DNA of 64,000 nucleotides from Zopfochytrium polystomum (taxonomy: Eukaryota; Chytridiomycota; Chytridiomycetes; Chytridiales; Chytridiaceae). A program made the position numbers and the translations under genes. The first letter of the stretch is position 1; the number at the start of each line of letters is the position of its first letter. The notes below the pieces were generated by a model. That model saw only the letters and a list, made by a program, of their open reading frames with translations, was not told the origin of the DNA and searched no databases. Location of the stretch: assembly GCA_025765615.1 (NCBI GenBank), contig JAIVFJ010000005.1:248001-312000 (forward strand), written 5' to 3'. Of this stretch, positions 1 to 64,000 are shown piece after piece.

Positions 1-2805
1 GTCGCCAAGAGGAAGAGGAACAGATGCGGTCAGCGCTAACCGCGCTCTACCCAAACCCTTACCTGTCGCGATCGCTCGCATTCGTGGACAAGGAAATCGT
101 CTGGCACCTCTCGCAGAACGGAGACCAGGCCCGCAAAATCCGCGAGTTCTTCTCCCTCCTCGCCGTCTGCCACACGGTTCTCGTCAGCTTGCCAAACAAG
201 GACAACCCCTTCGAGCTCACCTACAACGCCCAGTCTCCCGACGAGGCGGCGCTGGTGGCGGTCGCTCGGGACATGGGCTTCACGTTCCTCCGCCGGCTCG
301 ACAGCTTCGTGGAAGTCGACATCATCGGGCAGACTCGCCGGTACGAGATTTTGAACGTCCTCGAGTTCAGCTCGGATAGGAAGCGCATGTCGGTGGTCAT
401 GCGGAGACCGGAGGGTCAGATTGTCATTCTCGTTAAAGGCGCGGACAGCATTATTTTTGAGAGGTTGAAGCAGAACACGGCGCTGGACAACATGGACGAG
501 TTGACGGAACTCACGGCCAAGCATTTGGAGATTTTTGCAAACGACGGTCTTCGCACGCTTTGCTTGGCCTACAAGGTCATTACGGAAGCGGAATATGACG
601 CGTGGGTGAGCGAGTACAAGCAGGCTCAAACCTCGCTTGAGAATAGGGAACAGAAAGTCGACGCCGTCGCGAACAAACTTGAGCAAAACCTGACGCTGAT
701 GGGCGCTACTGCAATTGAGGACAAGCTTCAGGATGGCGTGCCAGAGTCTATAAAAACACTAGCGCAAGCAGGTGTGAAGCTGTGGGTCCTAACGGTGGGA
801 GTTTTTCTTTCTTTTCAGTTTTTCCAAACTTTTTTTTGCGACTGGATCGAGCGAGATTCAAGCGAGAGCTTTCTTTATGACCTCAAAGGGCGATAAAATG
901 GAGACCGCCATCAACATCGGCTTTGCTTGCAATCTCCTTTCCCGGGACATGTACCTCATTATCATCAAGTCGACCTCCTATAGAAACACTTACGAGCAGC
1001 TTGTCGAAGCACTGGAAAAGTTTTGGAAGGAGGACGGCTTGGCGCCTCCCGGCGCTTCGCACGCAATGATCATCGACGGACCCAGCCTGAAGTTCGCGCT
1101 CGGCAAAACCTGCAAGCCTCTCCTCTTGGAACTGGGATGTCGCTGCAAAGCAGTCATATGTTGCAGGGTCAGTCCACTCCAAAAGGCCAAAGTCGTCTCC
1201 CTTGTTAGAAGAGGTCTTGTGAGTACACATTTTTTCGGGAAAAGCGGTGAATGCAAAAGGTCTGAGCTCTCCAACGAAAAAATAAAAATTAGGGGGCGCT
1301 GTGCCTTGCAATCGGAGACGGCGCGAACGACGTTAGTATGATCCAAGAAGCCGACATTGGGATCGGCATTTCTGGAAAGGAGGGGTTACAAGCTGTCATG
1401 GCGAGCGACTATGCAATCAGCCAGTTCAGATTCCTTTCGAAATTACTCCTCGTGCACGGACGATGGGGCTCCATTCGGGCGGCCGGCATGGTCCTGAACT
1501 ATTTTTACAAGAATGCAGTGTGGTTGTTTGTCATATTTTGGTATCAGTTTGATTGCAGGTTTGGATCTCTGGTTGATTTGATTCATGGGTTTTTATCTTA
1601 CGCGGCCACTGGACAGTTTTTCCTCCGACCTTATAACAGACTTCAGTTATGGTCTCTTCTTTAACACACTATTCACGTTGCTTCCAACCATAATTATTGG
1701 TATCTTTGACCAGGACGTCAACCAGGACGTCGCTTTGCAAGTTCCTCAGCTATACTTCCAAGGTGTTGCGCAGAACGTTTTCACTCCGGAGGGCTTCTGG
1801 ATTCAAATGGCCGAGGCTGTCTGGCATTCGCTGGTAGCCTATCACACGGCAAAGATTGCGCTTGGGGAAACAATCACAAGCCCACAGGGTCGTAGCGATG
1901 ATAAGGACGCAACCGGCACGCTTCTCGCAATCAGCGTCATCGTTACGGTGAATCTATACAACGGAATCAACACCTCCTTCTGGTGCTGGATCACTTTTAT
2001 GGGAATACTGCTCAGTCTCATCATCTGGTTCGCCTATCTCATTGTATTTGTTAGATCGGCGGACAGTACGTCGTACGGCCAGCTGGACGTCACCATGCAG
2101 GAACCGGCGTTCTACCTGACAATCCCCGTCATCCTGTCGTTCGTCTTTCTTCCCAGGTTCGTGTGCCGGTACATCTCGCAGACCTACTTCCCCACCGACC
2201 TGGAAATCGTGCGCGAGGTGCAAAAGTTCTTTTGGACGCCGTCGACCGTGTTGCGGACGGAGCTCGCGGTCAAGGACGATCACGACGTGGACGGACGGAC
2301 GTCGGCGCAAGAGAACTTCAATGCCGGCCACGACGGGCAGGCCGGCGGCTCACAGCCGCCCCACCACGAGCGGCCGTCGCTCCTCGGCGCGCCCATGGTT
2401 TCGCCACCGGACAAGTACGTCGAGCGCCAAAACTTCACCGACGCCGAGTCACCCGTCACTGGCAACCCCGACGGGTTCGTGCCGCCGACCGACTGGCTGA
2501 GGAGGCGGTCGTCCGACGTGCTCCGCCGCAGGGCTGCTTCAGAGTCACAACCGCCGACCGGCGTAATGGACGACGCTGCGAGCGAGCACGTCCGAGGACA
2601 GCAGCACTCCAAGTTTGGGACGAGGGCGACAGCCTTTTTAAGAAAGGTGCCGGAGTCGCTGGGAATAAGGACTCGGCCGGGACGAAATTCGGCCTCGTTG
2701 CTGTTCATGGGGACACACGAGCAGTTGCCGAATACTGGGTTCTGCTTTTCGCACGAAGGGGGTATGACGGATGTGGTGACTCCCACGTCTCCATCCTTCC
2801 AATGA
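1..2805 (+). CDS. P4-type phospholipid-flippase ATPase, 3' part (starts before the window)
   Basis: C-terminal part of an aminophospholipid-translocating P4-ATPase (Drs2/Dnf/ATP8 family), which flips lipids to the cytosolic leaflet of plasma or Golgi membranes. Exons read as 1-794, 889-1218, 1293-1558 and 1617-2805; all joins keep phase and the introns are 94, 74 and 58 bp. The frame is open to base 3, so the gene begins upstream and the DKTGT phosphorylation motif lies outside the window. Visible motifs are SPDEAALV and KGAD of the nucleotide-binding domain, LWVLTGDKMETA across intron 1, [12 protein letters not shown] after intron 2, and the FDQDV segment followed by the last membrane helices. 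The tail after about base 2200 is polar, Ser/Pro/Arg-rich and probably cytosolic and regulatory. The stop at 2803-2805 lies 13 bp from the stop of the convergent gene. Family assignment is firm; lipid specificity is not visible. Confidence 0.93.
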
Positions 2806-2818
2806 CATACATAAGCCA

Positions 2819-5025
2819 TTATGTATACATTTCGTCTTTTTTTATTGCTGGCGGTAGCACACAACCCTGCCGGTATTCGAAAACTTCCGAGGTCCTTTTC
2901 AAACCTCAACGAACCCGCTGTTATGAGTGCCCGTTCTACAATAAAACGAGTTTGCCGTCAGGCAACAGTTTTCCATACTGTCCAGAGTGGAGCCAGCCCT
3001 CTCCATCAACGTCCGATACGTTTGCGACGATCGGTCCCCGAAGGAGAATCTGTTGTTCTCGATCAGAAGACGTGTTTACCTTCATAATCCTCTACCTCTC
3101 CACGGGGCTCGAGGTCCGTGTAATCGGTTCCCTTGAGTTTGTACTCCAGCGTTCTGAACAAAACAATCGCTCATTACTTCAGAACCTCCAAAAAGATCAC
3201 ACGTACGTGAACGGCACTCCAAGAAGATGTTGTGTTGAACTGTAGTCACCGACTAGAGTGGTGAATCCTCCCCCGAAAACCTCTGGAATTGCATCGAATG
3301 CCTGTACAATTTGACAACCGAAGACAGAGCGAATGTAGGACGCAACTTCTGATGTCACTGCATCGATCGACACCTGAACATCCTTGTTAAAGGCAGGGTA
3401 ACGAGTGAAGACTCAGTTTTCAGCATACAATAAGTCGGATATTTCGAGCGAACTTCTTTCGAATGCTCTTTAGAATGTAGCTGTCCACAAGTGCATCCTT
3501 CGTGCAAATGCCTTCCTCCAAAAGTTCTTGCTTTTGCGAAAGTCCATACAGAAATGCTCTTTTCCCCACCCAATTCGAAGATGAAACGAAGCTTTCAATC
3601 GAGTTCTTCAGCGCGCTAAGATATTCAGCATCTGCAAAGACTGCGATTGCTCTGTTACAATTTTCCACTCCACTTTCACTTACGTAGCTTCTTCTTTGTT
3701 AGCGACGAGCGGTATCATCATCCACGTACCGTAGTCTCGCTGCTGAGTACGCCGTCTTCAATAGCCAACCTAACCGCTCCGCCACTAGAAACTACTCAGA
3801 AGAAGACCGCCACAGTGTAACCTTACGTCCAAAAAGTGTGGTATAGCAGAGCATGGGAAAGGGATGCATGAAAACCATGCCGCGATTGAATGCAGTCAGT
3901 CGAGCCCAGTTTGAAGTTTATAGGAAGTGTATTGACAAAACCAAATCCAGCGGACTGCGTGGGTTATCAAAACCATACTGTGTGTTCACCAAGAACTTAC
4001 AATGAAGTTGCGATGGGAAACGGCTAGTACTTTTGCACCTGCGTGTTTGGACAATCAGCGTCAACGGTACTCTGTAACATGCAGACAGGCACCATTGGAA
4101 ACCGTGTACTAAAGAAGTGTCAAAATCGCAATGCCAGTTAATGTTCTTACAATGAAAGTATCGCCAGGGGTGGGCTTCCGATGCTCAACCGTCCCTTCGA
4201 ATCTGCACCACCCGAGCTGTAAGCACCGATCACGAGTCTTCATGGGGGTACCGCACCTCGAAAGTTCGTCTAAGGTCAAGACCTTTTCATTGGATTCAGC
4301 CGATTTTACTGTCGAACATACGACGATGGCCTAGCCGATGTTCATCAGCTACAAACGCGGGAGCCGAAGTTCAAACCTTCATGATCGATGTGATGTTGGA
4401 ATGAGGAATGCCTCCGACGAAAGCTGCTTGGACGTTGGCATCTTTGAAGAGCTGTGCCAATTGAGCGAAAGTCCTGGGTGCATGGTGACGCGTGTCTTAC
4501 AGCTGTGTTATTTCCATCGTCTGCTGCGACTGTCATCGTTGGGAGTGAGTAGGTCATGCAAGCGATCTCCGCCAGCAGCTTATGCTCGTCATCCAGTCCA
4601 ATCAGTGCGATAGTGGGGCGAGGCTGGCTCGGTGTCTCTGCCGACGATGAACTTGAAAACTCAGGAAACACTCGGGTCAGCAATCCCGATCCGACGCGCT
4701 CAGCGCGAGAAGCTAGCTCCTTTCGCGACAAGCTTCCCCCTGTGCTCTCCAAGATGCGTGCTTGAGGATTTTTCTGCGCCGACTCCCACACGAGGTCGTA
4801 GACTGTGGCGATAGCCCGGCTGCCTGAGGGGAATAGGGGGGCGCCGTTTGGTGCAGCTCGATTGCGAATGATAGCTGATTCGTTGGGTTCACGATAGCGC
4901 CCCATGTCGATCTGGTAGCGAGCGTACGCGGGATGCACTTCAGAAGACGGTTTGGGCCAAAACGCTATGGTTGATAGGACAACCGCAGCGGAGGCGAGAA
5001 CCGCGCTGGTCGCGTCGAACTCCAT
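2819..5025 (-). CDS. Long-chain acyl-CoA synthetase-like protein with degenerate catalytic motifs
   Basis: Minus-strand gene built by eye as 14 phase-consistent exons: 4501-5025, 4377-4451, 4257-4330, 4151-4202, 4093-4108, 4001-4038, 3827-3954, 3730-3784, 3684-3693, 3429-3649, 3207-3382, 3096-3153, 2940-3049 and 2819-2894 (1614 nt, 537 aa). It follows the ACSL fold in order: an N-terminal hydrophobic anchor, TVYDLVWESA near residue 70, SHRNFI, a GVPRV-like block, RNIRLI, GGGFTTLVGD, DLEPRGE, GWLHSGQYGKLLPDG and FEYRQGCVLPPAIKKDE. The key motifs are changed: the P-loop YTSGTTGxPKG reads YTVSNGAKVLA, YGLTE reads FDAIP, and HTGD reads HSGQ. The usual C-terminal domain of about 100 residues is absent. 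The 10-nt and 16-nt exons are the weakest calls. An alternative start lies at 5079. It may be a pseudoenzyme or an early pseudogene; membership in the AMP-binding family is an alignment by eye. Confidence 0.72.
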
Positions 5026-5133
5026 GATTGCAAACACCGTGAAGAAATGATTGACAAGGACACTGTCGAGGTGGGGCAACCAGACTCGCGCTGAAATGCA
5101 ACAAAGATAACCACAGGCACGTATTTTCTACAG

Positions 5134-5689
5134 ACTGCTCTTGCACTGTTTGAAAGAGTGGGTTATGTTTCAAGACTGGACGATGGCGACAGTCTTTCAC
5201 GCGCAGCAGTCTCGGCCGTTGGCGGCTCTAACCTGGACATAATCGATTTTCGCTATCTGGCAGATCGGCAATCAAGGGTTCTTGTGAGTCTGTGCAGGAT
5301 GTATACAAACTGAAACCCTTATGCGAGCGGAATGCTATTCGCTTCAGGACATTGTTTTAGCTGCCATACTTCCTCAGAGCTTGGGCGGCCGCGGTCGTAA
5401 GGTCGTTGTATTGAACTACGACCTCGAGTTTCCCGTCCAACAACTTGCTGCACGAATCGAATCTGTGCAGCCAGAGCAGTCAGACAAAACAACTGAATGC
5501 TTGGGACGGTGCAGGATATACTATCCTGGTGGCAAGCTGCAGCTTGTTTCAGCCTTCACTCTGGTCAAAAGGGACCCAGAGTTGAGAAGCGTAGCAGCGA
5601 TTGTTGCAAGTGTTAAGACTCTCCAAGATTTCGACTGGAAGGCACTTTGGTCGCCCAATTCGTTCCAACAACAGCTCATCCTCTTTTAA
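5134..5689 (+). CDS. XRCC2-like RAD51 paralogue without Walker motifs (5' end uncertain)
   Basis: Two exons, 5134-5283 and 5348-5689, joined across a 64-bp GTGAGT...TTCAG intron in phase 0. The product resembles XRCC2, a RAD51 paralogue of homologous recombination. LALFERVG matches its N-terminal ESGTELLARLE block; LDIIDF, then AAILPQSLGGRGRKVVVLNYD, match DILEF and CILPKSEGG...VLFIDTD; ECLGRCRIYY matches KYCLGRFFLVY. Where XRCC2 carries Walker A (GPEGTGKT) this reads RYLADRQSRVL, and the Walker B strand LLILDS reads AAIVASV, so ATP binding looks lost. The start codon was not found; exon 1 opens at a CAG acceptor at 5133, so an upstream exon is likely. The gene is head to head with the acyl-CoA-synthetase-like gene. 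The similarity is moderate and spread over about 110 residues; another RecA-fold paralogue is possible. Confidence 0.5.
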
Positions 5690-6098
5690 CTTCGCGACAT
5701 TCCTTGTTTCCGGGAACAGCCGAGTTGACCTCCAGCAATCGGGCATTTAAACCTGGACATTGAAGAGACATCGCCGATGCACGCACTATTACGGTGCCCA
5801 CCCAGGCTTTCCCTCTGCGCAAGAACCGATGCACTGTCTCTTGGTGACTTGAATGTGGTTTGATGGAGGTTATTACGAAGTTGTAATACGTGGGCGGTGG
5901 TGTAAGCGTTGATAGGGCGGGAACGATGACATCTCATTGATGACCACACCAAACCCATTCCATGGGCTCACTAAACGGTGATTGTGTTGTGGGCACAATC
6001 ATATTGTTACCAAAGGTTTCTGTCCGAACCCAAATTTTCATCGAGACTATCACACAAGTACTTTCTCATCTCCCACCCCATTCAATACATACTACAAG
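5690..6098. other. Intergenic, no gene seen
   Basis: Convergent 3' flanks of the XRCC2-like gene and the unidentified minus-strand gene. Only short overlapping frames without family character; no RNA gene or transposon end was recognised. Confidence 0.5.
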
Positions 6099-8766
6099 TC
6101 AACGGCCCGAACGATTACTAAAATCCGATCCCCAAACGCGTGAAAGCAATCTTGAACGGCGCCGTTTGACTCCACCTGCAACTTCGGCTTCTCTCCCCTT
6201 TCCTTCGATCCAATGAAGACCATCCAGTTGGGGGATTTCATTTGAGGGTAAGGGAACACGAAGGAGCCAATCACTGAATAAATCTAGGTCCGTCAGCTCT
6301 GACAATTCGTAAGCTTCAATTATGCGCCAATACTCATCTCACCAAGTACAGGTTCCTCCGTGTGCTTCAGAGCAAAACTCCCCGCAATTTTCATTGGGCT
6401 GCTGGCTTTCAAGGTTGCAGCAGGCCGGCGCGGTGATGAAAGATCAGTTTCCAACTCAACCGCATCGTCCAGTGAATGTGCAGGAGGCGCATCAGCAAAG
6501 ACGGAGGAAGCGATACCTGATGGAAGAACACGTCAATGGCCAATAGATTAATTTAAGATCGTACCAGCTGGCGCTTTCTTCTTTGGCGAAAGGCTCTCTG
6601 AAAGTGCTCGTAGGATAACCGGTGCCCAGGCAGGTTGATTGTGACACTCGTCCAAAACTTTCTGGGCTGCAACAAGGTGCATAGGAAACAGTTCTTCGAG
6701 AAACGATTCGCTGAGGTGCTTATCTTTCAAAACGGGTCGTAGATGAGCCATTTTACCTTTCCACGGTACTATTCTCATCAAACAAAAACATTTCCCCGGG
6801 TGCATATTCATCAACCAACTTGCAAGCATTGCGTAGCAAACCGAAGGTCTCGTGCTCGTAGCTTAAACCGTGAACAGAAACGGCTTGGTAGTAAGTCGTT
6901 GCGATCCGCAAATGTGTTAAATGGAAACTCTTCGAGATCTTCGCGATTCCTCGGATTTCTCGGCCGCACATAGCGAATTCAGCATCAGAAAGCGGTTGGC
7001 AGACATGTTGAATATTGTCAGACCGCTGCTTTGTTATTTAGTATTCGTCGAAGAGGGAAATTCTTCGGTACCTTTGCGTACAAGTTCAGGCAGTGGTTCC
7101 AAAACCTTTGCTGCATGGCTGTCGGGGCCACCGTAATACTCTCCGCCAATCCCAAAGTCCGACTTCCGTCAAGGTTGTTTTCGGTAATATCATGAACTAG
7201 GAGAAGGAACAACTCCAGGTCTGCAATAGTGAGGGTATGGGTTCGATTTCCATTCGGAATATACCACTACCGCCAAAGGTTCAGCTCCGTGGTTTCAATC
7301 TCCTCCTTCTCACCTTTGTGGGTTTCTCCGGAACTTCGGTGAAAATTTTCCGAAGAATTTTCCGGAGTGCTCCAGAGTAGAAATGATATTTCGGAAGCCG
7401 AAGCATTCTTGGCAGCAGTGAGACCGGGTACAAAGCGCTAAACAATGACTTACAGGACTAGATTTGACGGATTGCGACTTGACGCTTCTGAGTCAACTTG
7501 CATTATGTCGTTGTATGACAAAGCCGAAAGGTTGGGTAATGAATACTTGTCTCTCCAACGGCCGATTTCTTGCAAACGAGTGAAGACTGTTGAAGACGAT
7601 TCCAGCCATTGAGCTTCTGAGGAAGCATTGCTGCAAGCTTGTCGTTCGTCGCGAGATTTTACTATCGCGAGAGCAAGGTGGAAAGAAAATGCAACTCGAT
7701 TCCATCCAAGCGAGGCAAGCTTGCCACTTCCACGAGGTTGATCTAACTTCCGGTTGGCATGATTTATTCCAATGAGACGCTTACATGAAGCAGACGTATC
7801 ACAGGCCATCAGTGCAACTTTCTCTGCAGAAAATCGGTCATTCAAAGGAACAGATTTGACTTGCGCCGAGAGAAAGAGCCCTTCAAGGGATTTAAAAAGT
7901 TGCATTTGCGCAGATGACTCCTGAAACAAACATCATTGCTAGTGAAATAAGCGCAGCTTCAAACCTTTCTCAGACAGCTCCATAATGAAAGCAACTCTGA
8001 GTCCACTGGCATGATACCATCAGAGTCTTCGGAAATTTTCTCCAAAAGGCGGTAGTAGTCGTTGAACTTCGAATGGTTTCTGAAGTTTGATTAGTTGGTC
8101 AAAGTTTGGCACCACTCTACTATTTACCCACGGGCTGTTGAAAGGCAGGCAGTTCCACAGAATATCCGTAATCAATTCCAGCTGGCACTCCAAAAGCTCA
8201 ACTGCCGACATCGGTTTTTGAGGGCCAGGACAATGCATAGTAAATCGCACGGCCACTTCGAGCCAAGCAAAGCAAGTTCGGAATGATTTTTGAGTGCTTA
8301 GAACGTAAGTCCAGCCACTGAATGAATCGTCTTAACACAAGCTCACGGTCCAATTACACAGCTTACTGGAAAGGATAGTGGAACAAATACTCCATGATAG
8401 CAATGTGCACAGCTGGTGAAATCATTGTATCGGCGTCCGACGCAAATTTTAAGACTATACTGGCTCCAGTCGCGTCAATATCCTTGTCTGAGACGATAGT
8501 CAGCAGTGGTTTTTCGGACAGCGCCGAACCTTCTTTGTTCAATCCCCGAATGCATTGTTCGATGGCAGTGAGAGTTGCCTGATGCGCAGATGATGTGACA
8601 AGCCTGCAGAAAGCCTCTTTAGAGTGGCCCTGAGGAACGGTGTGGTGATTACGAGCCTGCTTGATTTTCGAGCAGTTCGCCACAGATCGCCCCGACCCCT
8701 GTTCTCATCATACTGTTGTAATAGAGTTCTAAGCCGCCCAACCGATGGGACCGTTGACTCCTCCAT
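6099..8766 (-). CDS. Unidentified multi-exon protein
   Basis: A minus-strand gene supported by a run of coding blocks with fitting splice sites. It starts at ATG 8766 (MEESTVPSVGRL) in exon 8684-8766. Later blocks include LTAIEQCIRGL, LLTIVSDKDI, SAVELLECQLELITDILWN, YYRLLEKISEDSDG, MQLFKSLEGLFLSAQVK, FHLALAIVKSRDE, LELFLLLVHDITENN, YYQAVSVHGLSYEHETF, CKLVDEYAPGEMF and VLDECHNQPAWAPVILRAL. The last exon holds ELTDLDLFSDWLL and ends at 6099 with a basic KRRRSRLL stretch that could be a nuclear signal. The blocks look helical, as in HEAT or ARM-type scaffolds, but I recognise no family. Exon borders in the middle (about 6830-7450) are uncertain. Its start lies 34 bp from that of the divergent glucosyltransferase gene, so the two probably share a promoter. 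Confidence 0.5.
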
Positions 8767-8800
8767 CCTGCCCTTGTCAAAAAATAAATTCGCGACCGAA

Positions 8801-10155
8801 ATGGGAGGAGCTGGCGCAGGCTTTGTTGGTGTCGTTGGCATTGTAATGTCACTTGTGATGTACTCCGTGTCCATCACAAGCATAGTTATAAAGTGAGTCA
8901 ATAGCGATTTTGGTTCTTGTTCCTCATGATTACACTACTCGTTAATGAAAGATACTGTTAAAATAAACATAAAAACACGCTACAGCCGCAAAAGGTTGCA
9001 GAACAAGCCAGAGCCGAAGTCATCGAAACTCTCACCACAAGAAGCACCTGGGGTGACTGTTCTTCGACCACTGAAAGGGACCGACGGTCATTTGAAGGAG
9101 AATCTGGAGGCGTCGTTTAAGCAAGAGTACCCGCTTTTCGAGCTCGTATTTTCGGTGGCATCCGAGCATGATCCATCTGTTGCCGTCGTTCGAGAGTTAA
9201 TGCAAAAATACCCGCGTGTTGATGCTCGACTGATCTTGGGTAAGTTGCATTCCCAAGACCTGCAAGAACAAAGTCACCGACCTAACGCACAGGTGACCGA
9301 AACATTGGCGTAAATCCAAAGATTAACAATCTTATTCGTGGATACGAGAGCGCGAAGTACGACCTCATTTGGGTGCTTGACAGCAATATATGGACCGATA
9401 CCAAGTGTATGGCTCGATCGGTTGATATCATGTGCCAACCAAATGTCGGCCTCGTCCACCATGTTCCTGTCGGTGTCGATCCACTTGGCCCGGGCTCACT
9501 TCTGGAGCGAGCGTTCCTAAACACCGCTCACGCGAAAATGTATACCTGCATAAACGCCGCAAACATCGATAGTTGCGTTGTTGGGAAGTCCAACATTTAC
9601 CGAAAGTCTACCCTCGACCGTGCGGGAGGACTGGCCCCATTCGGCAAGTTCATTTCCGAAGATAATATCATTGGTCAAGCTATTTGGCGGATGAAGTTCC
9701 GACATGTGATTTCACCAGATCTGGCGTACCACCGGCTGGGGTATGGAACTTGGGGCGACTATTTCATGCGCCGCTTCAGATGGTGTCGAATTCGAAAAGT
9801 TGCAGTGTTCGTTTCGACAATCGTGGAGCCCTTTACGGAATCAATTTTAATTGGCGCTCTCGGTGCTTTCGGCATGCGCTTCTTCTTCTCTTTTCCCATA
9901 ATACCCCTGTTCGTTGCTCATATGCTGCTTTGGTGTGCGCTGGACATTGTGCATGCCTATACTTTGGACCCAACAACGCTGCAAGACCTTCCTCGATTTC
10001 TCCTGTTTTGGTTTATTCGAGAAGTGTCGGCTCTACCCTTATTCATGTACGGTTGTGCGGGGAATGTGATAGAGTGGCGAGGAACGGTTTACACTCTGCA
10101 TTCAGATGGAACTGTCTCCTTGGTGGGAGTCAGCCACGGAAAGAAAGAGCTATAG
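8801..10155 (+). CDS. UGCG: Ceramide glucosyltransferase (GT21 family)
   Basis: Transfers glucose from UDP-glucose to ceramide at the Golgi/ER face, giving glucosylceramide. Exons 8801-8892, 8986-9239 and 9293-10155 join in phase (introns 93 and 53 bp) to 402 aa, close to the usual 390-400. The order of features is an N-terminal membrane anchor (GFVGVVGIVMSLVMYS), GVTVLRPLKG, GVNPKINNLIRGYE, the D1-type motif in VLDSNIW, the D3-type motif in SEDNI, and the FMRRFRW form of (Q/R)xxRW, followed by C-terminal hydrophobic segments. The catalytic residues of the family are all present, unlike in several neighbours. The start at 8801 was chosen because it places the anchor at the N terminus; an in-frame ATG also exists at 8624 but would overlap the divergent gene. 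Confidence 0.9.
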
Positions 10156-10438
10156 ATTTAATTTCAATGACGTTCTTAAATTTTTCGTTTAGTGGGTTGA
10201 TGGAAACCACCAAAGGATAGGGAGGGTAAAACTGAAAGGTTCTTGTGGACACGTCCAATGTAGTCAGGGGAAGGAAGTTTTCACACGCGTCGGCACAATG
10301 GGTGGGATGAATTCTGTTCCGAAACCATTCCCAAATTCGACCTATTGCGTTTGAAACTTCCTCCAGCTCTTATCCACGCGCTTGCCTTGACCTGCATCTC
10401 ATTTTCAAAAATTGACCCAACCTTCGCCAGTCAGTCTT
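10156..10438. other. 3' flank of the glucosyltransferase gene
   Basis: No gene or repeat recognised up to the TTAA that begins the transposon remnant. Confidence 0.5.
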
Positions 10439-12211
10439 TTAACCCTTTAAGGGTCAGTGCCACTGTGCCACATGCGGCACAATGACCCTCAAAGTTGTCC
10501 CATACTTAACTTCTGCACCGATGCGACTTTCGTGATGAAACTAGAACCAGCACGTTCAGAATTGGAAGGGCTTTCTGTTGGTACCTTTTCACCTTGTTTT
10601 ACCCAATCTAGACAAATAGTAATTGCAACAAAACTGCAGCTGTGCTGATGGTGGCATGCCTTTTCTCCTATTAGTGGACTGATGTAAAAACTGCACCAAA
10701 GTCTTTCAAAATTTGCGTACTACTCCGAAAATGGACATGAAATAAAATGGCTTAAGTGACTATGGCTCCAATTTTTTTTCTATGATGATTCTGCTGAGCA
10801 AAAGTTGAAAAAACGAAGAAACGAGGTCAGTGATAACTGAATTTCGAAATGTGACACATTTGGATGTTTTGCAACTTGCACCACACTTGCAAAAACAAAG
10901 ATACACAACTGCCTATTTAGTAACAAAGATTGTTTTGGATAAGGGCTCTCTGATGATGCTGGCTGTTTGCTCCTTTAATTGAGTTTTGATGAAGATTTGG
11001 TCCATTATGTAGGAGGCACTTTTAAATGGTCATGGAGCCACTTACTGTCGTTTTAGCAATCCCAGCATTCTCCAAATGAGACCAAACTTACATAGCGCAT
11101 AGCAAAATGACTAAGCTTCAAAATCTTCCTTTTTTTTGAATTTTTTATTGATAAATCTGGCCACAAAAAACTTTTGAAAGAATTAAATGATTTTAGGGGG
11201 TCATAGACAGTATCCATGATGGATGCAAAATCCACTACAAAGATACCCTTTGCTTTCCTTTTTTGACAGCTCGCCCCTCAGCATTGTCAAACGCCTTTCT
11301 ATTGATCATATCAAAAGTTCTGCTGCCAAAAATATGATCAGAGAAACACTTTCCAACACAAAATTCAATGCAGCATTGTGCACAGATAGTCAAGGTCCTT
11401 TGTCCTGGATTTGCAGGGCAACCTTGGCATCAAACACGCTCCAACAATGGTCCAGGAGGTGCATCCTCCAATGTAAATGGATAAAATTCACGCCCATAGT
11501 AGTGAACTGGAATGTGATAGCCCAGGGTGATTTTGCCTGCTTGAGCCCGTGTGGTACAAGGGGCCAGTGCACCAGTACCACCAGTAGCTACTTGAGCATT
11601 CATAGCACGTGCCCCATCACCACCTCAGCAGCTTCAGAACCTGCTTCTTCATCAGTCTCACAATTGAGTTCTTCTGCAGACAGTTGAGCACAATCCAATT
11701 GAGCCAGCTCCATCTCCTTTCTCTTCAGACATTCCATTCTTTGGGTGATGCAGTTCATGTTTGTATGAAGCACAATCAAATTCTGAACTTCTTCGTTCCA
11801 AACAAGATCAAATGCATTTGGAGTAAACTGTGCAGCTTGTTTGGCTGAGATCCAAACAGTTTTTGCTAGTGTTCCAGTCTCATGTGGATGACGGCATGGA
11901 TCCAATGTCCATGCTTTGTCACCAATTCAACCCACTCACCTGGGTTGGTTGTACACTGCTCACCCTCTGCAAGGAGCGCACCTATGTCTCTTTCAAACTG
12001 CTCAGCATTGACAATCACAATGTCATCAATCATCTCAAGAGGACGATTTCCATCAGAGCTCTCATCAGCCAAGAGAGTACTTCCAGAGCAAGAAGCACCA
12101 GTGGAGCCAACTTGTGCCCCAGAATTTGCCAGATGAATCAATGCTGAAGAAATCTGTCCACTTCCAGCAGAACCCATCACCCCCCCCCAACAGCAGATTC
12201 CAATGGAAAAG
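10439..12211 (-). mobile_element. Possible piggyBac-like DNA transposon remnant
   Basis: At 10439-10442 a TTAA is followed by CCCTTTAAGGGTCAGTGCC, the layout of a piggyBac-family end (TTAA target plus a CCCTTT terminus). Just inside is an inverted GTGCC-ACATGC-GGCAC pair. Minus-strand frames at 11600-11905 and 11866-12180 carry long open stretches with stops between them and could be a decayed transposase (for example LHTNMNCITQRMECLKRKE). No right-hand TTAA end is present; the element appears cut by the gypsy LTR that begins at 12212. Assignment rests on the left terminus; I could not place a DDE domain. Confidence 0.35.
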
Positions 12212-12824
12212 TGTTATGAATCACCCTCTGGAAACCTCTGGAACCTTCTAGATTTTTATTTTTTTTTATATTGTTCCAGCCCCAAAGGGCCAACGGGAAG
12301 AGAAAGCGCCATCAATGGTGAACTGTTATAGACTACATCCAGGTTTCACCTCGGCAAACCCACCCCATGCACTACGGACTTACAGGGTCGTCAGGCATCT
12401 CCACTGCACCACTCCTTGTGATTCAAGACCGTACTATTTCTTGTTGCCTTCAACAGCTGGCGTCGTGACTTGAACCCTTGGCCCTTGAGTGACAGATACC
12501 CCGACCCCCCATGCTTTCCCAGCTAGGCTCTTGTGAGGGGCTCTGGAACCTTCTAGAACATTCCTTCATGGAACCTTGTGGAACCTTCTGGAACCTTCTT
12601 TGCTTTCCTGACTTGTCTTGTTGTCATTGGTATCATTGGTATCATTGTATTACTAATTGCTCTTTCTGGAACTTTCTTTGAGTCTTGACAAGGAAGACTC
12701 TCAAAAGGTATAAAAGGGGGATGGGGGACCTGTCCCATCCCTCAAGTGAATTATTGTTTCCAATACAATCATCACTCCTCTCAGTTCCTTGTCTGCCTTG
12801 TCCTGTCCTGCCCTGTTCCTGACA
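12212..12824 (+). repeat. Gypsy-1 5' LTR interrupted by a SINE
   Basis: TGTTATGAATC... to ...TTCCTGACA. Removing the 288-bp insert and one 17-bp duplication leaves 308 bp, exactly the length of the LTRs at 22175 and 27083. The duplicated 17 bp (CTCTGGAACCTTCTAGA) at 12236-12252 and 12541-12557 flank the insert. Confidence 0.93.
12253..12540 (-). mobile_element. tRNA-derived SINE, reverse orientation
   Basis: 288-bp insert with a 17-bp target-site duplication. Read on the minus strand it begins with a tRNA-like head: an A-box-like TAGCTGGGAAAGCA and, about 45 bp on, a B-box-like GGGTTCAAGTC. It ends in an A-rich tail, seen as the T-run at 12253-12270 on the plus strand. Long duplications and an A-tail are the hallmarks of LINE-driven retroposition. 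No coding capacity. The partner LINE was not seen in the window. Confidence 0.75.
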
Positions 12825-12864
12825 TCATAATTCACTTCACCCTCTCCTACTACTCTCTGCCATC

Positions 12865-13788
12865 ATGTCTGACCCAAACAACACCTTCCCTGATGCAACT
12901 GCCTTCCAAGCCTTGATGGACCAATTACAAGCCCTTTCAAGACAGACACACCAACTTCAAGAACAAGTCCTTCACCAGCAGCACCAGCTTCAACAACAAC
13001 TTCACCAACAAGAACATCAAGCTCTTCCCCTGCCCCAAGCCAACCAAGCAAGAGAGCCCAAGGTTCCCAGCCCTGACAAGTTCACTGGGCTGGCCAAAGA
13101 CCTTAGGAACTTTATGGCCACTGTGGAGAATGTCATCCTTCTCCAACCTTCAAGATTTCCCAGTGAGCAAGTCAAGGTTCTTTTCACAAGCACCCTCCTG
13201 TCTGGTCAAGCTCAATCATGGTACAGATCTCTCCCAAGCACACCCAACACCCTGCAAGAGCTCTGGGAGGGGCTGGAAGCTACCTTTGGTGACCCCTACG
13301 CATCTTGGACAGCAAGATCCAAGCTCAAGCATATCAAGCAAGGAAAGCAATCTTGTGTGGCCTACACCAACCAATTCAAGCAACTAGCCAGAGACTCTGG
13401 ATACAATGATGCAGCTCTGATGGAGCTGTACCATGATGGTCTCCATGAGTCCATCCAAGACATGCTCTCCCAGTCTCTGCACATCCCTGAGACCTTGGAA
13501 GAGTACATTCTCCTTGCCATCAAGATTGACAACAGACTCTACTCCAAGAGGCTGAAGCAAAGACAAGTAGGAACTACATCAAGACCTACCCCAGTCCCTC
13601 AAGCTCTTACAGTTCCTGAACCCATGCAAGTGGATGCAGTTGAGACACTTCCTAAGGGTCCTCTGAGCCAAGAGGAGAAAACAAGGAGGGCCGAGCAGGG
13701 ACTGTGTTTCTACTGTGGCCCCAAGGAACACGCTGTCAAGGACTGCCCAAGGAAGAAGCACCCAAACTCCCAGGTCCAGGCTCACTGA
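12865..13788 (+). CDS. gag: Gypsy-1 gag (truncated copy)
   Basis: 307-residue capsid-type protein identical to the one at 22523-23446: a Gln/His-rich N-terminal stretch, a retrotransposon gag core (WYRSLP, ELWEGLEATFGDP) and a CCHC knuckle CFYCGPKEHAVKDC. The frame is intact, but the copy lacks pol, so any mobility would depend on proteins from another copy. Confidence 0.9.
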   Translation: MSDPNNTFPDATAFQALMDQLQALSRQTHQLQEQVLHQQHQLQQQLHQQEHQALPLPQANQAREPKVPSPDKFTGLAKDLRNFMATVENVILLQPSRFPSEQVKVLFTSTLLSGQAQSWYRSLPSTPNTLQELWEGLEATFGDPYASWTARSKLKHIKQGKQSCVAYTNQFKQLARDSGYNDAALMELYHDGLHESIQDMLSQSLHIPETLEEYILLAIKIDNRLYSKRLKQRQVGTTSRPTPVPQALTVPEPMQVDAVETLPKGPLSQEEKTRRAEQGLCFYCGPKEHAVKDCPRKKHPNSQVQAH

Positions 13789-13958
13789 GGGGCAATTCCC
13801 TGGACCCTCCTCCAAGCTGCCCCTGTTTCATCACCACCACCAGCACCACAAACACCTCAGATTCCAAGCCCCACCAACTCACCATGGATGTCAAGATTCA
13901 ACTCTCACCCAAGTCAACCATCACAACCAAGGCCCTTATCGACTCTGGATCATCCCGC

Positions 13959-14636
13959 AACCACCCAGGGCTGAGTACCAACCAGGGCTGAGTACCACCT
14001 TGGGCTGAGTACTTTGTCTGGGCTGAGTACCACCAGGAACCAATTTGCAGCTTGTTTGAGAAACAGTTGCTTGTAAATTAGTTTGGTTGTTTCCAAATCA
14101 GGAAGCTTGTTTGGGAAACAAGCTGCTTTTTCCTTGTTTTTAGAAAGCCAATGATTGGTGCAATCTCTGGTAAGCTCAGTTTTTATCTCACTTTTAGAAA
14201 TGCAGTGATTGGTGCAATCCCTGATTCCTAAATGCCTGTTGCATTGCTCAGATTGCACAGCACAGCAGGGAAGCTGGAATTCTGGATCAGGGAGCAGAAT
14301 TTCCATGCAGAGAGCGGAATTCCAGAGCATGGGGCAGTGGTACATTGCTTCTGCATGCTTGCTGTGCTGTGTTACATGTGCAGAGTGCGTAGTTTGAGCG
14401 TTTTTGTGCATGTTCTAATTGCATTGTTCCTACTGGTAGGATGAACAAAGCTAGAACAACAGCCGCCTTTGCCTATCTCTTTTTATTGAGAACAGATTAG
14501 CCCTTCCAAGCGCCCCATTCAAGTATTGAATCTACTGAGCCCTTCAATCACCCCATCCATGTGATTGGATGGAGTACTCAAAGGGATCACCAGTAACGGG
14601 TGTTGTGTACCCCATGGGTCGAATCTCAACATACTC
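13959..14636. repeat. Short tandem repeat and anonymous sequence
   Basis: Begins with about four copies of a GGGCTGAGTACCA-type unit (13965-14035), then about 600 bp with no gene that I can support. Two similar sentences of about 30 bp containing ATTGGTGCAATC (near 14152 and 14209) hint at an older internal duplication. Confidence 0.45.
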
Positions 14637-15015
14637 TGAGTGAGTGAGCGGAAGTAGTGAATGAAGTGGAGATGTGTGTTTGTGGGTGGTCCTTCTCCCC
14701 AACTTCGAGAGAAAGAGAAAAAACTCTGTTATGAATTATTGATACATAATGATGATATGCACGCTCTAATAGTTGTTGGGCAAGTGTGACCAGCACAGGG
14801 TACAAACCTCTCCTAAATTATCTGCTTGAGCAGAGGAGGAGGAAAACTGTTGACACCGGGTTTCTGTTGCACTTAATACCCAGAGAATTTGTCAACAGCG
14901 CAAGCCAGTGCCCAGGTCTGCATTGGTAGTGGCTTGCTCTCCCATGGGCATTGTGAGAACAATTACTGACACTGTCTTGTGCCTCTTTCTGTTAACCAGT
15001 CAGTTCCGCCTAACA
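14637..15015 (-). mobile_element. Solo LTR of the Copia-1 family
   Basis: 379-bp LTR in reverse orientation, running TGTTAGGCGG... to ...CACTCA on the minus strand, homologous to the Copia-1 3' LTR at 46346-46737. It is flanked by a perfect 5-bp duplication TACTC (14632-14636 and 15016-15020), so it is a clean solo LTR left by LTR-LTR recombination. Confidence 0.88.
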
Positions 15016-15299
15016 TACTCTCCCTCTCTTACACTCCCACACACACTCACTCTTGCTCTCTCTTTCTGCATTGTGGCCTGCCACACTCCGACTTGTTCCT
15101 TCCTGTCGCCCTGCTACAGCACCGCCGCCTCACTACGGCTGCAAGGCTCGGCCAAGAATGCTGCACACACTGCCACAACCGACTGTGGCGGGGCCAACGA
15201 TGGCCCGACACTCCCCAGCATGCTGCACACCGGCAGTCACTAGCACGACATTGCCGTGTACACCTTGGCGTGTGCACCACCTCCAAAGCCACAAAGGAA

Positions 15300-15650
15300 C
15301 GCTGCCAATGAAAACTGTGTCAAAGCCATCGACCTTGATGGAAGCAGTTGCTGCAGGTCCGCAGGGCAGTTGTCTGAATTGAACATTCACAGTGGGGGTG
15401 AAACCTGGGGCCATCCGCTCTGCATCATAACCTGATCCAGCAATTAACCCCGCCTTTTTCCTGTTCTGAGGCACGGCAGGCAAAAGCGGAGTGGAAGTCC
15501 TGGACAGTACGCTCCTCGAAAGGCAACTGTTCCATGTTGGTACTAATAGTTGCGTGAGAACATAATCCAGCTTCCCAAAGGGTGAGAGGGGGAGCTGGAT
15601 TACCCATATCTGGCAGCGAGTGGTTTGCGAGGTGGTTAAGGCGGAGCCTT
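15300..15650 (+). repeat. Interspersed repeat R1, copy 1
   Basis: Shares a long diverged match with the reverse complement of 21665-22050, including TGCTGCAGGTCCGCAGGGCAG, the GCACGGCAGGCAAAGCGGAGTG block and GAGGTGGTTAAGGCGGAGCC at its right end. The right end resembles the 5' half of a class II tRNA (GAGxGGTTAAGGCG). No target duplication found. Nature of the element unknown. Confidence 0.6.
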
Positions 15651-15756
15651 CCCATTCTTAAGTCAACGCATCCCTTAGTACTGTTGGAAAAGAATTTGGC
15701 AGGGTGGATCCTCTGTTTTCCTGGTCGCTCTCCCTCACCCAGAGTAGTCCACCCCG

Positions 15757-18700
15757 ATGAAGAAAGGATCGTTTCAGCCATCCAAATATCGCAATCTTCT
15801 GTTGAAGGAGGCGAAGAAAGAGGTGATCGACGAACTACTTACTTGTTCAGCTGCCACCGATTTGCGCTCGTGCACCAGCATACTCCGTGAATGAATATTA
15901 AATCACCGCTGAATTTCACCACCTCAATTACAGCTGCACTTCACTTGGCAACCTGGCCAACTGACGGACGGCGTCATCTTGAAAGCGTCGCCAGAGCTCC
16001 TCGCTGTCCGCGTTGGCCAGTCTGGCCTTTCATTTGCGGATGTCAACGGGACCACTACGAGGCGTTCGGCTCCAACCGCGCCCACCATCTCTAACGGAAC
16101 CACCGTCACCGATCTTGACTGGGGCTTCCCAACATCCGCAGATCATGGCCACCGCTTGCTGGTGACCGGTGCCGACGACGGCCTCAAAGTTTGGTCGGTG
16201 CCAAGATCTGGACTTACAGAAGTTATGACTGTTCCCTCCTTGCGCTTGGCGTCAGGATCTGCAGTGTGTAAGTCGCTCCATTACCGACTTCCTTCCGCTC
16301 CGTTTTATTCATCGTAATGCAGCATCTGTCGCGTTTCACCCAACCGCCAGTGAGACTATCATCGCTTCTTCGAAAGGACTTCTTCAGTTCTTCGACGTCA
16401 ACCGAACCGAAGCACGGCTGACGCTAACGGCCGGCGACTCGATTCAGTCGTTCGCTGTCCGTCAGGACGGGAGCTTGACAGCTTCAGCTTCAAAGGATAA
16501 CTACGTCAAGATTTTTGATCCTCGATCTTCGACATCCAACCCCTTACAGTCAGTTTCAGCCCATGTCGGTACTAAGCCCACGAAGATTCTATTCTTGGGA
16601 GACGATCCGTTGCTTCTTTCTGTTGGGTTTTCGAAGGCGCGAGACCGAGAATTTGCACTGTGGGATATCCGATCATTGGCCTCTCCAATCATTCTCGAAA
16701 AGCTCGATTCCTCTCCCGGTGTTATCACGCCATTGTATGACCCAGACACTCGTTTGCTGCTTCTGTCAGGCAAAGGCGACACCATCGTTCGTTGGTTTGA
16801 CGTAACACAGTCAACATCTACGAAACTCAACCCTGGGCCGAGCCCCCTGTTTGTGTCCACAAGCCTAACATCGGTGGCTCTCGTTCCCAAAGTGGCACTT
16901 GATGTTATGAGTTGCGAAGTAGTCAGGCTTCTTGCGACGTCATCGGATGGGTCTAGTGTGATTCCAATATCGGGAACTGTGCCAAGGAAGTCAACTTTGG
17001 AGTTTCATTCCGATTTATTTCCGGACACTGCAGGAGATACTCCTGCTCTCACGGCCGGGGAATGGTTCGCAGGGGCCAACGCACGTGCGACGACTGTGTC
17101 TTTGGATCCAAGTAAACGTAAAGCGTCCATGGCACTGGAGTCGTCCTCTGGGGGTTTCGGTTCCAATTCAGAAATTGGCGTCAAACATCTTACTCAGTCA
17201 GCCTCACTAGCCCCACCCACATCAGCAGTCCTAAGTTCTCCCTCGAATTCAACAAAAATAACACTGGCTGACGATGAAGGGTCTCACCGAGCAGAAGCAA
17301 TGGTTGTACCACCTGAAGCACAATCCTCTGGTGGTCCAAGTCCGCCTACTCTGTCTGCCACAGTGGCACCGTCTGCTCTGCCTATTCGACGTACAATTGT
17401 CAAAAATATGGACTTCACGCTGGAATCACACTCCTATGATTTAAAGGGCAGCAATGCGGGGACGACGAACGAATCTCGCGGGTTTGATGCCTCATCCAAA
17501 TTAACGGTGTTCCCATTACAGGGCCCTGGTGGTCGTCTCGGAATCTGGCCGACAGCAGTCAAGGGACGGATGCCAGTGAAAATTCCGACAGTAGTCTGCG
17601 GAGCAGATGTGTGTGATTTCCAATTAGACCCCTTTGAGTCAACGACTCTCTACACGTTGAGCGACGATGGAATGGTTCGAGTTTGGAAGCTCAGTGAAAT
17701 TGTCGCGTCTTTACAGGCCGGCCGAACGGTTGACGATATGATGCAACCCACCGATTCGTTCAGAGCACACTCTGGCCGATCTTCCTTTATACTGGTTCAC
17801 CCTACTGTGCGGGGCCTCTTGTTGACTGCTTCACCAGAAATGAACGCCCCGGTACTGAAGGTGTGGGACGTCGACACCAAATCAGTTGTTGCTAGCTTTC
17901 CCCACCCACAAGCAATCCTTTCTGTGGCGGTGAGTCCCGACGGAAGACTTTGCGCCACGTGCGCGAAGGACAAAACTGTGCGAGCCTTTGATCTGAGGTC
18001 TGGAAAAACCCTTTCGGAGGGGGCTTCTCACGATGGAACGAAGGCAGCAAGGGCTTTATGGCTGGGAAACTCGGAGCACTTACTGACTGTTGGGTTTGGG
18101 CGGTGAGTGGGAATTCTTGTGGAAAGCAGGAATTGAACTTTGTCACAAATTCAGCGCGAACCGGCGCGAAGTCCGAATCTTTAATGCAACCAACCTGAAA
18201 AGTCCTATTATCACAAGCTCCCTTGATACGTCTCCTTCCGTTCTGGTCCCTTTCTACGACAATGATTTGCAACTCTTGTACCTAAGTGGAAAGGTAATAC
18301 GTACTGCACGGCGAAGCGCTTGCTTACCATTAACTTCCAGGGTGAATCTTTCATCGAGACGTTTTACGTCGACATCAGAAACCGCCAGGTCACAAAAGTC
18401 AACCGTGCAAGTCTACCCACGATTCAAAGCGGCGTTGTGTTTGCTCCGAAGCACGAATGCAACGTGCGCATTGTCGAAGTGAGTTGTAAGCATCTCTTTG
18501 TCGGGGCAAATGTACCTGATATTCCGTGTCTTACAGGTTGCGAAGGCGTACCGTCTCGTTGCTACGGGTCTTGATTTGGTCTCATTCACTGTGCCACGCC
18601 TCAAGAAAGATTACTTTCAAGACGATCTGTTCCCTCCGTACACGTTTGCTAGTGGTACTTCCGTCAGTGCTTGGCGAGGCGGCGCGGACGTGGCCTTTTC

Positions 18701-18978
18701 GACAATGAATTTGCAACCAAAGGACCTAGCCGCAGGCACGATTCCTGTATTTTAGTCGTCCTTCCACTAGGATGTGCACTAATTGCTTCTTCAACACAGT
18801 ATCGAGCATTCAGAAGATCACCACACCCCAAAGACCAAAGCACGTGTTTTCGAAAGAATTGACGCAGCTGGAAAAAAGAGTTGAACTGATGAGGAAAATG
18901 GGAGAGAGGGCTAACGATGACGACTATGTTATGCCTCAGGACAAGTTCGAAGGGGTTGAAGACTCTGAGTGGGATTGA
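15757..18978 (+). CDS. Coronin-7/POD1-type actin regulator with two beta-propellers
   Basis: Long coronin with tandem WD40 propellers, acting on actin and membrane traffic. Exons read as 15757-15822, 15934-16267, 16323-18102, 18155-18293, 18341-18478, 18537-18754 (end uncertain) and about 18807-18978. First propeller: TVTDLDWGFPTS, RLLVTGADDGLKVWSV, KDNYVKIFDPRS, then the coronin signature GVITPLYDPDTRLLLLSGKGDTIVRWFDV. After a Ser-rich linker the second propeller repeats it: GMVRVWKLSEI, LSVAVSPDGRL, TVRAFDLRSGK, VLVPFYDNDLQLLYLSGKGE. FTVPRLKKDYFQDDLFPP is typical of the family. The protein ends in an acidic tryptophan tail (EGVEDSEWD) like the Arp2/3-binding tails of WASP and coronin-7. The exact start exon and the last intron are the weak points. 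The stop is 31 bp from that of the convergent RhoGEF. Confidence 0.87.
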
Positions 18979-19009
18979 GTGGTGACGGGCAAGGCGATTG
19001 GTAGAGCTT

Positions 19010-20745
19010 TTATGGTGAACTTTTTTTCAAGGCAGCAAGTTCTCTGCTCATTGTCTGTATAAATACTTTCCGCTGAGACCCGAATGCGGACCCGTCAATT
19101 TTTACGTCAAACGTATCAGGAAGCCCCGGAGTTGTCAGCGAATTTATGCTCCGATCGCTAACAGTGAAGCGAAGAAAATCGTCTGCAATGCGACAAACAA
19201 ACTTAAAACAATATCAGTTTGACAAGAGGGCATACGTGCGATCTCCTCGAACGACAACTCCGCAAGGTCGATCCATCGCACGAAGTTCAGCGGTTGGGTG
19301 CGAAGCGGCACGTTCTGACTCTGGCCTTGATCCTTTTTGCCGCCAAATCCGATCCTCCCTCCCCCAGCGGCATTCTTGTCTTCGCGATATGCGGCAACCA
19401 TGAGTAGGTCAGAACAAAGGAAGAGCTGCAATCGACGTCCGCTTCGGTCTGCAGCTTCGACGTCTGTCAAGCAAGACCGCCTTGCGGTAACTAGCGTCGG
19501 TGGGCAATTGAGAATACGTTCAAATGCTGCGAACAGAGCAGTTTGCATGGTGGAAGTACGCATCTTTTCGTTCACTGTTGCAGCCAACTCCGCCATGGCT
19601 TCGCGGGCTGACGCCAGGTTGACGGCGTCGGGATGCTCGTCGGGCGTTCGTTTTGCCAGCTCTTTTATCATATTACGTGAGTCCTCGAGCATAAAACTTG
19701 ACGTACCTTTAATGAGAAGGGGGTACTTCGTCATTCGTTGCATGGGCCTTAACATTAGCTCTTTCAATTCCGTCCGCTTCGTCTCATTTGAGCGTAAGCA
19801 TTCCTTAAATATTGTTAGTTGCCCATCAATTTTACGACGATACGTTACCTGAAGAAATTTTTGAAATGCAGGGTTCTTCTCCTCTTCCTCTTGAATGGTC
19901 TTCATGGACGATTGATGGTGGTTGATGTATGTAATATAATGCTTCACCATTTCGTCTTTCTGCGGGATAGTGGCATCAGGTGCAAAACAAAATACACATA
20001 TCTTACGTGCTCAATGAAAATTCTTCCAATACTTGAATGCGTTGGTGACCACGACTCGATAGACACAATTTCCTCGAGCCCGGACAGAAAGAGTGTATGG
20101 AGAGCGTACAGCTCATCTGCGAGTTGCGGGATTTATAGTTTGAGCATTCAAAGGGTGTTAACGTCAGACTCACCCATTCCGGCGAATATTTTTGTGACAG
20201 AAATTTTACTAAGAATATCCCGCTCGACAAGCCGTTGTCGACACACCTGTGCCCAAAGTGGGAAAACGGAAGATAGGTACAAGTACAGACACCCACATTT
20301 TTGATTATCCCAAGATCCTGGTAGTAGTTTCGCTCTGTGGTCAATATCTCCAGTATCGCGTGTCCGCGTTTCTTGTCTATTGGGTCATTAACCAGATTCT
20401 GCTCGACCGTCAAAGACTAGCGACAAGAGTAAGAGGAGGTCTTAGTATAGGCCGAGAACTTGCAGCCCAGCTTACTGGATCGATGTCTGGCATGCTTGGT
20501 CCACTCCCTGGTGTTGGGCTGGACTGTGGAAACATGGGGATTGACTGCCAGTCCCACGCATCCTACGGCGAAGATAGGTTATTCAAGTCTCTAATCGACG
20601 GATAAGTATTTGCCTGGGGTAAGCTACTGGAGATCGCATCAACGAGATGCGGAGCGATCAGGACCATCGCGTCGGCTGAGTATAGCGGGCATCGGAGAAG
20701 CGGGGGTAACTGGTCGTCCTCGTTTTGAATTACCACTTCGCCCAT
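19010..20745 (-). CDS. Rho guanine-nucleotide exchange factor (DH-PH)
   Basis: Minus-strand multi-exon gene for a Dbl-family GEF that activates Rho-type GTPases. A disordered N-terminal part (SSPTPGSGPS, MPDIDP) leads into the DH domain: RGHAILEILTTERNYYQDL (CR1), VTKIFAGMDELYALHTLFL, then RTELKELMLRPMQRMTKYP, which is the CR3 helix and nearly textbook. The PH domain follows: LQLFLCSDLLMVA, LNFVRWIDLAELSFEEIAH and, after an intron whose acceptor is near 19195, FLRFTVSDRSI...TFDVKI. Stop at 19010-19012. Introns of 45-80 bp join in phase through the DH domain. Exons upstream of about 20570 are uncertain and the start was not settled. Confidence 0.82.
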
Positions 20746-21219
20746 CTTCTTTCAAAGCAAAAGTTGGGTGGCACGTCTATCACCTTACAACGACCACTGT
20801 TCACTGTTTGCCATTGTGCATGGAGGACATACGAAGTGAATTAGAAGCTTTCCGTGGTGGACGACAACGGCAGCCACATGACGAGGCGGGCGGCGGGCAT
20901 CTCCCTTTTCCCTTCACTTTCTCTCCCTTCCTCTCCCTTTCTCAGTCCCAGTCGGTACGCGGCGGCCTTTGGCCGGGTAGTCGGCAGCGGACATGGGTGG
21001 TTTTCTTCATGTCCCCTTTTCTTCGACTTCTCCCCTACTCATACGACTGCCTCCCGTGCGTGAGTGCCGCATAGCACAGGGTTCGGCGCCCCTTTTCTCC
21101 ATCTCTCTCTCTTTCTGCCTCGTCATCCTTTTTGGTCATTTTATGAAAATCTGACACTTTCGTTTCTTCCCTCTTAAAATGAACACGTTAACCACTATCA
21201 TCAAAGAATGAATAATGTC

Positions 21220-21490
21220 TAAGGTTTCAAATCGACATGTTATCGCAAGATTTTGCCCCACTATCGGTGTCATGTCGCTAGTCCAGGTAACGCAGCGCCG
21301 TGTCGTTGTCGGGTTGGGTCTGATTCCCCCGATAACACCAATTAACCCCACGCGATATGCAATAATATCGCGACATGAAATAGCAATATTGGGAAAACGG
21401 TGTTGTACCCCAGTATCGTTGTCGTTTTGAAGTATCACGATAGGATTATCGTGATAATTATCGCATGTCGTATGTCGATTTGAAACCTTA
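21220..21490. mobile_element. MITE-like element with 19-bp terminal inverted repeats
   Basis: Perfect inverted repeats TAAGGTTTCAAATCGACAT at 21220-21238 and its reverse complement at 21472-21490, enclosing 233 bp with no coding frame. The interior has further small palindromes (CACGATA/TATCGTG near 21436). No clear target duplication at the immediate flanks, so the superfamily is unknown. Confidence 0.6.
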
Positions 21491-21607
21491 CTTGTACACA
21501 AACGCGTTGGTTTGAGGGACTTTCAGCATTTGTGGTGGATGCTCCAAGCTTGACTTGTCAATTTTTTCTGTTTTTTAGGCCATTTCTCTTTTCCTTTTTT
21601 TCTTCAA

Positions 21608-22050
21608 TCTGAACTAGGGGATGCCTGTTGACTTGTGATCAATCCTTCCCAAAAAAAAAAAATAAAGATATGGAAAGGCTCCGCCTTAACCACCTCGCCA
21701 CGAGATATGAGTAATCCAGCACCCCAAAGGGGAGCTGGATTAAACTGAATTGAAGCAAGTTCTCAAGCAACTATTGGTACCCCAACATGGAACAGTTACC
21801 CAACCTTAGCCTCATTTAAGGAGCAAGCCTGTACTGTCCAGGCCTTTCACTCCGCTTTGCCTGCCGTGCCTCAGAACTGAAAAAGGGGGAGTAAACCGCT
21901 GGATCAGATGATGCAGAGCGGGTGGCCCCAGATTTCACCCCTACTGTGAATGTTTCCCCCCAATTGTGACAACTGCCCTGCGGACCTGCAGCAACCCTGC
22001 TTCTGTCAAGTTCGACGGCCTTGACGTAGTTTGCGCCTGCCAAGCACTCT
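21608..22050 (-). repeat. Head of repeat R2 followed by repeat R1, copy 2
   Basis: 21608-21660 (CTAGGGGATGCC, GTTGACTTGT, then an A-run) matches the head of the composite repeat at 29702. From 21665 the sequence is the reverse-complement copy of R1 (15300-15650), with GGCTCCGCCTTAACCACCTC at its left end. Confidence 0.6.
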
Positions 22051-22067
22051 GCTCAGTCTGAAACTCT

Positions 22068-22174
22068 TTCTGGCGGCAAACAGCGAAAGCTCACCATCGC
22101 GTGCGCACTCGTCGGCGCCTCAGCCATCCTGCTGCTCGACGAACCCACCACCGGAATGGATGTGACCACCACAG
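22068..22174 (+). pseudogene. ABCA-type ABC-transporter ATPase, fragment upstream of the insertion
   Basis: Encodes [18 protein letters not shown] then [16 protein letters not shown], that is the ABC signature (LSGGKQ) and Walker B/D-loop of an ABCA-type nucleotide-binding domain. Sequence before about 22068 is repeat DNA, so upstream exons and Walker A are missing or displaced. The coding frame breaks exactly at the Gypsy-1 insertion and resumes at 27391. Confidence 0.85.
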
Positions 22175-22202
22175 TGTTATGAATCACCCTCTGGAAACCT
22201 CT

Positions 22203-22335
22203 GGAACCTTCTAGAACATTCCTTCATGGAACCTTGTGGAACCTTCTGGAACCTTCTTTGCTTTCCTGACTTGTCTTGTTGTCATTGGTATCATTGGTAT
22301 CATTGTATTACTAATTGCTCTTTCTGGAACTTTCT
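22203..22335 (+). promoter_or_regulatory. Three heat-shock-element-like arrays in the Gypsy-1 LTR
   Basis: Alternating nGAAn/nTTCn pentamers in strict 5-bp register: four at 22203-22222 (gGAAc cTTCt aGAAc aTTCc), four at 22238-22257 (gGAAc cTTCt gGAAc cTTCt) and three at 22321-22335 (tTTCt gGAAc tTTCt). The last lies about 31 bp upstream of the TATA box. This is the consensus bound by trimeric HSF1, so heat- or stress-driven transcription is inferred. Confidence 0.72.
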
Positions 22336-22366
22336 TTGAGTCTTGACAAGGAAGACTCTCAAAAGG

Positions 22367-22373
22367 TATAAAA
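22367..22373 (+). promoter_or_regulatory. TATA box of the Gypsy-1 LTR
   Basis: TATAAAA followed by a G-run. The expected start is about 25-35 bp downstream, near 22397-22402, at the head of the self-priming segment. Also present in the copy at 12.7 kb and in the 3' LTR. Confidence 0.7.
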
Positions 22374-22484
22374 GGGGGATGGGGGACCTGTCCCATCCCT
22401 CAAGTGAATTATTGTTTCCAATACAATCATCACTCCTCTCAGTTCCTTGTCTGCCTTGTCCTGTCCTGCCCTGTTCCTGACATC

Positions 22485-22495
22485 ATAATTCACTT
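22485..22495 (+). other. Self-complementary primer-binding site of Gypsy-1
   Basis: ATAATTCACTT, three bases inside the LTR edge, is the exact reverse complement of AAGTGAATTAT at 22402-22412 in the same LTR, close to the expected RNA 5' end. Tf1/sushi-type elements prime reverse transcription by folding their own 5' end onto the primer site. No initiator-Met-tRNA-like site is present here. Confidence 0.65.
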
Positions 22496-22522
22496 CACCC
22501 TCTCCTACTACTCTCTGCCATC

Positions 22523-23446
22523 ATGTCTGACCCAAACAACACCTTCCCTGATGCAACTGCCTTCCAAGCCTTGATGGACCAATTACAAGCCCTTTCAAGA
22601 CAGACACACCAACTTCAAGAACAAGTCCTTCACCAGCAGCACCAGCTTCAACAACAACTTCACCAACAAGAACATCAAGCTCTTCCCCTGCCCCAAGCCA
22701 ACCAAGCAAGAGAGCCCAAGGTTCCCAGCCCTGACAAGTTCACTGGGCTGGCCAAAGACCTTAGGAACTTTATGGCCACTGTGGAGAATGTCATCCTTCT
22801 CCAACCTTCAAGATTTCCCAGTGAGCAAGTCAAGGTTCTTTTCACAAGCACCCTCCTGTCTGGTCAAGCTCAATCATGGTACAGATCTCTCCCAAGCACA
22901 CCCAACACCCTGCAAGAGCTCTGGGAGGGGCTGGAAGCTACCTTTGGTGACCCCTACGCATCTTGGACAGCAAGATCCAAGCTCAAGCATATCAAGCAAG
23001 GAAAGCAATCTTGTGTGGCCTACACCAACCAATTCAAGCAACTAGCCAGAGACTCTGGATACAATGATGCAGCTCTGATGGAGCTGTACCATGATGGTCT
23101 CCATGAGTCCATCCAAGACATGCTCTCCCAGTCTCTGCACATCCCTGAGACCTTGGAAGAGTACATTCTCCTTGCCATCAAGATTGACAACAGACTCTAC
23201 TCCAAGAGGCTGAAGCAAAGACAAGTAGGAACTACATCAAGACCTACCCCAGTCCCTCAAGCTCTTACAGTTCCTGAACCCATGCAAGTGGATGCAGTTG
23301 AGACACTTCCTAAGGGTCCTCTGAGCCAAGAGGAGAAAACAAGGAGGGCCGAGCAGGGACTGTGTTTCTACTGTGGCCCCAAGGAACACGCTGTCAAGGA
23401 CTGCCCAAGGAAGAAGCACCCAAACTCCCAGGTCCAGGCTCACTGA
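22523..23446 (+). CDS. gag: Gypsy-1 gag
   Basis: 307-residue structural protein: coiled, Gln/His-rich N terminus (HQLQEQVLHQQHQLQ), gag core with WYRSLP and ELWEGLEATFGDP, and a single CCHC knuckle (C-x2-C-x4-H-x4-C) at the C terminus. It overlaps pol by 85 bp in the -1 frame (from 23362), so a -1 ribosomal frameshift would make Gag-Pol. Confidence 0.93.
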   Translation: MSDPNNTFPDATAFQALMDQLQALSRQTHQLQEQVLHQQHQLQQQLHQQEHQALPLPQANQAREPKVPSPDKFTGLAKDLRNFMATVENVILLQPSRFPSEQVKVLFTSTLLSGQAQSWYRSLPSTPNTLQELWEGLEATFGDPYASWTARSKLKHIKQGKQSCVAYTNQFKQLARDSGYNDAALMELYHDGLHESIQDMLSQSLHIPETLEEYILLAIKIDNRLYSKRLKQRQVGTTSRPTPVPQALTVPEPMQVDAVETLPKGPLSQEEKTRRAEQGLCFYCGPKEHAVKDCPRKKHPNSQVQAH

Positions 23447-26400
23447 GGGGCAATTCCCTGGACCCTCCTCCAAGCTGCCCCTGTTTCATCACCACCACCA
23501 GCACCACAAACACCTCAGATTCCAAGCCCCACCAACTCACCATGGATGTCAAGATTCAACTCTCACCCAAGTCAACCATCACAACCAAGGCCCTTATCGA
23601 CTCTGGATCATCCTGCAACATCATTGATGCCACCCTTGCCAAGTCTTGTGCCATTCCCACCATCAAGAAATCCACACCCCTCAAGGTCCACTTTGCCAAT
23701 CATGCTCTGTTCAAGGAAATCAGCCATGAAACCAAGCTAAACCTCCACATCCAAGACTTTCCACCATCCATGGTCAACCTGGAAGTATTGGATCTTGGCT
23801 CACCCACATTCTCTGTCATCCTGGGATTACCATGGCTGCAAGCCCAGAACCCTGACATTGATTGGGTCACTGGTCAAGTCCAACCTCCACCAATTGGAAC
23901 AGTCACCCAAAACTCAAGTCAAGCCCCCAAGTCTCATGCTCTCAAGCCCCTGATTCAAGATTCACAGCCAGCCAAGACTCAAGTTCCACAGTTCACAGTT
24001 CACAGTCAAGATTCAAGTAGAGCTCATAGAGCTCACAGTCATGGCCAAGACTCTAGTTCACAGAACCCACAGTCAAGGATTCAAGTACCACAGTTCACAG
24101 TCCACATTCAAGATTCAAGTTCCACAGCTCACAGTCTTTGCCAAGAACAGAACTCTCAGTCAAAGATTCAAGAATCACAGTTCCCAGTCAAGAATTCATG
24201 CACCACTGCTGAAGAGCACAGGAGCTTGGACCCATCAGACCTTTTGCTGGCATCCAAGCTACCAAAAGAATATCTCCCTTATGCTGATGTGTTTTCCAAG
24301 ACCAAGGCAGACCTGCTACCAGCTCAGAGGCCTTATGACTGTGAAATCCCACTCAAGGATGAAACTTGCAGCCCACCTTTCAAGCCACTGTACCACCTCT
24401 CTCCACCAGAAGCCAAGGCCCTCCAAGAATACATTGAAGAAATGCTGAACAAGGGATTCATCCAACCTTCCAAGTCACCAGCTGGAGCTCCCATCTTTTT
24501 TGTCAAGAAGAAGGATGGGGGGCTGAGACCCTGCGTGGACTACAGAGATCTCAATGAGATGACAGTCAAGAACCGCTATCCACTGCCTCTCATCTCTGAA
24601 TTACTGGACAAACTGAGCCATGCAAGGATATTTTCCAAGATTGACCTCAGAGGTGCCTACAATTTGGTCAGAATTAAGCCCCAGGATCAATGGAAGACTG
24701 CCTTCAGATGCAAATACAGTCACTTTGAGTACTTGGTCATGCCCTTTGGACTTACCAATGCTCCAGCTATTTTCCAAGGCATGATGAATGACATCTTCAG
24801 GGATATTCTGGACCTTTTTGTCATTGTCTACCTGGATGATATCCTGGTATTTTCGTCCGACACTGCAAGCCATATGGGACATGTCAAGACTGTCTTGGAG
24901 AGACTCAGACAGCATCACCTCTATGCAAAGCTGGAGAAGTGCGAATTCCACAAGACCTCCATTGAGTTTTTGGGGTTCATTGTGTCTGACAAAGGGATCT
25001 CCATGGCACCAGACAAGATCCAAACTATTCTTGAATGGAAGGCTCCAAATTCCATCAAGGATGTTCAAAGCTTCCTTGGGTTTTGCAACTTCTACAGAAC
25101 CTTCATTGCCAACTATTCTGCCATAGCCAAGCCTCTCACTGATCTCACCAAGAAGACCACCAAGTTTGAATGGACCCCAGCAGCAGAGCAAGCCTGGCTA
25201 GCTCTTAAGACAGCAACCACAAGTGCACCACTCCTTAAGCATGTGGATCCCTTGCTTCCCTTCACCTTGGAAACTGATGCCTCAGACTATGCCCTCGGTG
25301 CTGTTCTGTCCCAGCCAAGCTCTCAGGACCCCTCTGCTCCTCTGCATCCAGTGGCATATTACTCCAGGAAGCTGAACAGTGCTGAGTGTAACTACACAGT
25401 CCATGACAAGGAGTTGCTTGCAATTGTGGAAGCATTCAAATTCTGGAGACACTACTTGGCTGGTTCTAAAGGCATCTCTGTCTATTCTGATCACAAGAAC
25501 CTCACCTTCTTCAGGGCAAGGAGGTTGCTCAAGCAGAGGCATGCTAGGTGGGCTGAACTGCTCTCTGAGTATGACTTTAAGCTGTGCTATTCTCCTGGCC
25601 ACCTGAACACTGTGGCTGATGCCCTGTCAAGAAGAACAGACCTTGCACCTGAAGGGGGAGATGGTTTCACCCCACCATCCAAGACACACCTTTCATTGCT
25701 TCCTGACAGTGTGTGGGCCCATGCTATTTCCAAGGACCCCAAGCCTCACAAGATTCAAATCAGCCAAGAAGAGGAAAAACTTGAGATACTCAAGACAAGG
25801 CATGATGCAGCAACAGCTGGACACCCAGGAGAGCACAAGACATATGAGCTTGTTTCCAGAGACTTCTACTGGCCAGGCATGAGGAAGTACATCAAGAACT
25901 ATGTCAGCAGCTGTGAAACCTGTCAAAGAAACAAATCCAGCAGACACAAGCCCTATGGACTTCTGGAGCCCCTCCCAATTGCCATCAGCCCTTGGTCATC
26001 AATATCCATGGACTTCATTGTGAAACTGCCCCCATCCCATGGATTTGACTCTATCCTTGTTGTCATCTGCAGAAGGACAAAGTTGGCCCATTTTATCCCC
26101 TGCACTGAGAATATAGATGCACAAGGAACAGCAGACCTGTTTTTGCAGCACATATTCAGGCTCCATGGGCTGCCTCAGTCAATCATCAGTGACAGAGGAC
26201 CTCAGTTCAGATCTCAATTTTGGAAAGCACTCACAACAGCCCTTGGAATCAAGTCTCAACTGTCAACTGCTTATAACCCTCAGACTGATGGGCAAACAGA
26301 AAGAACAAACCAGACTCTGGAGCAGTATTTGAGGTGCTATGTCAGCTATCAACAGGATGATTGGCCCACCCTCCTTCCGCTGGCAGAATTTGCTCTCAAC

Positions 26401-26898
26401 AATTCTCTCCACTCAAGCACCCAGCTATCTCCTTTCTTTGCAACCTATGGCTTCAATCCAAGAGGAGATCTTTTGGGACAAGAGATCCTATCCAATGTCC
26501 AAGCTCCTGCTGTGGCTTCACACTTGCATAAGCTCAAGATCATCAGCACCTTCCTGGACTCCACCCTGAAGCAAGCCCAAGAAGATGCCTCAAGATTCGC
26601 CAACACTCACAGAATGGACCATGACCTTGCTGTGGGTCAGCAAGTTTGGCTTCTGAGGAAGAACTTGCAGACCAAAAGACCAAGTCCCAAGCTAGACAAC
26701 CTCAAGTTGGGACCTTTCAAGATCTTGGAGCAAATCAATCCAGTCACCTTCAAGCTGGATCTCCCGGCATCCATGAAGATCCACCCAGTTTTCCATGTCA
26801 GCCTTTTGGAGAAGTTTGTGGCCAATTCCATTCCAGGCAGAGTTGTTCCTCCTCCTCCTCCAGTTGAGGTAGAAGGTGAAGAGGAATTTGAGTGTTGA
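23362..26898 (+). CDS. pol: Gypsy-1 pol polyprotein
   Basis: Open frame of 1178 codons in frame -1 to gag. Aspartic protease ALIDSGSSCN; reverse transcriptase with KKKDGGLRPCVDYRDLN, VMPFGLTNAPA and VIVYLDDILVFS; RNase H with LETDASDYALGAVL and YSDHKNL; integrase with the HHCC finger (H-x3-H ... C-x2-C at CETCQRNK), the DDE residues in SMDFIVKLP, ISDRGPQFRS and the downstream E of TERTNQ; a GPF/Y module at LGPFKI. All catalytic residues are present. The frame stops at 26896-26898, just short of the chromodomain, because of an apparent single-base insertion. Confidence 0.95.
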   Translation: MFLLWPQGTRCQGLPKEEAPKLPGPGSLRGNSLDPPPSCPCFITTTSTTNTSDSKPHQLTMDVKIQLSPKSTITTKALIDSGSSCNIIDATLAKSCAIPTIKKSTPLKVHFANHALFKEISHETKLNLHIQDFPPSMVNLEVLDLGSPTFSVILGLPWLQAQNPDIDWVTGQVQPPPIGTVTQNSSQAPKSHALKPLIQDSQPAKTQVPQFTVHSQDSSRAHRAHSHGQDSSSQNPQSRIQVPQFTVHIQDSSSTAHSLCQEQNSQSKIQESQFPVKNSCTTAEEHRSLDPSDLLLASKLPKEYLPYADVFSKTKADLLPAQRPYDCEIPLKDETCSPPFKPLYHLSPPEAKALQEYIEEMLNKGFIQPSKSPAGAPIFFVKKKDGGLRPCVDYRDLNEMTVKNRYPLPLISELLDKLSHARIFSKIDLRGAYNLVRIKPQDQWKTAFRCKYSHFEYLVMPFGLTNAPAIFQGMMNDIFRDILDLFVIVYLDDILVFSSDTASHMGHVKTVLERLRQHHLYAKLEKCEFHKTSIEFLGFIVSDKGISMAPDKIQTILEWKAPNSIKDVQSFLGFCNFYRTFIANYSAIAKPLTDLTKKTTKFEWTPAAEQAWLALKTATTSAPLLKHVDPLLPFTLETDASDYALGAVLSQPSSQDPSAPLHPVAYYSRKLNSAECNYTVHDKELLAIVEAFKFWRHYLAGSKGISVYSDHKNLTFFRARRLLKQRHARWAELLSEYDFKLCYSPGHLNTVADALSRRTDLAPEGGDGFTPPSKTHLSLLPDSVWAHAISKDPKPHKIQISQEEEKLEILKTRHDAATAGHPGEHKTYELVSRDFYWPGMRKYIKNYVSSCETCQRNKSSRHKPYGLLEPLPIAISPWSSISMDFIVKLPPSHGFDSILVVICRRTKLAHFIPCTENIDAQGTADLFLQHIFRLHGLPQSIISDRGPQFRSQFWKALTTALGIKSQLSTAYNPQTDGQTERTNQTLEQYLRCYVSYQQDDWPTLLPLAEFALNNSLHSSTQLSPFFATYGFNPRGDLLGQEILSNVQAPAVASHLHKLKIISTFLDSTLKQAQEDASRFANTHRMDHDLAVGQQVWLLRKNLQTKRPSPKLDNLKLGPFKILEQINPVTFKLDLPASMKIHPVFHVSLLEKFVANSIPGRVVPPPPPVEVEGEEEFEC

Positions 26899-27082
26899 AC
26901 AAATCTTGGATGCCAAGTGGTTTGGAAGGACACTCAAGTTCCTTGTTAAGTGGAAAGGTTACTCAGATGCTGACAACACCTGGGAACCTGAGTCAAACCT
27001 CACTCACTGCCAAGACCTTCTGCTCAAGTTCAAGACCAGGTACCCCACCAAGTTGCAGAAGAGGCCTAAAAGGGGGAGATGA
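26899..27082 (+). pseudogene. Gypsy-1 integrase chromodomain, out of frame
   Basis: Encodes VEQILDAKWFGRTLKFLVKW then KGYSDADNTWEPESNL, a canonical chromodomain with its aromatic cage positions, followed by a basic tail ending at 27080-27082, flush with the 3' LTR. It lies in the +1 frame relative to pol. One extra T in the GAGTGTTGAA stretch (about 26892) would explain the break; programmed frameshifting or sequence error are the alternatives. Confidence 0.85.
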
Positions 27083-27390
27083 TGTTATGAATCACCCTCT
27101 GGAAACCTCTGGAACCTTCTAGAACATTCCTTCATGGAACCTTGTGGAACCTTCTGGAACCTTCTTTGCTTTCCTGACTTGTCTTGTTGTCATTGGTATC
27201 ATTGGTATCATTGTATTACTAATTGCTCTTTCTGGAACTTTCTTTGAGTCTTGACAAGGAAGACTCTCAAAATGTATAAAAGGGGGATGGGGGACCTGTC
27301 CCATCCCTCAAGTGAATTATTGTTTCCAATACAATCATCACTCCTCTCAGTTCCTTGTCTGCCTTGTCCTGTCCTGCCCTGTTCCTGACA
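27083..27390 (+). repeat. Gypsy-1 3' LTR
   Basis: 308 bp, one visible difference from the 5' LTR (AAAATGTATAAAA instead of AAAAGGTATAAAA). Preceded by a purine tract and followed by the CACAG duplication. Confidence 0.95.
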
Positions 27391-28143
27391 CACAGCCTCC
27401 ATCTGGCACCTTCTTCGTGCCGTTGCTGGCGCGTCATCTGAATCAGGCCACCGTCGCTGCGGCTGCACCATCCTTCTCACCACCCACTCAATGGAGGAGG
27501 CTGAGGCGCGATTGCGTCATGGGTCGTTCTGGCCGCGTCCGAGCCGCCAGTGGTCCAACGCGTGGTCCGCCAGTCTGTCCCAAACGCTTACGTGGAGGGC
27601 CAAGAAGAAGACGGCGACGGCGCGCACGACGAAACTATCCCATTCGTTGCTGCCGCCGCTGACGGCCAAGAGGTCTCCCCAGCCCACGACACCGCGCCAC
27701 CTGCGAGCGCAACCTCCTCCTCGTCGGTTGACCCAGTCTGCGTGGTCCTCCTCAAGGCCGACCCGCAGAACCCAATGGACCTCACCACCATGTTCCACGA
27801 GCTCCACGACGCCCTTGCGGCTGGCGCGCTCCCCAGCGTCGCGTTGGTCAGTCTGGAGCAGGCCACCCTCGATGAGGCGAGAGCAAGTGGATTTCGAGCT
27901 CTGCCCGTCAACCCAACCCTCCGAATGAAAAAAAAAGGTCGAACATCGATGGTGGAGCAGTGGTGTGGCAGTGGCGGCCAAAAGGTCATCCACAGCTTTG
28001 ACACGGGGCGCGGCCGGCGTTGCGGTCGGTCATGGTGGCAGTGTGTCCGTGAAGTGGCCCTTTTTGTTTTGTTTTTGGTTGGCTTCCTCGGTCTAATTGT
28101 TTCAGGAAAAACCCCTGAGCGAATTAATGATTGGCTCCCCTAA
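27391..28143 (+). pseudogene. ABCA-type ABC-transporter ATPase, fragment downstream of the insertion
   Basis: Resumes the frame of 22068-22174: after the CACAG duplication it reads SIWHLLRAV then TILLTTHSMEEAEA, the H-loop region of the n-binding domain. A frame change follows near 27520; the second frame (27550-28143) holds VVRQSVPNAYVEGQ and LAAGALPSVALVSLEQATLD, the C-terminal regulatory segment of ABCA proteins, then a late hydrophobic stretch. With one CACAG and the element removed, the two sides join in frame. The gene therefore looks broken by the retrotransposon and by at least one indel, and its N-terminal portion is not present nearby. Confidence 0.8.
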
Positions 28144-28204
28144 TTCACTAATCAAAAAACGGGCCCTGGGGGATTCACGTGTAGGTTTAAATCCTCCCCG
28201 CTGC

Positions 28205-31200
28205 GCGGCTCGGAAAAAAGAAAAAAAAATGTTGAAAAAAAGAAGATACTGAAGAGTGCGGCACGCTAAAAATAGATACATGAAGAGTGTGGCGGTCCAC
28301 AATGAATGCAGTGGCAGGCATGTAGAGAGGGATAGGGGAAAATTGTCTTTGAGTCAGGGCGCCCCCTGAGCCCCTCAGTGGGGGTGCGGCGCCCCCAACC
28401 CCCCAACTCAAAAGAGAGAGGTCGCAGACGATTTGATAACTTATCCACCATCAGCCAATGGCCAGAGTCAGAGACAGAGAGGAAGACAGACAACGGGGAC
28501 TGCCACTCTCAGAGTTGGGGAGGTGGACAGACAACCTGTTGACTTCCACTCAGATAGACAGACTCGTTGACTTCCTTCCTTCTTGAATTTCACTGCCCTT
28601 TTCAGAGATTGACAAATCATTGATTGATAGAAACAGCAGCCCAGTTGACTTGGCAAAATCATAAGCAGAAATAGTATTTTAGTTGGTGGGCAGCCACCCC
28701 ACACTTCTCCGTCTGGGTTGGTGGCGACATTCACACTGTGTTTGGGACACTGATGCCCACTGTGGTCCACTTGAGTGGAACACAGCAGTTTTGCATAGCA
28801 AAAAGAGAAAGAGAGAGAGAGAGAGTGTGTGTGTGTGTGTGTGTGCGTGTCAACTATTCGCAGTGAGAGAGACATAAAGGACTGAAAGACCAACAGAGCG
28901 ACATACAGACAGAGAGACAGACAGATAGAGAGCAGACAGTGAATCAGACAGCCAAGAGCTGAAAGAAGATAAAGGGAGAGTCAGAGAAGCAGAAAGGGGA
29001 GAAAACTTTTTATTGAGTGAGGGGGCTCCAGCCCACTGAGCCGCCCCCCTCAACCCCCCCACTTGAAAGAGACAGAGAGAGAGTGAGAGATTGCAGACAA
29101 TTTTCATTCCTCTTCCATCTACCGCCACATACCGAGTACGAGAGAGAGCCATGCAGACAACCTGTTGACTTCTACTCAGATAGACAGACAGCCCTTTGAC
29201 TTCCTTTTGAATTTCACCACTGTATTTCAATTGGGTGCCAAAGAAAATAAAAGTACTCGCCACTCCACTATTACAATAGAAAACAGATTTACAGAGTGGA
29301 AGGAGAGAGATGGAAAGAGAGAGGGAGTGAGAGCGAGAGGGAGAGAGAGAGATAGAGCGAGAGACAGAGAGACAGACAGAGAGAGAGAGATAGAGAGAGA
29401 CAAAGAGAGAGAAAGGCAGAGGAAATAACCGCATGACCAAGGGACAGAGAGTGCGACAGACAGCCTGCTCACTGCAAGCAAGAGACAGACAGTGAGACAG
29501 ACAGCCGGTGTACTTCAACTATTGGCAGACAGAGAGTCAGAGAGACGCTGGTTGAGACAGAAAGACAGACAGCTTGTTGACTGCATTGACTTCCTTCCAT
29601 TTTGAATTTTTCCGCTGAGTTTTGATTGGGCACCAAAGACAAAAAGTAGAATTGCAATTAGAAAACAGTTTAGCTGCAAATCCTTGTATTCTTTATTATA
29701 GACTAGGGGATGCCCGTTGACTTATAAGCAATCCTTCCCCAAAAAAAAAGTAGAAAAAAAGAAGATACTGAAGAGTGTGGCAGTCCACAATGAATGCAGT
29801 GGCACGCCATGTAGAGGGATAGGGGAAAAATGTTTTTGAGTCAGGGGGCAGGAGCCCCCTGAGCCCTTGTGGGGGAACTGATGCCCCTCAACCCTCAAAA
29901 GAAATAGGGCGCGACTGATTTGATAACTTGTCCACCAACAGCCCAAAAGCCAGAGTCAGAGACATAGAGGATGACAGACAACCCGTTGACTGCCACCCCC
30001 AGACTCAGAGACAGGGAGGGAGGTAGACAGACAACCCGTTGACTTCCATTCAGATAGACAGACAGCTTGTTGACTTCCTTCCTTTTTGAATTTCACTGCC
30101 ACTTTCAGAAAGTGACAAATCATTGAATGATAGAAACAACAGCCCAGTTGACTTTGCAAAATCATAAGCAGAAATAGTATTTTAGTTGGGTGGGGAGCGG
30201 GGTTCAGCCACATCACACTTCTCTGTATGGGGGCTCCTGCCCCCTGAGCCCCCCAGTGGGGGCTTCCCCCCTTCACCCTACCAGCTTGAAAGGGACAGAG
30301 ATAGAGTGAGAGAATGCAGACAATTTTATTCCTTTTCCATCAACAGCCAACATACAGAGTCAGAGACAGAGAGCAAGACGGACAACCTGTTGACTGCCGA
30401 TTGACTGCCAGTCTCAGACTCCGAGACAGGGACGTAGGTAGACAGACAAACCCGTTGACTTCCACTCAGATAAACAGACAGCCTGTTGACTTCCTTTTGA
30501 ATTTTGCCACTCCGCAAAGCCTTGTTTTCTTTCGTGTGTTGATTTTGCCACTCTGTTTAGATTGGGCACAAAAGAAAAAACATTAAACCCACACTGTCCC
30601 CCCTACTCCACTATTGCAATTAGAAAACGGTTTCACATAGTGGACAGAGAGAGTCTGGGTTGTTTTTTTTGAGTCAGGGGGCTTCCGCCCCCTGAGCCCC
30701 CCCTCAACCCCCCTGCTTGAAAAAGACAGAGAGAGTGAGAGATTGCAGACAATGTTATTCCTTTTCCATCTACAGCCAACATTCAGAGCCAGAAACAGAG
30801 AGCGAGACAGACAATCTGTTGATTGCCTGTTGACTGCCACTCCCAGACTCAGAGACAGGGAGGTGGACAGACAACCCGTTGACTTCCACTCAGATAGACA
30901 GACAGCTGGTTGACTTCCTTTTGGAATTTTGCCACTGCATTTCGACTGGGCACCAAAGAAAAAAAATAGTGTTCATAGAGAGGAAGAGATAGAAATGAAT
31001 CCCAAAGGACGTCTGCTGACTGCTGCTTTGCAGCAACAGAGGCTGTAAGGCTGTCCTTGGGCAAGCAAGTCCACCATTCGAAAATGTACATAGAAAGAAG
31101 GGAAAGAGATGGAGAACCTGCTGCTGCTGCTCCTTGCAGTGACGATGGCCAAAGGTCGTTGTCATCGCCCACCCCGTGGTCGCATTTATGCAGAGCGCAA

Positions 31201-31242
31201 CCACACACTCGCCTTCACCCGCCAGAAAACAGAGAAGAGGGA

Positions 31243-31302
<60 letters not shown>

Positions 31303-31353
31303 GATAGAGACAGAGAGACAGATAGACAGAGGACAGAAAAAATTTCTCTGCCC

Positions 31354-31424
<71 letters not shown>

Positions 31425-31745
31425 AGGAGAGAGACAGACTGAGAGAGAGATAGACAGATACACAGACAGACAGACAGACAGGCAAAGAGAGGAGAAACAG
31501 AGTGAGAGAGAGACAGACAGACAGAGAGTGGCAAGCGACAGCGAGAGAGACAGAGCGAAGAGACAGAGAGACAGACAGAGAGACAGACAGCCAAGACAAT
31601 CTGGTAGACAGAGCTCCTTCCTTTTCCGATTTTCCGCCGATTTTCCGATTTTTCCGCTGAGTTTTGATTGGGCACCAAAGACAAAAAGTTATACCCCCCC
31701 CGCTCCACTAATTGCAATTAGGAAAGCAGTTTAGCCGCAAATGCT
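28205..31745. repeat. Composite tandem repeat R2, about two diverged units
   Basis: Two long diverged units, about 28205-29690 and 29702-31745. Shared landmarks are GAAGATACTGAAGAGTG (28238/29760), GAGGGATAGGGGAAAA (28327/29814), ATAGAAACA-CAGCCCAGTTGAC (28627/30129) and a tail GATTGGGCACCAAAGAC (29625/31666). Each unit also has a smaller repeated phrase (GACAGACA..CCTGTTGACTTCC) and GC-rich hairpins of the GGGGGC-N-GCCCCCTGAGCCCCC type at about 28353, 29846, 30228 and 30677. The unit head CTAGGGGATGCC also occurs alone at 21611. Long open frames here are low-complexity artefacts. Confidence 0.75.
31247..31425 (+). repeat. (GA)n simple-sequence arrays
   Basis: Two purine-strand GA arrays, about 31247-31300 and 31358-31416, separated by a short mixed stretch. 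They give spurious Arg/Glu and Ser/Leu frames on opposite strands. Confidence 0.9.
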
Positions 31746-32902
31746 TGTCGTCTTTAGTAGATTGATTCTGTCCTTTGGCCTCAATACAGAGTCCCTTCAA
31801 AGCCATCTGGCTTGCACGCCGAGGGTAGTGAGCGATGGTACACATCTGGGTACATGGCCCCTTAATGGGGCTCCTCTTAGGTGGGGAATGCAGTTGGCCC
31901 CTCCAGTGACTGTGTGACATTGTCCGTTCTGTGTTGGGGTGTGTCCACAGTACAGTTTAACCGTTAACCGAGCGGAATTGATCCATTAACTTAGAGTTAA
32001 TTAGGCAAACGTCTTAACTGCACGGCAAACCACATATCTGCAAGATGAGCAATTCTAACCCAAATTGTAAGTTCCAAAGGTCGGTGAACAGCTCTTAACC
32101 AAAAACCGAACCGGTGGTTACAATTCCGAAACGGAACCCAAACCGGAAATTTCGGGTTAACTTCGTTTTGGTCCGAATTTCCGGTTTTTAACTGGAGAAC
32201 TACCATTTTCGGTTCGAAATCTCAAATCTGTATCCTAACTGTGTGCTAGCCAAGCTCTGGTTTGTGAAATTGGTGTTAACCCAACCGAAAATTTCCGGGT
32301 TCGGTTTGGATACCGATTAAAACCGACAAATAGCCGTTTTCCACCTGAAATCCTCCCAAAAAACTCTTCACTGATTGTTAGTTAGAGTAAATATTTTGTG
32401 GTGGGTTGTCAAGAATTGTAAAATTACTGTAAGAGGAATGTGAGAGAAAAGCATCTTTCATAAATAACATTCAATAATGCAACAAGCATTTCAGTTTTCT
32501 CTTCTTCTCGTTTCAAGATACCGTATACTGTGCTTGTGTTGAGGTATGTGCCCAACATTGGATTATTTACATTTTTCTGTTGAGTCATGTTTGGAAGGGC
32601 TTTGGTGGTATTTCCAACAGGTGCACTCACCCATAGCACGACGAGAGCCTAGCTCCATGTAGTTTTGACGACAGCCAAGCTTAGGCAGTTTTCAGCTCTC
32701 TTTTTGTTTGTTTGTTTTTTTTTTTTTTTTTTTTTTTTTGCGATGTATGTCATTCGGTTTGGATCTTTTGCAGCTGGATTGTCGCAAAAATTTACATCCG
32801 TGACGACGGACGTCTCGATACACTTAACACCTTGCGGCTTCGAAGAGCAGCGACATTGCGAAGATCTTCCAGCGCAGAAAGTGGCAAGATTGTGCAAGTC
32901 GA
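31746..32902. other. Non-coding region upstream of the channel gene
   Basis: 32080-32340 is dense in AACCG/CGGTT words in both orientations, a diverged palindromic repeat. A T-run lies at 32717-32739. Open sequence between there and 32903 may be 5' leader or an uncalled first exon. Confidence 0.45.
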
Positions 32903-34997
32903 ATGGCAGCCAAGGGCGGGAAACAAGTTGAGAACAAAATAGATGTTCGTGTCACGAGAACCGCGGAGATGGGTCAGACGGAGGTTGTGGCAACCACCAC
33001 GCACAAACTGGAGAAACCGGCAACCAGTCTTTATGACCGTATCGTCTTCGGACTCGATATTCTTATACCTCCCGATGAGGTGGAGGATATGGAAGTCCCA
33101 TTTGGTCACTATTTGCAGAAAGTTATAATCGGAAAGAGATGGAAATGGCGAATCGCCAAAAACGTCGACGCGAACTTGCCTAAGTACTTGACGGACCACA
33201 AAGAGAACCTGACGAGTTTTCGGCTCATTACCGAGCAGGAAACATTTCTTCCAATCTTCGATCCCACTTCGAAGTTTGTAAAGAGATGGGATGCGTTGGC
33301 GCTGATTCTTCTGCTCTTCACTGCTTCTGTTACTCCTTTCGAGACCGCGTAAGGCTTTGAGACGATACCCGACAAACTAATAAAATGTGATTTCCGCCCC
33401 TCCTCTAGCTTCATGGGAGCGGACCTATCCATCGACCTCTTATTCCTTATTAATCGAGCAGTTGATTGTGTTTTCGCGACTGACATGTTTGTCCAAATGC
33501 GAACTCCGTACCTCGATCCTCAATCAGGCCAAACCATCCGCGACGGTAAGGCAATCGCAATACGCTATCTTCGATCCTGGTTTGCCATCGACCTGGTCTC
33601 GGTGATACCTTTTGAGCTGCTGGGTTTCCTCAACAATGGTGGTTCGTCGTCCTCCTCATCATCATCGTCGTCATCTTCAAGTTCATCCAACCTGTCCCAG
33701 CTGCGATTGCTAAGATTTCTTCGATTGACAAGGCTTCTGAAGCTTCTTCGAGTACTTCGCGCGAGTCGAAAACTGCGTCAATGGCAAGTTTACATAAATT
33801 TGAGATACGCAACCCTGCAGCTCTTGCAGGTAAGCTCTCACTGCTTCGACAAAGCTTCAAGTCTGGTAACTTGAATTTGAAAAATAGTACGCCGTTATGA
33901 CCATTTTCATAATTCACTGGCTTGCCTGCGGGTACCGTCTGGCGGCGGACAAAAACGAGGGACCAACTGATGTTCCCGGTTGGACAGATATATATGCTGC
34001 CTCGCGAAATGTAAATTCATCGCAAATAAGCATCTGGGAGACTTATTTAGCTGCTGTTTACTGGAGCTCTGGGACCGTTAGTCTTGTTGGGCCAAACAAT
34101 CTCGATTTGACTCCCAATAACTCTCGAGAATTCGGTTTTGCATTTTTCGCAAACTTTCTGGCATATATGAACGCAGTCTATTTTATAGCAGTTCTGGCAG
34201 ACGTCCTCGCTGTCAGTTCGAAGACCCAAAGAAACCACGAAATTGTTGTGGACCAATATTTGGAGATGTTTGATCGTCTCAAACTGGACTTCCGCCTGAA
34301 ACTGAAGGTGCACGAGTACCTATCAGAACACTATGCCCTTGCCGCTACGTCCGGGTACAGCGGAATGTTAAAAGAATTGCCGACGCAGCTCCACGGCTTC
34401 ATAACAATGGAGATCTTTATTGACTTTCTGGCTCAAATACCATTCCTCGAAGTTTTCATCGACCGCGAGCCGTTCCTGATGCAAGAGCTTTGCCGAACAA
34501 TAGATATTAAGTCGTTTCCAGCAAATAGCCATGTGTTCACAGAAGGATACGAAGGCATTTACTACCTAGAGAGGGGCGTTTGCGCGATCGAAGGGACTGT
34601 ATTCACAACGTAAGGATTTCATAAGTATCAAATAATGGCCAGCTCTCTAAACCGCCCCGCTAGCGGCTCGGTCTTCGGCAGATCTGTGCTTCGCGAGGTT
34701 GTTAAAGTTGCCGAATGCCGGGCATTGACAACGGTTACTGTTCACATCCTTTCAAGGCACAGCTTGGTATCTGTTCTAGATAGGTATCCAAAGATCAAGT
34801 ACTACGCGAAGAGGTGGACCGCATGGGCGGTGCTCCGAAAATATTTTCGAACGTACGCAAAGCTGTACTATACAGCTGCTCGTCGGGGTGCTCGTATGGT
34901 GCCTCCTCTTCTATCAAGAAGGCCGACATTGCGGGATGGAGAGCTGGATGACATTGACTACGCTGTGATCGATCACATTGCTGAATTTGGGTTTTAG
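32903..34997 (+). CDS. Six-transmembrane S4-type (HCN/EAG-like) channel with atypical pore and cyclic-nucleotide-binding domain
   Basis: Exons 32903-33348, 33409-33829, 33888-34609 and 34643-34997 join in phase to 647 aa. After a cytosolic N terminus, S1 starts at about residue 132 (WDALALILLLF). S2-S3 includes CVFATDMFVQMRTPYLD. A poly-Ser S3-S4 loop precedes an S4 with regular arginines (RLLRFLRLTRLLKLLRVLR). S5, pore helix and S6 follow, then a C-linker (QYLEMFDRLKLDFRLK) and a cyclic-nucleotide-binding domain. The filter TxGYGD is absent: after AAVYWSSG the sequence is TVSLVGPNNLD. In the binding domain the FGExAL cassette reads FGRSVL. The last intron is only 33 bp. So the voltage sensor is intact, while potassium selectivity and cAMP binding are doubtful. 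The start may be further upstream. Confidence 0.83.
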
Positions 34998-35573
34998 TCG
35001 CAACAGAAAATGGGTCAGCCATGGTTCGATGTGTCGGGGTGCAACTTTCCATGATCTGACGCTCAGGTTCTTCGGTCATATTTCGTGGGCGTGACCGCAC
35101 TCGAGTGAGGGTTTTCAATGGCGAAAGAAGGAGAGAAACTGGAATATATGGGCTCCTACGCTGCATCGAAAAACCAGTCATCGTTGACTTTAAACAAGGA
35201 AACTTTTGTGAGGCTATCAACTTTCACAAATTCAGACAATGCTTGATTGAAAGAAGGTTGAGGGGGCGGCGTTCATGAAGTTGAGTCCATTTTTTGGGCC
35301 AAATCAGGCCTTGCAAGTTTCCCAACGCCAGGTGATGATTGGCTGCAATTATTTCTCAATAAAATGAGAAAGAAAACACCCATGTTGCCAAACAGATGAT
35401 TGGATAAAGAAAGAACATAAAAAATGTTAAATGGTTTCACGCGTTTGTCATATCTGAACAGGGGCTCGCATGGCGGCTGGATGGTGACAAGTCAAGTTTT
35501 TTTTTCACTTGGTTATTTTTTCCGTTTTGGCTTATTTACTGGTTGGTCCTTCTCCCTTGTCGCCACTGTATCA
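34998..35573. other. Intergenic region
   Basis: 3' flank of the channel gene and promoter region of the ABC ATPase gene; no gene, repeat copy or RNA recognised. Confidence 0.5.
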
Positions 35574-37602
35574 ATGTCAAGCATCACTTTTCGCAACGCG
35601 TCAGTTGTGCGCCTTGGGGTGGGAGGACAGGACCTGAAGCGTGTCATCTCTCCGTTCTCCTGGAAACTCACCAAACCGCCACCACCCGGCGAAGCCCTGG
35701 AGCTTTGGGCAGTTGTGGGCGACGTTGGCGCCGGAAAGTCAACTCTCGGTCAGGCAATAGGCCAGATTTACCCCCACCGATTACACCCGCCCTCTTCAGT
35801 GTCGTACTGTGTCTTGAATGGCCTCTCGAGGAAAACGTGGGACGATGATAAATCGCAAACGATTTCCTCAACGCAGGCGTTAACGGGAATACGCTTGATT
35901 GGCTTCCACGACCAACGGCTGGGCCTATTCACTGCCTCGACACTCCAACATCGGTACCATTCGTATACAGATCCCGACGAACTGCTTGTGTGGGAATACC
36001 TCACGGGGAAGCGGCGGCGGCCGCCACCACCAATGTGGACGAGACAGCAAAATGATCATGAAGGGATCGGACTGCAAATCGGCGGGCAAGACGGACTGGC
36101 CGAAGGCCGTGCGGCAGTGGATTTAGCTTTGTTGGAACACGGTCGCAGCGAGGGTGAATGGATTAAGAAATGGAAACTTGAGGAGCTCCTCATGCTTCCA
36201 CTGGTCCGACTGTCCAACGGGCAGATGCGACGGACGAGGCTGGCAAGAGAGATTTTCTTTCGCGACGCTGCACGTTTATTGGTTTTAGATGAGCCCTTCA
36301 GTGAGTTTGTTGACGCCTTCGCTTCACTTGGGATATTCAGAGTGGTTTACCCTATTTCATTGGATTATGACCCCCTCGCCAACTTACATAGCCGGACTTG
36401 ACGTCGGGACCAGACAATCCATTTCGAGCGATTTGGGCGACTTAGCCGCAGATAGCACCTTCGCAAATGTTGTCCTGCTACTTCGAAGCCAAGAGCCTCT
36501 TCCAGATTGGATAACGCACGTTGCTGAATTGGAAGCTGGGGAAATGGTGTGGAAAGGACGGGCATATGATTACATCGGACGGCGGCGACCGACAGCTCGA
36601 GTGCAGCCAAAGCAAGCCACACTCGCCCGCGTGGACCTCTCCTCCCAGCAAAAAACCCCTCTGGTAGAACTCCGCAACGTTTCCGTCAAAACGGTGGAGG
36701 GAACGCCGATTCTGAGCAACGTTTGGTGGACGATCCGCGCAGGTGATCGCTGGCACCTTCGCGGGCCGAACGGGTCAGGTAAGACGACGCTTCTCTCCAT
36801 GCTGACTGGAGATCACCCTCAAGCCTACTCGAACCATGTTAAGCTGTTTGGAGAGCAGCGCGGCGTCGAGCGGGAGGCCGACGGGACGACTGCTGCTGCA
36901 GAAGGTGCTGACAGGTTGGTGGCTGTCCGACGCAGCACCGTCTTTGAGATTCGCGAAAGGGTCGCGTCGGTGTCGCCCGAGTCCCACCAGCACTTTGTGT
37001 ACAGATTGCGTCGTCGGCAGCAGGAATTGATGGGGACTTCTGGCGGGCTTTCCCAGCGGGGACCCACTCTACTGGACGTTGTGCAGGGTCGGGACAGCAC
37101 GACGGTTTTCGGTGACGCAAGCCAAGATGATAACGAGGTCGAGGCTGCAGGTCATGCCCTTCTAATGGAACTTGGAATTCCTCCCGATCGACATTCGCAA
37201 CCGTTTTTGACGGCGGCGTCGGGCGAGCAGCGGCTCGTGTTGATTGGCCGCGAACTGCCGTGGTGGCGGAAAGAGGGTGGCGCATCGGTCTCCCCAAACG
37301 GTGCCACCGACGTTGGTGGCCGCAGGAAGCAGCCACCAGCTACGTCAGGGGGTGGGTCAAGATCAGACTCCGCCACCACCACCACATGGACGAAGCGCAT
37401 GAGGCCGCCGAGAGTAGTGATCCTGGATGAGCCGTTTCAGGGAATGGATGGAGGGGCAGTCGAGCGTATCCATGCATTTCTGGAACGGCGGCTGACGGAC
37501 GACCAAGCGCTTGTTCTTGTGACACACTACGTTGAGGAGGTGCCAAATTTCTTGGATCGAGTGTTCGATTTGGGAGACTGTTCGCAGCGCAAAATTGTTT
37601 GA
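35574..37602 (+). CDS. Soluble ABC ATPase with two nucleotide-binding domains (ModF/YDR061W-like)
   Basis: Exons 35574-36300 and 36392-37602 (intron 91 bp) give 645 aa. There are two ABC domains and no membrane spans, as in bacterial ModF/PhrA and yeast YDR061W; the cellular role of that family is poorly known. NBD1: Walker A GDVGAGKST, signature LSNGQMRR, Walker B LLVLDEPF, with DEPFTGLD completed across the intron. NBD2: FRNASV-like LRNVSVKTVEGTPI, Walker A GPNGSGKTT, a SGEQRLVL signature, Walker B VVILDEPFQGMD and H-loop THYVEE. NBD2 has a long Gly/Ser/Pro-rich insert just before Walker B. Start chosen at MSSITFRNASVV; the frame opens earlier (35424), but that part is hydrophobic and unlike the family. 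Confidence 0.88.
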
Positions 37603-38056
37603 AACTGTCTGATATTGGCAGGACTCGAGTGCACTGGGGGTTTTTTCTTTCTTTTCATTAGCGTAAACAACGGAGGTTGGACGTTGGCCATGCCTTGCCA
37701 ATGTGTCCATTTTTGGTCCGTCGTTTAGGTCAAATTGTTTTTTTTTTCTTGTTTTTTTTTTTCTCGCTCCTCAAATCGTCATTTTGTTCAAATTGACTGG
37801 GCGCGAGACTCGGCACTGTTCATTTTGTTGAAAAAATGGAAAAGGGGTGCCGCACAGACCGCATCTGTCTTGCCTCTCTGCTGTGGCGGTTCGCTGTCTC
37901 TCCGTCGGATCACAGGATGTGAGAACAGAAACGTCGAAAAATGGTATCATCACCAAACCGAAACGCATAAATATGGGGGCGGCCGCGGAGGCCCAGCAAA
38001 AAACAACGAAGAGAAAAAGAAGAAAGAAACAGAAAGGAAGAAAGAAACAGAAAGAA

Positions 38057-38096
<40 letters not shown>

Positions 38097-38469
38097 AGAA
38101 AAGAGAAAAAGAGAAAGTGGCTGTTCGGTTGCGAGAAAACCCTCACAACTCTCACTTTTTTTCTTTTTTTTTTTTTTTTTGTCGATCCACAAAAACAAAA
38201 GAAGAGAGAAGCACCAGCACACACACTCACACTCACACACACACACACACACACACAACGCTCACAGCAGACTAAACACAACCCGCGAGGAGGGAAGAAG
38301 CACCAGCAACCCCCACCACTGCCCGACGCCCAGATTAGACCCCTTCAAAACAACATCAACCGACATACAATTACACCCCATCTATTTCGAAAACGGAACG
38401 CTTTCGCGCTTGTTTTTCGGTGTTGAACAAGACCAATAGACGCCACCGTTTGCCCTTTTACCAGCTGCT
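37603..38469. repeat. Intergenic with simple-sequence tracts
   Basis: T-runs at 37738-37762 and 38157-38180, a GAAA/GAAAGAA array at about 38040-38105 and a (CA)n array at about 38228-38257. No gene seen; probably the 5' region of the downstream GNAT-like gene. Confidence 0.7.
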
Positions 38470-39897
38470 ATGATGACGACTTCATCGTTTACATCGTCGT
38501 CCCTGACTGCGACGCCAACGACCCGTCCACCCTCTCAGGCTCGCTTGCGGCCTGCCAAGTCGCATGACTCATTCAGCCCTCATCTTCATATTGCCGAATC
38601 GCCCTCTTACCCATCGCAGGAGCACTCAATTCAGCAGCGCCACTTCCCGCTGCCCGATTGCCCAAAGTCCGCCACCTCATTAATGTCACCGTTTACTCCG
38701 GCTTTCCGAACAAGCCTTCTTCCCAACCAGCTGTCTGCCAACATATCCACTCCGCGTCTCGTGCTCCACCCGCTCAGGCCTTCCTCATTCACGAGTTCTC
38801 CCAGCGTTTCCTCCGATCAGTTAGACGAGTGGCTGCAAAACTTCCTTGCGGACCATCCTTTCGCCGCATCTTTCCGACACCAATGGCTTGAGGAGGACTG
38901 TCAGAATCTCTCGCCTTCATGCGCTTGGATCATCGAGCTCAAGGATGGGCATCACTCTCAAAGGCAAAGCAACAACTCATCTCCGTTCTTAACCGATGAG
39001 CTGCCTGACCTGCCAGTTCCCGATGATGAAGGCAATCTTGCGGGCGACGAGTCGGACGGGGACACGGAGAAGAAAGGCGCGTCGCGACGGATGAGGCGCC
39101 CGAGCAATCGGCGTCTAGCTCAACAGGCAGCTCCTGCTCTTCTGATTGGTGTTGTCGAGCTGAGATTTCCACCCAATGTGCTTCAATCTGCCAACCCAGT
39201 CTCCCCTTCGTCGCCCCTGTGGTGGAGTCAGCCTACAATCGATTCGAAAGCTGGCCCAGCAAACGGAGAAGATGCTTCAGGTGACGAAGGGGGAAGTCGA
39301 CGGCCCTCTCTGGCCTCTCTTCCCAGCGACGATGGCGCTCGTCTAAATGGTGCTGCCTCCTGGAGTACGCACCAATTGCCTGACCTTCCTCGTTTGCTGT
39401 CTCCTCACCTCGCGACATTCCTGGATCCCGCCTATGTTGGTAACGGCTACTCTACAGAAGCCGTTCGGGCTACTCTTTTGCATATTTTCAGCTTGGAAGA
39501 CTCGACCGGAGGCGATATATACTCTAATAGATCGGGACGAGCCGTTGGCGCATCCCTTCTCGGCCTATCCATCGCGGCATCCTCAGGAACGTCTTCACGA
39601 TCGGGCTCTCCAGACCTCTCTCGGCCGTTGTCGCGCCTCTCGCCCTCACCTTTCTCGTCGGTGTCGCGGCACTCGTCCGTCTTGCCACCTTTAAAGGTTC
39701 TTACGTCCGTGAACGAAGCGTCTCCGACGAAAAAGGAAGCGCAGCTCGTTCTGGAGAAGCTGGGTTTTGAAGTTGCTTCTCCTTCTGCGATGCTTGACGC
39801 ATCCGTTGCTTCGCTTTCTCTTGGAAGGAACGGAAGAGCTCGCGAAGTTTTGTGGGAAGTGTCTCGCGAAAGCTTCCTCGAGCTGTGGTCTGCTTAG
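38470..39897 (+). CDS. GNAT-like N-acetyltransferase with large low-complexity inserts
   Basis: Single-exon 475-aa protein. After a Ser/Thr/Pro-rich leader of about 95 residues it enters an Acetyltransf_3 (RimJ/RimL-like) pattern: STPRLVLHPLRPS, SCAWIIELKDG, LLIGVVELRFPP, then HLATFLDPAYVGNGYSTEAV. The GNGYSTEA stretch matches the Q/RxxGxG/A acetyl-CoA loop, and the C-terminal strand is SVNEAS...LVLEKLGFEV. Two disordered acidic/Ser-rich inserts split the fold. Substrate unknown; a protein N-terminal or amino-acid side-chain acetyltransferase is possible. Confidence 0.68.
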   Translation: MMTTSSFTSSSLTATPTTRPPSQARLRPAKSHDSFSPHLHIAESPSYPSQEHSIQQRHFPLPDCPKSATSLMSPFTPAFRTSLLPNQLSANISTPRLVLHPLRPSSFTSSPSVSSDQLDEWLQNFLADHPFAASFRHQWLEEDCQNLSPSCAWIIELKDGHHSQRQSNNSSPFLTDELPDLPVPDDEGNLAGDESDGDTEKKGASRRMRRPSNRRLAQQAAPALLIGVVELRFPPNVLQSANPVSPSSPLWWSQPTIDSKAGPANGEDASGDEGGSRRPSLASLPSDDGARLNGAASWSTHQLPDLPRLLSPHLATFLDPAYVGNGYSTEAVRATLLHIFSLEDSTGGDIYSNRSGRAVGASLLGLSIAASSGTSSRSGSPDLSRPLSRLSPSPFSSVSRHSSVLPPLKVLTSVNEASPTKKEAQLVLEKLGFEVASPSAMLDASVASLSLGRNGRAREVLWEVSRESFLELWSA

Positions 39898-40351
39898 AGG
39901 AACTGTCGTTTGAGCTGACCCTTTCCGTATTGTTTATACCAATTCCTTTTTCTTATCCTCGCATCCCATTCTTCTTCAGTTTTCGTCCATTCGATTCCCT
40001 CCCTTCCCAACTTTGCTTTTTCTTTACCCTGAGCGTGATGCTTTTAAGACAAGTCAACATTCTTGACCCCTCTCTAAAAAGATGGCCACTGTGAGTGACG
40101 AGAGTGACGAGAGAGAACGACCAGAAAACAGTGGAGCAAAAATAAAAAATCAAAGCGAAAAAAAAAAAAAAAAGAACTGGAAATGGTCGGCAAACTTGAG
40201 AAAGAGAAAGAAAAATCAAAGATGCAGCACTCACAACCGCTTTAAGCCGGCTCAAAGCAAAATCTCAGGTGAGATTAACCTATAAATAAATCATCATCAC
40301 ACAGAGATAAAGTCAATTAAAAAGCAACTTTTTGAACCTCAATGAAAACAC
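39898..40351. other. 3' flank of the GNAT-like gene
   Basis: AT-rich with an A-run (40160-40175); no gene recognised. Confidence 0.5.
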
Positions 40352-41000
40352 TCAAATGCGTACCGCATTTTTTTTTCGTAGAGGATCCACCTCTGCTTGC
40401 TTGCAAAATTCTTCAGATTGAAGAATGTTGCTGATGGCGTTCACAAAGATGTTCCAAGAAGCATTGCCATCGCAATCCAGAGTGACCTTGCATTCACTGC
40501 AACGGAAGGACCTGCTTGCTCCAGGGTCGTTGTAGGAACTGCACTTGGAAGTGCCTCGGGGAATTCTGCATGGCTCAGGCTGGCAAAGCTTTGCTTGACG
40601 ACTGCACGTAGGTTTCTGCTGTCCTTCTGCCAGCAAATGCGCCCAACCTCCTGCTTGGGAAGGAAAGCTACATCATGGCATAGAAGAAAACAGATGGCAG
40701 TTTTGTGAAGGCCATTGACCTTTCTCTGTATCTTGCCCTCCAGCTGCTACTTTCTGCTTTCCAGCTTGTGACAGACCTGGTGTTTCAATGTAGTCTCGCA
40801 GTCACCCATGAACCTCACCAGCGAAGAATGTACTTTCTCTGCTGCTGCAAAGATGGCCTGACAGGCAGCCACAGAATTGCGGCTGCAGACCTTCTGTAGA
40901 TTGTCCAGTCCCTCCAGCTTGCTATGGATGAGTTTCTTCAACATGGTATCCAATCTTCACTGCACTGGAGACAAGCTGATTGCCAGTACATAGAACAAGC
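40352..41000 (-). pseudogene. Fanzor/TnpB-family RNA-guided nuclease relic (C-terminal half)
   Basis: Minus-strand frames spell the C-terminal half of a TnpB/Fanzor protein with at least one stop and one frame change. The first frame reads LEGKIQRKVNGLHKTA then CHDVAFLPKQEVGRI, the helix plus strand (H-x-A...vi-lPkfe) seen around RuvC-II. The second reads RGTSKCSSYNDPGASRSF, RCSECKVTLDCDGNA and SWNI. That is the zinc ribbon (second Cys lost, CSSY) and the RuvC-III D-x-D-x-NAxxNI box. The segment carrying the RuvC-II glutamate is missing at the frame change. Such proteins occur in eukaryotic transposons, including those of chytrids. The relic lies against decayed copia DNA; no transposon ends or guide-RNA region could be seen. 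Confidence 0.62.
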
Positions 41001-41341
41001 TTGGATATGGCATCAACAAGTTGACCAAAGCTTTTGCAGCATTGTGTGACATCCTGGTTTTTTGCCATGGCAAGTTGTGAGACTGTGCTCTCTAAATCTC
41101 CTCACCCTGGGCTGGAGGTGGAAATAGAGCAATGGCCTAAATACCAGTCCTATCCAATCAAAAGGGCAAAAGAAGGTCTCTAGGGGTCACCAGACAGGAA
41201 AATGTATTTGGAGTCTACTAAAGCCCATCATCAAACACAAAAGAAACTCTTTAAACACAAAAAGAGCTGTCATCACACATCTAAAAGGGAAACACAAGAA
41301 AAGTGTGACAAGGGTGGCACAATCACAAAAGAAAGTGCAAG

Positions 41342-42351
41342 ATGCCTCTGGTCCAAGACTGCAACCTAGACTTGTTTGTTGGCATGTTCAGTGGCAAGAC
41401 GCTGACAGAATTCGATGACTTTATTAGCAACCTTCAGATCAAGGTTATTGGTGAAAAGGGAATTCAGGTCCTAACACTGACGGACCTATTCCCTCTTGAG
41501 AGACCTTTCTGCAACAAGGAGGCCTACCATACGTACATCACACACCTACCCAACGATCAGTGGGACAGATGGCGTGTCTGGTTGCACTGTTGAAATGGTG
41601 GGCACAGCACACCAGAGCTGAAGGCTGGTGAAACACTCTCACCAAACTATCTCAATGTACCGACTGTTTGCTGCACTTGTTTGAGCTCTGCTGCAACAAT
41701 CACCTCTATCAAGACTGTGTGGCTGCCATTCACCGAACATTCAACAATGCCCGCCCATCCAGCTTGATTGATGATTTTGAAAACGGATGGTCAGGGCTGC
41801 AGCTACGCACAGACACTCAAAACCCCTTGAGTTACCAAGATCTGAATTCTTATGTGTGCGAGATTGAGTGACTTCAGTGACTATTCATCCAAGGCCATGG
41901 CCAGAACAGACTTGATGAGTTTGTACGCAAACTGCAGAGCAAACTGCGCACAGACCTCGCACGCGGCTCAGCTCATAGTCATTTTGGACCATTTGTGGCA
42001 GCACTTCGAAACAATGATGCCTGCTTCAACGATCTACAGAATATCATGGATGAGCTTACTGCTGTCTTGACTGCCCTTGAGGCGGATGAAGAGGAAGACT
42101 GCAGGAACCACTGCAACAACCACCATGACAACCATGACGACCACGAAGATAGACGCCACCAAAGTGACCACATTCAAGGAGGTCGCAATGACCTTGAGTG
42201 AGCAGAACGAAACAATCGCCAAGGAAGCAACTACAGGAACAACGACAACAGGAGTTGCAACATCCATGACAACCACAACCACTCCCACTCTTCTTGTCAT
42301 GGGGATAGGCCATGCTACTGGTGTGGTTCCCACAAGGCACACACTCACCAC
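41342..42351 (+). pseudogene. Copia-1 gag region
   Basis: Several short frames in succession (FSGKTLTEFDDFISNLQIKV, WDRWRVWL) leading to His/Asp-rich, low-complexity sequence and a Cys/His cluster (CYWCGS, HHMERDCC) that looks like a zinc knuckle. Broken by frame changes. Confidence 0.6.
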
Positions 42352-43578
42352 ATGGAAAGGGACTGTTGTGACTGCTGCAAGCCGGGAGTCACCCATAGGC
42401 TGGAGCCAAAGGCTACCTCAATCCATCGACGTCTTGGAAGAGTTGAAGGCACCAGGTGCGAGTTCTGTGCAGAGATTCCAAACTTGGCCACCAACGCACA
42501 CACGCACAATTCTGAGCACTGCCTGCACATGCACCAAGCCAATGCCATCTCAGCCAGGCTCCAAGCGCAGCACTTCACACCAGCTCAACCAAACCATGCT
42601 TCAGCCTCAGCAACTGTGGCTGTACCGCAAGCAACTCTTGTTCCTTTCTCACCCTCAACCTGCTACAGGAGGGCCATCTGCTTCTTCTTCTTCTTAAATA
42701 AACAGTCCCTCTTGCTTCTACTTTATGAACACTGCAACAGTGAGCGCGTCACACACACAGGCATAGCCTCTCTTCTGTACATGATCGATTCTGGAGCTGT
42801 ACCCACAATGATCCCACAACAGGAGCAATTCACTGAGTGCCAACGATTTGAAACAGAACACCATGCCCGCCTAGCAGATGACCATGAATGCCACATCAAA
42901 GGAATTGGATCTGTCATTCTCACTTTTCCTGGTTTTGATGTGGTGCTCTGCAATGTGCTTCATGTCCCATCACTCAAGGAACCACTCCTCTCTGTGTTGC
43001 ATGTCCTCCAAGACGCAAATTCTGGGATGCTATTCACTCAAGAGTCTGTCTTTCTTCTTGATCTTGCAACACTCGCATCACAACACAGCATCAGGATTGG
43101 CGAACGACGTGATGGCCTTTACTATCTCATCCCAGTCCAGCACCCAGCTGCGCAGAGGAAAATTTCAGTTGAGCCATTGCCTATGCATCACCAGCAACTG
43201 CACGCAACCTATGGCACCAACGTTTTGGCCACATCCACCAGAAGCAAGTTCGCGACACTCACAAGTCTGGTGATGTCAACGGTGCTCTTGCTCCACCACC
43301 AACAACACACAAGCCTTGCCTCGTTTGTGATATGGCAAAGATGCGCTGGCAACACCTCATGGCCAAACCTCATTTTGAGTTTGCCCTGCTACAGATGCTG
43401 TGTACTGACCAAACTGGAAAGATCAGTACACATTCTCTTGACAGTTCCAACTACTTTGAAGTTATTGTCCACTACGCCACAGGCTATACTTGGGTCAACA
43501 CTGTTGCTTGCACAGCAGGCGTCTCAACGGATAATTGATAGCATTGATTTTGAAGAGCAACTCTTCCCCACTCATTGA
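42352..43578 (+). pseudogene. Copia-1 protease and pre-integrase region
   Basis: 408-codon open stretch with the protease site MIDSGAVPTM, then the copia phrases FDVVLCNVLHVPSLKEPLLS and RIGERRDGLYYLI that precede the integrase zinc finger. Integrase (VCDMAKM, LCTDQTGKIS, YATGYTWVNT) continues in another frame to about 43540, so the gene is broken. Confidence 0.75.
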
Positions 43579-45300
43579 ACATTATTTGTACAGGCAGACA
43601 ACCTTGGTCTTAACACTCAGCAATTTGAGGCCTACTGTATCAACCACCAACCTCCCATCATCTCCCAGCCTTTTGTCCCTTATGTCAAGGAGGGTGATGG
43701 TGTTGCAGAAAATGCCACAAGGGCATCACCCACGTTGCTTCCTGTCTCCTGATTGAAGCCCAGCTTCCACAGTTCTTCTGGTCCTACGCAATGCACCATG
43801 CTTCATTCCTGCGCAATCTTGTGCAACACACCCGCACTGGTCGAATTCCATTTGAATATTACCCAACCTATGCCACTTTGGAATTTTGGCTGCCTCATTG
43901 TCACGCTCAACAATGAGTTTACAGAACCTGCAAACTCACACAAGACCAAGTTCTCCCCTTGGGCCTCACTTGGACTCTTCTTGGGTTTCGACACAGACAT
44001 CAAGTCTATTGCCCTCAGCTACGACTTTACTACATGGACCATGCTTCGGACACGCCACTATAACTTGCATGAACATGTCTTTCCTGGCCTTGTCTGCAGT
44101 GACGCTAAGCTTCAATCTCTTAATTCTGATTTCTTAGCTTCTCTCTCTGATGATTGTACGGATTTTCCTGCAACTGACGACTCTCCTTCTTTGGAGCCTG
44201 TCGAGCCACCACTTGACTCTTACCGTTGATTATCCAACTCTCCTCCTGACAGTGCTCCCTCCACTCATACTCGCCACCAACTGCGCCAGGCTTCCAGGGG
44301 GGGGGACAGCTGCCATCACCATCAAAAACACCTCAGATCAACCTCTATTTCTTCCCCAAGATATGGAAGACAATAATGACAATGATGACTATGGTTGGAA
44401 CCCCGACACATTTGCTGTCGTCCTGGGCAAACCAACAGCAGGCTGCATAGCAGCTTCCATCAACACTGAACCGGAACCTGTCATTGAATCACCACTTCCA
44501 CCATCTGTCATTGTCAACATCAAAGACGCACCAACTGGACTTTGCAAAACACTTGCATATTGAACAATCACTCGCCATCTCTTGCAACCCTACCTTGCAT
44601 CAGCCAAACCAGAATCACACTTCCCAAAGCGCTTCCCTAAAGAACCAATCCACCAATCACAACTCCCACCAGTGCCACATTCCCACAAGGAAGTCCATGC
44701 ATCAGACTATAACGAAGAATGGACTGCATCTGAGCTTGAGGAGCTTCACTCTCTCATGGACAAGCACAAGGTCTGGTAATGGGCACTTCTTCCTCCTGGC
44801 GAACGCGCAATGTCCTGCAAATGGGTTAATGCCTACAAGCTCAACCCCTTTGGCTGGCTGAAGCAATGGAAAGCCTGTCTTGTCGCATGTGGAAACACCC
44901 AACAAAGGCATCGACTACACAGACACCTTCTCTCCTGTCGTTCGGACCCAGGCCATCTGACTGCTCATTGCAATCAGCCTTGCTTTTAACCTCGTTACCA
45001 CAGCATGGATGTCAACAGCCTACCTGTACGCTTTTCTCAAAGAAGTCATCTACATGCACCCACCAAAAGGCCATGAGCGATTCTCCAGATGGAAAGAAAC
45101 TATTCTGCAAACTCCTCAAGAGCCTCTATGGACTCCATCAATCTGGATGAAACTGGTTCCTGACCCTTCGAAAGTTCATTGTCAAGAAACTCAGGTTCAA
45201 TCAATCACTTGCTGAGCCCTGCCTCTTCTTTCGAGTAGACCCTCAGCAGCCAACGTTTGAAATCATCTTTGTCTTTGTCGACGACATCAATGTCATGGCC
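43579..45300 (+). pseudogene. Copia-1 integrase end and RT start, degenerate
   Basis: Fragments in all three frames: FWSYAMHHASFLRN-like integrase C terminus, a typical SLGLFLGFDTDIKS block (43960-44010), a linker, then RT words including MHPPKGHERFSRW. Frame changes and stops every 100-300 bp. Confidence 0.65.
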
Positions 45301-46369
45301 AACACCCCAGCTCTTGTGGCAAAAATTGAGGATGCTTTTCGCACTGAGTACAGCATGTCCCTCAAGGAAACCACTGTCAGCCAAGTGATTCGCATCCACC
45401 TCGAGCGCAAAGCCAAAGGCATTTGGATGGGCCTAGACAAATACACCAGGACAATTCTCACTGAAGAGAAAATGAGGGACGACCTCAATATTGCATCAAC
45501 TCCAATGTCTATCACCTTTATGCATGACAAAACGTCAATCGAGCTCAGTGAGAGCAACTCAAGCTGGTATCGATCCACAGTCATGAAAATTCAATATCTT
45601 GCAACACAAACTCAACCAGATATCGCATTTGCAACAAATGTACTCTCCCAGTTCCAACTGAAGCCACGCCAGTGCCATTGCAATGCACTCCGCCACCTGC
45701 TTCATTACCTCTGAGGCACCTGGGACTACAGATTATTCCACAGGCAAAGCCACAAGCTGCTACGATTCTTCACAAACGACACCCTTGAACCAGCTGCATA
45801 CGCAAATGCATCTTATGGGGGCGAACCTGGAGACTGCACATCGCGCACTGGATGTGTTTTTCCTCATGGGTGCTGCTGTCTCTTGGGTCTCACACAAACA
45901 ACATCGAGTATTGCTATCCTCCACAGAAGCAGAATACTACTCACTTTCTGAAGCCTTCCAAGAAGCACAATGGCTCCTAGCCGTATTATCATAGTTGCAA
46001 CTCCCCGCACAGCGGCCACTACCAATCCTCAAGGACAATCAATCTGCAATCGCACTAGTGCTCAACCCTCTCACACATGCTCGCACAAAACACATTGACA
46101 TACGTGCTCATTTCCTCCGACAAGGCGTAGCCACTGTAGAGATCACTGTACGCTATGTACCAACCAGAGACCAGATCACAGACATTCTCACAAAACCACT
46201 CTCAACGTCTCAGCACCAGCGACTGACCTCACTACTTGGCCTCCGACCCCGCTCTGACCTTTCGAACACCCTTTCGGTCGAAGCCTCAGACGCTTATGCA
46301 CGCTTGCATAACGGGTGCTACACCCATGGCCATCGTGCGAGGGGGTGTTATGCGGAACTGAATGGTTAG
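45243..46369 (+). pseudogene. Copia-1 RT end and RNase H
   Basis: RT active site as IFVFVDDINVMAN, then YLATQTQPDIAFATN. RNase H follows with VSWVSHKQHRVLLSSTEAEYYS, KDNQSAIAL, KHIDIRAHFLRQG and YVPTRDQITDILTKPL. Two stops (near 45713 and 45993) and a frame change interrupt it. Confidence 0.8.
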
Positions 46370-46737
46370 CAGCAAGAGGCACAAGACAGACCCGAACCTA
46401 TTGTGACTGTCAGTTATCATTCTCACGATGCCCATGGGAGAGTGAGCCACTGCCAATGCAGACCTGGGCGCTGGCTTGCGCTGATGACCAATACTCCAAG
46501 TATTAAGTGGAACAGAAACCCGGTGTCAACAGTTTTCCTCCTCCTCTGATCAAGCAGATAATATAGGAGAGGTTTTTACCCTGTGCCGGTCACACTTGCC
46601 TAGCAACTATTACAGTGTGCATATCATCATTATGTATCAAGTATTCATAACAGAGTTTCTTTCTCTCCAAGTTGGGGTGAAGGACCACCCACAAACACAC
46701 ATCTCCCCTTTATTCACTCCTTTCACTCACTCGCTCA
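46346..46737 (+). repeat. Copia-1 3' LTR
   Basis: TGTTATGCGG... to ...CTCGCTCA, 392 bp, aligned with the solo LTR at 14637-15015; TSD-like GAGTA follows. Confidence 0.85.
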
Positions 46738-47426
46738 GAGTAGACTGTTTACAGACTGGACTGTCGAGGATTGGGCCAGTAATTGGACCAATGAGGCAAG
46801 GTCTGTGTGTGGAGGAGAGTCGGGTCACTTGAACACAGACTGCAGAGCATTTCTGGGTGTCAAGGAAGTTCTAACAAAAGACAGCAGCCGACGTCTCAGT
46901 GTGTTTGTGTAAGCGTTGGGTTTTCTTAGCCAAGGACTGAATACATTCCATGTGGCGATACCGAGGTCAATATTGTCAGGCTACAGGGCAGGGTTCTGGG
47001 TCATGTTTGTAGTAGGATCTCAAAACAGCAGAAAAGTCGCGGCCGCCGGCCACGGTGGCGGTCATGATAGCGATCCGGACGTATGTATCCGCGACCTCGA
47101 AGCCGTCGGCCTCGGCTTTCTTATTGGGGAGGAGGACGGATGGGCCAGTTCGCGACCGCCGGGGCGTTGACTCACCGGTTCTCAAGAAAGAGCGTTTTTC
47201 TGGGCGACAACCCTCAAAAATATTTGCTCAATTTTCAATGTTTTCCTCTTAGGAGATTCAATCTATGCACACCAAGTCTCCGAATTCGAAGAACAAGTTG
47301 GACGAGCTGATCACCTCTGAATTTGGATCCATGGTTTGCTGTCATGGCTGTTGGTCTATTTCTAAAATTCCTCGCAAACCTAGGGTCTCTTGCCAAACAT
47401 TTCTCCTGGTGAGTTGGCTCCCATGA
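46738..47426. other. Region between Copia-1 and the TEAD-like fragment
   Basis: Mostly short frames. LEAVGLGFLIGEEDGW at 47094-47150 and the stretch after the TTAG at 47252 (EIQSMHTKSPNSKNKLDELI) look somewhat coding and could be upstream exons of the next gene, but neither resembles a TEA DNA-binding domain. Confidence 0.3.
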
Positions 47427-48500
47427 TTGATTCGGCGACAAGAGGGCGAGTTCAGGGCTCTGTCTAGGATGGTTTCAAAACAAAGTCTAATGCTGTTGAA
47501 AATAGTTGGCATCGAAGTGGCGAACCTTCTCCCTCTGTACTCCCGGTGGCAAGTTTCCGACGACATCTGGCTCCGATCATTCCCCAACCAACAGTATCCG
47601 ACCCTCGACGAAGTCACCGCACGGTCTGCTGCATCTTCTGCACGAGTAGAGGAGCCGCTTGCTCTGAGGTATCTTTATCTCTATAGCGACGCACATGGCT
47701 TCACTGGCGAGGTGAGAGTGATGCTGAGAGATGGCCAAAACATAGGCGGATCTGTTTAAAAAATCATGACGACAGATGGAACGACATTGCTTCGCTCGTT
47801 ACTGCGATTCGAGCGAAACAAGGCTGAGCCCCGTCGTTGATGACCTCGATCGCTGCAGATTCCCACGGCTGCGTGAGGTCTTCGACAGGTCGCCGCCAGC
47901 GGCTCGCTTCATTCACACTCAGGTCACTTGTCCTGCTGGGCTGACAAACCCTCTCTAAACCACAACCAAACCAAAACCAAACAAAAAAAATACAATGAAG
48001 GTTCAAATGAAACTTCCGATAACGGCTGGCGAGTGCAAGAACATCCTCGTGCTCGAGGCGGACAGCTACCGCACACTGGAATGCACAACGACGGTGTACT
48101 CTTGCGGACAACGGATTCTCGAGACGCAAGAGCTGCGGTACCCTGTAGTCGCTGGCGACGGCTGCCGCTACATGTATCACTTCGACTTTGTCGGCAGGTT
48201 TTTCGATGCGTTTCTGAGCAGTTGCTTAAACTTGCCGACGCTTTTGGAGGCGCAGGCGGCTCTTCACACACTTTCTATACAGCAAGTTAGTATGACGAGA
48301 GGGACCACCAATTGGCATTTACTTTTGCTTTTTTTTCAATCCTCATCCCTTTGTCTAACTAAGTGGACCAGGTTTTCGATGACGTTGATACTGACAATGG
48401 TCCTGCGACTGTTCTTTGCATAGCCTACACGTTTACCACTGGGAAGGGATCTATTGAAATTCTTCCCCTCCTTCCCACTTCTGAGTTGCCGCTCTATTAG
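47427..48500 (+). CDS. TEAD-like YAP-binding domain protein (TEA domain not found)
   Basis: Exons read as (from about 47427) to 47711, 47776-47922, 48001-48285 and 48372-48500, in phase, with introns of 64, 78 and 86 bp. The product aligns along the YAP-binding domain of TEAD transcription factors. HCFARYCDSSETRLSPVVDD and RLREVFDRSPPAARFIHTQ match the FVHIGHANHSYSDPLLE and LKELFGKGPQNAFFLVKFW segments; LECTTTVYSCGQRILETQEL matches MTVTCSTKVCSFGKQVVEK; YMYHFDFVGRFFDAFLSSC matches the CEYMINFIHKLKHLP segment; TVLCIAYTF matches LLCMAYVFE. The domain normally binds YAP/Yorkie coactivators downstream of Hippo signalling. No TEA DNA-binding domain is visible upstream, where Copia-1 lies, so the gene is truncated, rearranged or continues in unrecognised exons. 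The first exon start is a guess. Confidence 0.6.
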
Positions 48501-48924
48501 AATTCTTGCACTAAGGCTCCGGAGCGGCTGCTGCCCTTTCTTGCAATAATTGCGCAGCCGCAATATATCGTACTTGACTATTGATGAGAGGGTGGAATCG
48601 TTCATCTTTGTTTTCCCTTTTTCAATGTGAGAAGGATAGGAAGTGGGCGTTTTCCAGCATTTTTCCTGGATGTTTCACTGCAACAGTAGAATACAGTGAC
48701 GGAAAATTGTGCAACATTTTTGGCTAAGTTCTGTTCGAAGCTACTTCAAGACAGAAACGACCCTCCTTTACTCACCAACATGAACCGGCAACGAACGCCA
48801 CCGTTGACATCCATTAAACGCTAGGTCTAGCAAGCCACGCGCTCATAACAATCTAATGCCTTTACCCCCCTCACACCAATTAACACCATTACACTCAATT
48901 CCAGTTTCCGGCATTCATTGATAC
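48501..48924. other. Convergent intergenic region
   Basis: 3' flanks of the TEAD-like and FKBP genes; nothing else recognised. Confidence 0.5.
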
Positions 48925-49998
48925 TTAATCAGAAATGTCCAGAAGCTCAATCTGATAGACGGGCGGAGAATGTTGGACATCATTGGCAGCCGGAACAAAA
49001 ACAGGGACGAAGAAGAACTAACCTCGAAGACCAGCGCACTGCTCGGGGGTATCAGCGGAGGAAATCCTTGCTCGCCATAAGCATACTCGGGGGTAATGAA
49101 AAACCTTGCTTTCTCTCCCTTCGACATCGTTGGAACACCTGGACCGTTTGTCGTCAATAGAGTTGTGGCAAAGACCGCGTGTTACAGAAGAAAGAGGAGT
49201 CGCTCTTACCTTCATCCCAACCTTTGATGACACTTTGGACTCCTTGGTCACAAAAAAAATTATGCATAAGTCTGCGGCCAGCAGGCTTTCAAACGATGCA
49301 AACTCACCAATTGTCGTTACGTAAGGAGCCTGCCTTCTCCTTGATGAGTCAAAAACCCGCCCGTCGACAAACTAGAAAGACATTAGTGGCCAGCTTCTGG
49401 GAGTCCCTCCTTTGTCCTCCCTCCAACCCTTCTCTCCTAATGCATAAAGAAACTACCATTCCGACATCTACACGAAATACGGAAACGTTTTCGCCGTATC
49501 ATAAGGTGAACAAAGAGATTTATTAGTCCAATTTACATGGGAATAGGCTTTACTCACAGTGAACGCTGACTGTTTGGCCTTGGAACGGATACTCTAGGCC
49601 ATTACCTAACGTTTGCGAGATTATTATTTAGTTTATTTATTTTATTTTATTTTTTTTTTCAAGATCAGTTTGTCCCAAGTAAAACACCGCTGGTCATCAA
49701 AAAAGACCGCACCTGGTGAGATAATCTCCTTGCTCCACCCCTTTGTTTCTCCGAGCCCGCTCCCGACGGGGACGAGATCTTCGCTCGGGACTTTAGCCAA
49801 TGCTGCTGCCAGCGCCTCTTGCTTGTTGACGCTCAGAGCGATTGGATCGCGCACGGGGGCCAGTGCGATGATGATCCCAAGAATGGAGACAGCAACGAGA
49901 ATAACCAGCAGTACGGTTGCAATGGGGGGCTGGCGATCGCACGAGAACGTCCGATGCGGTTGCCGGCGTGGTCGTGAGACCAGTGGTGGCGGTGGCAT
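48925..49998 (-). CDS. FKBP-type peptidyl-prolyl isomerase with N-terminal membrane anchor
   Basis: Minus-strand gene read from ATG 49998 to a stop at 48925-48927. N terminus: a proline/arginine-rich cytosolic stretch, then the hydrophobic anchor [20 protein letters not shown], so a type II membrane or signal-anchored protein. The FKBP fold follows: [25 protein letters not shown], an 11-nt exon (49457-49467) completing [77 protein letters not shown]. Residues of the rapamycin/proline pocket (Y of VHY, FDSS, VIKGW, YAYG, IPP, F) are present, so an active isomerase is expected. Introns are about 40-90 bp and all joins keep phase. The canonical YTG is YVG. Confidence 0.85.
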
Positions 49999-50757
49999 TT
50001 TGCTGGCAAAATGCCGTCACGTGACAGAGAGGTGAGGCTTCCCTCAAACGATGACGAAAAATACTGTGAGTGAAGAGCGACCAGTCAAACTGCGCTGGCA
50101 AGTGTTGTTGACCCGCACAAATGTTGCCCCACAATGGCCCATCAGTGGCCTCTTGGAGACAGTCGATTTTCTCCCCATTCATGAAGAAATTCTTTCTTGA
50201 GGAAAAGGTGGGTGATGCATGCACTCGCACGTAGATGTCCCCCACCCCCGTCTTACCTGTCTATCGACTCCCCCGGAGTGATGGTGAGAGTCTCGATCCT
50301 GCACCCGCAAACGCGGGAGCACCGCGCAATCGCAACCGCGAAAGGTTGGCGTTCGGCAGGGCTGCGGACGCGGAGCGGTGGGTTTTCCCTTCAGCTTTGA
50401 AGCGGTTGTCCACGATCCTGTCTCTCTAATTCTCTTGACTAATAGCGCCACACTTTCTGTTTGCTCTTTCTTGTTTATCTCTCTCATCAAAGAATTACTG
50501 CTGTATCCCTAAAACTTTGGGGGACCGACTTGTTTCCAAATCAGATCCGACTTGGTTTCAACTCGAAAGGGACTTGGTTTCAAGTCAAATCACACTCGAC
50601 TTGAAATCAAGTGGGTGCATGACGTAATTCTTGCTCTGGAAGAAATGGAAAAACTCAACTGCCTGATTGACTTCCAAACCGCCACAGACTGACATCTGAA
50701 TGTGGCTCTGTGGAAAGACACAGCATAAGTTCGACTGACAACAGTTTTCTTTCTGCC
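49999..50757. other. Upstream region of the FKBP gene
   Basis: GC-rich to about 50400 with no recognisable gene, then a diverged palindromic stretch of GACTTGGTTTCAAGTC-like words at about 50525-50615. Ends at the CTGCC target duplication of Gypsy-2. Confidence 0.45.
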
Positions 50758-50947
50758 TGTAAGGAGAAATGTGTAATGGAAGCTGAGTCATGTATTGAGT
50801 GACGTAAGGCCCTTTTATGTCGGATCGGAGCGGGAAAACAAGAATACCCGAAGTGGGGAAGAGATTTACCCGTGAGGGAAGAATGGAATATCCGGGAGGA
50901 CCAGAAGAATGGAAAAGCAGTTGGACAAACAGGGACATTCCGTCACA
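50758..50947 (-). repeat. Gypsy-2 3' LTR
   Basis: 190 bp; a few substitutions and no obvious indels relative to the right LTR. Confidence 0.9.
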
Positions 50948-51166
50948 TACCCCCCTGCAAGAGCAGAGCCACAGGCGAAGCGATGAAGTCAGGGACGGAA
51001 GGGAAAAATTGGGAAGCGGTCATTGATAAGCCAAAAAGGGGGAGGAATCGGTGGAAGCACGAAAGGGGAAGGAGAAAATTAAGGGGAAGACAACGCCAAG
51101 GCGAAGGAGGCACGGACGCACGTCATAGCAAGTCAGCGAGGCGGAGGCGGTAGTGCAGGTCGGGCG

Positions 51167-52823
51167 TCAGGTCAAGCCATGTGTTAACGAAGGTGAGTGG
51201 TGCGACCAAGAGACCAGGACCTGTTCTCGTCGTCTGAAGAGGCGGCGACCAAGCACTTGGGCGACACGGCGGGCCTCTGGGGGGGTTTCCACCAGGGGGT
51301 TTGGTCTGTGTGGGTCCCAGTAGTATGGTCGGAGCTTGGAGGGGTGAAACACCGGGTGTGCGCCTGAGTCCGGTGGTAGCTCTAGGATTAAAGAGATGCC
51401 TCGTGTGTCGGCAATGCGGAAGGGCCCATGATAGATGGGACCAAGCTTGTCATTGGCAACTGGTGCGTTCCGAGGGTTGAAGTCTTGAGCTGAGACAAGT
51501 ACAAGGTCGCCAACCTTGAATGGTGCTGGCCGTCGGTGAGCATTTGCGTGGGCTGCTTGGTTGTCTTGAGCACGGCGAATGAAGTCCTTGGCGACTGCAA
51601 GACGGGCATAAAGGGCATCATGCGCTGGTGCTGGGACGTCAGGCAGAGGAAGCTCTAGCACAGAGAGCGGGTGTCGGCCAGTGTCCAGTAGGAAGGGTGA
51701 GGCGCCAGTTGAGGAGTTGATGCTGTCGTTGATGCCATATTCCACGATGTGTAGATACTGATCCCAATTGTTGTGCTCCCAGTTCACGAAGTTGCAGAGT
51801 GCAGCAGCTATCCAGGCGTTGCGAATCTCAGTGTGTCCATCTGTCTGAGGATGGAACGAGGTAGAGAGGTTCTGCTTGATGCTGAGACTGCGAGTGAGTG
51901 AGCACCAGAATTCTGCTATGAAGCGAGGGTCTCTGTCACTAATCAAGCGTCGTGGCAGGCCGTGGTTTCGCCAGACGTGAAGTTCAAAACACTTGGCGAC
52001 ATCGGCTGCGGTATCGGTCACTCGTGAGGGGCGATTCGTCACGCTTGGTCAAGTAGTCGACGAAGACAGTGATGGAGTTGACACCTGAACTGGTGAGTGG
52101 AAGCGGGCCAATGAAGTCCAGGGAGACTGTGTGCCAAGGAGAAGGCGGGACCGAGTGAGGCTCAAGGAGGCCGTATGGGGGTTGGCGAGAGAATTTGTTT
52201 CGTTGGCAGAGGTCGCATCGCCTGACGAAAGTTTTTACATCCTTGTGCAGGTTTGGCCAGTGGAAGGTGCAGTAGAGGCGTTCGGCAGTCTTCTCCCACC
52301 CTGTGTGGAGCGCAGGACGTGAGGAGTGCGCAAGGGCAAGGAACCTGGGCTGGAGTGCCGTGGGCAAGTAGAGTCGAACGTTTTCCGCGCCATAGTAGAG
52401 AATGCCGTCTCGTATGAAGTAGCAGCGCAAGGTGGTTCGAAGCGACTTAGGGACAGCTCTGTCCTGGAGGCGAGCGAGAATCTCCTGGGCCTTGTTATCG
52501 GTGGCGAGGGCGTCCTTGACTTCGGCAAGGAGGTCTGGGGTGACAACAACCATGGTGTTGAGCTTGGGAAGAGGATCCGAGTCCGTCTGGGTCGAGGCCT
52601 CTAGAGAATGTGAGCGACGAGAGAGGACATCAGCAATGTTGTTCCACTTCCCGTCGATCCATCGGATCTGGAAGTCAAGTGCGAGGATGTCGGCAATCCA
52701 GCGATGATGGACCGGGCGGAGCTTGGGCTGATCCAGGATATGGCGAAGGGAACTATGGTCGGTGAAGACTTTGACATCTCGTCCGACGAAGTACTGACGA
52801 TGCTGTTGCAGGGCCTCTACCAA
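51167..52823 (-). pseudogene. Gypsy-2 RNase H, integrase and chromodomain relic
   Basis: Upstream frame (52823-51984): VFTDHSSLRHIL and WNNIADVLSRR of RNase H, then the integrase finger ending in CDLCQRNK and SLDFIGPLP with the first catalytic D. A frame change near 52030 leads to the second frame (52042-51167): ISDRDPRFIAEFW, TDGHTEIRNAW, a GPF/Y-like GPFRIADTRG and a worn chromodomain-like end (VAQVLGRRLFRRREQVLVSW). The frame change falls inside the integrase core, so this copy is probably inactive. Confidence 0.85.
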
Positions 52824-52956
52824 TGCGAGGATTTCGCCTTGGTAGGGGTGTTAGAGAGATTCAGCAGAGTTGCATTTGCAGGATGCGAATGCTATTGGTC
52901 GTTCTAGGCCGTCATCATCGGGCTGGGCGACGTACGATCCAATGGCGGACTTGGAC

Positions 52957-55405
52957 CTATAAGTGGACAGGGCGTGATGGGTTGAACATGGAGAGTGACG
53001 ATGGGTGCGCAAGCACTTGCTTTGCTTGTTCGAAGGCAGCTTGGAGCTCGTTGTTCCAGATGAATGGGGTCGACTTTGAGATCTTTTCTCCTTGGCGAAG
53101 GAGATTGGAGAGTGGAGCGAGGGTCTCTGCTTGTCGAGGGACGAAACGCTGGATGGTGTTTGCGAGCCCAAGGAAACTGCGGAGGTCGTGCCAGGACTTT
53201 GGCGGCTCTAACTCGAGAATTGCGGACACTTGGGAAGGCAGGACTTGCACTGTTCCTTGAGAGACGAGGTAGCCAAGATACTTTAACTCAGTCTGGAGGA
53301 ACGAACACATGTGTAACCGGCAGTGGAACTCGTTTTCACGTAGTCGCGTGAGGACGAGGTCCAGATGACGCAGATGGTCTTCGAGGGTTTCAGAGAAGAC
53401 GAGAAGATCGTCAAGGTAGACCGTCAGGAATTCGTCGATACAATCGCGAAAGATATTGTTCATGGTAGATTGGAAGGTTGCCGGCGCGTTTGAGAGGCCG
53501 GAAGGCAGTCTTGTGAACGTCAGAAGCAGAAACGCATATCTGGTGGTATCCCGATGCGAGGTCTATGGCGGTGAAGTACTTGGCGCGTCGCAGGCGGTCG
53601 AGTATCTCAGGTATGTTCGGCAAGGCAGTCCGATTCTTTATTGTGTTCTTGTTGAGGGCGCAGTAGTCGAGGACTAATCGATATTTGTCCTTCTGTTTGA
53701 TGTAGAAGATGGGAGCACCGAACGGGGAGGTCGAATTTCGGATGCGACCATGCTTGAGTTGGAAGTCGAGTTCCTTTCGAAGTTCAGCCAATTCGTCCTC
53801 AGCCATGGGGTAGATCTGCCTGAAGGGAGGCGACGCCTTGGGGTCTGCGAGTTCAATGCGATGGTCAGTCTCTCGCTCTGGGGGCAGGCCGTCAAAAGGC
53901 TGGAACACTGTGGGATACCGGTCGAGGATGGCACGGTCTGCGGGATCGAGTTTCTCAAGGACTTCACAGTCAGCGGCGTTCGAGTCGGCGGTGGTGTGCT
54001 TGAGTGTAGGATTCATTGCCATCAACATTCCCCATTGTGTGCCGTGTTTGCGAATGGCACGCTTGAAGGAGTTCGCTGAGATGATGTCGAGGGCCTCTTG
54101 ACCCTGCCAGGCCGTGCAGTCAGCGAAGGTCAGAGTGTCGGTGGGCCAGTTGATCTGGGGATTGTGCTTGTTGAGCCAGTCCTTGCCGAGAATCAAGTGG
54201 TACGAGATGTTGGCTGCAAGGAACTGGTGAGTCATGGGGTTGCCATTGATGGTGAAGGAGAACTCATATACGTCCCCAGGAACCTTGGTGGACGTGCTGT
54301 TAACGGCGAGGTTGAGACTGACGGGGCTGTAGGAGCGGATAGGAGTCTGGTCCTTGACGAGCGAGTAGTGGATGAAACTTGGAGTGGCGCCACTATCGAC
54401 GAGGACCAATACTGGAGTGGAGTCGAGGAAAGCGTCGAGGACAAGAAGTGGAGCGCCAGAGAGGAATGGATTGTAAAACGGAATTGAAAAGAGCTTTGTG
54501 GAAGGAGCCGGGTAGTTTATGTCTATGTTTCTATCAGGATTGCTTGTGAGGACACTATCGTCGACTCCTGTCTTGATTGCCGAGGGCCCAGAGACTTGGG
54601 GAGACTCAGTGGCTTTCGTCTGTCGCCGTGACGGCAGCGACAGAGTTGGCTGCTGAGCGGCGTCGAACGCCTGGAGCGCGGCAATTATCGACGGTGTGAT
54701 TGCGGCCGTGGCAGTACACGCGCCATCCCTTGGTAGTGTAGTCAGCGCGTTTGGCGGCTGTGAGCTTGACATGTTGTTTCTTGACCTGGAGGTTGTCGAT
54801 TTGCATGGGCTCGTACGTGCGGCTATCGAATGGGGGGGAGGACCGAAAGCTTCGAAAGCTTCCGTTGCTGCCGGGGAGGACTGCTGCTGCAACTTCTGTC
54901 GGGGCTGATGCTGTGTCTGCTGTTGCTGTTGATGCTGACGATTACTTCGACTTGGAGAAGTGGGAGCGCTGATCGCATTTGACTGTTGTTTCTGCGATCG
55001 ATGCTGAATATCATCGATGCGCTCGGCTTCTCGTTGGACATCAGCCAGGACTGCGAGCTTGTGGTCCGCTTGGATTTGTGATTTTAGTCCGTTTCTGTAG
55101 ACTGTTGTGAGGAATACGTCTGGGAGGCGGGGGCCTTCGGCGTGGACGGCCACCAGGAGTTTGTCAAATTCTTGGGAGTACGCTATTGCAGACTTGGTTT
55201 GTCGTGCAGAGCAGAGCAGTCGAACAGAGTCGGAGTACGAGAGTGAGGAGCTAAACTGGAGACGAATCCATTGGCAGTACTGCGCCCAGGTCATGTTGTT
55301 ACAGGCAGTTTCATCGAGGTTTTGCCAGAGCGCAAGAGCAGTTCCTTCGAGACCTCCTGATATCCAACGAGCGTACGTCAAGTGGTTTTTGTATTCAGCA
55401 GGCAC
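52957..55405 (-). pseudogene. Gypsy-2 gag C terminus, protease and reverse transcriptase
   Basis: Frame 55405-53411 carries a gag core (LTYARWISGGLEGTALALWQ), a Gln-rich stretch, the protease site LVDSGATPSFIHY, and RT up to FTAIDLASGYHQI. After a frame change near 53460 the RT continues (53463-52957) with FLTVYLDDLLVFS and the connection domain. A further break near 52830 precedes RNase H. Confidence 0.88.
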
Positions 55406-55953
55406 CGCGAATTATGGAGCTCGCTTTTCTGCTTGCACTTGTAAAGGTAGTCCTCAAGAAGCTTGCGGACGGCATATGGCGGCTTGTTCTTAACGTTGCC
55501 GTCAAAAGTAGGTGGGGAGACTGGCGGGATCTTGAAGTCCTTGAGGCGGCTCGATGGGTTGCCTGAGCCCGCGACGTTGGCAAGCTGTGTGACGAGCTGC
55601 CGCAAGACGTTCTCGATCGAAGTTGGAGGTGTGGCCGGGTCGACTTCGTCCAATGGGTACTGTGCCGTGGACGGTGGGGCCGAAGATGTTCGGACTGGCC
55701 GTGGTGTTAGAGGGCCTTGCTCGTCGGTGTTGGGAAGGTCGAGGGGTGTTTCGAGTGGGCTGTCCAGGAAGTCGGTGTTCACTTGCAGGTACGAGTTCCG
55801 GAATTCGTTCCTGGCTAGTCGAAGGTGCTCGACCGTTGCTTGGTGCAGGATTGGGTTTCGCATTAGTCCTACTGTGCGGCGCTGAGCGGCGAGGTCTTCG
55901 AGAGCAGAGGATATCATCTCCGTAGGCGAAGACGCGGAACTTGAGGACGACAT
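55378..55953 (-). pseudogene. Gypsy-2 gag N terminus
   Basis: 191-codon frame starting MSSSSSASSPTEMISSALED and ending within a stretch (FDGNVKNKPPYAVRKLLEDY) typical of gag just before its capsid core. It runs into the next frame with a 28-bp overlap. Confidence 0.7.
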
Positions 55954-56136
55954 AGTAAAAGGCGGCGGTGGGTAGACCGACGAGGACAGTGGCGACGGCA
56001 GTCGCTAGAACGAGAACAAGAGACATGATGGAGTTCGTTGGCGGCGCTGAGGCTTCAGCGTCGAGATTGCGAAGGGAGGGAGCGAGAGAGAGAGAGAGAC
56101 TCGAAGTCGACAGGATGCGAGGGAGTAGTTTGGAGG

Positions 56137-56365
56137 TGTTAGTTTTGGGTCTTTTGGTGTAAGCAGTGTGCAGGAGCTTTGACCAGTTTCTGCTCTGCAA
56201 GGATGACTTGCAGCATTTTGCAAGTGATGGTCCTTGTAACAGTTTTGTATAAAGACAAACACAAGACTGACAGAAGCCAAGATCAACCTCCCACCACCAC
56301 CACCTTCAGTAGTGTACACCACAGCAGCCCAACCCATCAATCAGCCACCATAGCAAATTCTTTCA
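56137..56365 (+). repeat. Copia-2 5' LTR
   Basis: TGTTAGTTTTGGG... to ...ATTCTTTCA, 229 bp, with a TATAAAG box at 56249-56255. Confidence 0.93.
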
Positions 56366-56379
56366 TACAAAACTGTTAC
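56366..56379 (+). other. Putative primer-binding site of Copia-2, complementary to its own LTR
   Basis: TACAAAACTGTTAC directly follows the LTR and is the exact reverse complement of GTAACAGTTTTGTA at 56236-56249 in the LTR (repeated in the 3' LTR at 62486-62499). It does not look like the usual Ty1/copia tRNA-Met site. Confidence 0.55.
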
Positions 56380-58285
56380 CCATCCCAATCACTTCCCCCT
56401 TGGTTTCAACAAAATCCAATCAGTAGAAGGGGTTGTACGCTTTTCAGATCTGCCAACTTCGTGGAGCGATCACAGGCGCTACAGACATCGTACAGCAATT
56501 TCGTTACTACCATCGGAAAGCTCTTGATCTCCTCTTTCCAACGAACGCACCTGATCTCGGATCGGACGCTCCTACGTCGTATCCACCGCCTCCAAAGTTG
56601 TCGCCTACTTTTCCAACTTCAACCTCAATTTGCTCGCCTTCCAGACCTCCCCCAGCCGATCCCAAGCTATCATTGGAAAGGCCTGCTTCGGGACTACACG
56701 ACTGCCACCAACGGCACCCCAAAATCACTCTCCTTCGTGATAACCGACGCCTTTTTCCATTCAGGGTCACCAGATTACCTCCAACCCTCACCATTAATTT
56801 TGATTTTTTGTCCCCAATTGCAGACAACGACCACCCCCCTACCTGACACACACCAAGCTAACAAACCAACTTTTCATCTGCTGCAACACCACCTTCACAA
56901 CACACCCAAAATCCAACGAAATCCCTTCAAACTTGGCACACATAATCGTCCTGAGAAAACAACATGACTACTGACTCAACCAATCACATCAACGCAGAGC
57001 AGAACGATGCAGTTGATCCACTAGACCTCTGTGACACTGGAACCTGTCTCATCAGAGATGGACCATTCCAAGGACAGAGATTCCAACTGGTGCCTCCGCC
57101 TCGTGGACAAGAGAAAGGAACTTGGTTTCCTGGTGCACAGAACCAGAATGCACATTGCTGTCTAATCATTCCTCGCCACATCTATCGAGCCCTCACCCAA
57201 ATCACACCTGGTCGAACTTGCAAAGGAGATCATTGACGACTTTGAATGCATTAAAATGGAACCAACTGAAGCCTCAGATGCCGTCATTACCCGATTCACT
57301 GAAGCATACCATCGAGTCGACAGCTTTGCAAAGTCAGCAGCTGGAGAACTTCTCCATCATATTCGCCCTTTCCAACAAGTTGTTTGAATCTTTGTTGGCT
57401 CACTGGGCCAAAGCCCATTGGATATGGGGAAAGGAAAAGTTTTTCTTGTTGTCAGCAACCCAGCTCCTCAGATAACAAGTTTAGCCAAACTAATCTCACG
57501 CTTCAAAAACCTGTTTAACAAAACAACTTTGATAAGCAACACATCGAGCTGGCTGATCAAGCAACAATCACTCGGCTACTGCTGCACCAGAAATCACCAC
57601 ACCAACTATTACTATCCTGGTTATCTGCCTCTTCATATTGATTGAACAACAAACAGCAGAGGTCCTCAAAAACCAACCAGCTCCATCAACTAATAATCAA
57701 TCTGCTAAGTGTTTTGCTGTTCGCTTTTGATATGCATCAAAGTAACTGCCTTTATCCTCTCAACATTCAGCCATGCAGTCTCCTGTCAGTAATGATTCAT
57801 CATTCCATGAACATCAACACAGGCATTTTAGTTTTTGGAGACTTGCACCTCTAACAACTGTCCCTGTGCCCTCTTAATAATACTTACTCATTTTCAACAG
57901 GGCATAACAAATTAGGAATTAATGATATGGTGTTTTCCTCGTCTATCAACCCATGGAGTTGGCAGTTCAATTTCTGGATTCCCTGATACAATTATCATTG
58001 ACATGGCCACCTTTTGAGATCAGAGTGTTTTCAACCACACTGAAACTCTCACCATCAAACATATTAGTGATTGGGATGACCAACAGTTGTGCAAGTGCCA
58101 ACTCTCACAACCATGGCAACCTTGTGCAATTTCCTCATAACTTTGGACTCTGTTGCATCAAGCTAAGCCTCTCTTTATCTTTTCTCACATAACTTCAGCA
58201 CTTCAGCCAAAGACAATTTGCAGTCCATTCATTGATAGAACAAGGACTGGTTGAGTAGTTTAACAATCCTCTAACCATTTTGTAA
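56380..58285 (+). other. Copia-2 interior, left part
   Basis: A short gag-like frame at 56964-57236 (MTTDSTNHINAEQ..., RFQLVPPPRGQEKGTWFPG) and other short frames to about 57640; otherwise AT-rich DNA with no supported gene. Confidence 0.4.
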
Positions 58286-58452
58286 ACAGTCTATTCTGAG
58301 TGGTTGCTAGGCAAGCGTGACCGGCACAGGGTCAAAACCTCTCATATATTGTCTGCTTGAGCAGAGGAGGAGGAAAACTGTTGACACTGGGTTTCCGTTC
58401 CACTTAATACTCGGAGTACTTGTCATCAGCACAAGCCAGCGCCCAGTCCAAC
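58286..58452 (-). repeat. Copia-1 LTR fragment inside Copia-2
   Basis: Matches the central part of the Copia-1 LTR (TTGCTAGGCAAGCGTGACC, GAGCAGAGGAGGAGGAAAAC) in reverse orientation; both LTR ends are missing or deleted. Confidence 0.7.
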
Positions 58453-60889
58453 ATCAAACATCATCTTCCACTTAGGGGGGAGGATTCTAGGGATAAGTGA
58501 AAGATGATCGCTGGCACTGTATTGCCAATTAGATGGAGAATGCTTGGAATAAGTGAACGATGATCATCAGCGCAGAGTTGCAAAGTGGTCTCAGCATGGA
58601 TTGGCACCAACTTGGCGTGGTCTTCTTGGTGCCAGGCTGCTGCCTTGGAAAACACTCTATCTATTTTAGCCAAATGAATCTGGACTCAGGATTCGAACTA
58701 TGGAATACACTATTATTGCTGGGCTTACTTGACTCTGGCTAGGGACCTCAACTCACACATATTGACTGCTCCAGCTTTTATACACAGACATACTAACACA
58801 CAACACCAGGTCCCACATCACAGGAAATTCCACAGCCATACCTGAATCCTCACCTTGTTTGCATCACCCTGATGAATTATCCTAACCAACTTCTGTGACA
58901 AAACACAATGTTCCTTGAAATAACTTTTGCCTCATTCCGAGGAGTATCAACGTTTATCTTTATTGAACACTCAACACTAACACTTTTTCAGAGCAAACTA
59001 TAAACAAGCTCAACCTTGCAAGATTACTGAAGTTCCATTCTCATCTAAGATTCTTCCTTTGCTGAACCAAATCTAACTGACTCTAGCTTTCAAACTGCTC
59101 TTAATAGAGTCACTCCAGAACAGCTATGTTCTTTGAATGCCTCATGCATTCATCCAGCATGCATTCATGCAGCATAACCAGGATCTGGAAGCTTCAGAGA
59201 TTGCCCTCAACTTTTGTAATCTGACCAGAAACTTTGTGGTTTGGCTTGGATGTTAGACTTGACAAAAACATTCTGCTGATTCTTTAATGAGGCAGAGTAG
59301 AAGACATCAGGCTAAGTCTTTGTTCCCTTTGCCTGCACTAACACTCTTCTACTAGCATAAATTCCACAACATCATATGGAGACTAAAGGCAAATCATCAT
59401 CAAGCAATCAAACTCTGTGGAAACATCTGGATATACTAACTCTCACTAATGCTTTCTACCACTAACTTTGCATCTATCTTTATTTTCCACTCTAGACCAA
59501 CAAAAACAAAAATCAACCACCTCACACACAGTTACAATTACCATATCAATAAACTATTCAAACCTCAGCAATCTCAGCAAAATTCAGGAAACCTTCAACT
59601 ATTCATTCCTGCAGATCAGCTTCAGAAACAACACCAACATCACCACTTTGCTCCATTCAGTCAGCAGTCACCTTGAACCATCTTTGAACCTGAATTTTGC
59701 CAGTTGAACAAGTTGAATTGGAATTGCTTTCAGTTTTCTGCAGCCTCAACAAAGTCAGACAAAGCATCAACCATTCCCCACAGCAGAGTCACTCCAGAAA
59801 ACAACAACTTCCTCCATTCGGTCAGCATTCAGCTTCAGCAATCAGAATTGGAAAAAGTTAAACTGGAATTGGTAAAAAGTATCAACCACATGGTAATCCA
59901 CAGCGAAAGTGAATCGGATAACGGTGTACAGCTCTGGTGTTGGAGGTGACGGCACGACGGGTTGGATTCCGTGCTACTGCAATTAACGTCACCCCCAGTG
60001 GGCCTTACTGGGAGCACTATAGGCATGACTGTGGAAGGCCGGACTGATGTGGCAGACCGGCAATGTGAAATCAACCGAAGGCCCACGAACACCGAAGTCC
60101 CAGCTTGTAGGCTAGTGCGGCCTGGACCTGTGTCAGAGGAGGTGGAGTCCTGAGCAGGGAGCCCATTCTGCAAGGAGTACCAACCAGGAGACAGTTATTC
60201 TCCTGATGTGCCCAGGCGAGACGCAGGGGAAAGCGTTGAGGGCAAGCTGTGTATGGGGGAGTGGTCGCCTCTCCTCATAGGGTACTGGGGGGAGCCCAGA
60301 CCAGCATCGTGCGGAAGGCTCACCTGTGCAGAGTTTTTTCTCTTGTGCTTTCTTTTGTGTGTAGGGTATCTTAGAAAATCTGAACTAATTTTCCCTAAAG
60401 TTTCTTAAAGTTAAAACCATCACAAGTAGATTCTATTTCTCTACAACCACAAAACAAACATAGCACTTTAAAGTTTGGAATCCACCACAAACTTCTTACC
60501 TTCAGTGTACACATTCAGGCCAACTGTGTTTGACAAGCACACCTTGCCCAGATCCATGTATATGTGCAGACAGCTTTTGAAGTTATTGAACAACCCACGA
60601 ATGTCAACAAAACCTGGAACAAATGGGCCTACAAGGTCAAACTTTGTGAAGACAGCAGCATTGAGTGCTTCTATGCACAGCTCATGGCTAAGGGCCCCAC
60701 TTAGTGTCATTGCATTTATATTCAGAATACTCACCCACCTCTTGTCCTAATCAATAGTCTTTGTTAACTCACTGAAATGGCTGCCTGAATCAACTGGGAC
60801 ACTGGCACAGTGGATATCAGCAACACATACCTCAACAGCATATTTTATATAAGCCAAATCTGCATCGAGCAGTTCATTACCGCCGCACT
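58453..60889. other. Copia-2 interior, cargo-like DNA
   Basis: No recognised gene. 59940-60345 is clearly richer in G+C than its surroundings and has no counterpart elsewhere in the window. The minus frame 60734-60468 (88 codons) is open but unassigned. Confidence 0.4.
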
Positions 60890-61111
60890 TGTTATGAATC
60901 ACCCTCTGGAAACCTCCAGAACCTTCTAGAACATTCCTTCATGGAACCTTGTGGAACCTTCTGGAACCTTCTTTGCTTTCCTGACTTGTCGTGTTATCAT
61001 TGGTATCATTGTATTACTAATTGCTCTTTCTGGAACTTCCTTTGAGTCTTGACAAGGAAGACTCTCAAAAGTTCCTTCTCTGCCTTGTCCTGTCCTGCCC
61101 TGTTCCTGACA
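60890..61111 (+). mobile_element. Gypsy-1 solo LTR, internally deleted
   Basis: TGTTATGAATC... to ...TTCCTGACA, 222 bp, with the duplication GCACT on both sides (60885-60889 and 61112-61116). Compared with the 308-bp LTR it lacks one ATCATTGGT unit and the segment from the TATA box to CAGTTCCT, so it should be unable to start transcription, although the first two heat-shock arrays remain. Confidence 0.9.
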
Positions 61112-61410
61112 GCACTGACTGCTGGAGTTGAACAGCCACCAAAATCAAACAGTTGTCAGGAAAGTCATGCAATCTTCTGGGACTACTGCATCCTCCTTTG
61201 TCAGATTAACTCATCATCCACAACGCAAGCTAAGTTAACAATATTTGTTTTTGGTGATTCTGGCAAAAACTCCTTCTGCCATTGCCTTGCCTAATCTTTT
61301 TACATACTCTGCGAAATGGGAGCAATGAAAACCATCCTCAATATGCAGCTGGAACATCAACATGACAGAATCTTCTTACACAAGAAAGTCTGTAGCAAGG
61401 AGTTAATTCA

Positions 61411-62337
61411 GTGCCATGCAAACACTATCAACAACCACACTGCAGTAACTGGCCTTCCCAGTCGTCTCTCAATCTTCAGCCACGCAGGATCGACAAAGCA
61501 ACTTCAGATCAGAGACTGTACCAGGCAATACATGACGGCATCAACTACCTTGCAACACACAGGCGACCAGACCTTGCCCCAGCAGTTTCACATCTTGGTG
61601 CCTTCAGCAAGGATCCTAGCGAGCAACACATGAAGATCCTTATTCTGGCTCTCGAATATCTCAATGCCGGTTACTCCGACGCTGCCCATGGTGTCCACTC
61701 AGATGGGAAATCACAGCCTGGCTACTATGTTCTATTTGGAGGAACAGCTATTAGTTGGACATCTCTTCAGAGCAGTACTGTCATGCTGTCACCGCAGGAA
61801 GCTGAATATGTAGCTGTGTCTGAACTGGGACGAGAACCTCAGGCACTATCCCAACTCTACTCAGCACTTCAACTTCTGTCTCCAACTCCACTTGTCATCT
61901 ACACTGACAACAGCAGTGTGATCAACCTCAGTTCAAATGATCTTTACACCAATCGGTCAAAACATATCATGGTAAAGTATCATTATATTCAAGAACTTGT
62001 GGAACAAAAGGTAGTACGGCTTGAATGGATTGCTGGAGAAGAACAGCCTGCATACTATATGACAAAATCTCTCTCAGCTGCTCTCAGTGAATACCATCTG
62101 AGTCGCACTGGTCTGTTTCCTCTGATTCATTTTTTCTTATCTGTGAAGCTGTTTTCTTCTTTGTTCTTTTTCATTACTTTGACTTATTTTCTTTTACCTC
62201 TGAAGTTCAATATGTGCCCCCATCCATTTTTGTTAGTGTGGTCTGTCCTTTCTGTTCTGCCATCTGATGGCCAGTCATACCTGTTTGTGATTCTTCTTTC
62301 TCCGGTGTACGGTTTCCTTAAGTTGACTATGGCTTAA
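61411..62337 (+). CDS. Copia-2 RNase H region
   Basis: 308-codon frame: LYQAIHDGINYLATHRRPDL and HLGAFSKDPSEQHMKI from the RT-RNase H link, then RNase H with GYSDAAHGVHSDGKS, ISWTSLQSSTVMLSPQEAEY (catalytic E), YTDNSSVINL and KHIMVKYHYIQEL. A Phe-rich hydrophobic tail follows. The N-terminal pol domains are absent, so it cannot be autonomous; the first codons may be spurious. Confidence 0.75.
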   Translation: MPCKHYQQPHCSNWPSQSSLNLQPRRIDKATSDQRLYQAIHDGINYLATHRRPDLAPAVSHLGAFSKDPSEQHMKILILALEYLNAGYSDAAHGVHSDGKSQPGYYVLFGGTAISWTSLQSSTVMLSPQEAEYVAVSELGREPQALSQLYSALQLLSPTPLVIYTDNSSVINLSSNDLYTNRSKHIMVKYHYIQELVEQKVVRLEWIAGEEQPAYYMTKSLSAALSEYHLSRTGLFPLIHFFLSVKLFSSLFFFITLTYFLLPLKFNMCPHPFLLVWSVLSVLPSDGQSYLFVILLSPVYGFLKLTMA

Positions 62338-62386
62338 GGTTTTCCTCCGTGCCGGCCTTTGCTCCTGCCCACAGCTTAGGGGGGAG

Positions 62387-62615
62387 TGTTAGTTTTGGGT
62401 CTTTTGGTGTAAGCAGTGTGCAGGAGCTTTGACCAGTTTCTGCTCTGCAAGGATGACTTGCAGCATTTTGCAAGTGATGGTCCTTGTAACAGTTTTGTAT
62501 AAAGACAAACACAAGACTGACAGAAGCCAAGATCAACCTCCCACCACCACCACCTTCAGTAGTGTACACCACAGCAGCCCAACCCATCAATCAGCCACCA
62601 TAGCAAATTCTTTCA
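62387..62615 (+). repeat. Copia-2 3' LTR
   Basis: 229 bp, identical by eye to the 5' LTR, preceded by a purine tract. Confidence 0.93.
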
Positions 62616-62694
62616 GGAGGGTAGAGTAGAAGAGGTAAGAGGATAGGGGCGACCGCACTACGTGGACAGACGTTGAGCGACCGCTGCTACCATA
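62616..62694 (-). other. Gypsy-2 5' leader with tRNA-type primer site
   Basis: 79-bp remainder of the Gypsy-2 leader. On the minus strand TGGTAGCAGCGG (62692-62681) matches 11 of 12 bases of the initiator-Met-tRNA primer site TGGTAGCAGAGG, three bases in from the LTR. Confidence 0.65.
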
Positions 62695-62884
62695 TGTAAG
62701 GAGAAATGTGTAATGGAAGCTGAGTCATGTATTGAGTGATGTAAGGCCCTTTTATGTCCGATCAGAGTGGGAAAACTAGAATACCCGAAGTGGGGAAGAG
62801 ATTTACCTGTGAGGGAAGAATGGAATATCCAGGAGGACCAGAAGAATGGAAAAGCAGCTGGACAAACAGGGACATTCCGTCACA
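62695..62884 (-). repeat. Gypsy-2 5' LTR
   Basis: 190 bp; followed on the plus strand by the CTGCC duplication. Confidence 0.9.
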
Positions 62885-63210
62885 CTGCCCCTCTGACGGA
62901 AGAATGGAAGGCCAAGAGACTAATAGTGTGAAGGCCGTCTCCAACAGAGGTTGTGATAAGTCTGTTGAAAGCTCCGCCACAAGTTTGCATTGATGGCTTC
63001 GCCAGGGACAGAGACAGACCAGACACATCGACTATCCGTCTCCTGTCGCCTTGGTCCAGCCGTCCCCAACATCGAAAGCTGACCATTGCCAGCTGCCGCC
63101 CCCCTGTTTGTCTACCTGTTTTACTTCCCACACCACACCTCTTAGTTGCTTGACTGGTAAGGAATGTTCTTTCACCCAGTTGCAGATTTTTGAACGTCCA
63201 TCATTCTCAG
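62885..63210. other. Flank between Gypsy-2 and the mariner relic
   Basis: No gene or repeat copy recognised. A Tc1/mariner inverted terminus would be expected here, but no partner end lies inside the window. Confidence 0.4.
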
Positions 63211-64000
63211 ATGCGAGGCCGCAAAATCAGTGAAGGACACGCGCGAGAGGATTTACATTCTCGGAACAAGGCCCCGTTCATTGCCAGTGTCAGATCTGAC
63301 TGCAATCTTTGGTGTTTTGTTTGCGAGCAGTCTGTTCGAAATATCATCAGACAGTACAACGAATGGGGAACTCACAAGCGCCTTCCCGGACCTGGCTCTG
63401 GTCCAAAAACTATCTTGCAAGAAGAGGACCTCTCCTTCATCTCAGAACTCGTTCGGGAGAGACCTGGCATACACCAGGACGAGATCGCTGGAGCTCTCAG
63501 TGACCATCTCCATTTTGAAGTGTCAGCAAAAACTGTTCAGCTTGGTTTGGACCACGCTGGCCTCACTCGAAAGAAGGTTAGTTGGTTGCAGACAGTCCCA
63601 CTTTCAGAAACCATGTTGGCAACGAACAGCTTCCTGTCAACTTCTCCCAGCGTTCTGAAGAGGCCATTGCCGCTTTCTGCATCTTTCTGAATGAGGAGCT
63701 TGTTGCAAGTCAGTGTGTGTTTATAGATGAAACACGAGCTGACGACAAGAGCGGTCGTGGCAGTCGTGCTGTTGTCTCGCAGACTGGCGTTTGTAGCAAA
63801 AGCACAACACTCATTGCTGCTCTCGGCGCCGATGGAATTCGCGCCAAATGCACTGTGGATGGGTCCTCCACTGCTGATATATCTTCGTTGGTTTTGTGGT
63901 GAACGTTCTTTTGCCCAATATGCAAGAGGGCGAGAATCTTATCATGGACAATGCACGTATCCACCACGATGATTGTGTCCTCTTTGCTTGTGCTGCATGT
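63211..64000 (+). pseudogene. Tc1/mariner-type transposase, decayed, runs past the window end
   Basis: Starts MRGRKIS and continues in shifted frames: DTRERIYILGTRP, SVRNIIRQYNEWGTHKRLPG (helix-turn-helix and GRPK-like hook), ISELVRERPGIHQDEIAGAL, VSAKTVQLGLDHAGLTRKK. After another frame change come QCVFIDETRADDKSGRG, with the first catalytic D, and NLIMDNARIHHDD, with the second. The third acidic residue lies beyond the window. At least three frame changes, so inactive. Confidence 0.82.

Follow-up and report, generated by a model that had tools for sequence, protein, structure and literature searches.

Organisation of the Retrotransposon

The window analysed here is a 64,000-nucleotide stretch of the genome of Zopfochytrium polystomum, a chytrid of the Chytridiales whose assembly comprises 80.16 Mb in 761 contigs. 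A Ty3/Gypsy retrotransposon occupies positions 22175–27390 of the window. It is bounded by 308-bp long terminal repeats (LTRs), which differ by a single mismatch at LTR position 191, and is flanked by the target-site duplication CACAG. The assignment to Ty3/Gypsy is based on the two LTRs, the short target-site duplication, the presence of gag and the order of the pol domains, namely protease, reverse transcriptase (RT), RNase H and integrase. The gag ORF, in frame 0, is overlapped by the pol ORF, which lies in frame 2. The features of the element and of the other copies of its LTR in the window are the following:

22170..22174, +, 5′ target-site duplication CACAG (from the LTR flanks)
22175..22482, +, 5′ LTR, 308 bp (TGTTATGAAT...CCTGACA)
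22203..22222, +, heat-shock-element (HSE) array 1, four perfect units (GAA-TTC-GAA-TTC)
22238..22257, +, HSE array 2, four perfect units
22321..22335, +, HSE array 3, three perfect units, TTC first
22367..22373, +, TATAAAA box
22402..22412, +, putative transcript 5′ end (predicted start 22402); these 11 nt are complementary to 22485–22495
22485..22495, +, predicted self-priming site ATAATTCACTT (11-nt complement)
22523..23446, +, gag ORF, 307 aa (Retrotrans_gag)
23362..26898, +, pol ORF, 1178 aa: protease, RT, RNase H, integrase and Tf2-type SH3 domain (SH3_Tf2-1)
27083..27390, +, 3′ LTR, 308 bp, one difference from the 5′ LTR
27111..27130, +, HSE array 1 of the 3′ LTR
27146..27165, +, HSE array 2 of the 3′ LTR
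27229..27243, +, HSE array 3 of the 3′ LTR
27391..27395, +, 3′ target-site duplication CACAG (from the LTR flanks)
12541..13961, +, second, truncated copy: LTR minus its first ~24 bp, then leader and gag
12545..12564, 12580..12599 and 12663..12677, +, three arrays of the truncated copy
60890..61111, +, LTR copy with two 4-unit arrays, without TATA box and leader

The minus strand bears a Gypsy element at 50758–62891, between repeats at 50758 and 62695. Within it lies a second element, whose 230-bp repeats (56136 and 62386) are 100% identical, and the LTR copy 60890–61111 sits inside this second element; the arrangement is probably one of nested insertions. The region 28500–31500 contains long GAGA microsatellites and five copies of a 64-bp dispersed repeat of the GTTGACTTCC type.

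Heat-Shock-Element Arrays in the Window

In the 5′ LTR, eleven GAA and TTC units alternate exactly every 5 bp, in groups of four, four and three, and TATAAAA lies 31 bp past the last unit. The preliminary description of this DNA had reported eleven such pentamers in the same grouping, the last about 31 bp before the TATA box, and its coordinates proved exact. Both 4-unit arrays are the perfect portions of 6-unit grids (22193–22222 and 22228–22257) with one core mismatch each. The entire window contains 11 perfect arrays of at least three units, and all of them lie within the four LTR copies beginning at 12541, 22175, 27083 and 60890. None of the 11 falls in the other LTR-type repeats of the window (pairs 56136/62386 and 50758/62695). 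An order-2 Markov model, built on the whole window with the LTR copies included, predicts 1.11 runs of three and 0.05 runs of four units per window. A chance origin of the arrays was rejected, all 11 belonging to one LTR family.

It had also been proposed that every new insertion or solo LTR of the element adds a heat-inducible promoter. This would not hold for the copy at 60890–61111, which has two arrays and lacks the TATA box and leader.

Retention and Growth of the Arrays in Further LTR Copies

Ninety further LTRs were drawn from 100 places with an exact match to the TATA block, after omission of the three in the window itself and the final seven; the sample leans towards young copies, since it was picked by an exact TATA block. 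An array of at least three units is present in 90/90 of these LTRs, of at least four in 87 and of at least eight in 36. The 3-unit array starting 44–48 bp before the TATA box is kept in 87 of the 90. The idea that the arrays are peculiar to the window copy was rejected on these counts, and the expectation of the preliminary description that other copies would keep the array register was borne out.

The array is not fixed in the family. The number of units per LTR ranges from 3 to 27 with a median of 12.5 (n = 90), and many copies hold 19 or 27 units. The commonest forms are 4-4-3 (31 LTRs), 4-8-4-3 (26), 4-8-8-4-3 (5) and 4-3 (5). The U3 region is 192, 237 or 282 bp long in 61 of the 87 LTRs with an intact start, i.e., it grows in steps of 45 bp, and Tandem Repeats Finder detected a 45-bp unit in copies L132 and L125 and units of 65 and 55 bp in L077. 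Judging by these sequences, the arrays expand mostly by 45-bp steps with the register maintained.

According to their flanks, the 90 LTRs comprise 29 5′ LTRs, 25 3′ LTRs, 23 solo LTRs with a target-site duplication, 5 solo LTRs without one and 1 LTR common to tandem elements, the remaining 7 being truncated or unassigned. Hence, the arrays are present in whole elements and solo LTRs alike.

Abundance and Age of the Family

Perfect 4-unit sites number 7,339 in the genome, overlapping sites inside longer arrays each being counted, versus 10 for the reversed control pattern. Spacer letters of the LTR type are found in 7,063 of them (3,512 + 3,551; 96%). The TATA block, with up to three mismatches allowed, occurs in 1,931 genome copies (967 + 964). 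Seven consecutive perfect units beginning with GAA gave 994 forward and 993 reverse matches; an 8-unit array yields one match per strand and a longer one yields more, so the number of arrays is below these counts. The genome counts may include allelic pairs, since some loci may be represented by both alleles in the assembly.

A search with the 228-aa RT piece of the window copy produced 556 candidates, of which 150 were scored. All 150 scored matches are 100% identical (rounded) to the query and represent near-identical copies of the HSE-bearing LTR family. About two thirds of them (100, by hand count) lie in open frames of 1255 codons; the RT of the window copy lies in an open frame of 1194 codons. 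The RT identity and the intact long frames indicate that the family is young and large. The preliminary description had called the element young from a one-base difference between its LTRs; that difference was found again, at LTR position 191, and youth extends to an abundant family.

LTR or RT copies recur at fixed steps of 3171, 1725 and 4160 bp in C6:359820-372562, C6:235448-240653 and C18:207902-216905, which suggests tandem arrays of element pieces. Besides the usual LTR spacing of ~4.9 kb, pairs ~2.8 and 3.5 kb apart recur (C1, C3, C4, C5, C6, C10), suggesting shorter, non-autonomous size classes that share the promoter.

Host Heat-Shock Factors and Upstream Regions of Heat-Shock Protein Genes

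The HSF_DNA-bind domain has 14 matches in the genome, four of them near full length. The HSF domain on C19 aligns to the solved domains of human HSF2 with an E-value of 4e-25, including the stretch SFVRQLNMYGF, which we take to be the recognition helix. The HSF loci on C17 and C403 may be alleles, as may the HSP70 loci on C174 and C709. Three partial HSF-domain matches (C7:485101, C459:28671 and C655:3016) have near-equal scores and one in-frame TAG each, and are possibly copies of a duplicated or mobile HSF pseudogene.

Twenty-four regions upstream of HSP70- and HSP20-type genes were examined, 19 of which contain a TATA box. In 15 of the 19, the best 4-unit grid in the 300 bp ahead of this box scores 11/12, in a scan that was run after the sequences had been inspected; paralogues and possible alleles are among the HSP20 genes, and these 15 regions are therefore not independent cases. 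As a control, a grid of 11/12 occurs in 8 of 2,000 random 300-bp pieces of the window taken outside the LTR family. The 11/12 grid is absent from nine of the 24 regions, four with a TATA box (scores 7–9) and five without (8 at best), and some of the upstream pieces may stop short of the real promoter. A perfect 4-unit array is present in 0/24 HSP upstream regions and a perfect 3-unit run in one (L106). On this comparison, the grid of the LTR is mostly cleaner than those of the host HSP regions examined.

In ten HSP20 regions (L095 and L097–L105), which are paralogues or alleles, the second unit of the grid is GTC or ATC instead of TTC. From the sequences, it looks as if a weaker site had been retained there.

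Predicted Transcription Start and Proposed Mechanism

Positions 22402–22412 are exactly complementary over 11 nt to positions 22485–22495, located just past the 5′ LTR. No longer complement exists between LTR sequence and the 25 nt that follow the LTR. Retrotransposon Tf1 of Schizosaccharomyces pombe, which has one ORF for gag-pol, primes its own reverse transcription through an 11-nt match between the transcript start and the primer site. The chytrid element resembles Tf1 in the 11-nt complement past its 5′ LTR, the predicted primer, and in the SH3_Tf2-1 domain; it differs in that gag and pol occupy separate frames in place of a single gag-pol ORF. The self-priming match and the analogy with Tf1 suggest 22402, 35 bp downstream of the first T in the TATA box, as the likely transcription start. 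RNA folding of the leader was unremarkable (z = −1.33).

The family is, in our assessment, a young, high-copy Ty3/Gypsy group whose LTR promoter, on the strength of the perfect HSE arrays that it holds, is probably switched on by host HSF upon heating. In the proposed sequence of events, HSF trimers would bind both 4-unit arrays, at about −199 to −180 and −164 to −145 from the predicted start, and also the proximal 3-unit array, at about −81 to −67. Bound HSF would then bring the transcription machinery to the TATA box. RNA synthesis would begin at 22402, and base pairing of the first 11 nt with 22485–22495, directly beyond the 5′ LTR, would let the transcript prime its own reverse transcription. 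For longer arrays, we infer a replication advantage. The preliminary description had taken the family to be stress-driven, a reading that is well supported at the level of sequence.

Among other readings, the arrays may be HSF sites that provide constitutive or developmental expression (e.g., at sporulation or in zoospores), HSF being active without heat in that case. HSF drives basal and developmental genes too in other eukaryotes, and the genome contains several HSF-type loci. However, the one-mismatch grid in 15 of the 19 TATA-bearing HSP20/HSP70 regions ties the grid to the heat-shock regulon, and we regard this reading as improbable.

Still less probable, to the point of being a marginal candidate, is a neutral minisatellite of 10 or 45 bp (GGAACCTTCT), spread by slippage and hitchhiking on a successful element, with a functionless likeness to HSEs. 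Such an origin would agree with the variable number of repeat copies among LTRs and with the 10-bp and 45-bp repeats called by Tandem Repeats Finder (65-bp in one copy). However, array 3 stands apart, begins with TTC and keeps its position ahead of the TATA box in 87 of 90 copies, and the host has the same grid, with one mismatch, ahead of many HSP genes. The variation within array 1 also speaks against it. Array 1 with its right flank has 2,371 exact sites in the genome, 2,800 when its 6 spacer letters are left free and 2,516 when its 12 core letters are left free. This amounts to 429 spacer-only and 145 core-only variants, i.e., 5.9-fold fewer per core letter, where kin sites are treated as independent and one LTR can hold several such sites. 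The binomial p-value of 4e-91 assumes independent sites, which these are not. Neighbouring arrays may exchange spacer letters, and the comparison is confined to the core and spacer letters of one array.

Shared and private variants were also compared in 24 LTR representatives, i.e., the window's LTR and 23 groups formed from 32 LTRs with a U3 length of 192; the target-site duplication was the sole criterion for grouping insertions, so that two probably unrelated pairs on different contigs (AGCTA and GCACT) were merged. Core letters have 0 shared and 4 private variants and the other positions have 10 and 20, respectively, a difference in the same direction as that within array 1 that is not significant (Fisher p = 0.30). 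In this set, private changes in the core are not rarer than elsewhere. Shared changes at −168 and −131 from the TATA box each complete another GAA/TTC unit. The pure minisatellite reading is weakened. That the palindromic repeats serve a non-HSF activator, an integrase, a chromatin protein or a DNA structure is extremely unlikely: palindromic arrays can bind other proteins, and the evidence here consists of sequence, but the 5-bp alternating GAA/TTC grid is a specific signature of HSF, and HSF genes encoding the usual domain are present in the host.

Comparison with Known Heat-Responsive Elements

Activation of the chytrid element by HSF, the reading that we prefer, has its nearest parallel in ONSEN/COPIA78, an LTR retrotransposon with heat-response elements in its LTR; HSF-driven induction is known for the Brassicaceae elements (PMC3907296, PMC5059998). 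In ONSEN, a shorter element is described as having been duplicated to give the four adjacent nGAAn units of the LTR (PMC3907296, PMC5059998), and the heat-response element is described as being bound by HSFA2 (PMC5059998; PMC3907296). Among COPIA elements of the Brassicaceae, a heat induction of up to a thousand-fold is reported to accompany four adjacent nGAAn units (PMC5059998). Like ONSEN, the chytrid element has HSEs of at least four adjacent units in its LTR, upstream of a TATA box, in a host that possesses an HSF with a conserved DNA-binding domain. In contrast, it is a Ty3/Gypsy element of a chytrid and not a plant Copia, the domains and their order being other than those of the Copia type, and it has three arrays per LTR, growth by 45 bp to 19 or 27 units and ~1,900 LTR copies. 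By its sequence features, it is likely to share the ONSEN way of working without being a member of the ONSEN family.

In fungi, the Cryptococcus elements TCN3 and TCN12, mobilised at 37 °C, are described as having two putative HSEs and one in their LTRs, respectively (PMC12810828). They resemble the chytrid family as fungal LTR elements with putative LTR HSEs (PMC12810828); the chytrid arrays, known here from sequence, differ in being perfect, multiple and amplified genome-wide. According to the same 2026 paper, heat-shock activation of transposons via host machinery "remains undescribed in fungi" (PMC12810828). MAGGY of Magnaporthe is another fungal LTR element, and its promoter and transposition are stress-induced (PMC3978060, citing earlier work). 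It differs in responding to copper also, and the terms "HSE" and "heat shock element" are absent from the main text of that article (PMC3978060). Titles and abstract openings retrieved in a literature search on heat-shock retrotransposons of fungi and chytrids, with partial coverage and few subscription papers, did not include the present family.

Outside fungi, the terminal repeats of the Dictyostelium retroelement DIRS-1 are reported to contain a heat-shock promoter (PMC2685390); DIRS-1, however, is a tyrosine-recombinase element with inverted terminal repeats, not of the LTR/integrase type. Helitrons hold 61.4% of the HSEs of Caenorhabditis elegans, many of them acquiring HSF-1 (PMC6927752). 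The likeness is that a mobile element holds most of the genomic HSEs, in the chytrid as judged by the LTR-type spacers in 96% of perfect 4-unit sites, although 61.4% and 96% rest on different HSE definitions. Helitrons are DNA transposons whose HSEs serve nearby genes, whereas the HSEs described here belong to an LTR promoter.

If heat induction is true, the family would be a clear fungal case in an early-diverging lineage and at a very high copy number. Whether stronger HSEs pay off for a transposon can be tested directly on the family's naturally occurring 11-, 19- and 27-unit arrays. A further-reaching interpretation, which we put forward tentatively and consider doubtful, is that the element has captured the host heat-shock response genome-wide. 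Longer perfect arrays would have been selected by outbidding the weaker HSP promoters for HSF. The HSF landscape of the genome would consist mainly of the thousands of LTR sites, which would drive heat-triggered bursts and at the same time draw off HSF, a sink that the host would have to tolerate.

In a 2023 survey, Cladochytrium polystomum, taken here to be the same species as Zopfochytrium polystomum, is listed with the largest chytrid assembly (81.2 Mb) and 12.3% transposable elements (PMC9926174). Given these values for assembly size and transposon content (PMC9926174), a heat-tuned element may bear on the growth of the genome.
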